Shown here: piece by piece, positions 1 to 39,224 of the stretch
How positions within the stretch are numbered: position 1 is the first letter of the stretch
Layout: each line of letters opens with the position of its first letter
Virus record (IMG/VR): IMGVR_UViG_3300006916_000122
Coordinates: 1 to 39,224 of that record
Source: a virus
DNA: 39,224 bases
Reading direction: 5' to 3' (one strand)
Translations under genes and position numbers: made by a program
Notes under the pieces: generated by a model
The model's input: the letters and a program-made list of their open reading frames with translations, nothing else
The model's database searches: none
Told to the model about the DNA's origin: nothing

Positions 1-59
1 AAACAATCAACCAAGTCTCCGACCTCATGGGGTTAGGGCTAAAAGTGTTTGAGGGATGA
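1..59 (+). CDS. 3' end of an unidentified upstream gene
   Basis: The frame ending at TGA 57-59 is open back to the window edge (18 visible codons from base 3, ending ...LKVFEG). The stop overlaps the next gene's start as ATGA, the 4-base overlap used repeatedly in this genome, which is the main reason to believe it. Too little is visible to name a product. An open frame this short could also be chance. Confidence 0.4.
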   Translation, partial: TINQVSDLMGLGLKVFEG

Positions 60-235
60 AGCAATTCTACATCGACAAACCTTACAGCGAAATGACCCGC
101 AGAGAAAAGAGGGAATACAAACGTTGGATGCATAAGAATAATAGGTGGGATGGTGCGGTAGTCATTGAAAACCTCAAACGAGAAGAACGCTTAAATGTAC
201 AAGGCGATTTAACACCCCCAAGCGGGGATAAATAA
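56..235 (+). CDS. 59-aa basic hypothetical protein
   Basis: This is an ATG-to-TAA frame of 59 codons, starting MKQFYIDKPYSEMTRREK. The first half is rich in Arg and Lys with aromatic residues between (RREKREYKRWMHKNNRW), consistent with a small nucleic-acid- or protein-binding helix. The second half is acidic and ends PPSGDK. The start ATG overlaps the stop of the upstream frame (ATGA) and is preceded by GAGGG, a plausible ribosome binding site. I do not recognise the family. It belongs to a run of very small plus-strand genes at the left of the window. Its base composition looks richer in GC than the genes beyond 3 kb, which may mean recent acquisition. Confidence 0.55.
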   Translation: MKQFYIDKPYSEMTRREKREYKRWMHKNNRWDGAVVIENLKREERLNVQGDLTPPSGDK

Positions 236-242
236 CGAGAAC

Positions 243-344
243 ATGAAAAAACTAAGCGAGGACGCGATAATGACCATCGTATTTTTAGGGGTCATGCTAA
301 TTATAGCTGCATTTTCCATTATAGCTCAAGCACTAACGCTATGA
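243..344 (+). CDS. 33-aa single-span membrane peptide
   Basis: A 33-codon frame begins at ATG 243, eight bases after the previous stop, with GAGAAC just upstream. After a charged head (MKKLSEDA) comes one continuous hydrophobic stretch of about 22 residues (IMTIVFLGVMLIIAAFSII), long enough to cross a membrane once, then a short tail QALTL. Small single-span proteins of this sort in phages include spanin-like parts, holin-like peptides and inhibitors of host membrane proteins, but nothing here separates these. Its membrane character and tight spacing argue for a real gene; its length argues for caution. Confidence 0.5.
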   Translation: MKKLSEDAIMTIVFLGVMLIIAAFSIIAQALTL

Positions 345-354
345 AGCCAACCCA

Positions 355-382
355 TGCCTAACCAAAAACAAATAAGATGAAG
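355..382 (+). repeat. Junction leader repeat, copy 1 (GCCTAA...ACCAAAAA...AAGATGAA)
   Basis: The bases just before and into the gene at 377 read TGCCTAACCAAAAACAAATA followed by AGATGAAG. A close copy with two extra A's and one C/G change lies at 1849-1879 before the gene at 1873. A weaker version (AACCAAAACAAAGAAGATGAA) precedes the gene at 2113. The A-rich part probably serves as the translation leader, since A-rich leaders replace Shine-Dalgarno sequences in Bacteroidota. The conserved GCCTAA part is not explained by translation. Confidence 0.6.
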
Positions 383-592
383 CTACTAGTTATACTAACC
401 TTACTACAAGTTAACCCTTTATTGGGGCAATCCATTGATAAGGCTATCAAGTATTATGAAGCTAAAGGATGTCAGGTTGTTGATGAACAAATCACACCAA
501 ACCCAGTGACACGATGTGATTGCCCTGATAGTCGTGTAAGACTGTATCACAGGGATAATGTTGTGCATTCTATAGTAACTGAACCAAAATAA
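377..592 (+). CDS. 71-aa small exported protein, unknown function
   Basis: The protein starts MKLLVILTLLQVNPLLGQ: a lysine, then about 15 hydrophobic residues and a small-residue site near G17/Q18, as in a short secretion signal. The mature part would be about 54 residues with three cysteines (GCQVV, RCDCPD), enough for disulfide or metal binding after export. I recognise no family. A small exported phage product could act at the host envelope, for instance in superinfection exclusion, but that is a guess. The ATG lies at the end of the recurrent A-rich leader (355-382), and the next gene begins two bases after its stop. Confidence 0.6.
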   Translation: MKLLVILTLLQVNPLLGQSIDKAIKYYEAKGCQVVDEQITPNPVTRCDCPDSRVRLYHRDNVVHSIVTEPK

Positions 593-594
593 AG

Positions 595-849
595 ATGAGT
601 AAATGTAAAATATGCGGTAAGGATGGCTTTCACAAGCTGAGTTGCACTAATAATACTGCAAGGGTGGTTATACCTATGTCATACATTCCAACACTTGAAG
701 GAGATGAAGCCGAAGATTTTATCCGCAAGGCAGATAATACTAAGAAAGGTTCAATTGACTGGTCAAAGCAGATAGAAGATTGTAAGAAGATATTGGAAAA
801 ATCGGAAATACCGATTTATCTGGCTGCAAATAACCACCGCAATTCCTGA
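595..849 (+). CDS. 84-aa protein with N-terminal zinc-ribbon-like knuckle
   Basis: The first 17 residues contain CKICGKDGFHKLSC, a Cys-x2-Cys then His-x3-Cys arrangement that would bind one zinc ion. The remainder is acidic and helical (LEGDEAEDFIRKAD, then WSKQIEDCKKILEK) and ends HRNS. Zinc knuckles of this size usually bind nucleic acid or mediate protein contacts. No named family is recognised. The gene starts two bases after the previous stop, so the two are probably co-transcribed. Directly after its stop comes the hairpin at 875-905. Confidence 0.6.
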   Translation: MSKCKICGKDGFHKLSCTNNTARVVIPMSYIPTLEGDEAEDFIRKADNTKKGSIDWSKQIEDCKKILEKSEIPIYLAANNHRNS

Positions 850-874
850 TTATGTTACACAACGGTTTGGCTAT

Positions 875-905
875 GTGTAGTGCCTACCTTGACAAATTAC
901 TACAC
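875..905. other. Hairpin with ACAACGG/GTGTAGT element after a cassette-like gene
   Basis: GTGTAGT (875-881) and ACTACAC (899-905) are perfect 7-base inverted arms around a 17-base loop. The stretch before it (855-874, TTACACAACGGTTTGGCTAT) resembles intergenic elements I associate with Bacteroidota genomes, where a longer second arm is normal; here that second arm seems cut short. The motif ACAACGG recurs at 1354-1360 and 2551-2557, each time in non-coding DNA between tiny genes. It has no run of T's, so it is not an obvious terminator. Confidence 0.4.
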
Positions 906-925
906 TAACTTAAAAGACTAAAAAA

Positions 926-1141
926 ATGAAAAATACAGAAGATAAATTAACAGAAAAAGAGGCATTACATATAGGTAATGTTAGGCGTAGTTCTAAATTA
1001 AAAGAGGCAAACAAAAGGCTTGATGAAGTAGATTTTTTTGACCTGATGCAAAATTATAGGATAGCTGATATGGCTGACCAAGAAAATGTAGTTAATAGGT
1101 TTGAAGCCGTAAAAGAATGGATTAGGCAGAATTACGCCTAA
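926..1141 (+). CDS. 71-aa charged helical hypothetical protein
   Basis: This is a highly charged, all-helical-looking protein (MKNTEDKLTEKEALHIGNVR at the start, VVNRFEAVKEWIRQNYA at the end) without cysteines, a signal or a membrane segment. The start is an ATG after an A-rich leader (ACTAAAAAA). Its opening residues resemble those of the 58-aa protein at 1390 (MKN-E...TEKEA), so the two may be diverged copies or share a leader-proximal segment. The stop codon sits inside GCCTAAC (1136-1142), part of a small inverted repeat TTAGGC/GCCTAA (1122-1127 / 1136-1141). Non-coding stems follow immediately. Confidence 0.55.
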   Translation: MKNTEDKLTEKEALHIGNVRRSSKLKEANKRLDEVDFFDLMQNYRIADMADQENVVNRFEAVKEWIRQNYA

Positions 1142-1148
1142 CGTATTT

Positions 1149-1254
1149 GAATATGGTGTCGAGGGCTTAACTTATCGTGAATCTGAACACGACAGACTTA
1201 GCGGTTTTGTAAACAGTTCGGACAGTAGGATTCCCCCGCCCTTGCACTATATTC
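1149..1254. other. Long imperfect stem-loop, first of a pair
   Basis: Arm 1149-1166 (GAATATGGTGTCGAGGGC) pairs with arm 1238-1254 (GCCCTTGCACTATATTC): about 17 pairs including two G-U pairs and one single-base bulge (T1159), closing a loop of about 71 bases. A perfect antiparallel match of this length is unlikely by chance in intergenic DNA. It follows directly on the stop of the gene at 926-1141 and contains no good reading frame. It could be a structured RNA, or a recombination site that folds as single-stranded DNA. It shares with integron attC sites the single extrahelical base and the position after a stop codon, but I do not find both attC core boxes. Confidence 0.45.
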
Positions 1255-1257
1255 TTT

Positions 1258-1358
1258 GTTGTAAAATTCGTAGGCGGTGAGGTATAGCGTTCATTCAGAA
1301 ACAGTGGTCACAGATTGTGACTTCAAGTACGGACGAACAGCCGCCTATGTTTTACAAC
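1258..1358. other. Long stem-loop with inner hairpin, second of a pair
   Basis: GTTGTAAAA (1258-1266) pairs perfectly with TTTTACAAC (1350-1358), and TAGGCGG (1271-1277) with CCGCCTA (1341-1347). A small internal loop (TTCG / TG) separates the two helices. Inside is a perfect hairpin, GTCACA (1307-1312) loop GAT TGTGAC (1316-1321), and a possible GTTC/GAAC pair. So 1258-1358 can fold into a branched rod. It starts three bases after the previous stem and ends about 30 bases before the next start codon at 1390. There is no T-run after it, so it is not a classic terminator. Confidence 0.5.
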
Positions 1359-1389
1359 GGACACAGCTAAGACAAGAAATTTTACGGAT

Positions 1390-1566
1390 ATGAAAAACGA
1401 GGAAACAATGACAGAGAAAGAAGCTAAAGAGAATAAGGAGTTGCGCGTTATCATGCTACTTAGTGGATACGTGAGAGAGCTAAAAGAGGGTAAAGACTTT
1501 GAAAGCACCACTTACGAACTAGCTGAAACGATAGTAAAATTATTTGATTTAATAGAAAAGGATTAG
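1390..1566 (+). CDS. 58-aa charged hypothetical protein
   Basis: Frame ATG 1390 to TAG 1564-1566, starting MKNEETMTEKEAKENKELRV. It is helical and strongly charged; the C-terminal half is amphipathic (ELAETIVKLFDLIEKD). The start resembles that of the 71-aa protein at 926, suggesting kinship. An opposite-strand frame over 1323-1511 exists, but this strand agrees with the neighbours and has the more natural composition. The stop is TAG. A different frame open from 1548 overlaps its last six codons and continues with plausible protein sequence (next entry), which raises the possibility that the two are joined by frameshifting or were once one gene. Confidence 0.5.
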   Translation: MKNEETMTEKEAKENKELRVIMLLSGYVRELKEGKDFESTTYELAETIVKLFDLIEKD

Positions 1567-1742
1567 AAATTTTAGTTGCTGGTAGTCAACCGTACTACAA
1601 TGAATTTGATAATCCATTAGTAAAAAAGGCAGGACACAATTATTCTGACCAATATGGTAGAACAAGTTGGTGTAATTTAAGTGCATTAACAGATGACGAA
1701 CTTTACGAAGTGTATCTAATATGTCGGAATAGTTGGTCTTAA
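1548..1742 (+). pseudogene. Open frame without start codon: 5'-truncated gene or frameshift extension
   Basis: From 1548 to TAA 1740-1742 one frame encodes about 64 residues of normal-looking protein (EILVAGSQPYYNEFDNP in the middle, LTDDELYEVYLICRNSWS at the end). No ATG, GTG or TTG stands in its first part. The preceding in-frame codon is a TGA at 1545-1547. It overlaps the end of the 58-aa gene at 1390 in a different frame. Either it lost its 5' end in a recombination event, or ribosomes shift into it from the 1390 gene, or one base is wrong in the sequence. The composition suggests a real former coding region. Family unknown. Confidence 0.4.
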
Positions 1743-1841
1743 ATGTTGTCTAACGACTCGTATATGATTTGTAGGCATTGCGAGAGCCGAAACTTTGATT
1801 ACCTACATACTTTGAAACGAGAAATAAAGATTAAATTATAA
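1743..1841 (+). CDS. 32-aa CxxC peptide
   Basis: An ATG abuts the previous stop (TAAATG). The frame has 32 codons and contains ICRHCESRNFDY, a single Cys-x2-Cys knuckle like half of a zinc ribbon, with a basic end (LKREIKIKL). A second ATG at 1764 would give a shorter form. The first part of the same DNA (CTAACGACTCGTATATG) resembles the cassette-boundary sequence after the gene at 926 (CTAACG...ATATG), and TGTAGG (1770-1775) pairs with CCTACA (1801-1806). It may therefore be non-coding boundary DNA that happens to be open. Confidence 0.3.
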   Translation: MLSNDSYMICRHCESRNFDYLHTLKREIKIKL

Positions 1842-1848
1842 CCCCAAC

Positions 1849-1879
1849 TGCCTAAAACCAAAAAGAAATAAGATGAAAG
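1849..1879 (+). repeat. Junction leader repeat, copy 2
   Basis: TGCCTAAAACCAAAAAGAAA then TAAGATGAAAG matches copy 1 (355-382) except for two inserted A's, one C-to-G change and the final bases. The similarity reaches a little further upstream (CCAAC before TGCCTAA in both). Both copies end at the ATG of an unrelated gene, so the repeat marks gene boundaries and not shared protein sequence. Confidence 0.6.
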
Positions 1880-2097
1880 CAGAAGAAACTATTGATGGTT
1901 ATACTTTTGAGTATAATGAGGAACACAAATTCTACGAATGTAGAGGGGAGGTTTGTTATGATGATGAACACGATGAAATGCCTGAAGAAGGACTTTGGAA
2001 TGCAGCTTGTAAGCTTGCACGACAATTAAATAATCAGGGTGTTTTAACTGAAGTTGAGCATTCTGAAAAAGGTTGGGTAGAAGTATGTATAAACTAA
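1873..2097 (+). CDS. 74-aa acidic hypothetical protein
   Basis: A very acidic small protein with four cysteines (ECRGEVC, NAACKL and a C-terminal VCIN). The middle runs YDDEHDEMPEEGLWNAACKL. Strongly acidic small phage proteins often mimic DNA or bind a host enzyme, but there is no specific evidence for that here. The start is fixed by the A-rich leader repeat at 1849-1879. The next gene follows after 15 bases with a related leader. Confidence 0.55.
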   Translation: MKAEETIDGYTFEYNEEHKFYECRGEVCYDDEHDEMPEEGLWNAACKLARQLNNQGVLTEVEHSEKGWVEVCIN

Positions 2098-2112
2098 ACC
2101 AAAACAAAGAAG

Positions 2113-2487
2113 ATGAAAGTAACAGAACTTAGAATAGGTAATTGGGCAATGGGCAATAAACCGTTTCAAATAACGGCTGCAAATATTGCTCACGCAGCAC
2201 TAACCGAATCACAAAACCTTGATACTGGATGGCAACCAATCCCACTAACAGAGGAATGGTTAGAGCGGTTTGGTTTAAAAATTGAATGTATGTGGGTAAA
2301 CGATTGCAAGGCAGTAAAGGGTGATTTCCATATAACATTAGACCACGATGGGGAGACAGTTATAGGTTATCCTACATCAATAGGAATTAGAAACCAGTGG
2401 ATGTTTGTGCAAGATATTGAATACGTCCACCAGCTTCAGAACCTATATTTTGCACTTACAGGTGAAGAACTCGAACTGAAACCATGA
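2113..2487 (+). CDS. 124-aa 'ELRIGN...HQLQNLYFALTGEEL' family protein, copy A
   Basis: The protein begins with ELRIGNW near residue 5. It has IPLTEEWLERFG around residues 43-54 and ends with YVHQLQNLYFALTGEELELK. These three blocks define a family I recognise from Bacteroidota phages and prophages; its function is unknown. The middle is variable and strand-rich. A second member of identical length lies at 2898-3272. The start is taken at ATG 2113 because the N-terminal family block begins there and the A-rich leader precedes it. The pair implies duplication, or two independent pick-ups of a common phage gene. Confidence 0.75.
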   Translation: MKVTELRIGNWAMGNKPFQITAANIAHAALTESQNLDTGWQPIPLTEEWLERFGLKIECMWVNDCKAVKGDFHITLDHDGETVIGYPTSIGIRNQWMFVQDIEYVHQLQNLYFALTGEELELKP

Positions 2488-2543
2488 AACAAAAGGCAAG
2501 CACACTTTGGAAGTTCACACGTAACTACCATGCCTCTGCCTAA
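2484..2543 (+). CDS. Possible 19-aa peptide or leader
   Basis: ATG 2484 overlaps the previous stop as ATGA and opens a 19-codon frame (MKQKASTLWKFTRNYHASA) ending in GCC TAA. That ending reproduces the GCCTAA seen at other cassette boundaries. It may be a translated peptide, the remnant of a larger gene, or chance. The structured element at 2546-2610 begins two bases after its stop. Confidence 0.2.
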   Translation: MKQKASTLWKFTRNYHASA

Positions 2544-2545
2544 AT

Positions 2546-2610
2546 GTAGAACAACGGCAAGCGTAGGGAATCCCTGCGGAGTCGAAAGGCTTTTGAGCCG
2601 TTGCTTCTAC
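2546..2610. ncRNA. Candidate structured RNA/DNA element: three-way junction
   Basis: The outer stem pairs GTAGAA (2546-2551) with TTCTAC (2605-2610), and CAACGGC (2552-2558) with GCCGTTG (2597-2603), leaving only C2604 bulged. Inside are two hairpins: 2562-2578 (seven pairs, loop AAT) and 2582-2596 (six pairs including one G-U, loop GGC). The linkers are AAG, GAG and none. All but seven of the 65 bases outside the hairpin loops are paired. It is not a tRNA: only two inner arms, no anticodon arm or T-loop. No poly-T follows. It may be a folded RNA or a single-strand recombination site like those at 1149-1358. Confidence 0.5.
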
Positions 2611-2612
2611 TC

Positions 2613-2639
2613 ACAAATTACTTAGTAACAAATTACTTA
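2613..2639 (+). repeat. Two tandem ACAAATTACTTA copies
   Basis: ACAAATTACTTA occurs at 2613-2624 and 2628-2639, separated by GTA (15-base period). Its first ten bases also occur at 892-901 in the loop region of the hairpin at 875-905. All copies are in non-coding DNA next to structured elements, so they may be protein-binding sites or remnants of element duplication. Confidence 0.5.
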
Positions 2640-2677
2640 CCTAATGAAGAGCAGATGTCAGCAAAGAAAAGGGTGAT

Positions 2678-2893
2678 GTGAATGACCCTTACATGAGAGA
2701 TTTTTACTCTAAATATCCTGAAGCAAGAATTTACCATGTCGAGTCAGAAGAAGTACAGGAACGCATGAGACACGCCATAAGGGCTTTAAAGATAGCTAAG
2801 ATATACGCTCAACGTGTGGACTGGTACTTGAGTGGAGATGACGGAGAAGAAAGCTTTCTTGAAAGATTAGATAAAGAACTTGATAAATTATAG
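2678..2893 (+). CDS. 71-aa hypothetical helical protein
   Basis: The frame starts at GTG 2678, preceded by AAAAGGG, or at ATG 2693 five codons later; no ATG lies further upstream before the in-frame TGA at 2645. The protein is helical (ERMRHAIRALKIAKIYAQ) followed by an acidic end (GDDGEESFLERLDKELDKL). No family is recognised. The stop is TAG and lies four bases before the next start. Confidence 0.5.
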   Translation: MNDPYMRDFYSKYPEARIYHVESEEVQERMRHAIRALKIAKIYAQRVDWYLSGDDGEESFLERLDKELDKL

Positions 2894-2897
2894 GAAG

Positions 2898-3272
2898 ATG
2901 GGAATACGTAAAAACGAATTGAGAATTGGGAATTTGATTAGATGGAATTACGAAGAAAGCTCAGAAGGTAATGTTTATCCTGTTGAATACGGATATGAGT
3001 TAGATGACATTAGTAACAATCCAAACATTGTTGAGCCAATCCCACTAACGGAGGAATGGTTGAAACGGTTTGGGTTTTCAGTGAGAAAATCATTAGGCTT
3101 TGAAGCCTACGACCTTGATGATACATATACGATCTATTACAATACAAAAGCAACTCCTTATGGATTTGAATTGAGTTTTGGAGTTGATTTTGAAATTGAA
3201 ATCAAACACGTCCACCAACTACAAAACCTATACTTTGCACTAACAGGAGAGGAACTGACCATAAAAGAATAG
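2898..3272 (+). CDS. 124-aa 'ELRIGN...HQLQNLYFALTGEEL' family protein, copy B
   Basis: I choose ATG 2898 and not an ATG at 2880. It places the family block NELRIGNL at residue 5 as in the paralogue at 2113, makes both proteins exactly 124 residues, and leaves a short gap after the preceding TAG. The shared blocks are ELRIGN, IPLTEEWLKRFGF and KHVHQLQNLYFALTGEEL. The middle differs completely and has many Tyr/Asp residues. The function is unknown; the conserved ends with a free middle suggest a scaffold around a variable recognition surface, which is inference. Confidence 0.75.
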   Translation: MGIRKNELRIGNLIRWNYEESSEGNVYPVEYGYELDDISNNPNIVEPIPLTEEWLKRFGFSVRKSLGFEAYDLDDTYTIYYNTKATPYGFELSFGVDFEIEIKHVHQLQNLYFALTGEELTIKE

Positions 3273-3274
3273 TC

Positions 3275-3460
3275 ATGCCAGACATTACAATGTGCTCAGG
3301 TGAGAAATGCCCACTGAAGCAGATATGCTACAGACATACTGCAAAGCCAAGTAATTACCAATCATACTTTGTAAAAGCTCCTGTACTTGGAGGAACGTGT
3401 GAGTATTTTTGGAGAAATGAGGTCAAGTCAAAGACTGACGAAACAAATTATAAAGACTGA
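3275..3460 (+). CDS. 61-aa Cys-rich protein (CxxxxC...C...C), likely metal binding
   Basis: The sequence begins MPDITMCSGEKCPLKQICYR and later has GGTCEYFW. Cysteines are at residues 7, 12, 18 and about 42, with a histidine near residue 21. This pattern matches a small family I have seen in Bacteroidota phages, whose function is not established. Four cysteines so placed could hold one zinc ion or an iron-sulfur cluster. The start ATG lies two bases after the previous stop, so it is co-transcribed with the gene before it. After it comes the promoter/operator region of the next gene. Confidence 0.65.
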   Translation: MPDITMCSGEKCPLKQICYRHTAKPSNYQSYFVKAPVLGGTCEYFWRNEVKSKTDETNYKD

Positions 3461-3478
3461 CGTTTTAAATAAAATTAC

Positions 3479-3508
3479 TACATTTGTCAGTAAATACTTT
3501 GACAAATG
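3479..3508 (+). promoter_or_regulatory. Bacteroidota-type promoter with palindromic operator over the start codon
   Basis: TACATTTG (3479-3486) matches the Bacteroidota -7 box TAnnTTTG; the -33 box is weak (TTTT near 3463-3466). Overlapping it is a perfect inverted repeat: CATTTGTCA (3481-3489) and TGACAAATG (3500-3508), 10 bases apart. The last three bases of the right arm are the ATG of the next gene. The first product has a helix-turn-helix domain, so this is probably its autoregulatory operator. In mRNA the right arm could be reached only if transcription started before 3481. Confidence 0.6.
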
Positions 3509-3985
3509 ATTTATTTTATAAAATTAAATGACTTTGTAAAAATTGGATTCTCTGATTATGTATCTAAAAGAATAACCCAATTACAAACAAGCAGTCCTTA
3601 TAATCTTGATGTATTATGCATAATTGAAGGAGATTACGATAAAGAAAAAGAACTCCATGAATTATTTAAACAGTACAGCGAAAGGGGTGAGTGGTTTTAT
3701 TTATCAGAAGAAATACTTGAATATATAAAATCATGTAAAGACTTAAAGTGGTCTTTAGGTTTTGAAAAACAAGAAGATGTAGTATTAAACCCATTAAAAA
3801 AATTAAGGTTAAGTCTTAATATGTCTATGGAAGAAGCTGCACAAAAAATTGGAGTTACAAAACAATCCTATCAAGCATCCGAATTAAGATGCCTTCAAGG
3901 TAAAATCACAATAGGTACACTTGCTAAATATGCAAAAGCATTTGGTGCTAATTTAGAATACAGGATTGTACAAAAAGTCAACTAA
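3506..3985 (+). CDS. GIY-YIG-like (T5orf172/MUG113) domain fused to XRE-type HTH
   Basis: Residues 1-75 match the T5orf172/MUG113 branch of the GIY-YIG fold: MIYFIK and KIGFS replace the GIY and YIG strands, followed by R22 in KRITQLQ, an acidic/histidine block (EKELHELF) and GEWFYL. Residues 94-155 form a lambda-repressor-like helix-turn-helix (SLNMSMEEAAQKIGVTKQSY), then TIGTLAKYAKAFGANLEYRI, which recalls the DNA-binding domain of 'mobile mystery protein A' proteins. So one chain joins a possible nuclease fold to a sequence-specific reader. It may be a homing-type or regulatory nuclease, or a repressor with a dead nuclease domain. It has its own promoter and palindrome. Confidence 0.75.
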   Translation: MIYFIKLNDFVKIGFSDYVSKRITQLQTSSPYNLDVLCIIEGDYDKEKELHELFKQYSERGEWFYLSEEILEYIKSCKDLKWSLGFEKQEDVVLNPLKKLRLSLNMSMEEAAQKIGVTKQSYQASELRCLQGKITIGTLAKYAKAFGANLEYRIVQKVN

Positions 3986-3997
3986 TAACCTTACAAA

Positions 3998-4204
3998 ATG
4001 ACAAGCAACATAACCAAGAAGGTAATTGAAGACCTGATAGCGTCTGATAAGAAAGGTCTGGAAGAGTACGGTGTGACAGTTGATAGGGAAGACTATACTT
4101 TGAGAGATTGGTTACAGGAAGCCTATGAAGAAACCTGCGATACGGCTAAATATCTAAAGGCTGCAATTGAAAAACTTGAAAATCAAACTACAGATAATGA
4201 GTAA
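3998..4204 (+). CDS. 68-aa MazG-like helical protein
   Basis: An all-helical small protein with KKGLEEYGV around residue 18 and LQEAYEETCDTAKYLKAAI around residues 39-57. The EAYEE...D arrangement resembles the metal-binding helices (ExxE, ExxxD) of the MazG/all-alpha NTP pyrophosphatase superfamily; phage members of about this size are common and often annotated only as hypothetical. At 68 residues it would carry a single helical hairpin and would have to oligomerise to be active. A role in cleaning up nucleotides or in signalling nucleotides is possible. The next gene overlaps it by 8 bases. Confidence 0.5.
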   Translation: MTSNITKKVIEDLIASDKKGLEEYGVTVDREDYTLRDWLQEAYEETCDTAKYLKAAIEKLENQTTDNE

Positions 4205-4376
4205 AGAAACTAGATGGTACATTAGTGATGAAAATGCTGAGCGTGGTAAGACGTTCAGAATGACTAAACAAGATTTAAGTGATATGACTGATGATATAGG
4301 TTTAGGTAGTGATATTATCCTGAAAGTATTAGAAAAAGCAGTACAAATGGGTTTTGTAGTGCCTAAAAACTTATAA
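4197..4376 (+). CDS. 59-aa hypothetical protein
   Basis: I place the start at ATG 4197 (MSKETRWYISDENAERG), overlapping the upstream gene by 8 bases, because an earlier ATG at 4167 would put a further ten residues wholly inside the upstream gene. The end (IILKVLEKAVQMGFVVPKNL) is an amphipathic helix. It is acidic overall. No motif or family is recognised. It lies between the MazG-like gene and the radical SAM gene in a tightly packed operon. Confidence 0.5.
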   Translation: MSKETRWYISDENAERGKTFRMTKQDLSDMTDDIGLGSDIILKVLEKAVQMGFVVPKNL

Positions 4377-4388
4377 ATAAAACTGTAG

Positions 4389-5243
4389 ATGATAGAGAAA
4401 GTAAAACGTAAAAGTATGGTCATCAGACCATCGGGACGTTCATCTGATTTTATCACTCCTTCTTTCGGCTACGGTTGTTTATTAGACTGTAGTTATTGCT
4501 ATATGAAAAGGCATACACCTAAAGGTCTTAGCATTGCAGAAAATACAAATGATATATTAACAGAAATCAACAATCATGCATTCTTTGCAACGGTAGATAA
4601 ACCGAATCAGACTGATCCTCAATATGTTACGTATGATATTGCATGCAATGAAGACTTTGCGTTACATGCCAAACATCACGAATGGGAAAATATATTCTCA
4701 TTCTTTAGAGACCATCCTATAGCAAAGGCAACACTTGCAACTAAGATAATTCCTGAAAGATTTCTTAGCTTTGATCCGCAACGCAAAGTTCGTATCAGAT
4801 TCAGTCTAATGCCCCAGAAGATCAGCTCAATACTTGAGCCTGAAACATCTGAAATTAAGGATAGACTGCTTGCTGTAGACAGGTTTATAGATGCAGGTTA
4901 TGATGTTCATTTGAATTTCTCTCCTGTTATATACTATGATGGTTGGGAAGAAGACTATGCGGAACTATTCTGCATGGTTGATAAGCATATAAGTAATAAA
5001 GAGATTGTGAAATCAGAGGTTATATTCTTAACTCATAATGTAGACAAGCATTCTTACAATTTACAGAATGGTATACCAGGTGAAAATATATTATGGACAC
5101 CTGATACTCAAGAAGAAAAAACTTCTGAGTACGGAGGCAAGAATATAAGATATAAGATCAGTATTAAATCTGGTCTTACTCGAAAGTTTAAAGAGCTTCA
5201 CAATGAACTGATTCCTTGGAACACAATAAGATATATATTCTAA
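4389..5243 (+). CDS. Radical SAM protein, spore photoproduct lyase-like
   Basis: The protein has the radical SAM cluster motif Cys-x3-Cys-x2-Cys at C30, C34 and C37 (YGCLLDCSYCYMKRH), with a tyrosine right after the third cysteine as in spore photoproduct lyase (SplB). C86 in YDIACNED sits where SplB has its hydrogen-donating cysteine (about 49 residues after the last cluster cysteine here, about 43 in Bacillus). The family repairs 5-thyminyl-5,6-dihydrothymine lesions in UV-damaged DNA using S-adenosylmethionine. At 284 residues it is shorter than SplB (about 340), lacking mainly N-terminal sequence. It could instead act on another substrate. The TAA overlaps the next ATG (TAATG). Confidence 0.75.
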   Translation: MIEKVKRKSMVIRPSGRSSDFITPSFGYGCLLDCSYCYMKRHTPKGLSIAENTNDILTEINNHAFFATVDKPNQTDPQYVTYDIACNEDFALHAKHHEWENIFSFFRDHPIAKATLATKIIPERFLSFDPQRKVRIRFSLMPQKISSILEPETSEIKDRLLAVDRFIDAGYDVHLNFSPVIYYDGWEEDYAELFCMVDKHISNKEIVKSEVIFLTHNVDKHSYNLQNGIPGENILWTPDTQEEKTSEYGGKNIRYKISIKSGLTRKFKELHNELIPWNTIRYIF

Positions 5244-5401
5244 TGGCAGGAAAAAAGTTATTGCTCTCCAAGAAAGAAATGGAGAAGGTTTATAATAGTA
5301 ATGATCGGTATGAAAAACAGCACGGATCATTTGATAGATTTTTAGCTGACCAGAAAAAATACTTTGATGGTCAAAATGTTAAGTATTCATTAATAGATTA
5401 A
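5243..5401 (+). CDS. 52-aa hypothetical protein
   Basis: The start ATG 5243 overlaps the stop of the radical SAM gene (TAATG), implying translational coupling. An in-frame ATG at 5216 would lie inside that gene and is less likely. The protein begins MAGKKLLLSKKEMEKVYNSN and is basic in front, then mixed, with tyrosine and aspartate (KKYFDGQNVKYSLID). No family is recognised. Confidence 0.5.
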   Translation: MAGKKLLLSKKEMEKVYNSNDRYEKQHGSFDRFLADQKKYFDGQNVKYSLID

Positions 5402-5403
5402 AT

Positions 5404-5607
5404 ATGAAAGCAAACAGAGTAGAATACAGCTTTTGCTTAATGAAATATGTAGGAGATACAAAACACCTGTTGACACAATCAGATGAGGTCTTTGAAGAAG
5501 AAGACGAATTTATGATGGCAAATATGGTGGAGGTTCTTAATCAGAACTCAGACAGTGGATGTAAATATGAACTAATAAAAATACCTAAGAGAAATAATGG
5601 TCAGTGA
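5404..5607 (+). CDS. 67-aa hypothetical protein
   Basis: A small protein (MKANRVEYSFCLMKYVGDTK at the start) with an acidic centre (DEVFEEEDEFMMANM) and a basic tail (IPKRNNGQ). The alternation at the N-terminus suggests beta strands packed on one helix. No family is recognised. It overlaps the DnaA-like gene by 11 bases, so the two are translationally linked. Confidence 0.5.
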   Translation: MKANRVEYSFCLMKYVGDTKHLLTQSDEVFEEEDEFMMANMVEVLNQNSDSGCKYELIKIPKRNNGQ

Positions 5608-6055
5608 ATTTGATAATTATAAATTGTACGAAATAATAGATGTAGTATGCGATACCCTTGGTGTAACCAAAGATCAGTTTTTGGGTACAAAAAGAGACCG
5701 ATTGTTTGTAGATGCAAGACGTATTGTGATAAACATAATGCTTAGAGAGGAGTCTGCATCTGTATCAAATACTGCAAGATCTATAAATAAAGATCATGCT
5801 ACAGCAGTGCATTATCGTAAGACTCATAGTGTTCTGTACTCATCAAATAATAGGTATAGAAATATTTACGATGTATGTGTAAAAAAGTACAAAGGAGAGT
5901 CCTATAAAACTCTTGAAGACTTTCTTAAGGTAGGTGATAAGTATAAAGAAGCTAAAGAAAAGCTAAAACTTCTTAATTCTGAAAACGCAGAACTTAGGTA
6001 TACTATTCTTAAACTTGAGAATAAGATCAGGCAACAACATTACGCAATAGTATGA
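5597..6055 (+). CDS. DnaA domain IV-like DNA-binding protein with C-terminal coiled coil
   Basis: Residues 8-82 resemble the DNA-binding domain IV of the replication initiator DnaA: a helix, LGVTKDQFLGTKRDR, ARRIVINIMLRE, and the signature NKDHATAVHYRKTH, equivalent to DnaA's DHTTV. The ATPase domains are absent. Residues 112-147 (KYKEAKEKLKLLNSENAELR...) form a heptad-like coiled coil, probably for dimerisation. It may bind DnaA-box-like sites to help start phage replication, compete with host DnaA, or regulate transcription. Its place in the early plus-strand operon fits any of these. It overlaps both neighbours. Confidence 0.75.
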   Translation: MVSEFDNYKLYEIIDVVCDTLGVTKDQFLGTKRDRLFVDARRIVINIMLREESASVSNTARSINKDHATAVHYRKTHSVLYSSNNRYRNIYDVCVKKYKGESYKTLEDFLKVGDKYKEAKEKLKLLNSENAELRYTILKLENKIRQQHYAIV

Positions 6056-6297
6056 TACCTTTAATATTATCAATTATGTTAAATGTAGACACTGGATCAA
6101 GCTATATACACGCTGTTCCTAGTATAAATAAAGATACTGTCTACGTTTACAATGGATATATGTGTGACATATTTATAGAAATGTGGCAGATAGCAGATCC
6201 TGAACAAAAAATAGAAGTGGTGAGTGACATAATACCTTACAGAAGAAGGTATATAAATCACCTAGAGACAATAAGTAATACTGCAAAATATAATTAA
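6052..6297 (+). CDS. 81-aa hypothetical protein with hydrophobic N-terminus
   Basis: The start overlaps the DnaA-like gene's stop as ATGA. The first 11 residues (MIPLILSIMLN) are hydrophobic, short for a membrane span but possibly a weak signal or a buried strand. Then come NGYMCDIFIEMWQIADP and a basic end (YRRRYINHLE). No family is recognised. Confidence 0.5.
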   Translation: MIPLILSIMLNVDTGSSYIHAVPSINKDTVYVYNGYMCDIFIEMWQIADPEQKIEVVSDIIPYRRRYINHLETISNTAKYN

Positions 6298-6298
6298 C

Positions 6299-6637
6299 AT
6301 GAGCAATTGGAAAGGATTACTTACCAAAGATAACATTGCCGATCTTACTTATGGAGATAGAGACAGCGATAGTCATAAAGCTTTTGCAAATAACTATCAG
6401 GTTATATATGCCGTAAATAAAGTAAGTGAAAGGTGGATGAAATGGTTAGAAGATGTTCAACCAATACCTACAAACAGCAAAGAAAAAACTGAGGTTTTAC
6501 AGGCTCTTACATGTGTTGTGGAGGATATTGAAATGCTTCAAGATGGTACATGGGAGCCAGATAAACACAGCTGTATGGTAATAATTGATAATTTAAAGAT
6601 TGTCATAGATTACATAGAAAAAACAAGGAGGGTTTAA
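6299..6637 (+). CDS. 112-aa helical protein, last gene of the plus-strand operon
   Basis: The start ATG lies one base after the previous stop. The protein (MSNWKGLLTKDNIADLTYGD ...) is mostly helical and acidic, with two cysteines and tryptophans (ERWMKWLEDVQP, EMLQDGTWEPDKHSC). No family is recognised. Its stop codon (6635-6637) lies in the loop of the terminator hairpin, so transcription of the operon ends immediately after it. Confidence 0.6.
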   Translation: MSNWKGLLTKDNIADLTYGDRDSDSHKAFANNYQVIYAVNKVSERWMKWLEDVQPIPTNSKEKTEVLQALTCVVEDIEMLQDGTWEPDKHSCMVIIDNLKIVIDYIEKTRRV

Positions 6638-6650
6638 CGACCCTCTTTTT
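6618..6650. terminator. Bidirectional rho-independent terminator between convergent operons
   Basis: GAGGGT (6628-6633) pairs with ACCCTC (6640-6645) around a 6-base loop. It is followed on the plus strand by TTTTT (6646-6650). On the minus strand the hairpin is followed, after CTTG, by six T's (A's at 6618-6623). It stands between the last plus-strand gene (ending 6637) and the last minus-strand gene (ending 6662), so it can stop transcription from both sides. Confidence 0.8.
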
Positions 6651-6661
6651 GTTGTTTACCG

Positions 6662-6829
6662 TTATTTCTTTTTTCTGTTTTTAGCTATCTTTTTAAAGGT
6701 CTTAGCAAGAGCTTTTGCTTTGCCTGTACACCCAGGTTTAGTAATAGGGGTACATTTTCCTTTAGTTCCTCTACGCTTGATAGAAGCAGCAGCTTTTTGA
6801 ATCCACTTATTATCTTTCTTGGTTGCCAT
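6662..6829 (-). CDS. 55-aa very basic protein, last gene of the virion operon
   Basis: The protein starts MATKKDNKWIQKAAASIKRR and continues GKCTPITKPGCTGKAKALAK, ending in a run of Lys and Arg. About one residue in three is Lys or Arg. The NKWIQKA start and the CTPITKPGCTGKAKALAKTF block recur in small proteins of many Bacteroidota phages, so I consider it real despite its length; the function is not established. The charge and the late-operon position suggest binding DNA, perhaps inside the capsid. The start lies five bases after the stop of the 1463-aa gene. The terminator follows. Confidence 0.75.
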   Translation of the reverse strand: MATKKDNKWIQKAAASIKRRGTKGKCTPITKPGCTGKAKALAKTFKKIAKNRKKK

Positions 6830-6834
6830 ACTTA

Positions 6835-9800
6835 TTAGTTTACAAAGTATTTAAGTCTTTCTTCTGGGTAGAAAAACATTTCAATATTGTTGGCAAATGG
6901 AATTTGCTTTTTTGTCCATACACCTAATTTAAGATCTCCTTTTCTACGTCCTGATTTATAAACAGAGAAGAAAGGGTCATCATTGAATGGTGATGGGTCT
7001 ATTGTATCTACAATTCCCAATAAACTATCTATTGTATTTACAGCAGCAGAAGGAGATTTTACAATCTTCATTACTTCTGTCATTTGCCACCCAGGAATAA
7101 AGATTCCAATTTCAGTAGATAATCTTGATAGCTGATATGCTGTCATATTCAATGCCCAATTATCATCATCATCTCCTGCAAGACCTGCTATTATAGTACC
7201 TAGACCTGTTACAACAAGGAAATAACCAACTTCTGTTAAAGTACGTCTGATGTTTGCTTTTTTCCAATCGGGTAGTTCATTGTAAACTTCTTTAGCGGCA
7301 GCAAATGTATATTGGTCTGACTTCAATTCATTCTTCAATTGCTCGAAAAATTTGAATGTGGTAATATAACCGCCTTCTACATCTTGCTCTAGAGACCAGT
7401 TGTAATAATGGTTTTCAAATCTCCTGTTAAATCCAGGCTTCAACCACTTACGATATAACATACCGAGACGACCAACTGCTTTTTTCTGAGCTGCTGCTCT
7501 GTCTGTTACGTTATAGATACCATGCAACCTTTGGTTTACAGCTTTTGCTTTAAGCTTAAATGCTATCATATCATCTTTGGTAAATTCTTTACCGTTAAGA
7601 TTTTTGATACCGTCTTTAATGATCAAACGATTATTCTTTACTTCAAAAGCTTCATACATCGGTATCTCTTTACCGTTTGCATCAAGAACTTTTTTATTGT
7701 GTGCCATTGCAAGTGCCATACGACTTTGCATCTGATGCTCACCAACGTGATTTAAAAAGAATATTGTAGAACTGTCAAACATTCTACCCCATCTGTTACG
7801 GTCAGTATTTACACTACGTGTTCTGCTTTCATGGTCTTGTAAAACATCAAATTTTTCAAGAAATAATCTAAGTTTATTTGACGATTCTGTTTTTCCTATA
7901 TCTCCTGAAAGACCTAAAACGCCATCCTTTGCTTGCCAATATGCTTTACGAGCAAAATTAAGATCATCTTGATTTACATATTCTTTAGCAAATGCTTCTT
8001 CACGTATTAGAACATTACCTAATAGAACGTTAGAGATACCTGAATAAACATTGAATGCAAGACCGTTTATTGCAGTATACTTGGCAAGAGCATCTGCTGC
8101 TTTTGCTACATCAATACCCATTAAAGAACCTTCATTATCTTTAAGTTCTCCATAAAGTATCATATTCATATAGTCAGTATATCTTTCCAATGCTCTACCG
8201 CCAGTAGACTCTAATGCACCATTCTTACTAAAGACTTTTCTTTCTGCTATAACATCCCTACCTATTTCAACTATGTCTATAACTTTAGTAAGTTCTTTGT
8301 GTCGTGTAGCCATGTCAGCAAACATTATCATATTGGCTGTAGTGTCCATAGAAAGATCGGACATGTTTTCCAACTCGTTTGTATAGAATATAGGAATCTC
8401 CTTTATAGGATTACCAGCTTCGTCAGTACGTGTACTACCAAAAGCAGTATCATCTTCTCGTCTAACAAAAGCATCTCTAAGTGCTTCAGGCAATGTTCTT
8501 TTAGGATCTGTTTTTATTCTTTCAACAAGGTCTTTTCTTATTTGAGGGGCTAACATGCTTATAGCAATATCATCAGGCATATGAGAGGTAAGCTCTTTTT
8601 TAAGCTTCATTATAGTATCATAATAAGCTTTTTGATCCTTGGTCATTTTTGCAAAAGCATTGTTTCCGTAAATAGATTTTTTAGGTGTAGAAAATTCTCT
8701 TCTGTATGATACGTTACCCATTATATCTTTTATGTAACGTTCATTAAACCATTCGGTATACATTTCTGCAGCCTTTGCTTTCTGTATTGCTATTTGTTTT
8801 TTGTCTCTTTTTTCGGTAACAATACGATTGTAAATCTCTTCTCTTTTTGCTTTAGCAATTTCTTTCCATTGAGGGTTAGGGTCAGTATTTGCAGCAAACC
8901 ATTTACCAATTTCTTGATTGTAATCGTTAAGTTGTGCTGCATCTAAAGTGTTTTTAACAGCATTGTTGGCATTTACTATTTGATTTTTAAGATTGTTGTT
9001 TCCTATATTATTTTTTACATATTCTTTTTTATTCTCTAAAAATCTTATACTTGCTTCAACAGATCCAGAATCAGATCTTTTAGGGATTCTAGTATAATCA
9101 TATGGTGAGATTACTGCAGTGTTCTTTTCATTGATGTCAAATGGCTTTACTTTTCCTGATCTTATATTTGCTATCTGATCATCAATTTTGGAAACGATAC
9201 TATCAATGTTAGCATTTGTAGGAACAACCCACATTCCATATCTAGCATTCAATGAAGAGAAGAAATCATCTTTTGCTTCATCAAATTTTGACTGATTAAA
9301 TTCTGTTATAAAAAATCCTGTAGGCTTACCGTCTTTCATTTCGTACATGAAATCAGTATTTGGATTACCAGATTTTTTAAGTTTAGCGTCAGCCTCAAGA
9401 AGATCTTTCATTATTTCATCAAGATCAAAAGCTGCTTTTTCAATATGCTGCTTTACAAGTCTATCTGTAAGACCTAAAAGATCATCAGTACTTTCAGCCA
9501 TAGAATCAAACCATCTTCTTATGAGTGGTATATCACGATTTGTAGACTCAGCATTTTCCATAAGCTGAGTAATCATTTCGTTTACTTTGAAATCAGCATC
9601 AGGCTCACCTTCAAATCTTCTTTCAAGAAATGGTCTGAAAGAACCTATGAATATACTTTTTGAATATTTATCATAGTTTGTTTTCATAGAGGTCATACCT
9701 CCCATAATATTATTTAAAGACTGTATGACTTTATCCATTTGTTGAATACGGGCATTTTTAGAAATACCAGTTTCATCATATGAGTTCGGGTCTTCCCTCA

Positions 9801-11226
9801 TCAAAATATTTCTATGCTCTATTGTTTCAGAAAGCAATGATTCAACTATAGGACGATATGCTTCTATGTAGTTTTTTAAATCTCTCATTGTTCCACCGAA
9901 CTCACCAAGATTTTCATCATAGACACCTTCTTCAAAACCTGCTCTTACAGCAGATATTCTATCGATCAGCTGATTAGCTTCAGCTTCAGCGTTTTCAATA
10001 AAATAGATTATACCTTGAGTAGTAGCATTTTCATTAAGAGCATTTAGCATTTTTCCTCTTAGCTCTTTTTTCTTACCTACATATGTACCTCTTTGCCTGT
10101 GTAGTTGTATTTTTTTATTGATAGCAGATATAGAATCTTTCAATTCTTTATGCATGCCATCATAGATCTTACTGTTATTAAAGTCTTCAGCATTCAACTG
10201 AAAGAAAGTTCCCTTTTCTGTAGCTTTGTCAAGCTCCTCTTTAATTCTACTAGAGTCTTCAAGAGCCTCTGTAGCAATCTGATCAAGACCTTCACGAATA
10301 CGTCTTTCTTTTGCTTTGTTTCCAAATACAAATAATTGTTTAAGTGCATTCCATAATTTCATAAGCATGGATTTTTCGGCAGGTGTTACTCCGACAGCTT
10401 TATTTATAAGCGAGTCAGTAAACATCTTACCTACTATCTCCATACGAACTTTGTCCATATCTCCGTCATACTCATCAATGTACTCTTGAGAGTATTGTTG
10501 CCAATAAGAGGTGCTTTCTATATTATTAAGAGCATCCTGTATTCTAGGGTCATTCTTAAGAGCAATAGTAATGAAGTGACCGACCTCTTCAGGAAGTGTA
10601 TCCATACGTGCAGCACCTTCTTTTACAGCAATACTTTTACGTAAAAGGTCTGCTACTGCATTTGCACGTAAAGGCTTTTTATATTTTTTCTCATACCACT
10701 CCTTGTATTCTCTAAAGTCTACCAGATCAATACCAAGATCGTGCATGATCTTTTTCATCTTACCATCAAGCTCAGAATCAGGAAGACGTTCTTCCATAGT
10801 ATTTATCTGCCTATAGTTAGCACTGAAAGGATTGTATTTTCTACCGTTCTTAGTAATAAAGTAACCGCTTCCTGTACGTGTAGGCTTGAGACTATAACCT
10901 AGCTTTTGAAGTTTCGGTCTTAGTATACCAGGATTAATTTGAGAACTAAAGAAACCTTGGTTGTTTGCATTATACTGCATTGCAAGTTTTCTAACCTCTC
11001 TTGCATTAGATTGAAAAAACGCAGGCTCTTGTTTAACTTCAGGAGCAGATGGAGCCATAGTTGACGTATCGAATGCAGATATTTCAGATGCTGTAGGAAA
11101 TTTTTCTACACCGTTTAAATCCTGCCACAAAGAAACTTTAGCCATTAATATCGCAGGAGGCATTGAGACTTGAGGTACAAGCTTTTTAAAAGCAGGACTA
11201 TTTATATTTACACAATTGTTTGCCAT
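6835..11226 (-). CDS. 1463-aa virion cargo/ejection protein with degenerate zincin motif
   Basis: A very large protein placed directly after the RNA polymerase gene (4-base gap), as cargo proteins are in crAss-like phages. Residues 213-218 read EEVGHF in a helix (DTLPEEVGHFITIAL): the layout of a zincin HExxH site with the first histidine replaced by glutamate. The middle (about 340-900) is helical and charged. The C-terminal third has a conserved-looking block (QRLHGIYNVTD, then WLKPGFNRRFENHYYNW). One hydrophobic segment near residues 1325-1345 (GYFLVVTGLGTIIAGLAG) could span a membrane. Probably packaged and ejected with the genome; a role in forming a passage through the inner membrane is inference. 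Confidence 0.65.
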   Translation of the reverse strand: MANNCVNINSPAFKKLVPQVSMPPAILMAKVSLWQDLNGVEKFPTASEISAFDTSTMAPSAPEVKQEPAFFQSNAREVRKLAMQYNANNQGFFSSQINPGILRPKLQKLGYSLKPTRTGSGYFITKNGRKYNPFSANYRQINTMEERLPDSELDGKMKKIMHDLGIDLVDFREYKEWYEKKYKKPLRANAVADLLRKSIAVKEGAARMDTLPEEVGHFITIALKNDPRIQDALNNIESTSYWQQYSQEYIDEYDGDMDKVRMEIVGKMFTDSLINKAVGVTPAEKSMLMKLWNALKQLFVFGNKAKERRIREGLDQIATEALEDSSRIKEELDKATEKGTFFQLNAEDFNNSKIYDGMHKELKDSISAINKKIQLHRQRGTYVGKKKELRGKMLNALNENATTQGIIYFIENAEAEANQLIDRISAVRAGFEEGVYDENLGEFGGTMRDLKNYIEAYRPIVESLLSETIEHRNILMREDPNSYDETGISKNARIQQMDKVIQSLNNIMGGMTSMKTNYDKYSKSIFIGSFRPFLERRFEGEPDADFKVNEMITQLMENAESTNRDIPLIRRWFDSMAESTDDLLGLTDRLVKQHIEKAAFDLDEIMKDLLEADAKLKKSGNPNTDFMYEMKDGKPTGFFITEFNQSKFDEAKDDFFSSLNARYGMWVVPTNANIDSIVSKIDDQIANIRSGKVKPFDINEKNTAVISPYDYTRIPKRSDSGSVEASIRFLENKKEYVKNNIGNNNLKNQIVNANNAVKNTLDAAQLNDYNQEIGKWFAANTDPNPQWKEIAKAKREEIYNRIVTEKRDKKQIAIQKAKAAEMYTEWFNERYIKDIMGNVSYRREFSTPKKSIYGNNAFAKMTKDQKAYYDTIMKLKKELTSHMPDDIAISMLAPQIRKDLVERIKTDPKRTLPEALRDAFVRREDDTAFGSTRTDEAGNPIKEIPIFYTNELENMSDLSMDTTANMIMFADMATRHKELTKVIDIVEIGRDVIAERKVFSKNGALESTGGRALERYTDYMNMILYGELKDNEGSLMGIDVAKAADALAKYTAINGLAFNVYSGISNVLLGNVLIREEAFAKEYVNQDDLNFARKAYWQAKDGVLGLSGDIGKTESSNKLRLFLEKFDVLQDHESRTRSVNTDRNRWGRMFDSSTIFFLNHVGEHQMQSRMALAMAHNKKVLDANGKEIPMYEAFEVKNNRLIIKDGIKNLNGKEFTKDDMIAFKLKAKAVNQRLHGIYNVTDRAAAQKKAVGRLGMLYRKWLKPGFNRRFENHYYNWSLEQDVEGGYITTFKFFEQLKNELKSDQYTFAAAKEVYNELPDWKKANIRRTLTEVGYFLVVTGLGTIIAGLAGDDDDNWALNMTAYQLSRLSTEIGIFIPGWQMTEVMKIVKSPSAAVNTIDSLLGIVDTIDPSPFNDDPFFSVYKSGRRKGDLKLGVWTKKQIPFANNIEMFFYPEERLKYFVN

Positions 11227-11230
11227 TTTA

Positions 11231-14200
11231 TTATTTTAAGCAGTGCATTAACTTTTCTTGTTCAGCTCTTGAAGCAGCATTAAATTCATCCATTGAAAGT
11301 AAGAAAGGACTATCAAGATTATCATTGATTGTTTTCAATTGTTCTTCTGTAATTGTCAATTTAGATTGCTGCATATCAGAAGGTTGTGCTTGAACAGAAT
11401 CTCCTAACTCAGTTGCTAAATTACCAAACATTGCTTGGGTATCTCCTGTAACTTCAGTTCCTGTTTCGATACCAGAAGGTAATTCTTCCTCTACTGTTGT
11501 TACCTCTTCAGATACTCCAGCATTTTTAGATGATACCATTACAAGCTTGTCAGTAGGTCTTGACACAGCAACATATAGAGATTGGTTTTTAGCTTTAATA
11601 GATCCTCTATTGGAAGGTCCCATAATGTTGTCTTCCATAGTATATACATTTTTATAAGTAGATCCTTGTGCCTTATGAGAAGTAATAGCATAACCGTGTT
11701 CTAAGTTTGCAAACTTTGCTTTTAAACCATATGCTAATTGACCATCTGTTCTGAATAACTTAGATACTTCGTTATTAAAATGGTTTCGACCTTCTTCTGA
11801 AATAACCATTATATTCTCTAATATTTTACCATCTTCATCTTTAAGAGTGAGAGTTTCTACATTAAATTCACCTTCAAAAGATCTGCTGCCTTTTGCTTTA
11901 GAGTAAACAGTTACTTTTACTCTTACGTTTTTAGGCTTTGTAGCATCAAGTATTATAAAGTCTTCGCTATTGTGAAAAATAATGTCTTCACTGTCTCTAC
12001 TGTTTTCAGGATTGTATGAATCATAAGCAGTCATAATTTCCCCAGGAATAAACCTTTCTGTGTTTGCTCTATCTCCAAATAGCTTGGCTCTAATTTTTGC
12101 ATTAAGAGACTTAACACTTTGAGAATTGTCATTATTCTGGTTATTGAAAGTTACGATCTTAACATGATTTACATCCTCATTAGCTTCATTTAAGTCAGTT
12201 ATAAAATCATTTAAAGCTTTCTCTTCACTGGATTCCCATAAAATTTTTGATCCGCTTACAGGGTCTACACTGTTCACTCTATCTGATTCTTGAATAGGAT
12301 TAGCAACTCTATTTACATCGTTCTCAGCATTTTCAGCAATTTTAGTACCTATACCTATAATAGGTGAACCAGCAGCCTGACGCATTTTTTCAGTAAGCTC
12401 ATAACCTTTAGCATCTTTAAACGCTATACTATCGGAGTCTTGCCCTACAGGTGGTAACTGAGCTGGGTCTCCCATAAATATTATTTTACTTTTAGAGTGA
12501 GAAAGCTTTAATATTTCTTCATACATCTCATCAGAAACCATAGATGTTTCATCGATTATAACAAGATCATAAGGCTGTGTCATAGGAAAATCACCGCTTC
12601 TTCTTGCAAATTCATCTGCTTTAAATTCACCAGTTGTTTCATCCAGCTTAATAGCTAATGCAGAAGCAATTGTTTTAGTTTGTACTTGTGTACGATCAGG
12701 ATACTTACCGTTGGTCTTTAAAGATTTGTCAAGAACTTTTTTAGCTTTATGAGAAGGTGCTATAGCAAGAACTTTTGCAAAACTGTACCCTTCTTTATTC
12801 TGACCTAATGTTTCAACAATTTTCTTTATAATGGTTGTCTTACCTGTACCACCCTTACCTGTAAGCAAGAATGTTTTTTCACCAGACTCTAAGAAATCAA
12901 CAATTTGATCAATTGCTTCTCTCTGACCTTTGTTTGCAAATACTCCAGGGAAAAGTTCATATATAGTATCACCTTCTTCTTGTTGAAGTGTTACAGGCTC
13001 TACAGTAGGTTGTACTTCCTCTGCTATAGGAGCTTCTGCCATATTGATGATCTCATTTATAGTATTGATGGTCTGCGCTTTAACATTCATGTTTATTGCA
13101 GCCATTTCAACACCGAACTGATCAAGAGTATTTCTAAGCTCCTGCTTTACTTTTGTTTGCTGTTCTGGTGTCATTCTTTTGAATGCTATAGCAAGAGGGT
13201 GCGTAGGATCAACAGGAGCAGACGTATCATAATTATGCAAAGACTCAAGAATCTCACTATTTGGATCACCAAGAAGTTGACCTACTGCAAAGCCTAACTC
13301 TGAAGCTGATGCAGTCTCAGTTGCTTTTAATTCAGGAGTTGACTTTGTAACATAATCACCAATACGTGATATCATAGGTGCTCCAGTTCCAACAAGACTA
13401 AAATCAGTTTCAATTATTTCATTTTTAATTCCTAATCTAGGAACTTCAACATAAATAAAATCTCCTGTATCTGGATCTTTACCCGTATGTTCCAACAAAA
13501 GTGTACGAGTAATTTCTGAGATAGGCTCCTTATATGAAATTTTTATGTATTTAGAAGGTTTTCTTTTCTCAATAGGACTCTTTTTTTGTTGAATAATCTC
13601 CTCCAATCTATCTGATAAAATAACACTTTCAGGAGCTACTTGTACGGCTATATTGTTGTTCTTATCTCTGTATGGAGGTGTTGTATCTTTTCCTAATAAC
13701 ATGTTAGGAATAGGAAGCGTAGTAAAGAAGTTTCTTACAACTTGAGCTGTAATGTCCGGTATTATAGTTTTGACCTTATTTACATCATCGTGAATTTTTT
13801 CAAATTCTTTTTTCAGATAATCAGTATAGCTAATATTAGGATCTTCATGCATTTCAGATATGAAGCTTGTAGGTATAATATCAGAAAACGAAGAAGATCC
13901 GTAAACATAACCAGAATGAGCAAAGCTGTATTTAGCAAGCTCTAAAGCAATTTCTCTTTCTGTTTCATCACTTGATTCCAACATTGAGGTCCAGATATCT
14001 CTGAGTTCCTGCTTATGTGTATCAACAAGACCTGATGTATTAAACGTTAAAATATCAAACCCGCTTAATTCTTTAGATGGTTGTACTACAAATCTATTTA
14101 AGAATAGTTTATAAGGACTGTCTGGGTTATCAGAAAGATATGTATTTATTTTAGAAGGTAATTCTTTAGATATAGAAGAAAGGACATCAGGAGAATGTGA

Positions 14201-17200
14201 GATATATCCTGAACCTATTACTGTAAGTATAGCTCTATAGATAGTATTCTTTTCTTCAGGTCTCAAAGATGTTTTTTCAGACATTGATTCGATCCAATCT
14301 GCAACATTATTGAATATAGATGTTTTATCAGCATACGGAATACCTGTGACTTCTTCTACTATTTTATTAGCCTCTTCTACAGCATATCTATAAAACATTC
14401 CTGCATAAGGTACAGGACTGCCTTCTTTCATAAATTCTTCAAAGCCTGATAATAGCTTAGTTCCTTTATCATCTATTATTTCTTCACCTTTTTCTACAGC
14501 CTTTTTATATTTATTTTCAATAGATATGTTTTCTGCAATAGATGGTTTTACTGAAGCAGATACAGAATCAAATCTCATGGCTGCTACAGTAGGTTTTAAA
14601 GCATCACTGTTAGGGATGACTCTATTTGTTAAGTAATCTATAACAAGCATCGAGTCAGACAATTGCTTATCAGTAAGATCTGATACTTTCTTACCTTCAC
14701 CTCTAATAAGATCAGCTATACTTCCTGTATAGTCAGATGCGTTCTCGCCTTCATTAGCAATATCAAAAGTTAATGTGTTAGCGTATCCTTTCTTTTGATA
14801 TTCTTTGTATTCGTTGTTTATTGTATCAGCATCTTTATCTTCTTTCTCACCTCTTTTGACCAACTCATTGAATAAATTTCCACGAATATTGGCTAAAACA
14901 GCACTTACTGTAGCTGGGTCAGACTTTCCACCTCTATTCAGTCTATCAATAAGTTCTGTTACAACAGGTGTACTTGTAACGGCAGTAGCTGTTTCTATAG
15001 GTACACCTACTCTTACCATTGTAGATGCCCAATCAGATGTTAATTTTGTAACATTCAAAAACGAGAATACAGGATCACTTGCATTATCAACTGCTGCAGC
15101 AAGAAACTCTGCGAGAGCATTTGTAATACGAACACCACCTACTACAGGCTTTGAAAGCGATGCTAATCCTCTCCTACCATTTATATCCATGTTATTACCA
15201 AAAAGGAAATTACCATGTACAGTAAGCATTTGGTTAGCATTATGATTTGCAAAGATTCCGATAAGACCATTACCTGTCATATTTCTAGTAAAGATCTCTC
15301 TTCTTGTAGATGGTAACATAGGATTCAATGCTCTACCAGTATCAGGTCTTAACAACTGAACACCATTTGCCATTTTCTTAAGCGTATTAAAGTTGCCTGG
15401 TCGCAATTGGTCTTCCGTAATGTTTCTTGACGATAGAACAGTGTATGCCATATCAATAATCATATTGTCTCTGGCTTCTTTGCTATCCATACCTGAAGGA
15501 ACTTTTTCAAGTTCGTAATTCTTTAACTCGTCTTTGAGTTCTTCTACAAGTTGCTTTTTGGTTTTACCTCTTTTAAGCTCGGCTCTTACTTTTGCAAGCG
15601 CATTATCATAACCTTCAGGCTTTAGCTCTGAGTTATACATTGTAAGAATAGCTTTCAGCTTTTTCTTAGCAGTAAGATTTTCACCTTTTAAAGCAGAGTA
15701 GGTAGACTCATTTATAGATTTTATTTCATCAATAGATGTTTTATCTATGTAGGTCTTTATAAGATTTGCTGTATTCTGATCTAGAACAAATGAATATTTT
15801 GGATTTATAGTATTTATCTTTTTACCTACAAGATCATCTACGAAATCAACAATAGTTGATTTATTATCATAACGAGTTTTATAAGCCTGTGCCTCTTCAT
15901 TATTAAGTTGATCCTGCAATTCAGGGAACTCTTCTAAAGCTTCAGGGTACTCTTTTAATATAGCTTCAAGCTCTGCCTTTCTTTCTTTGTTGTTGTAAGC
16001 TCTTTTAACGCTATACATCATACCGAACAACTTGTCAATATCAAAGTCAAGACCTGCAATGGTAGTAATCTCATCAGGCAGTATTATCTGACCACCAGCA
16101 CTTGCTGGCATGTATCCGATTACTTTAATATGAAATACTGAATAGAAATCCTCAGTAGGAATACGATAGAAGATTCCTTTTTTAACATCGTCAGGAACAT
16201 TATTTACATCTATGATACCGTTTTCATCAGCGTAACGCTCAAGTCCTTTTAAGTGAGCAGGAAGCAGTGCTTCATAATGATTGATACTTCTGTCTTTATT
16301 GAATACAATCTTAGGCTTCCTGAGACCTTCAGAATTATTTTTATCAAACCCATAAGATGTAGTATTGAACACAGACATACCAGCACCTTTTGAAGTCCTT
16401 TGCTTTGTAATTCTGTTTTTAAAGAAAGAATAGATCATTGCCTCAACTCTTGTGGCAATGTGAGGATGCCACATAGGTAAGACAGTTTCATCCTTATTCT
16501 CATCTAACCAATCAAATGCTTCTTCAATATCTTCACCAAGCTCTCGATTAACCGCTTCTTCCTGTAATGCACTTAGAAGTCTTTCTTTATTTACCTCACC
16601 ATTTTCATCATAGAATATTTTTTTCAGTTCCTCATATGACTCTTTAATGTTAAGAGCCATAGCTTCTTGATACTTATCAAATATCTCGTGACCATACACC
16701 TCACCTTCTGGTGTTTTATACAGTCTATCAAGATCAATATTCATAAGGATCTTACGAAGCTGAGTACCAAATAGAATATCAGTATCAATGTGGTGTTCAG
16801 GAGTAGCTTGCTGAATACGGAACTCACTATTGTTCATAGTAATTACGTTTTCAGATGAGATGCTACTTATGTTATCTTGAACATTATAACGACCTACTTT
16901 GACTGCTGATGTAAACATTATAGAGTCTGTAACTCTATTAGCAGCATCGTAACTCCAAGTACCGTTCGCAAACGTATAACCCATCTTCTCCATCATCTCT
17001 TGGATCTTAGGGTTTCCTATAGCCATTTCTGGAGTAAGAAGCATTTCTGCATTCTTATGCATTGTGGTAACCATTGTTTTTGTACCATCTGCATGCTCTA
17101 TTTGATTTTGCACATACTGGAAAGGTTTGATCGGATTGAATACTATAGCAGCATTGGTAGGTAATGTCTCACCATTCATTATAGCATTAAATACTTTTTG

Positions 17201-20200
17201 CTTTTCATCACTCCATTGACCTGTACCTAATTGTATATCACGAAACCTTACAATATCAATCCAAGTTGCACCATCTGTGTTATTAAGACCTCCTTTATTA
17301 GGATTATTCGGATCGTCTTCTATTCCATATGCTGTACGTATGTTCTTATTACCATCCCCTTTAAACAATTCAGAAATAGCATTTTTATGCTCTGTTCTTA
17401 TTTTATTAACTTCAGTAGGATCTTGAACATAAGAAACATTGTACGTAGGTCGAACAGAAATTACATTCCCGTTTCCATCATTGTATTTTGCATTAGGGTT
17501 AACATTGATATAGTCTCCAGGTGACCATATTCCTTTGGCACGTTTGTATACATCTACAACATCAACCTTACCTTTACCTTTAAATAAAGCAGGGTCTCCA
17601 TTAAAGGTCATCATAGTCTGCATATTCATGTAGATATTATTCATTAAATATCGCATGATATTGCCATAACCTTCTTTACCTCCAATAAAATTGCTATCAA
17701 TTACACCGTTAGGATCAGTAAGATATATGTTATTTTGTTTGTCTTTTGTTTCAATTAAAACGCCATCTTCAAGAAGTCTATTGTATTCAAGCTGTGCAAG
17801 TTTTTCAATTTCATTTTTTACAAGCTTTTCGAGAGTACCTTCTTTAGACAGATCTTTACCATTCAAGAAAGTAAACAACTGAAAATTCGGACCATTTGCG
17901 ATCATTGAATCTGTCAATGTATCAGTGGTTCCGTTTGCAATCATCTTCTTCACAAAGTCAACACGCGCTTTTTCTTGCTTTGCAGTTTCAACAATATTCT
18001 TTAACGCCTCTCTTTCACTAAGCTTTTCACTTCTAAGGAAAGCAGCAGATGTAGAATCAGCAAATACAGGCATCATAAAATAGCCGTAGTTTGATTCTTT
18101 CTTATTTTTGGCTGCACCTTGTATATTACTGAAAGCATTGATATTAACTGCCTCAAGTTCTTGAGGACTAAGATCTTTATACTCTTTTGAGAATTTCTCA
18201 CCTTGCTTTCTAAGTCCATCAAAGACAACAAACTTGTGTGCCTCTCTAAACTTAGCATCGCTTTTCATTCTTTTTAAGAAAGGAGAGTCTGCATAGAAAG
18301 GATCTTCCATTAGAGTATCTATAAACTGATGCCCACCATCTTGATCAAGAGATTGTCTCAGGTTATTCAAACGTCTGAACATATATCTTGATTGGAGGAA
18401 TGAATAGATCATTTCTCCAGATGCACTTTTGAAAGAAGGCTGATACATGTTATCCTTTATGGATACAATTGCTTCAGCCATATTTTCTACCGACTTGTAA
18501 GACTCTATGTCCTCATTGAAAAATGGGTCTTCACCTTTTTGCAAAGTAGACAGCATCTTAGAAAAACCTTTTTCTTCGCCTACACCTGCAAATAGTTTAA
18601 ATCTTTGAACACCGTATTTTGAACTTTCTTTAGGGCTGCCGAATAAAGCATCAATCTCAGAATCTGTCAAAGGTATTCTTAAGTCTTTTATTATCTTTTT
18701 TATTTGCTCAAGATCTTCAGCTTCAAGATTCTCATTGTTTGCAGACTTCTTATACTTATCTACTATTTTAGAGAATGTGTCTACATAACTGTCAATATTC
18801 TTAACACTATACGTTCCTTCTGTAGGATTATAATGTACACTATTCTTCATAGAGTACCGAAGGTTATCAATCAGGTCTCTTTTAAGATCTCTTTTATTTG
18901 AAAGGAAAGGTGTTGAAGTACCGTCTTCATTGACCTGCATCATCATAAAACCTATGTTCTCACGCTGACCTATGTTTATCCAAAATTCATCTTGTAAGTT
19001 GCTATCCTCTTGAAGTGTTTTATATATAACGTCATAGTTTCCTTTTAAATCAACAAGATTTTTTAGCTTGTTCATCATATCTTCAGATGATCTAGCACCA
19101 CTGATACTATGTATAAGGTTTGCCTTAACGTTATTAGGATCTTCATATGTAGAGTATCCAGCAAACAATTGGTCTGAGTATACACTTGCAAAAAGTCTAT
19201 TTGCCTTTTGATTGAACTTTTCAAAAGAACCTATAAACTTTTCTTTGACCATCCAGTTTTCTACAACATTTTCATCTTGCATTAGAAGGTCTGCATCACC
19301 TTCAGTAAAATCACTGTTTGATGCTTCTTCGCTATATATATTATATTTTATTCCGTAGTTGGAAAGTGATGTAACAAGCTTTTTAATGAAAGGAGTAAAC
19401 TTAAGATTATACTCACCTGTTCCAGGATCGTCAGATCTTGTGGCAAGAGTATCAAGAGTTCTTCTCAGTTGGCTTTCCTCCTCTGGAGAAAAATCCCTTT
19501 CTTCTTCAGGAAGTAAAGAATCATCTGAAAGTGCCTTATACTCCATTCTGTAGAACTGCTCGTAGATACCTTGTATAGTGAACATAGGATCTTTTGAAGA
19601 TTTACCCCTCTTAAATATTTCCTGAAGAGTTTCTTTATCATCCAGACTTCTGAGACGCTCGTTGTATTCAATTGTTTCTGCGTCAGTACCTTCTTTTTGT
19701 AAATACGTATCTCGGTAATTAGGAAGTACAGTATTTATAATACTACCATTAATAAACCTCTTAGCTGCAATCTTTTCTGCTGGATTTAAGAATCCGTCTT
19801 GAGCACTCTTTACACGCTTGAATCTTGTGATATTCCTTTTAAAATCAATATCACCTATTCTTCTAATAATACCGTTGTTGTAAAGACCTCTGCTTGTACG
19901 GTACATATAGTCATTCATATTAGCAGAACCGATGCCGTAACGTTCTCCTGCTATACGAATAAGATGCCATAGACGCTTAAAGAAATCAGCAACTTTTGCA
20001 GGAAGAGTATCGGCGATCTTACCTTCTGTCATCTGATACTCCATGAACACATCTGACCAATGTTCTTCTATATTGATATCACCTTTTGCAAACGTTTCAC
20101 CAAGCTTGAGTATTTCGTTACGCTCTTTTTCAGTAAGCATAAGATTAAACACAACGTGGAATGCTTCATGGTAAGTAGTTCCCTTGGCTGCATTACTCTG

Positions 20201-23200
20201 AATGAATACAGAAGCGTTGGTAAATAGACCCCATAGATCAGGACCTCCTTTACCTGCTATCTCTTTAAGATCTTTAAGAACTTCAATAGGAACGTTAGGG
20301 TAATGCTTTTTAAACCATGCAAGCTCTTCTTTTTCATTCCACTGCTCATAATCTTCTTTTGCCTCTGCTGTACGCTTTCTATCTTTACCTGGTCTTCGTG
20401 TATTATTTTTAGGAGGAGAAGGTGGAGGTGGAGTTTTAGGTTCTGCAGGTTGTGTTGGTGGTGTTGGTGGTGCAGTAGGTTGTACAGGTGTAGGTACTTC
20501 TCCTGCTTGTTCAAGTATTTTATTTATTAAAGCTTTTGCTTTAATTTCTTTTCCTATGCTAGTATTATTTAAAGATATAACACGACCATCTGACAATACT
20601 GCATATTTAGTAACCTTTCCTTTTCTGTCTGTTAGTTGTACATTTCTTACAGTACCTTGAGCAGTCTCATATTTTACAAGTACTTTATTTTTAACAGTTG
20701 GATTTTCTACAGGATTACCATTAGCAAATGTCATCTCACCCGTCTGAGGGTTGTATGTAATTTCAAACTGGTTTACCTTAACTGTTGTCGTAGGTTGTGC
20801 TGTAGCAGTAGGTGCTTCTTGAAGAGAGTTATTAACTTCAGCAACAAGATCTTTAAATGCTTGCTTTACTTTAGATCCTTCATTATTAGAATAAGTTTCT
20901 CTACCACTATTTAAATATTCAAAATTATATTCTTTTCTTAATTCTAAACCTTTTTCTTTACTTAATGCTTCTCCAGTGGGATTTTGTAAAGCAACAGTAT
21001 TTCCAGTTATTTCATTTGCAAAATCATTTAAATTTCCAAAATTAGAATCTATAAAAGCTCCGACAGAAGCAAGAGCAGCAGAATTATTATAGGATGCCAT
21101 TTCGACACCACCAATTTTATTTATCCATGTACCGTTGAATCTTGCATCTGCCTCTATACCTAATACAGGATAAAAAACACCTTCTTGTAAAGCTTTTTTA
21201 CCTTTACCTGTAGAGCTATAGAATGTAACAGGAACACCATTAATTTTTACTTTGACAAAAATTCTTTGCCCTGCTCCTGTTAATATATTATCTCTATATT
21301 CTACAAACTCAACTTTTTGACCGTTTACATTAAAAGACTTTCCCCTTAAAGATTCTGCATGTGCTAATGCATCTTCTACAGTATTAAACCTTTTTTCTGC
21401 AGGATCTACTTTTTTATTTTCTTTTGCTGCTTCTAAATTTTTCTTTTGAGAATCAGTCAAAACATTTTCTACAGGAGTAGTAGGTGTAATAGTCGGTGCT
21501 GCTGCAGTAGTAGGTGCTGTTGTAGCATCACTAGTTTGTTGTGCTGATTGTTTAGCCTTAAAAGCCTCAACTCTTTCTTTTACTTTTAATATAGGAGCAT
21601 CTTCGACTACTTCATATGTAGCCAAAGCTCTTTTAAAAGCACCTCTTAAAACTTCTTGAATTGCTGCTTCTGATTCTACACCATTAAGCTTTTTTGCTTT
21701 ACGTTGTGCCTTTGCTAACGCAATTTTATTTTTTTCTTCTTGTGTTAAATAAACATGCGAACCACCCCTGCCAATAATCCGACCTTTACTATCTTTTTCA
21801 TTAAACTCATTATCCATTGGAAATGCGATTTCATTTCCAGCACTACCACTATATTCAGCCTTTCTTTTACCATCTATAACTTCTTTGATTCTAGCAATTC
21901 TGTCTGCAAAGAAAGTTCTAACAAGTGGCATAGCTGTAACCTCTGCTTCAGTAATAGGATCACTAGTTTGTTGTGTGGTTGTAGTAGGTGCAGGTTGAGA
22001 TGAAGTAGGTGCATTATTCAAATTAAGTTTTACACGAGAACCAAGAGTCTTGAATGCTTCAGGTGAAATGTCAATCTTTATTCTACCCTCATCAGCCATT
22101 TGGCGATTGTATTCAATACTGCTATTTATCTTTTTAGCATCAACACGCATTGCCTTAGAAAGAGCAAGCTTTTTAATTTCAGCCATAGACATAGCTTCGC
22201 TTACTTCATTCGGACTTGTTGTTTTCTCTTTGAATACTTCTGAGAAATTACCTGTTGCTTTATTGTATTGAATGTTAAAAGCAATGATACCTTCAAGATC
22301 AGAATTTATATTATCCTGAAGTCTTTTTATTTCTTGATCGTTTTTGGCTTCCTTTATCTTGGTCTCAAACTCTTCAAGAAGATTCATTACCTCTTGTGTA
22401 AGTTTTTCATTACTTGATAATGGCATTGCCTTCATATATGCAGGTAGGTACAACCCACTTGCAGAACGAATAAACATTACAGTTTGACCAGGGTAATTAC
22501 CTAATAATGAATTAACGTCCCAAGTGGTCTGTATAGAAAAGCCGTAATTGTCTTTGAATATTTTTTCACCACCGTTGGTGCTGATTTTAACTTTACCGTC
22601 TTTGTCTCTACCTATTACTGTTCCAAAGAAAAGAGGTTCTTTCTCTTCATTTAGTATTTCTCTTGGAGATAGATTAAACTGTTGGGTTCTATTGTACTCA
22701 CCATTTGTCCGAGAATCAATTGTTACATCGGATTCAAAATTGAATACTCCAGATGTTTGACCGCTTTCTAACCATGCGTTATACATCTCTTGACGCATAG
22801 CAGCAATCTTCTTAGCATTCTCAGTTTGAGGATTTTCTTCTACAGCAGGAAGCATTCCAACCGTATACTCCTTACCTTCATGCTCAACTACTACAGCTAC
22901 AAGACCTTTGACTGCTCCGTTCTGACCTTTAGAATTAAGATCAGAAGGGTTGAAATCATAGTCAAGAAGATACCTTAATGTGATCTTCTTACCTGTAAGT
23001 TTAACATCAGGGTTATTAAGAATCCTAAAATCACTAGCATTCATAAATGGTTCTGATACACCATTCTTTGTAATAGTATTATATCTGTGAGCGATAGGTT
23101 GGTTATCAGATTCTCTTAGAATATAAGGACCAGGGGATTCGTATTCTTCACTTCCTCTGAATGGAGCAAGTTTTACATCTCTGCCGAGTTTTTCACTAAG

Positions 23201-25855
23201 TATGTCTTCTAATGCTTCTGGTGTAAAAAGTGTTTTAGGACTAACATCTTCTATTCCTGTTATAGTAACCATACCTGTATCTTCATCATATGTATATAAT
23301 GCGTACTCATTAGATCGCATTATAGAAGCATCGTTACTATTGTAATCAATAGTAGTATCTACATTACCAGCTGTAGATGGACTACCTCCAGAAGGTTGTT
23401 TTACATCAACAGGTGCACCCCCTGCAGTATCTACATTTGTAGATCTTTTCTTTTGTAGATCAGAATACAGTTCGTCTACGACTTTTCTAAACTCAGCATT
23501 GTTGGCGTATTTATTAGCAAATGTTTCACCGTTCACAATACCAGATACATCACCTCCAGCTTCAGCTATTTTTGCTAGGTCATTCTTTAGAATAAGACTG
23601 CTTTGATATCTCCTTTTGATATCATTGTCTTTGGTCTCATTGTTAGTAGGTATAGGTGCGATCTCAGAAGCAGCGTTTGTAAGATCATCGATCTTTTGTT
23701 GCACTTTCTTTTTACCTTCTTCAGTAAGAGAAGGGTTTTTCAATATGGCTTCAAGTTTAGAAAGAGGTGTAGTATGATTGACAGCATCAAGAGATTCTTC
23801 AAGAGTCTGTTTTTCAAGATCCTTTTTTCTTCTTTCTACATAATCTGGTTGAGACATTTGACCCAACAGACCATCTAATGCAGCATTATGAACACCTAAA
23901 TTCTCTTGTTGAAATATTAAACTGGCATCTCCGATCTGCTCACTACCGATTACATCACCGAATAATTCTGCACTTACAGGAGTTGTAGGAACTTCTGTAG
24001 TAGAAAGACCTTGTTTTTTTAGGTTTTCTTTTGCTTTGGCAATATTATCTTCAGCTTTCTTTATTCGATTGTCAAACTCTGCTATAGTAGCATCATAAGC
24101 CATATCGTCTTTATTGTTTTTTTCGTAAAGCTTTTTAGAATCTTTTAGGATATCAAGCCGTGTTTGATTTTCTTTTAATGTAAACTGGTCTTGAGTCATT
24201 CCCTCTAAAGCTTTCTTTTTAGCAATTTCATATTTTGCGTCAACCTTAGTTAAGGTTCTTGAAATACTATCCTTATTGAATAATGTTGAAAGCTCATCGG
24301 TTTTCTGTTGATCTGTAGTATCAGCATTATCCCATATACGAGAATACTGTTCTCCTATAAAATCGATCTGCTCAAGTATCTCTGCATCTCTAACTCTTTT
24401 GTCGGCAATCTCTTCTTGAGTCATATCTCTAGCAAGAAGATCTTCATCAGAAGCTGCAGCCATTTCTTCATAGAAAGTTCTAAGATCACCTAATCTACCA
24501 GCTCTTGCATAAGCATATGCCTGTCTTAAAAGACTCGTGTCCTGTACAGTATGAGCAGTAGCTATGTCTCCATTATCAAGTGATTGTACGGTAGCAAGAT
24601 ATGCATCTTCATTTCTTTTCATACCTGAAACAATATCAGCACCTTTACCTACAGCTTGAAACAAACCTCCTCCAAATGCTCCTAAGAACATTGCAGACTG
24701 CATTTCAGGATCACTTAGGTAATCACCCATTCTTGTTCCTAAATTCTTAAGTTCTAAGAAAGGTTTGTCACCTACTGCGGAACGCTGTGCTTCTTGTGCT
24801 GTTACAAACTGAATACCTTCTTCAGCAGCTTCAGATGCCATACCTCCGATATAATCACCTGCTTTTGCAAGCAAGCCTTTTCTGAACTCTTTATTTGCAA
24901 CGTTTGCAATACTAGGACCTTTGATCAAAGTCATATATTGAGCAACATCAAAAGCAAGGTTTACCCAGTTTGCACTCCAAGAAGTTCTTGCGGCATCACC
25001 AGCTTTGATCTTAGCTTCTTCTTCTGACATTCCTTGATTCATAAGTTCTTGGAATGTAGATTCATATGTTTCAGCAGCCTCCATCGTATTCTCCATATAA
25101 CGAGATACGACAGCTTGGCTTGCACCACTAGCTATGTTTTGAAGTTTGTTACTACCTAAAGCTTTGTTTACACCACTGATTATCTGAGAACCTTTCTTTA
25201 CACCTTTGGCAGCTTTAGCAGCTTTAGTAGCTGCATTGATTCCTGCAAGACCTCTTAGACCTTTACCTGCTACACTCAAAGCTTTTACTGCACCGTAAGC
25301 AGGTATCATCATAGAAAGTGTTGATACAATTGAATCAGCATTAGTTGCCCACCATGATCCATCAAATGGTGCAAAACCTTCTTGTGCAGACTCTGTTTGG
25401 TAAATAGGTGTAGCTTCACGCACAGCCTCTTTACCTTTCTTCATCGCATCAGCAAACCAATTACTAAACTCTTGCTCATCACCTTTCAGGTAGTCACCCA
25501 TTTGCTCCCAATCAGCAAGATAACTAAGACCTTCAAGAGTGCCTAAACCTATTTCTGTAGCACTTCTGGCAGCAGCTGCACCAAGAAGATCCCAACCGTC
25601 CTGTGTTTGAGCAAGCTGTGCTTCTAAATCACGATCAGGTCTAATGTCACGATTAAGCTCTGCATAATCTACATCAAAACTTGTATCCATAACACCTCCT
25701 ATAGGAGCAGCTTTCGGTGTAGGTCTATCAATAGGAGATAAACGAGGTCTTTCGGAAGGCTCGTTTATAATAGGACTAGCTGTCTGATCAAGCTGCTCTT
25801 GTCCTAAAACTTCGGTATCCTTGATTAAAGGAGTAAGTCTTGGTCTTTGTGCCAT
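11231..25855 (-). CDS. 4874-aa virion protein: zincin + crAss-type RNA polymerase (DFDID) + SF1 helicase
   Basis: One uninterrupted frame. Residues 1-450: a Pro/Arg-rich start, then Ala/Lys-rich amphipathic and hydrophobic helices (STLSMMIPAYGAVKAL), perhaps membrane-active. Residues 450-1830: helical and strand-rich modules joined by Thr/Pro/Gln linkers, the last a polyproline stretch. H1896-E1897-A-F-H1900: zincin metalloprotease motif. D3270-F-D-I-D3274: the metal-binding loop of crAss-like phage virion RNA polymerases, e.g. gp66 of phi14:2, where it lies near residue 1361 of about 2180; aligned on it, the polymerase would cover about 1910-4090. Residues 4310-4790: SF1 helicase with GKGGTGKT (4333-4340), IIDET (D4435, E4436), GDPAQLPPVG, SHKAQGSTY and YVAVSRP, like Dda/RecD. 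Likely ejected to transcribe early genes. Confidence 0.85.
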   Translation of the reverse strand: MAQRPRLTPLIKDTEVLGQEQLDQTASPIINEPSERPRLSPIDRPTPKAAPIGGVMDTSFDVDYAELNRDIRPDRDLEAQLAQTQDGWDLLGAAAARSATEIGLGTLEGLSYLADWEQMGDYLKGDEQEFSNWFADAMKKGKEAVREATPIYQTESAQEGFAPFDGSWWATNADSIVSTLSMMIPAYGAVKALSVAGKGLRGLAGINAATKAAKAAKGVKKGSQIISGVNKALGSNKLQNIASGASQAVVSRYMENTMEAAETYESTFQELMNQGMSEEEAKIKAGDAARTSWSANWVNLAFDVAQYMTLIKGPSIANVANKEFRKGLLAKAGDYIGGMASEAAEEGIQFVTAQEAQRSAVGDKPFLELKNLGTRMGDYLSDPEMQSAMFLGAFGGGLFQAVGKGADIVSGMKRNEDAYLATVQSLDNGDIATAHTVQDTSLLRQAYAYARAGRLGDLRTFYEEMAAASDEDLLARDMTQEEIADKRVRDAEILEQIDFIGEQYSRIWDNADTTDQQKTDELSTLFNKDSISRTLTKVDAKYEIAKKKALEGMTQDQFTLKENQTRLDILKDSKKLYEKNNKDDMAYDATIAEFDNRIKKAEDNIAKAKENLKKQGLSTTEVPTTPVSAELFGDVIGSEQIGDASLIFQQENLGVHNAALDGLLGQMSQPDYVERRKKDLEKQTLEESLDAVNHTTPLSKLEAILKNPSLTEEGKKKVQQKIDDLTNAASEIAPIPTNNETKDNDIKRRYQSSLILKNDLAKIAEAGGDVSGIVNGETFANKYANNAEFRKVVDELYSDLQKKRSTNVDTAGGAPVDVKQPSGGSPSTAGNVDTTIDYNSNDASIMRSNEYALYTYDEDTGMVTITGIEDVSPKTLFTPEALEDILSEKLGRDVKLAPFRGSEEYESPGPYILRESDNQPIAHRYNTITKNGVSEPFMNASDFRILNNPDVKLTGKKITLRYLLDYDFNPSDLNSKGQNGAVKGLVAVVVEHEGKEYTVGMLPAVEENPQTENAKKIAAMRQEMYNAWLESGQTSGVFNFESDVTIDSRTNGEYNRTQQFNLSPREILNEEKEPLFFGTVIGRDKDGKVKISTNGGEKIFKDNYGFSIQTTWDVNSLLGNYPGQTVMFIRSASGLYLPAYMKAMPLSSNEKLTQEVMNLLEEFETKIKEAKNDQEIKRLQDNINSDLEGIIAFNIQYNKATGNFSEVFKEKTTSPNEVSEAMSMAEIKKLALSKAMRVDAKKINSSIEYNRQMADEGRIKIDISPEAFKTLGSRVKLNLNNAPTSSQPAPTTTTQQTSDPITEAEVTAMPLVRTFFADRIARIKEVIDGKRKAEYSGSAGNEIAFPMDNEFNEKDSKGRIIGRGGSHVYLTQEEKNKIALAKAQRKAKKLNGVESEAAIQEVLRGAFKRALATYEVVEDAPILKVKERVEAFKAKQSAQQTSDATTAPTTAAAPTITPTTPVENVLTDSQKKNLEAAKENKKVDPAEKRFNTVEDALAHAESLRGKSFNVNGQKVEFVEYRDNILTGAGQRIFVKVKINGVPVTFYSSTGKGKKALQEGVFYPVLGIEADARFNGTWINKIGGVEMASYNNSAALASVGAFIDSNFGNLNDFANEITGNTVALQNPTGEALSKEKGLELRKEYNFEYLNSGRETYSNNEGSKVKQAFKDLVAEVNNSLQEAPTATAQPTTTVKVNQFEITYNPQTGEMTFANGNPVENPTVKNKVLVKYETAQGTVRNVQLTDRKGKVTKYAVLSDGRVISLNNTSIGKEIKAKALINKILEQAGEVPTPVQPTAPPTPPTQPAEPKTPPPPSPPKNNTRRPGKDRKRTAEAKEDYEQWNEKEELAWFKKHYPNVPIEVLKDLKEIAGKGGPDLWGLFTNASVFIQSNAAKGTTYHEAFHVVFNLMLTEKERNEILKLGETFAKGDINIEEHWSDVFMEYQMTEGKIADTLPAKVADFFKRLWHLIRIAGERYGIGSANMNDYMYRTSRGLYNNGIIRRIGDIDFKRNITRFKRVKSAQDGFLNPAEKIAAKRFINGSIINTVLPNYRDTYLQKEGTDAETIEYNERLRSLDDKETLQEIFKRGKSSKDPMFTIQGIYEQFYRMEYKALSDDSLLPEEERDFSPEEESQLRRTLDTLATRSDDPGTGEYNLKFTPFIKKLVTSLSNYGIKYNIYSEEASNSDFTEGDADLLMQDENVVENWMVKEKFIGSFEKFNQKANRLFASVYSDQLFAGYSTYEDPNNVKANLIHSISGARSSEDMMNKLKNLVDLKGNYDVIYKTLQEDSNLQDEFWINIGQRENIGFMMMQVNEDGTSTPFLSNKRDLKRDLIDNLRYSMKNSVHYNPTEGTYSVKNIDSYVDTFSKIVDKYKKSANNENLEAEDLEQIKKIIKDLRIPLTDSEIDALFGSPKESSKYGVQRFKLFAGVGEEKGFSKMLSTLQKGEDPFFNEDIESYKSVENMAEAIVSIKDNMYQPSFKSASGEMIYSFLQSRYMFRRLNNLRQSLDQDGGHQFIDTLMEDPFYADSPFLKRMKSDAKFREAHKFVVFDGLRKQGEKFSKEYKDLSPQELEAVNINAFSNIQGAAKNKKESNYGYFMMPVFADSTSAAFLRSEKLSEREALKNIVETAKQEKARVDFVKKMIANGTTDTLTDSMIANGPNFQLFTFLNGKDLSKEGTLEKLVKNEIEKLAQLEYNRLLEDGVLIETKDKQNNIYLTDPNGVIDSNFIGGKEGYGNIMRYLMNNIYMNMQTMMTFNGDPALFKGKGKVDVVDVYKRAKGIWSPGDYINVNPNAKYNDGNGNVISVRPTYNVSYVQDPTEVNKIRTEHKNAISELFKGDGNKNIRTAYGIEDDPNNPNKGGLNNTDGATWIDIVRFRDIQLGTGQWSDEKQKVFNAIMNGETLPTNAAIVFNPIKPFQYVQNQIEHADGTKTMVTTMHKNAEMLLTPEMAIGNPKIQEMMEKMGYTFANGTWSYDAANRVTDSIMFTSAVKVGRYNVQDNISSISSENVITMNNSEFRIQQATPEHHIDTDILFGTQLRKILMNIDLDRLYKTPEGEVYGHEIFDKYQEAMALNIKESYEELKKIFYDENGEVNKERLLSALQEEAVNRELGEDIEEAFDWLDENKDETVLPMWHPHIATRVEAMIYSFFKNRITKQRTSKGAGMSVFNTTSYGFDKNNSEGLRKPKIVFNKDRSINHYEALLPAHLKGLERYADENGIIDVNNVPDDVKKGIFYRIPTEDFYSVFHIKVIGYMPASAGGQIILPDEITTIAGLDFDIDKLFGMMYSVKRAYNNKERKAELEAILKEYPEALEEFPELQDQLNNEEAQAYKTRYDNKSTIVDFVDDLVGKKINTINPKYSFVLDQNTANLIKTYIDKTSIDEIKSINESTYSALKGENLTAKKKLKAILTMYNSELKPEGYDNALAKVRAELKRGKTKKQLVEELKDELKNYELEKVPSGMDSKEARDNMIIDMAYTVLSSRNITEDQLRPGNFNTLKKMANGVQLLRPDTGRALNPMLPSTRREIFTRNMTGNGLIGIFANHNANQMLTVHGNFLFGNNMDINGRRGLASLSKPVVGGVRITNALAEFLAAAVDNASDPVFSFLNVTKLTSDWASTMVRVGVPIETATAVTSTPVVTELIDRLNRGGKSDPATVSAVLANIRGNLFNELVKRGEKEDKDADTINNEYKEYQKKGYANTLTFDIANEGENASDYTGSIADLIRGEGKKVSDLTDKQLSDSMLVIDYLTNRVIPNSDALKPTVAAMRFDSVSASVKPSIAENISIENKYKKAVEKGEEIIDDKGTKLLSGFEEFMKEGSPVPYAGMFYRYAVEEANKIVEEVTGIPYADKTSIFNNVADWIESMSEKTSLRPEEKNTIYRAILTVIGSGYISHSPDVLSSISKELPSKINTYLSDNPDSPYKLFLNRFVVQPSKELSGFDILTFNTSGLVDTHKQELRDIWTSMLESSDETEREIALELAKYSFAHSGYVYGSSSFSDIIPTSFISEMHEDPNISYTDYLKKEFEKIHDDVNKVKTIIPDITAQVVRNFFTTLPIPNMLLGKDTTPPYRDKNNNIAVQVAPESVILSDRLEEIIQQKKSPIEKRKPSKYIKISYKEPISEITRTLLLEHTGKDPDTGDFIYVEVPRLGIKNEIIETDFSLVGTGAPMISRIGDYVTKSTPELKATETASASELGFAVGQLLGDPNSEILESLHNYDTSAPVDPTHPLAIAFKRMTPEQQTKVKQELRNTLDQFGVEMAAINMNVKAQTINTINEIINMAEAPIAEEVQPTVEPVTLQQEEGDTIYELFPGVFANKGQREAIDQIVDFLESGEKTFLLTGKGGTGKTTIIKKIVETLGQNKEGYSFAKVLAIAPSHKAKKVLDKSLKTNGKYPDRTQVQTKTIASALAIKLDETTGEFKADEFARRSGDFPMTQPYDLVIIDETSMVSDEMYEEILKLSHSKSKIIFMGDPAQLPPVGQDSDSIAFKDAKGYELTEKMRQAAGSPIIGIGTKIAENAENDVNRVANPIQESDRVNSVDPVSGSKILWESSEEKALNDFITDLNEANEDVNHVKIVTFNNQNNDNSQSVKSLNAKIRAKLFGDRANTERFIPGEIMTAYDSYNPENSRDSEDIIFHNSEDFIILDATKPKNVRVKVTVYSKAKGSRSFEGEFNVETLTLKDEDGKILENIMVISEEGRNHFNNEVSKLFRTDGQLAYGLKAKFANLEHGYAITSHKAQGSTYKNVYTMEDNIMGPSNRGSIKAKNQSLYVAVSRPTDKLVMVSSKNAGVSEEVTTVEEELPSGIETGTEVTGDTQAMFGNLATELGDSVQAQPSDMQQSKLTITEEQLKTINDNLDSPFLLSMDEFNAASRAEQEKLMHCLK
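21527..21975. repeat. 17-base direct repeat in linkers of the giant gene
   Basis: ATCACTAGTTTGTTGTG occurs at 21527-21543 and 21959-21975, 432 bases apart (144 codons, in frame). On the coding strand both encode QQTSD inside a Thr/Pro/Gln-rich linker. Identical DNA points to a recent duplication or gene-conversion event between linkers and not merely similar composition. Confidence 0.6.
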
Positions 25856-25869
25856 AGAAATTTTTAATA

Positions 25870-28800
25870 TTATTTAGGTACTACTTCAATAGCATTACTA
25901 TTGAATCCTGAATCTGCTGCCATTACAGCGAGTGCTACAAGAGCGTCATTTATACCCTCTTGTCTTGATATTGCACTTGCGTTATATGTATTGTTTTTCA
26001 ACTGAGCAGAACCTCTTAACATGTTTACGTTAAATTGAGAAAGAACATTATTTACAGTCTGCTGATCTACAGAAGAACTTTTAAAAGCATTGTTTAGAGC
26101 TGTAGTTATTTTAGAAGGATTGTTTCTATCTGACATGCTCATGCTCTTAAATACATCAACAGCCTTTTTAAAGTTTGGATCTTTAAAGTTACCGTCTGTA
26201 TCTTTTTCAGTTACATCCCATTGATTCCAACCTCCTCCACCATTTACAAATAGTTTAGAAGCATATTCAATTTGTCGTTGAGGACTCATTGTTTCAATAG
26301 GAATAAACTCGCTACCAACTTCAGCAAAACCTATTCGTTGCTGCTGTTCAAAAGTATCATTATTTTTTGTATTAAGCTGGAACATTCCCATGTTATAGCT
26401 ATCAACTTCATTTGCATTTTTTACAGAAGGGTCAGCTTGGATAGCAGCTTGTTGTTGTGGTGTAGTAAATACTGCATTTTTATCATTGAGATAAGATATA
26501 GAAGTTGCAATCTCAGTCGCAACTCTATTTAGATCACTTGCTGGAATATTGCTAAACTTTGCTGCTTCATTACTATTTGCATCAAGATCAATTATTTCTA
26601 GCTCACCTGTTTCACGATTGAATGTAGGTATTTTACCTGTAATGTTAAAAGTCTTATCGTCATTCTGTGTCATATAAGTATCACCTCCCAAGATCTCTGT
26701 AGCAACTTCTCTTTGCTTATCATTTATAAATATAGATTCTCCTGTATCTGAACCAGGTACAAGAGTCATCGATTTATCTACAATAGCATCTGTATACATA
26801 AGCCTTGCTTTTTCAGAGTCTTGCAGCATACTTACAAATTGATCGGTAATATCTACTTGATAAGATTTTACTGTTTCATCTTCTACTGTTACTGTACCCT
26901 CTCCGCTTTTTGCTTTGACCTGTTTTTCAAATTTTCCTGTAGCAAAAACTTTGAAGTTTCCGTTTTCATCAGCTCTGTAATCTATTTCGACAGTACGCGG
27001 ATTAAAAACAAGATTGCTAAAATCTCTATCTTCTCCCAAGATACCTTTTTCTTCTTTAAGAAGATCTTCCATTTCATCAAAATTTACAGCTTTACCGTTT
27101 ATATATAATTGACCAGCTTCTCTGGATTTCTGTACAGCTGCTGAAGCCAATAGGTGATGTTGTTCATTAGTAAATTTATTATCACCAACAGCGTCTTTAT
27201 CAAAAAGAAGAAGTTCATTATTGTAATATTCTCTATTACCATAATACTCTTTCATTCCTGCATCAACAGCTTGATTTATTTCTGCTCTAGGATCGTGTCG
27301 TTTTTCTACTTCTAACTGTGACTTTTTATTAGCATTTCTAAAAATATCTCCTGCTGTTGAAACGTTTTGCGCTCTTGGGTCAGACGCATCTACAATACCT
27401 ACAAAAGGGATTGATTTTATTTTATCAAGCTCTTTTATAATTTTATCTCTATGAGCATCGCTTTCAACATTTATTAAACTTTGACGAGGACTTGAAGGAA
27501 TTGCTCTTCTATTAGGATCACCACTAAAAGGTATTGCTTTTGCAAGTTCTGGATATTTTTGAGCAAATTCATTATAAGTTTCTTCAGTAAGATTTGAAGT
27601 TAAGTCATTCAAGATTTGTGTTAAATCTGTATCTACTGATTTAACTAAAGCTTCATCAAGATTTTTTTGAGCTGTTTCTCCTAAAATTATATCACCGTGC
27701 TCATCAATGTAAGCTTCTTGTGAAATCTTACCTTCATTTTTTAAATCAGTAAAAGCACTTACTTTTAGCTCATATGCTTTATCAAGAAGTTTTGAAGTCC
27801 TTTTAAATTCTTCTTCAACTCTATTATTAATTTGTGCATCAGTAAGAGAACTTATTGCTTTAGCCTTCTTAACACCATCAACTATTTCAAACTCAGTAGT
27901 AGAAGTTTTTGTTTTATTTTGAGCTACAACTCTATCACGTATCTTTTTCTTTAATGCTTCATCACGTGCTACAACTGCTTCTGTATCACTAGAAGGTAAA
28001 AGAAGTTCCATAAACTCATCTACTCTATTTGTATATCCTGCTGCTTTTGCTACTGCTTCTAAACCTCCTTCAGCAAATTCTGTATTAAGGTCTATATTAT
28101 TTTTGTCACCTTTTTGAGTCATAGCATCAAGCAAACCACTGCCTTGTTGGTCAGCAGCTACTGCTGCTTTGTCTGCTTTAGTAGCACTTTTAATAGTTGT
28201 ATTAGGATCAAACATGGTATACTTTTGAACCTCTGTCATATAATCTGCTTTTAATGAGCCAAGATTATAAACTTCACCTTTTTGTCTAGCTTCCTGTTGT
28301 TTCCACGCAATAAACTTTTGCATCTCTATAGGAGCATCTGAAAGGTTGTCAAGTGTTGTACCATCAGAACTTAAGTTATCAAGATCTGGAGAAACTTGAT
28401 CCATAAATCTTCTTACGGTAAGGGACTTATCATCTGTCTTTATAAGACTTCCATCAGGAGCACGAGAAAAACCTTGTTCGATTTTAGCTTTTACAGGATC
28501 AATATAATGTGCTTTAAATGCAGCAGATGATCCAGGGTTACTCATAATACCATAGTCAGCCAATGTAGGAGCATAACCTGCCATAATCTGATCTTCAGTA
28601 AGACCGAGTGTGTGTTCTCCTGTAGCAGGATTATAAGATTTATGAGTTACATAATTACCATAACCTTCTTGACCTGATTGATTAAGAATAGGTTTCATAA
28701 GTTCACGGTCTGCATTTACAAAATCAGCACGTGCATCACTTTTCCAACTAGAAGATAGTTCAGACAAACCTCTGACAGCACCTCTTACATCTCTTGTTTC

Positions 28801-29052
28801 ATAGAAATTGTTTACAAGGCTGTCAAGCTGCTCCTTTCTTTCTTTATTTACTTTAGCAGCGGTTCTACGACCTTCAACAGAAAGACCAGGCTTTATTACA
28901 GCATCTGCATATGCTTTACCAATAGCAGTATCTATTTGATCAAACCTCCTTTGTTGATGTTGAGCTAACGCCATCATCTTCTCCATAGGGTATGGATCGT
29001 ATGTTTGTACAAACTCTCTAGGAGTGTATCGTGTAAATCTATTTATTGCCAT
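25870..29052 (-). CDS. 1060-aa internal virion protein
   Basis: The N-terminus NRFTRYTPREFVQTYDPYPM, then MMALAQHQQRRFDQIDTAIG, is a signature I associate with large internal structural proteins of Bacteroidota phages (aromatic-Thr-Pro start, Pro-x-Pro, then a long Gln-rich helix). The rest is charged and mainly helical, without catalytic motifs, signal or membrane segment. The last third contains ATEIATSISYLNDKNAVFTT and a Gly-rich turn (NGGGGWNQWD). It sits between the lysozyme protein and the RNA polymerase protein, three and 14 bases from them. By position and composition it is probably packaged and ejected, or lines the capsid interior near the portal. The exact role is unknown. Confidence 0.6.
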   Translation of the reverse strand: MAINRFTRYTPREFVQTYDPYPMEKMMALAQHQQRRFDQIDTAIGKAYADAVIKPGLSVEGRRTAAKVNKERKEQLDSLVNNFYETRDVRGAVRGLSELSSSWKSDARADFVNADRELMKPILNQSGQEGYGNYVTHKSYNPATGEHTLGLTEDQIMAGYAPTLADYGIMSNPGSSAAFKAHYIDPVKAKIEQGFSRAPDGSLIKTDDKSLTVRRFMDQVSPDLDNLSSDGTTLDNLSDAPIEMQKFIAWKQQEARQKGEVYNLGSLKADYMTEVQKYTMFDPNTTIKSATKADKAAVAADQQGSGLLDAMTQKGDKNNIDLNTEFAEGGLEAVAKAAGYTNRVDEFMELLLPSSDTEAVVARDEALKKKIRDRVVAQNKTKTSTTEFEIVDGVKKAKAISSLTDAQINNRVEEEFKRTSKLLDKAYELKVSAFTDLKNEGKISQEAYIDEHGDIILGETAQKNLDEALVKSVDTDLTQILNDLTSNLTEETYNEFAQKYPELAKAIPFSGDPNRRAIPSSPRQSLINVESDAHRDKIIKELDKIKSIPFVGIVDASDPRAQNVSTAGDIFRNANKKSQLEVEKRHDPRAEINQAVDAGMKEYYGNREYYNNELLLFDKDAVGDNKFTNEQHHLLASAAVQKSREAGQLYINGKAVNFDEMEDLLKEEKGILGEDRDFSNLVFNPRTVEIDYRADENGNFKVFATGKFEKQVKAKSGEGTVTVEDETVKSYQVDITDQFVSMLQDSEKARLMYTDAIVDKSMTLVPGSDTGESIFINDKQREVATEILGGDTYMTQNDDKTFNITGKIPTFNRETGELEIIDLDANSNEAAKFSNIPASDLNRVATEIATSISYLNDKNAVFTTPQQQAAIQADPSVKNANEVDSYNMGMFQLNTKNNDTFEQQQRIGFAEVGSEFIPIETMSPQRQIEYASKLFVNGGGGWNQWDVTEKDTDGNFKDPNFKKAVDVFKSMSMSDRNNPSKITTALNNAFKSSSVDQQTVNNVLSQFNVNMLRGSAQLKNNTYNASAISRQEGINDALVALAVMAADSGFNSNAIEVVPK

Positions 29053-29055
29053 AAC

Positions 29056-31626
29056 TTAAGCGTTACTGTATTTATCTTTAAGGTAGCTACCAAATTCATC
29101 ACCAAACACATTCTCAAACATCTTTTTAACATTAGCATCATTACGCATCATATTGTATTCTCGCAAACCCATTTCTCCTGCTTTACCCATATCATTAAGT
29201 ATTTGATACCTCATAGTTTGAGCAGCACCTTTATTTGCAGCAGTATCTGCTAACTCCTGCATTGTAATTTGATTATTTAATTGTTGAGCTTGATTTCTGA
29301 TCTGAGCATTTTGATTAGAAATATTCTCTTCAACACGTGATGTTTCCTGTGCTTGTTTGGTAGCAAGCAATGCTAAAGCACCAAGATCTAATTTACCTTG
29401 GTCTCCTGCAGTACTCATTGCTGTAGTATAAGCATCTCTTACATCACGTTTAGGAACAGTAGCATCTAAAAGTGCAGGATTGTATCTTGGATATTTTACT
29501 TGATCCCATTCTTCTGCTTCACTTAACGCTCTTCTTAGTGGACCCATGCGTGTAGCGTATGTACCTAAAGAAGATAGTAATCCCATGTAATCCATATTAT
29601 TAAGATTAGGTACTCTTCTTTCTTTAGGCCTTACATCAGGATTATCAATATTTCCTACAGCTTTAGCCATTGTAGGTTCTACATATTCAGGTGGACCTAC
29701 AAACGGTGCTTTTGCAGCTGGATCTTCAAAAGGGGCAACCTCTTCACGAATAAACTCATCAACGTTTCTATCTCTAATAGTAGCATCTATTTCCTCCTGT
29801 GTCATAGGGTCATAACTTGCTTGTCTTTCTGCTTCTATTTCTGCATCTCTAGCAATAGCAGGTTCTTCAAGCATATTAGCTCTCCTTGTAGGAAAATCTG
29901 ATTCTAAACTTGCTTCGTATTGATCAGCTAAAAAATTTCCAATTCCATCTGAGTCTATACCTAATCTAGCATAATCTTCTGCAGTTAATTGATTAAGAGG
30001 TGTAGATGTTTGAAAATCTTCTGGGTTTTGTCCTGCAGGTCGAATAGCATACTCTTCAGGAATTTGAGTATAATCTATTTCATCATAATAAGGTTCTCTT
30101 CTTTTTTCTGCTGGCAGAAATCCAGGCATAACTCTATTATAATCTTCGACTGTCATGTCTTCAAGAGGAATGCTTGTCTGAAAGTCTTCAGGATTTTGTC
30201 TTACAGCATCAATAGCATTTATAATACCTTGCTGATCTGTATTTGCATAATATGCAGCTTCTGCGGCAGCTTGTGCTTCAGCAGATTCAAAGCCTCCGAA
30301 TAATTCATCATTAAGATCTTGTGATGTAGGTTCTCCTAATGCTCTTGCCATATTATCCGTTACAGGATTAATACCTCCTTGGTTCCTATCAAATGTACTT
30401 GCAGCTCTGTTATTTCTTGCTACAATACCATCATAACCCCTATCTCCTTCTTCTAAAACTTTTCCCCCTGCTTTTTTAAGTTCAGGACTTGTAGTTATAA
30501 GTTCGGCAGCACCAGCAAAATCACCATCATTCAATATTTTCCATAAACCACTTTCTTCTACATTACCAGAACCGTTTCTATAAACAAGGTCTACAATACT
30601 ATTATATTGGTCTTGAGATAAAGATTCTATAATTTCAGGACTAAGATTATTATTTACTGTATTTACTCTTTCTTGAACAATAGCTTCTCTGATCTCATCA
30701 GCTTTTTCTCTTGACATCTCTTTTATAGGAGTGCCGTCAGCTTTCCAGTATTCTTTCCAACTTGGAATACCATTTTTACCAGTAAGCGACCATTTTGTAT
30801 AACCATAACCTATAGTTGGAGTACCTGAAGAATCTTTATACACAGTACTCCTAAATCCTTCATTACCAACAATGTCGTTAATAAGAGATGGGTTTACACC
30901 ACCAGTAGCGTAATATCTTTTATTCATTTTATTCATGTTGTGTGCTCCACCTTTTGCAAATCTGTCTGCAACTACAGTAACAGGGGGTACAGCATATGAT
31001 TTTTGTAATTCATCTAAAGCATAAGGTGTGTCAGGATTAGCTTCGATGGTGTCAAGTAATTCAGGAATGTTTTCTAAACGATCTAAAGCTTTTTGTTCAG
31101 CGTTTGCAGGAACTTCCCATCTTTTAGTAAAATATTGTGATGCAGATTCTGGATCATCAAAAGACTTTTTTAAAAATCTTTTAGTTTGAGGTTCCGTCAT
31201 TGCAAAATCCATTTGTGTTTGCCAATCAGGAACATATTCAGTACCGCTATAATCTAAAAGGTTTTGATATCTTTCACCTTGATGCTGAAACATTCCACCT
31301 GCTTGAGGTCTAATAGCATCCAAATATTCTTGTTCCACTGGTAAACCAGCTTTACCTTTTTTATTATAATCCATATAAACATAAACACCATCTGAATTTT
31401 TACGAACAAGTCTATCGCTATTTCTACGATGACCTTTTCCTTTAGGAATCATATAGTCACCTTGAACGTAAGGATTGTAATCACTTTCATACTTCATGTT
31501 GTTTACCATAGCAACAGCATGAGTTTCAGGAACACCTTTTTCGTAAACTAAATATTTGTAAACATCGTTAGGGTCTACTCTATCGATGTCAGCTAAAGCG
31601 TAAGGTCTTTTTTTATTAGGCATCAT
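29056..31626 (-). CDS. 856-aa tail/cargo protein with two lysozyme domains
   Basis: Residues about 18-195 resemble the phage tail lysozyme family (Phage_lysozyme2): GVPETHAVAMVNNMKYESDY with E47 in the usual place, then GGMFQHQGERYQNLL and WQTQMDFAM. Residues about 245-415 are a T4-type lysozyme (GH24): E256, D265 and T271 in NEGFRSTVYKDSSGTPTIGY have exactly the spacing of T4 lysozyme E11, D20, T26, with LSQDQYNSIVDLVYRNG further on. Between the domains stand RFAKGGA (222-228) and YYATGGV (238-244). Residues 477-541 hold two QNPEDFQTS repeats; the rest is acidic and helical. It should cut peptidoglycan during DNA entry. Its start overlaps the 576-aa gene as ATGA. Confidence 0.8.
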   Translation of the reverse strand: MMPNKKRPYALADIDRVDPNDVYKYLVYEKGVPETHAVAMVNNMKYESDYNPYVQGDYMIPKGKGHRRNSDRLVRKNSDGVYVYMDYNKKGKAGLPVEQEYLDAIRPQAGGMFQHQGERYQNLLDYSGTEYVPDWQTQMDFAMTEPQTKRFLKKSFDDPESASQYFTKRWEVPANAEQKALDRLENIPELLDTIEANPDTPYALDELQKSYAVPPVTVVADRFAKGGAHNMNKMNKRYYATGGVNPSLINDIVGNEGFRSTVYKDSSGTPTIGYGYTKWSLTGKNGIPSWKEYWKADGTPIKEMSREKADEIREAIVQERVNTVNNNLSPEIIESLSQDQYNSIVDLVYRNGSGNVEESGLWKILNDGDFAGAAELITTSPELKKAGGKVLEEGDRGYDGIVARNNRAASTFDRNQGGINPVTDNMARALGEPTSQDLNDELFGGFESAEAQAAAEAAYYANTDQQGIINAIDAVRQNPEDFQTSIPLEDMTVEDYNRVMPGFLPAEKRREPYYDEIDYTQIPEEYAIRPAGQNPEDFQTSTPLNQLTAEDYARLGIDSDGIGNFLADQYEASLESDFPTRRANMLEEPAIARDAEIEAERQASYDPMTQEEIDATIRDRNVDEFIREEVAPFEDPAAKAPFVGPPEYVEPTMAKAVGNIDNPDVRPKERRVPNLNNMDYMGLLSSLGTYATRMGPLRRALSEAEEWDQVKYPRYNPALLDATVPKRDVRDAYTTAMSTAGDQGKLDLGALALLATKQAQETSRVEENISNQNAQIRNQAQQLNNQITMQELADTAANKGAAQTMRYQILNDMGKAGEMGLREYNMMRNDANVKKMFENVFGDEFGSYLKDKYSNA
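30004..30198 (-). repeat. Tandem protein repeat in the lysozyme gene (QNPEDFQTS)
   Basis: Residues 477-485 and 533-541 of the 856-aa protein are both QNPEDFQTS. Each is followed by a similar acidic helix start (IPLEDMTVEDYNRV and TPLNQLTAEDYARL). The period is 56 residues. The surrounding sequence is otherwise different, so this is an old duplication with a conserved short core. Confidence 0.75.
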
Positions 31627-33353
31627 TTACGATTTTTAGGTATTCTAATGTTTATAGCATCTTTTTTAGCCATAGCTTCTGAGTCAACAAAAGGACTGTT
31701 GTTGTGCAACCACCCCATAAAATTTTCTAAATTGCGTTTCTTAGGATCTTTTAAAATCTCTAAAAGAGGTGTGTTTCCAAAATTATAATCAGTAGTAATA
31801 TAACCATCTTTAACAGCGGCTGCACCTATAAGATTTCTTATAATATCTGGTTCATTTGTAAGTTTAGTAAGCATACCAGCTTTGGCAATATCAGTGCTTC
31901 CAACTTTATTGTGATCAGAATAACCTATAGTATGTGACTGTTCTCTAAGATTGTATAAATCTACTAAAGCTTTATATTCTTCGGGTGTCATATCTTTTTC
32001 GGTAAATTGTTTATTACCTCCAAGTAAAGTATAAAAATACTGTTCAAGATTAGCTGGCAATATACCAAAATCTGATGAACCTACACCTCTGTTATCAAGA
32101 GACATTTGATCACTTGGTAAAACATTTCCGCCAGGTGTTACACTTACTCCTATAGGAGGATCAGTTTCTTTAACACCACCGTTTGCGTAGTAACCGTATA
32201 CACCTTTTTTAGCTCCACCGTTTTTAAATCCTCCAAAAGCTGAACTTCCACCAAGATCAATAGGAGTATCACCTATTATCATATCTGGACTTTCAGAAGT
32301 TACAGGCATATTTGTAAGCTGACCTTCATCCATCATCCAAGGATTACCTTGTTGATCAAAATATTGAGGGTCTAAACTTCCTTGTTCTTCTTGTGGTTGT
32401 TTTTGAGGTACACCTAAAGTTCCACCACCAGTAGTAGTAGGAGAACCAGCAATAGGTTGTCTAACGTACTCTTCACCAGCTTTTTCTGCAATCATTTGAT
32501 CAATTGCAGGTCCTGCCATCTGCTTAGAGCCTTGACGTACATTATGAATACCTTCAAATAATTGCATCCAAGCACCGCCACCCATATACATATCTTTTTG
32601 ACCAGAAGCACCACCTTGAGCATATTTGTCTTTAGGTAAAGCACCACCTTGTTTACTAAAAAATTGTGTACCGAGATTACTGATAACACCTTCAGATTCT
32701 GCAAAACCATAACCGAAAGCAGTACCTGTCATAGTATCATCACCAGCAGCTCTTCTCGTTGCTTCACTTGATCTATATGGAGAATCTGCCATTGCCATTT
32801 CACTGAATGATTTACCAGTAAATGCAGATGTTACAGGTGTAAGAAAAATATCACCCATTAAAAGACCAGCTTCTTTCCAAGCAGGAATGTCTTTTCTGTT
32901 AATAGTTTCGGATTCAATACGCATTTGCTGATCACCAAAGGCTGTAGTTCGCATTCTATCTTCAGCAGATTCATCCATGTTGTAACCTATCGGACCTCCT
33001 GTAGCATACTTAACACCACCATTCTTTGCTTGACCTTCATCATACATATTACGAAAAGGATCTATACCTTTCTCGTTTACAGAACGTTGAGCATGTGTAA
33101 GTGCTTGATCTCTAGCTATTTGATCAAACGTTGCTAAAGCAATTGGATCATCTTCAAGCAGTCTATCATTACGATTTAGCTTCTTGTACTCTTTAGCAAG
33201 AAAATCTCCTTCTGGAGATTCCTTGTCAAAAATGTACTCATTTCCTAATGTTCCAATTTTGACAGCGTATTCCCCTCCTTCGACTTCGGCTCCTTCGGTA
33301 TAATCTATACCTCCAAGCTCGTGGGGCATGCCTTTGAAAGACTTCAATTCCAT
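31623..33353 (-). CDS. 576-aa virion protein with HELGGI/EVEGGE head and aromatic-x-x-GG motifs
   Basis: Residues 1-30 contain GMPHELGGID and AEVEGGEYA, a combination (H-x-x-GGI then EVEGGE) I have met at the start of structural proteins in crAss-like and other Bacteroidota phages; no function is assigned. Short motifs of the form aromatic-x-x-G-G-small recur: KYATGGP (115-121), KYAQGGA (243-249), GFKNGGA (375-381), YYANGGV (388-394). Between them the chain is low in hydrophobics and rich in Gly, Gln and Asp. The motifs separate segments and may be linkers or protease sites. It is preceded by a good promoter, the only intergenic gap over 20 bases in the late operon. Confidence 0.6.
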   Translation of the reverse strand: MELKSFKGMPHELGGIDYTEGAEVEGGEYAVKIGTLGNEYIFDKESPEGDFLAKEYKKLNRNDRLLEDDPIALATFDQIARDQALTHAQRSVNEKGIDPFRNMYDEGQAKNGGVKYATGGPIGYNMDESAEDRMRTTAFGDQQMRIESETINRKDIPAWKEAGLLMGDIFLTPVTSAFTGKSFSEMAMADSPYRSSEATRRAAGDDTMTGTAFGYGFAESEGVISNLGTQFFSKQGGALPKDKYAQGGASGQKDMYMGGGAWMQLFEGIHNVRQGSKQMAGPAIDQMIAEKAGEEYVRQPIAGSPTTTGGGTLGVPQKQPQEEQGSLDPQYFDQQGNPWMMDEGQLTNMPVTSESPDMIIGDTPIDLGGSSAFGGFKNGGAKKGVYGYYANGGVKETDPPIGVSVTPGGNVLPSDQMSLDNRGVGSSDFGILPANLEQYFYTLLGGNKQFTEKDMTPEEYKALVDLYNLREQSHTIGYSDHNKVGSTDIAKAGMLTKLTNEPDIIRNLIGAAAVKDGYITTDYNFGNTPLLEILKDPKKRNLENFMGWLHNNSPFVDSEAMAKKDAINIRIPKNRK

Positions 33354-33358
33354 GATTA

Positions 33359-33389
33359 CAAATATAATTTATTAAGATTCATTTGTCAA
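33359..33389 (-). promoter_or_regulatory. Strong promoter inside the virion operon
   Basis: On the minus strand TTG (33389-33387) is followed after 20 bases by TATATTTG (33366-33359), a full match to the Bacteroidota -7 box TAnnTTTG. The same DNA also reads TTGACA, 17 bases, TATATT, close to the general sigma-70 consensus. Transcription would start about at the ATG of the 576-aa gene (33353), giving a leaderless or nearly leaderless message. It would boost the lysozyme, cargo and polymerase genes relative to the tail genes. Confidence 0.65.
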
Positions 33390-33405
33390 GTACGTTTTTA
33401 TAATA

Positions 33406-36400
33406 TTACTTAAGAATCCTTCTAAAAAGATTCATTATATAGTGTAACCTGAACTCTTTATCGTTGTTATTTAAGAACTTGAATTTTTGCTTTACGTAGT
33501 GACTACGTATTCTGTTCTTACTATTCTGAGCATATGTGATCGCATGCTTCCATTCTCTCATCAAACGCTTGAACACCGTGCGTACTCCAGTTGTCTGATA
33601 AGTATTGTATATCTCAGCAGACGAAAAAGTTTCGTCTGATGCTTCAGTACCATTAGGGTTAAAGACTTCTGTAAACCATCTGATATTATCAAATATCTTG
33701 GTTACAAAAGGTTCTTTATTTACAGTAATTGTTATTGACGATTCAGAAGGATCATTATCGTAGAATACACCTCTATCACCTTCCTCATGTATATACAGTT
33801 TTGAAGCTGTTGTAGGTGATGTCAGTTGAGGTTTTGGAGATATGATGTGCTTTTTATCATTGATGTACATAATTGGTTTATATGACCTATAAGAAACAAA
33901 GGTGTTCAGAGGTTCGCTATACGCAAGCGTATACGAGTTGTCATTATCTATTAAAGTAAAATCACCTTTTGAATTATAAATTGTAATAAGAAACTCTTTG
34001 TTTACATAATCATATGTTGATGTTATTCCTCCAATATTTGTAAGTACTGATACATAAGGGGCATCGTAGTTCAAAAGGTTATCTCTAGTATTTGCATACA
34101 ACCAATTGTTTATTTTAGACTCTGTAATATTCATTATTCCTTGCTGTGCATACATATAAATAGCACCATCTTTTGAATCAAAGAATATTACACCGTTAGG
34201 TGATACGGCAAAACTGAATTGATGCCAACTACCTATGGTCTGAGATACATAATCAAATCTTGGAAGTACTCCAGATTGACCTAAAATAATACCTGAACCT
34301 GCTTGGTCATTTATTACAGCTCTTTCATTTACAGATGGTATACCGAAACCGTATTTTTGCCAAGCCATCATTGTACCGTTTCTATTTATAAGCTGTCTGA
34401 TTTCACCAAGATCACCTTGTATATCTATATATTTTTCATTATTGAATTGCCTCCACGCATCAATTCTTTCACCGTGTGTTTTTGTATTTGATGCCCAAAT
34501 TCTATGAGGATGCTCAGTAATTTCTTCAAACCCTATAGGTTTAGGAAAAGACTTTTGTGTATCCATTGTTAATGAAAACATCTTATTATACTTGTAGTCT
34601 TCACCATAATCTAAAGGAAAGTTATCTGCATCAGGGTTTGGATCACTACCGTTATATATATAACCTAGACCTCCTATTTCTCCTGATAAATGAATACCCT
34701 CTCTAAGATCTGTATTGATATTTGATTCTACAGGATAATACAGTGCTGTGCCAAACCAATCTTCAGGTGCTGCTTGAGCAAAATTTCTAAGCATTTTGTA
34801 GGTGTCAAATATGTTTACAAAAGTGTCACCACCAAAAACTTTAATATTGTTAAAGGTGGTCTGACCTTTCATAACTATATTACAGCCAGTATTGATGTAA
34901 ACATTTTTAGATCTTGCTGCATAACCTGCACCTCCGTATTGAGCTTTTCTAGGTCTTATGTAGTTAGCAACTATTTTATCACCTACATTAGATATTCTAC
35001 CTATTGGTGTACCATCATCATAATAAGGATAAAGTAGTTGAGTACCATTAGGATCTCTAGTAACATTATTTGAAAATGGTATTCCAGAACCTGCAGTACT
35101 GTCTGTAATTATATGAGGTATTCTTCCAATACTATCTCCAAGATCTACTACAAATGTATCTGTACCTATTGAACCACAACCTGTAAAACTATCACCGTCA
35201 TTGTTATAGGCAGCCATAGGTGCACTATTATTAAAATAAGTTTTATTACCTACAGATGTTGAGTTGCCTAAACCTACAAGTCCTCCGTTTATAACTGGTT
35301 TTTGAACAACAGGATCTCCTCCAGTAGAAGTCCATGACATAACAGCTTCAGGTTGAGGAGACAAATGCCAGTTTACAGGTGCATACTCATATAGTTTATA
35401 TGCGTTTGTATGAGCATTTCCACCTCCCATATCTTTATCAAATGTATTCGCCCATTCTGTAAGACCTCCTACAATTTTTATATAATCACCAGATTCAGTA
35501 CCTGGAGAGTTTCCAAAAAGAAAATCAGGAGAATGAAAAGAATATATATCTTGAGTATAATAATCGGTTGTGGTTCCGTCAGTAAACGTAAAATCTGTTG
35601 CCTGTACCCAAGGATTATAATAACCAGAAGGTGTACCTTGCCAGCTATTTATACCTGCATTTAAACCCCACTCTTGAGCATTTTCTACAACAGATGCTAT
35701 AGGATGGTATGTCCCTGGTGTACCATTATTAAGGTTGTCAAAATAATGAAGTGACATATGTAAAATACCTTGACCTAAAATGGTACGATCTTTTTCCTCA
35801 AGCTTTACACGCTTAATTCTAAAGCTATCTATTTTATCTGCTATATTCTGAGGTATTGTTACATCAAACTCTAGACCTAAAGCCTGTATTTGCCACTTGG
35901 CTCCGATACCTGGATATATATGAGGAAGATAATTATAGTCTTCATTGTAATTATTGTTTGGATCAGCTTCAAATATTTCAGGCATTTTAATATCAGCGAT
36001 CCATTTAGCAAAACCTTCTACACCATCTTTTACATGAACCCACGCAAAACGATATGTCTCACCTCTACGATATCCCATAAACTCATGTTTTGAAGTAGGA
36101 GACTTGTAGTTAGGATAAGTAGCTTGTGTACCATATGTCAAACCATCATTTAAGTATTGGTTTGTATCAGGAACAGTAAGATTGTATGGTACATTCCAAG
36201 GGTAAACCCATTCTTTTCTTGTTTGCCCATCTCTTGCGTCTGAAGAAAGACCTCTTTGAATAAATTTATAACTAATATTTACACCTGAACCTCCCAATGT
36301 GACACCATCCTCTTGAAATCTAAATGATGTTGTCGGTAAAGGGTTGATAGCATCTGCTGTTTCAGGTATATAAAATTGTTGAGAAAGAAGATCTGCAGAT

Positions 36401-37815
36401 GTATAAAATTCTTGGTTACCTTGAATATCAGCTAATAAAGTATTTTGGTTTTTGTCAAACCTGTAAGCTCTTGCATCAAAGTCTACATCAAAAGTTCTTT
36501 CTTCTGTGTTTGCTGCAAAAAGAATATTATCCTTTTGAGCAATAGCATGGCATTTTTCAAAGAATATCGCTATTTTATTAAATGCTACTTCTGTAATATT
36601 ACTAGCAGGTTCATTTCCAGTAACAGTATATTGAAAATCTGTACTGGTAATAGGAATATCATTGATCTTGCTTATTACTGCAGTGCTTGCATCAGTTTCT
36701 TTTCTTAATACTACAAGGTCTAAAAAACTATATGTGGTATCAAGATCTTCTATTGATATTGTAAAAGATTTGGAAGTTAGCTCACCACTATCATTACCAG
36801 TTATTTTTCCATAATTTGAATATTCAGCATCTATTATATCAATGACATTTGATGTATGAGAATATGCGGTTGTTGCTCCGTCTAAATTTCTTAGATTATA
36901 AGCAACTTGATATACACCTGTAACAAGAGCACCTCCATTTTGAACACTAAGAAGTGTGGGTTTTTGAAGATCTGATGTAAGTCTAAGATCAAGATCCTCT
37001 GGAGCAAAGCACATTGCATTCTCATCTACAATGTTTATTGTTCTAAGAGGGTTTATTCTGTCTGTCCAATAAAGCCTTTCAGTCTGCGTATTTTCAAATA
37101 TGCTTTCAATACCACCAGGGTTTGCAATAGGATTCAGAGTACCCATATTTAGAGCCTCCGAGTACATAAGTGTTACTGTAGATGCAAGTGTAACTTCATC
37201 ATATGTAAGTCTCCATATTGATGCTACACCTCCAGAACCAGTGTTTGTAGAATAGAAATATATATTATCTCCTACAGTTGTCCATCCTATTATCTGCTGG
37301 GTTGTTTGAGCAACCTGAGTATCGATAACAACATTAGGATAAGAAGAAAAAAATGCAGTAAGAGATGTTGTATTAAGAGCGATGTTGTAAGATTCAGACC
37401 ACACTCTGATGGTACTGCCTATACGTTTTACAATCAAATTGTAAGGAGCAAAAGCAGGATCTGTCTTTAAAGAGTTTTCAAACTGATCAAAAAAGTTATC
37501 AATTGTTCCATCAGAACTTTGTGATATACTTACGTTAGCAGTTATAGGACTTCCATTTACCAATATCTGAGGAGGAAAGTTCCATGAATCAGGAAAGTCA
37601 CCACCTCTTGTTGTTAACTTAGCAATCTGAGGAACATCAGGAATTGTAAACATAAGTTCATTACCCTTGATATTTGATACGATGTAATCTGTAGAACCCT
37701 CAAGTCCACGTATCTTAATATCATGTGCATCCTCATATGATTCAGGAGATCTGAGTGTATCAGATATGTCCTTCACCATTCCTTTGGAAAAACTATTTAT
37801 TGTCTGTTCGCTCAT
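33406..37815 (-). CDS. Tail muzzle/stabilization protein (1469 aa)
   Basis: The start MSEQTINSFSKGMVKDISDT, with SPESYEDAHDIKIR and IVSNIKGNELMFTIP, is the typical N-terminus of the crAss-like 'stabilization' protein, distantly related to P22 gp10 and identified in phage crAss001 structures as the muzzle protein gp44. The body is beta-rich, with many Gly/Asn/Thr turns and repeated strand patterns consistent with a propeller-like fold. The C-terminus is basic and helical (REWKHAITYAQNSKNRIRSH). The length, around 1400-1500 residues, fits. It directly follows the ring protein gene, overlapping as ATGA, as in crAss001 (gp43-gp44). It should form the distal end of the short tail. Confidence 0.8.
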   Translation of the reverse strand: MSEQTINSFSKGMVKDISDTLRSPESYEDAHDIKIRGLEGSTDYIVSNIKGNELMFTIPDVPQIAKLTTRGGDFPDSWNFPPQILVNGSPITANVSISQSSDGTIDNFFDQFENSLKTDPAFAPYNLIVKRIGSTIRVWSESYNIALNTTSLTAFFSSYPNVVIDTQVAQTTQQIIGWTTVGDNIYFYSTNTGSGGVASIWRLTYDEVTLASTVTLMYSEALNMGTLNPIANPGGIESIFENTQTERLYWTDRINPLRTINIVDENAMCFAPEDLDLRLTSDLQKPTLLSVQNGGALVTGVYQVAYNLRNLDGATTAYSHTSNVIDIIDAEYSNYGKITGNDSGELTSKSFTISIEDLDTTYSFLDLVVLRKETDASTAVISKINDIPITSTDFQYTVTGNEPASNITEVAFNKIAIFFEKCHAIAQKDNILFAANTEERTFDVDFDARAYRFDKNQNTLLADIQGNQEFYTSADLLSQQFYIPETADAINPLPTTSFRFQEDGVTLGGSGVNISYKFIQRGLSSDARDGQTRKEWVYPWNVPYNLTVPDTNQYLNDGLTYGTQATYPNYKSPTSKHEFMGYRRGETYRFAWVHVKDGVEGFAKWIADIKMPEIFEADPNNNYNEDYNYLPHIYPGIGAKWQIQALGLEFDVTIPQNIADKIDSFRIKRVKLEEKDRTILGQGILHMSLHYFDNLNNGTPGTYHPIASVVENAQEWGLNAGINSWQGTPSGYYNPWVQATDFTFTDGTTTDYYTQDIYSFHSPDFLFGNSPGTESGDYIKIVGGLTEWANTFDKDMGGGNAHTNAYKLYEYAPVNWHLSPQPEAVMSWTSTGGDPVVQKPVINGGLVGLGNSTSVGNKTYFNNSAPMAAYNNDGDSFTGCGSIGTDTFVVDLGDSIGRIPHIITDSTAGSGIPFSNNVTRDPNGTQLLYPYYDDGTPIGRISNVGDKIVANYIRPRKAQYGGAGYAARSKNVYINTGCNIVMKGQTTFNNIKVFGGDTFVNIFDTYKMLRNFAQAAPEDWFGTALYYPVESNINTDLREGIHLSGEIGGLGYIYNGSDPNPDADNFPLDYGEDYKYNKMFSLTMDTQKSFPKPIGFEEITEHPHRIWASNTKTHGERIDAWRQFNNEKYIDIQGDLGEIRQLINRNGTMMAWQKYGFGIPSVNERAVINDQAGSGIILGQSGVLPRFDYVSQTIGSWHQFSFAVSPNGVIFFDSKDGAIYMYAQQGIMNITESKINNWLYANTRDNLLNYDAPYVSVLTNIGGITSTYDYVNKEFLITIYNSKGDFTLIDNDNSYTLAYSEPLNTFVSYRSYKPIMYINDKKHIISPKPQLTSPTTASKLYIHEEGDRGVFYDNDPSESSITITVNKEPFVTKIFDNIRWFTEVFNPNGTEASDETFSSAEIYNTYQTTGVRTVFKRLMREWKHAITYAQNSKNRIRSHYVKQKFKFLNNNDKEFRLHYIMNLFRRILK

Positions 37816-38549
37816 CTTCTAAGTCTAGAATGATTTCTAATTGATTGTCCTACACTTGTTCCTTTATATCCACCAGGATGCTCATTTTCAAATGATACGA
37901 TCCTTCTAAACTGATTCTTAATGCTTTCAATCTTATCTCTATTAGGAATAAGTGGTCGCATTTGAGCTTTACCTACGTACCAATCTCTTTCTTGTTTAAG
38001 GAGTTGATAAGCACCAGCTTGTATCTTTCCTCTCATAAGAAGGCGGAAACCGATTCTTTCAGCTACATAGTTAGTAGCAGCTTGTTTGAATGCCTCATCA
38101 TCAGGAACCATAGGAAACCCTTTTTCATCAGTAGGAAAAGCAAGATATGCCATCTCTACTTTACCTTTGTTAAAATTGGTGAATATGTAATTGTCATTCA
38201 CCTTATAGGTAAGGTCGCTAGAACACGTTAGGTCTCTACAACCATCTGTGTGTCTTGCCATATGAAAACTATCAGTAGAGTATCTGATAGGAACACCTTC
38301 GCATGTACGTGTCTGTATGATACGTACAAGATCGCAAGGCAGTTCACCTCTACCGTTTTCTATTTCAATACGTGGTTTATCCGTACCGTCAGTTATTCTT
38401 TCGATGTACTGCATGGGAGCATTGATCAGATCGATAACACTTCCGATCCATTCAGCTACATCAATCCAATCTACATCAACGTCAAAACCAGTATCTCTAA
38501 ATACTCTTTCAACAATTGACTCAAGGCTCACATACTTTCCATTTAACAT
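37812..38549 (-). CDS. Tail tubular / ring protein 1 (245 aa)
   Basis: The pattern of an N-terminal helix (LESIVERVFRDTGFD), WIDVAEWIGSVIDLI, then GELPCDLVRIIQT and a C-terminal AATNYVAERIGFRLL...QLLKQERDWYVGKA matches the T7 gp11/P22 gp4-like tail tubular proteins of crAss-like phages, called ring protein 1 (gp43) in crAss001. It joins the portal/ring stack to the muzzle. Length and position immediately upstream of the muzzle gene agree. It contains several cysteines (CEGV, GCRDLTCSS), unusual for a virion protein. The start is ATG 38549, one base after the stop of the 96-aa gene. Confidence 0.75.
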   Translation of the reverse strand: MLNGKYVSLESIVERVFRDTGFDVDVDWIDVAEWIGSVIDLINAPMQYIERITDGTDKPRIEIENGRGELPCDLVRIIQTRTCEGVPIRYSTDSFHMARHTDGCRDLTCSSDLTYKVNDNYIFTNFNKGKVEMAYLAFPTDEKGFPMVPDDEAFKQAATNYVAERIGFRLLMRGKIQAGAYQLLKQERDWYVGKAQMRPLIPNRDKIESIKNQFRRIVSFENEHPGGYKGTSVGQSIRNHSRLRR

Positions 38550-38550
38550 C

Positions 38551-38841
38551 TTACAGCATATCTATAATTGCAAAAACATCTTCGCGTGTCATTTCACGCT
38601 CTTTTTCTTCCTTCTCAGCTTCTTTGTTCAAAGGGTTTTCTTTAGAGTAGAACTTTTTTGTTTCATCCATGTATTCAGCATCACACTCTGAACATCCTCC
38701 TTCTGGAGTCTTCATACCGTACTTGTGAATACTTACAATAAAACCATTCTCTATCTCTTCAACATTAACTTCTTTAGTAATACCATCAATGGTCTCACTC
38801 ATTCTGCTTACGCCTTCTGTTTGGTTCATCATTCCGTGCAT
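38551..38841 (-). CDS. 96-aa acidic hypothetical protein
   Basis: The preferred start is ATG 38841, four bases after the upstream stop. A TTG at 38865 would add eight residues and overlap the upstream gene by 20 bases. The protein starts MHGMMNQTEGVSRMSETIDG, has a strand-rich middle (GFIVSIHKYGMKTPEGG), a Cys-x2-Cys (CSEC) and a very acidic/basic helix (EAEKEEKEREMTREDVF). It lies between two tail/head structural genes, so it may be a small virion or assembly factor. No family is recognised. Confidence 0.55.
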   Translation of the reverse strand: MHGMMNQTEGVSRMSETIDGITKEVNVEEIENGFIVSIHKYGMKTPEGGCSECDAEYMDETKKFYSKENPLNKEAEKEEKEREMTREDVFAIIDML

Positions 38842-38845
38842 AATC

Positions 38846-39224
38846 TTATCTTTCAAAAAAATCAACTTTTATCAATGGATCTTTCATTGCTTTTGCAAGA
38901 TCCCTTTTAGCCTGTTTAACAGGTACAAACTTATATCCGAAGATATTCTTTACTCTGGCTTTCTTTTTCACCCATCTAAAGGATGCTACATAACCACCTG
39001 AATGTAGATTTCTGTGATATACATATCGCTTACTTTCTTTTGCTTCAGGATTTTCTTTCCACAGTTTATTGGTCTCGTGAAAATCAATCGCAAGACTCAA
39101 TCTTCCATTCTCTTTCATTTTGACCGATGGTTTGTTTTTCATAATACCTAAAGAACCCAGGTTGTAAGGCATTGCTATAAACCTATTCTTCAATATCATA
39201 TTCTCAACAAGCTTCTTATTAAGA
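38846..39224 (-). CDS. Conserved small phage structural gene, cut by the window edge
   Basis: The frame ending at TAA 38848-38846 is open to the right edge. An ATG at 39199 would give 117 residues, but the upstream codons (LNKKLVEN) read on smoothly, so the true start may lie outside. Blocks RFIAMPYNLGSLGIMK, AIDFHETNKLWKENPE, RNLHSGGYVASFRW and FGYKFVPVKQAKRDLAKAM resemble a basic protein family found beside head/tail genes of Bacteroidota phages; its function is not known to me. It is rich in Lys/Arg and aromatic residues, as in proteins that contact DNA or bridge head and tail. Confidence 0.6.
   Translation of the reverse strand, partial: LNKKLVENMILKNRFIAMPYNLGSLGIMKNKPSVKMKENGRLSLAIDFHETNKLWKENPEAKESKRYVYHRNLHSGGYVASFRWVKKKARVKNIFGYKFVPVKQAKRDLAKAMKDPLIKVDFFER

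Follow-up and report, generated by a model that had tools for sequence, protein, structure and literature searches.

A crassvirus giant protein uniting gp47-like, zincin-like, virion-type RNA polymerase and Dda-like SF1 helicase parts in one chain

The IMG/VR record IMGVR_UViG_3300006916_000122 is a linear sequence of 39,224 bases, the whole of which (hereafter, the window) was analyzed. On its minus strand lie, in order, genes encoding a tail stabilization-like protein (1469 aa), a 576-aa protein, a lysozyme-domain protein (856 aa), a 1060-aa protein, a chain of 4874 aa and a 1463-aa protein, and a convergent set of small genes occupies positions 377-6637 of the plus strand (Table 1). The contig is marked as crassvirus by the resemblance of the 1469-aa product to crassvirus tail stabilization proteins, and this homologue, together with the transcription block, assigns it to the order Crassvirales. 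It is probably a fragment of a genome of some 90-100 kb; no TerL, MCP, portal or gene 75 of the crAss type was identified within these 39 kb, a nucleotide search against phages returned no match, and a scan of genome contigs for close relatives found none. The gene following the giant chain encodes a homologue of crAss001 gp49, a virion cargo protein known as ‘putative RNA-polymerase subunit’, and the 1060-aa product, for which the phages searched yielded no match, is a probable cargo or ejection protein. One small plus-strand protein (3506-3985) contains a stretch resembling endonuclease-linked phage families and a transcription-regulator-like part.

The giant chain is a single, real protein with zincin-like, RNA polymerase (RNAP) and helicase parts. 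Its minus-strand frame runs without interruption from ATG to TAA (25855 down to 11231, 4874 codons); the initial annotation named no strand for the interval, and a plus-strand reading of it was rejected, as it contains many stops. The initial annotation had placed HEAFH at residues 1896-1900, DFDID at 3270-3274, Walker A at 4333-4340, Walker B at D4435/E4436, and the helicase motifs GDPAQLPPVG, SHKAQGSTY and YVAVSRP in this frame, and each is found there. These are not chance matches: the RNAP and the helicase are backed by profile, tblastn and model evidence, and the zincin residues are invariant in 17 relatives. The zincin, polymerase and helicase parts were thus correctly named, but the gp47-like N-terminal 1800 residues and the conserved C-terminal tail had been overlooked.

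Table 1. Features of the giant chain and of the neighboring minus-strand genes (positions are those of the window; residues are those of the 4874-aa chain).
Feature	Position	Strand	Evidence
Tail stabilization-like crassvirus virion protein, 1469 aa	33406..37815	-	phrog_28748 7.3e-96; tblastn to crassvirus ‘putative stabilization protein’
Lysozyme-domain virion protein, 856 aa, no cysteine	29056..31626	-	Phage_lysozyme 1.4e-15, Phage_lysozyme2 2.7e-9
1060-aa protein, no cysteine	25870..29052	-	weak similarity to gene upstream of fused chain in L002
Full chain, 4874 aa: gp47-like, zincin-like, RNAP, SF1 helicase, tail	11231..25855	-	one frame
gp47-like virion-cargo region, residues 1-1800	20456..25855	-	29% identity to L002 over 1273 aa; 41% to L016; phmmer to p-crAss gp45 1.4e-16
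Zincin-like domain, residues 1823-1966, HEAFH and EE 1930/1931	19958..20389	-	crAss001 gp47 and Dulem virus 41 homologues
HEAFH motif, residues 1896-1900	20156..20170	-	HExxH in 42 of 49 related segments
Crassvirus virion-type DNA-dependent RNA polymerase, residues 2050-4230	13166..19708	-	tblastn, profile, Foldseek, model match
DFDID, residues 3270-3274, catalytic metal loop of double-psi beta-barrel	16034..16048	-	aligned to DFDID of 6vr4_A
SF1B Dda-like helicase, residues 4305-4780, motifs intact, no cysteine	11516..12943	-	PHROG, Pfam, model
Conserved C-terminal tail, residues 4815-4874, with the chain's only cysteine (4872)	11234..11413	-	alignment to helicase-less relatives
crAss001 gp49 homologue, 1463 aa, next gene after the chain	6835..11226	-	37% identity over 660 aa, 3e-123

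The N-terminal region is homologous to gp47-like proteins of other crassviruses, and the zincin-like domain that follows has its counterpart in the C-terminal part of two proteins, crAss001 gp47 and one from Dulem virus 41. H1896, E1897, H1900 and the downstream E1930/E1931 are invariant across 17 relatives, in support of a zincin-like domain, and HExxH is present in 42 of 49 related segments. Profile comparisons of these segments gave weak similarity only (Zmp1, E 0.013, and Tox-MPTase4), and Pfam likewise returned weak matches; the role of the domain within the chain is putative. In its domain content the chain fits the definition of a polyvalent protein (an injected chain combining an MPTase, a polymerase and other enzymes), its zincin fold and its injection being presumed.

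Polymerase homology extends over about residues 2050-4230, close to the 1910-4090 at which the initial annotation had guessed it. This region matches crAss001 gp50, Dulem virus 41 and cr126_1, and more distantly phi14:2; a tblastn search with the chain reached the crAss001 ‘putative RNA polymerase’ at 3e-41, and the G-x-D-F-D-x-D-K columns are invariant in 41 sequences. A profile built from five such RNAP sequences retrieved a sole PDB chain, 6vr4_A (the phi14:2 polymerase), at 9.9e-70. An 801-aa slice of the RNAP found no PDB entry by phmmer at 1e-3; since both the full chain and the profile find 6vr4 strongly, we take the single-sequence search to be filter-sensitive. An AlphaFold2 model of residues 2700-3860 (pLDDT 84, pTM 0.82) superimposes on 6vr4_A with Z 24.8 (873 residues, 3.3 A; Foldseek 2.5e-36) and places DFDID within a double-psi beta-barrel, as had been anticipated for a crassvirus virion-type polymerase; the two barrels and the overall fold are those of the phi14:2 gp66 family, with its DFDxD signature. 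The next matches of the model, mostly at Z 13-14, are to the RNA-interference polymerases RDR2 and QDE-1. The polymerase would presumably carry out DNA-dependent RNA synthesis on early genes.

The helicase is also complete within the same chain, as originally proposed. It matches the PHROG family ‘Dda-like helicase’ (1.8e-76) and Pfam AAA_30 (2.7e-25), its model superimposes on T4 Dda (PDB 3UPU) with Z 30.9 over 410 of 439 residues, and it carries the features of the SF1B Dda/RecD2 group (Walker A GxxGTGKT, DE, GDxxQ, HKxQGST, SR and the Dda fold), the SF1 motifs being invariant in eight fused copies. By analogy with this family, it would unwind DNA 5'-to-3' at the expense of ATP. The model of the C-terminal part has low pLDDT over most of its non-helicase portion, too low for any RNAP-helicase contact to be discerned, and a docking of the two from this model was set aside for that reason.

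The 60 residues at the C-terminus of the chain, beyond the helicase, show 36% identity (E 1e-4) to the corresponding C-terminal 60 of the helicase-less relative L017, and the ends of L016, L194 and L123 are similar, near the pattern [IL]-[ST]-x-x-x-[FW]-x-x-[LM]-[ST]-x-x-E-[KQ]-x...C. The helicase is therefore placed after the RNAP and ahead of a tail that also terminates helicase-less chains. A profile made from RNAP-chain tails only, when run against 12,461 frames, also detected the C-terminus of L088, a zincin-bearing gp47-like protein (E 2.6e-5); its match to the C-terminus of crAss001 gp47, which lies one residue short of the end, is below significance (E about 0.4).

Separate genes might in principle have been joined into such a frame by mis-assembly or gene prediction: the contig is metagenomic, linear and 39 kb long, and a second contig of the same virus was not found. 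This is extremely improbable, given that the frame extends over 14.6 kb without a stop, the helicase is succeeded in frame by a tail of the RNAP type, and the GC3 of the helicase (0.20) lies inside the range of the whole chain; moreover, the zincin-RNAP fusion is co-linear in L002, L016, L017 and L196, and the RNAP-helicase fusion recurs in at least 15 other loci, including two in public genomes. These co-linear fusions in other contigs exclude the assembly join that had been raised as a concern.

Those loci come from a survey of 94 aligned crassvirus RNAPs, at least 16 of which have an SF1 helicase in the same chain, a count that is not a frequency, as the sequences were gathered partly by helicase searches. 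The helicase is C-terminal in 14 (the window, the public genomes cr118_1 and cr50_1, and L054, L059, L095, L110, L111, L113, L114, L123, L125, L179 and L188), internal in L002, where it lies within the RNAP between stretches matching window residues 3449-3836 and 3828-4175, and near the N-terminus of the chain in L036; L112, possibly truncated by the end of its contig, may be an additional one. Each record with a fused helicase contains one AAA_30 helicase only, the fused copy. Free-standing AAA_30 helicases are encoded by p-crAssphage, cr8_1 and cr110_1, and none is present in crAss001, phi14:2 and many others. Two irregularities were seen among the fused loci. In L002, some 150 residues between the helicase and the resumed RNAP (about 3730-3890) look domain-like, with no Pfam match at 0.01. 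In L110, about 480 bases (4987-5467) break the RNAP frame, the flanking frames matching adjacent polymerase parts; this interruption is possibly an intron or other insertion, and an Rfam search for an intron in the window and L110 returned nothing.

The RNAP and helicase histories disagree. In the RNAP tree, L016, which has no helicase, is the sister of the window (52% identity); L017 (none) and then L002 (helicase located elsewhere) follow, and L194, L195 and L196, also close in RNAP, have no helicase. In the helicase tree, by contrast, the window is sister to L110 (60% identity), the RNAPs of the two being only about 21-24% identical, and L002 is sister to L059/L095. Fusion labels change 12 times over the RNAP tree, at least nine of these changes being forced by starred branches; the trees are quick ones, in which gains and losses at each node are not distinguished. 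Approximately unbiased (AU) tests rejected, on the RNAP data, a grouping of the window with L110 (p 2e-35) and a single clade of the 15 fused chains tested (p 3e-69), and, on the helicase data, a grouping of the window with L002 (p 2e-9) and a single clade of all fused copies (p 9e-5). A single origin of the fusion is thus rejected by both trees, whose conflict indicates that the helicase module was passed among crassvirus lineages and became attached to polymerase chains on more than one occasion. The best explanation for the window is that its helicase was gained by recombination with another crassvirus lineage and inserted before the conserved tail; judging from these trees, crassviruses have built RNAP-helicase fusions several times.

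Cysteine usage sets the fused helicases apart. RNAP chains average 0.15% cysteine, and the sole cysteine among the 4874 residues of the window chain is at position 4872, three from the end. Cysteine occurs within the last five residues of 72 of 81 RNAP chains (0.6 expected), and most of the remainder either carry it a few positions earlier or show an apparent gp49-like end; separate gp47-like proteins also end in cysteine, as do both halves of the L194 chain, which is split in two, and none of 63 gp49-like proteins does. Fifteen of the 16 fused helicases lack cysteine altogether and the other has one. Among non-redundant helicases, 14 of 15 fused but none of 51 free-standing copies are cysteine-free, a contrast overstated by its Fisher p, since the 16 fused helicases are not independent; among all free-standing copies, three of 75, from one close group, lack it. 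Free-standing relatives average 1.1% (about five each), the free-standing crassvirus copies (p-crAssphage, cr8, cr110) contain 8-10, and the small early genes of the window range from 0 to 5%. The ejected N4 virion RNAP (vRNAP), taken as positive control, has no cysteine in 3500 aa; N4 gp51 and gp52 have none either, and gp53, gp54 and the portal have some.

We read these figures as selection against cysteine in proteins that would pass unfolded through the tail and periplasm, and the loss of cysteine from fused helicases accordingly argues that the helicase travels with the chain in the virion. On the same reading, the retained terminal cysteine would have a special function; one guess is that it forms a disulfide tether, which the reducing cytoplasm would undo. 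The five adjoining minus-strand proteins (6835-33353; 1463, 4874, 1060, 856 and 576 aa) contain two cysteines in total, a scarcity which suggests that the 1060-, 856- and 576-aa proteins may be ejected too. Tryptophan and histidine are also halved in fused relative to free-standing helicases (0.49 vs. 1.16% and 1.08 vs. 2.14%, respectively), and a wider compositional pressure may act on the fused copies. RNAP-gp49 fusions (L066, L087, L079, L085 and others), which reach 5641 aa and have a gp49-like end, contain no cysteine.

In another explanation, the chain is a polyprotein from which its own zincin-like domain or another protease frees the helicase, before packaging or after ejection, so that fusion serves only for co-packaging. 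The conserved HExxH...E is consistent with such processing, and related viruses do make gp47 and RNAP parts as separate proteins. We consider it improbable, however: the tail of unfused RNAP chains follows the helicase, so that what has been kept is the terminus of the entire chain and not that of the RNAP; cysteine exclusion spans the helicase, which is thus probably at least packaged and ejected; and HExxH has been lost in seven of 49 related segments, the zincin activity itself being putative.

We favor, at a probability of roughly 55%, a reading in which the chain is packaged and ejected transcription cargo of an uncultured crassvirus and the attached helicase serves the polymerase in cis. 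Packaging and ejection would follow from the phi14:2 and crAss001 homologues together with the cysteine loss: crAss001 gp47, gp49 and gp50 were detected in virions by mass spectrometry (PMC10172136), the crAss001 homologues of the chain's parts have the capsid as their probable storage site and are believed to leave before the DNA (PMC10172136), and the phi14:2 homologues are annotated as structural proteins by MS/MS. The chain would be packed in the virion and ejected before or together with the DNA; the ejected polymerase would transcribe early genes; and the Dda-type helicase joined to it, moving 5'-to-3', would open or clear the incoming duplex, giving access to promoters and stripping bound host proteins, and may help to reel DNA in. 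Such coupling of helicase to transcription, whether by promoter opening, clearing or DNA pulling, would fit the case of N4, whose vRNAP in vitro uses only denatured DNA as template and is believed to depend on host gyrase (PMC12633501); a tethered helicase could solve this double-stranded template problem.

The main rival holds that the RNAP chain is a delivery vehicle, in the manner of phage ‘polyvalent proteins’, and that the injected helicase performs some different early job (starting replication, handling R-loops or forks, displacing host proteins or defenses) and contributes nothing to transcription. What makes this the main rival is the position of the helicase, which is C-terminal, internal or N-terminal depending on lineage and therefore implies no fixed geometry with the polymerase. 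Many giant proteins of phages include unrelated enzymes (PMC5512222), T4 Dda is active in early origin replication (PMC3016281), and the fused copy is the sole SF1 helicase of its family in each record, whereas Intestiviridae make a free-standing one, as if a general job had been taken over. Recurrence within the RNAP chain, with at least nine changes on its tree and a mostly C-terminal location, speaks instead for a polymerase-linked benefit, and we regard mere carriage as possible but not the likelier account. Most crassviruses, including crAss001 and phi14:2, and the closest RNAP relatives L016, L017 and L194-L196 manage without a fused SF1 helicase, which is therefore not required for early transcription in general. 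A bolder version of the cis-acting scheme, to which we give only tentative credence, would have an injected polymerase-helicase machine built repeatedly for melting and reeling in the entering genome free of host factors, every captured helicase being purged of cysteine for passage through tail and periplasm, and the lone terminal cysteine acting as a signal for packaging or release that the gp47-like zincin cargo has in common with the chain.

Among characterized systems, the phi14:2 virion RNAP (gp66, PDB 6VR4) is likewise a two-barrel, single-chain enzyme with DFDID, and a gp49-like gene comes next in both genomes, but it is a separate 2180-aa protein without gp47, zincin or helicase part, and a search of the phi14:2 genome for an AAA_30 SF1 helicase found none. 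With respect to crAss001 (Steigviridae), the window chain corresponds to gp47-like plus gp50-like parts followed by the gp49-like gene; in crAss001 itself, however, gp47, gp49 and gp50 are three separate proteins and an SF1 helicase of the fused family is absent from the record. The giant transcription proteins of p-crAssphage (KP06_gp44/gp45) also combine zincin-like and RNAP parts, but are fused to a gp49-like part, with the SF1 helicase encoded by a separate 492-aa gene. The cr118_1 and cr50_1 proteins (Suoliviridae) have the N-terminal region, zincin-like domain, RNAP, C-terminal SF1 helicase and terminal cysteine in the same order as the window chain; their RNAPs are only distantly related, however, and their helicases fall on other branches of the helicase tree, pointing to independent or exchanged capture. 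T4 Dda matches the chain's helicase over its full length, but both it and RecD2 are free-standing, outside any virion polymerase. The N4 vRNAP (gp50) and the tape-measure-fused vRNAP of P23-45 are, like the window chain, giant virion-injected polymerases with extra domains, the N4 chain being cysteine-free; the former is a T7-like single-subunit RNAP, in contrast, and the latter a distant two-barrel one, and no helicase is mentioned for them in the literature examined.

Zincin-RNAP giants and multidomain transcription proteins are already known in crassviruses (PMC7886860; database names of p-crAssphage gp44/gp45). For a crAss-like RNAP with a helicase, SF1, zincin or fusion, no description was found in the text of the freely readable papers covered; a terminal-cysteine cargo tag was likewise not found described in the literature searched. 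The initial annotation knew of no described crAss-like phage with such a chain, and the papers covered describe none, but the same fusion, which it had proposed to seek in other crAss-like genomes, lies in the public sequences of cr118_1 and cr50_1. As far as checked, what is new here is the recognition and survey of the fusion, the exchange between lineages, the cysteine loss and the terminal cysteine tail. A virion RNA polymerase must somehow initiate on double-stranded DNA that is entering the cell, a step for which N4 presumably needs host gyrase; a polymerase with its own helicase would be a self-contained answer. Cysteine scarcity may allow injected phage proteins to be recognized from sequence only, in genomes by the thousand; the terminal cysteine, for its part, hints at a cargo tag in crassviruses, which are very abundant among the viruses of the human gut.

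In public records, RNAP-helicase fusions are hidden under other names. The cr118_1 ‘exonuclease V’ (NC_055872.1 16381-31221, 4946 aa, YP_010110531.1) and the cr50_1 ‘DNA helicase’ (MT774375.1 65825-80149, 4774 aa, QOR58058.1) each contain a virion-type RNAP and a zincin-like domain. Two further giants, L116 (1235-15142, 4636 aa) and L120 (5003-12481, 2493 aa), have a cysteine-free SF1 helicase in mid-chain, with no RNAP detected, and are perhaps other injected proteins.
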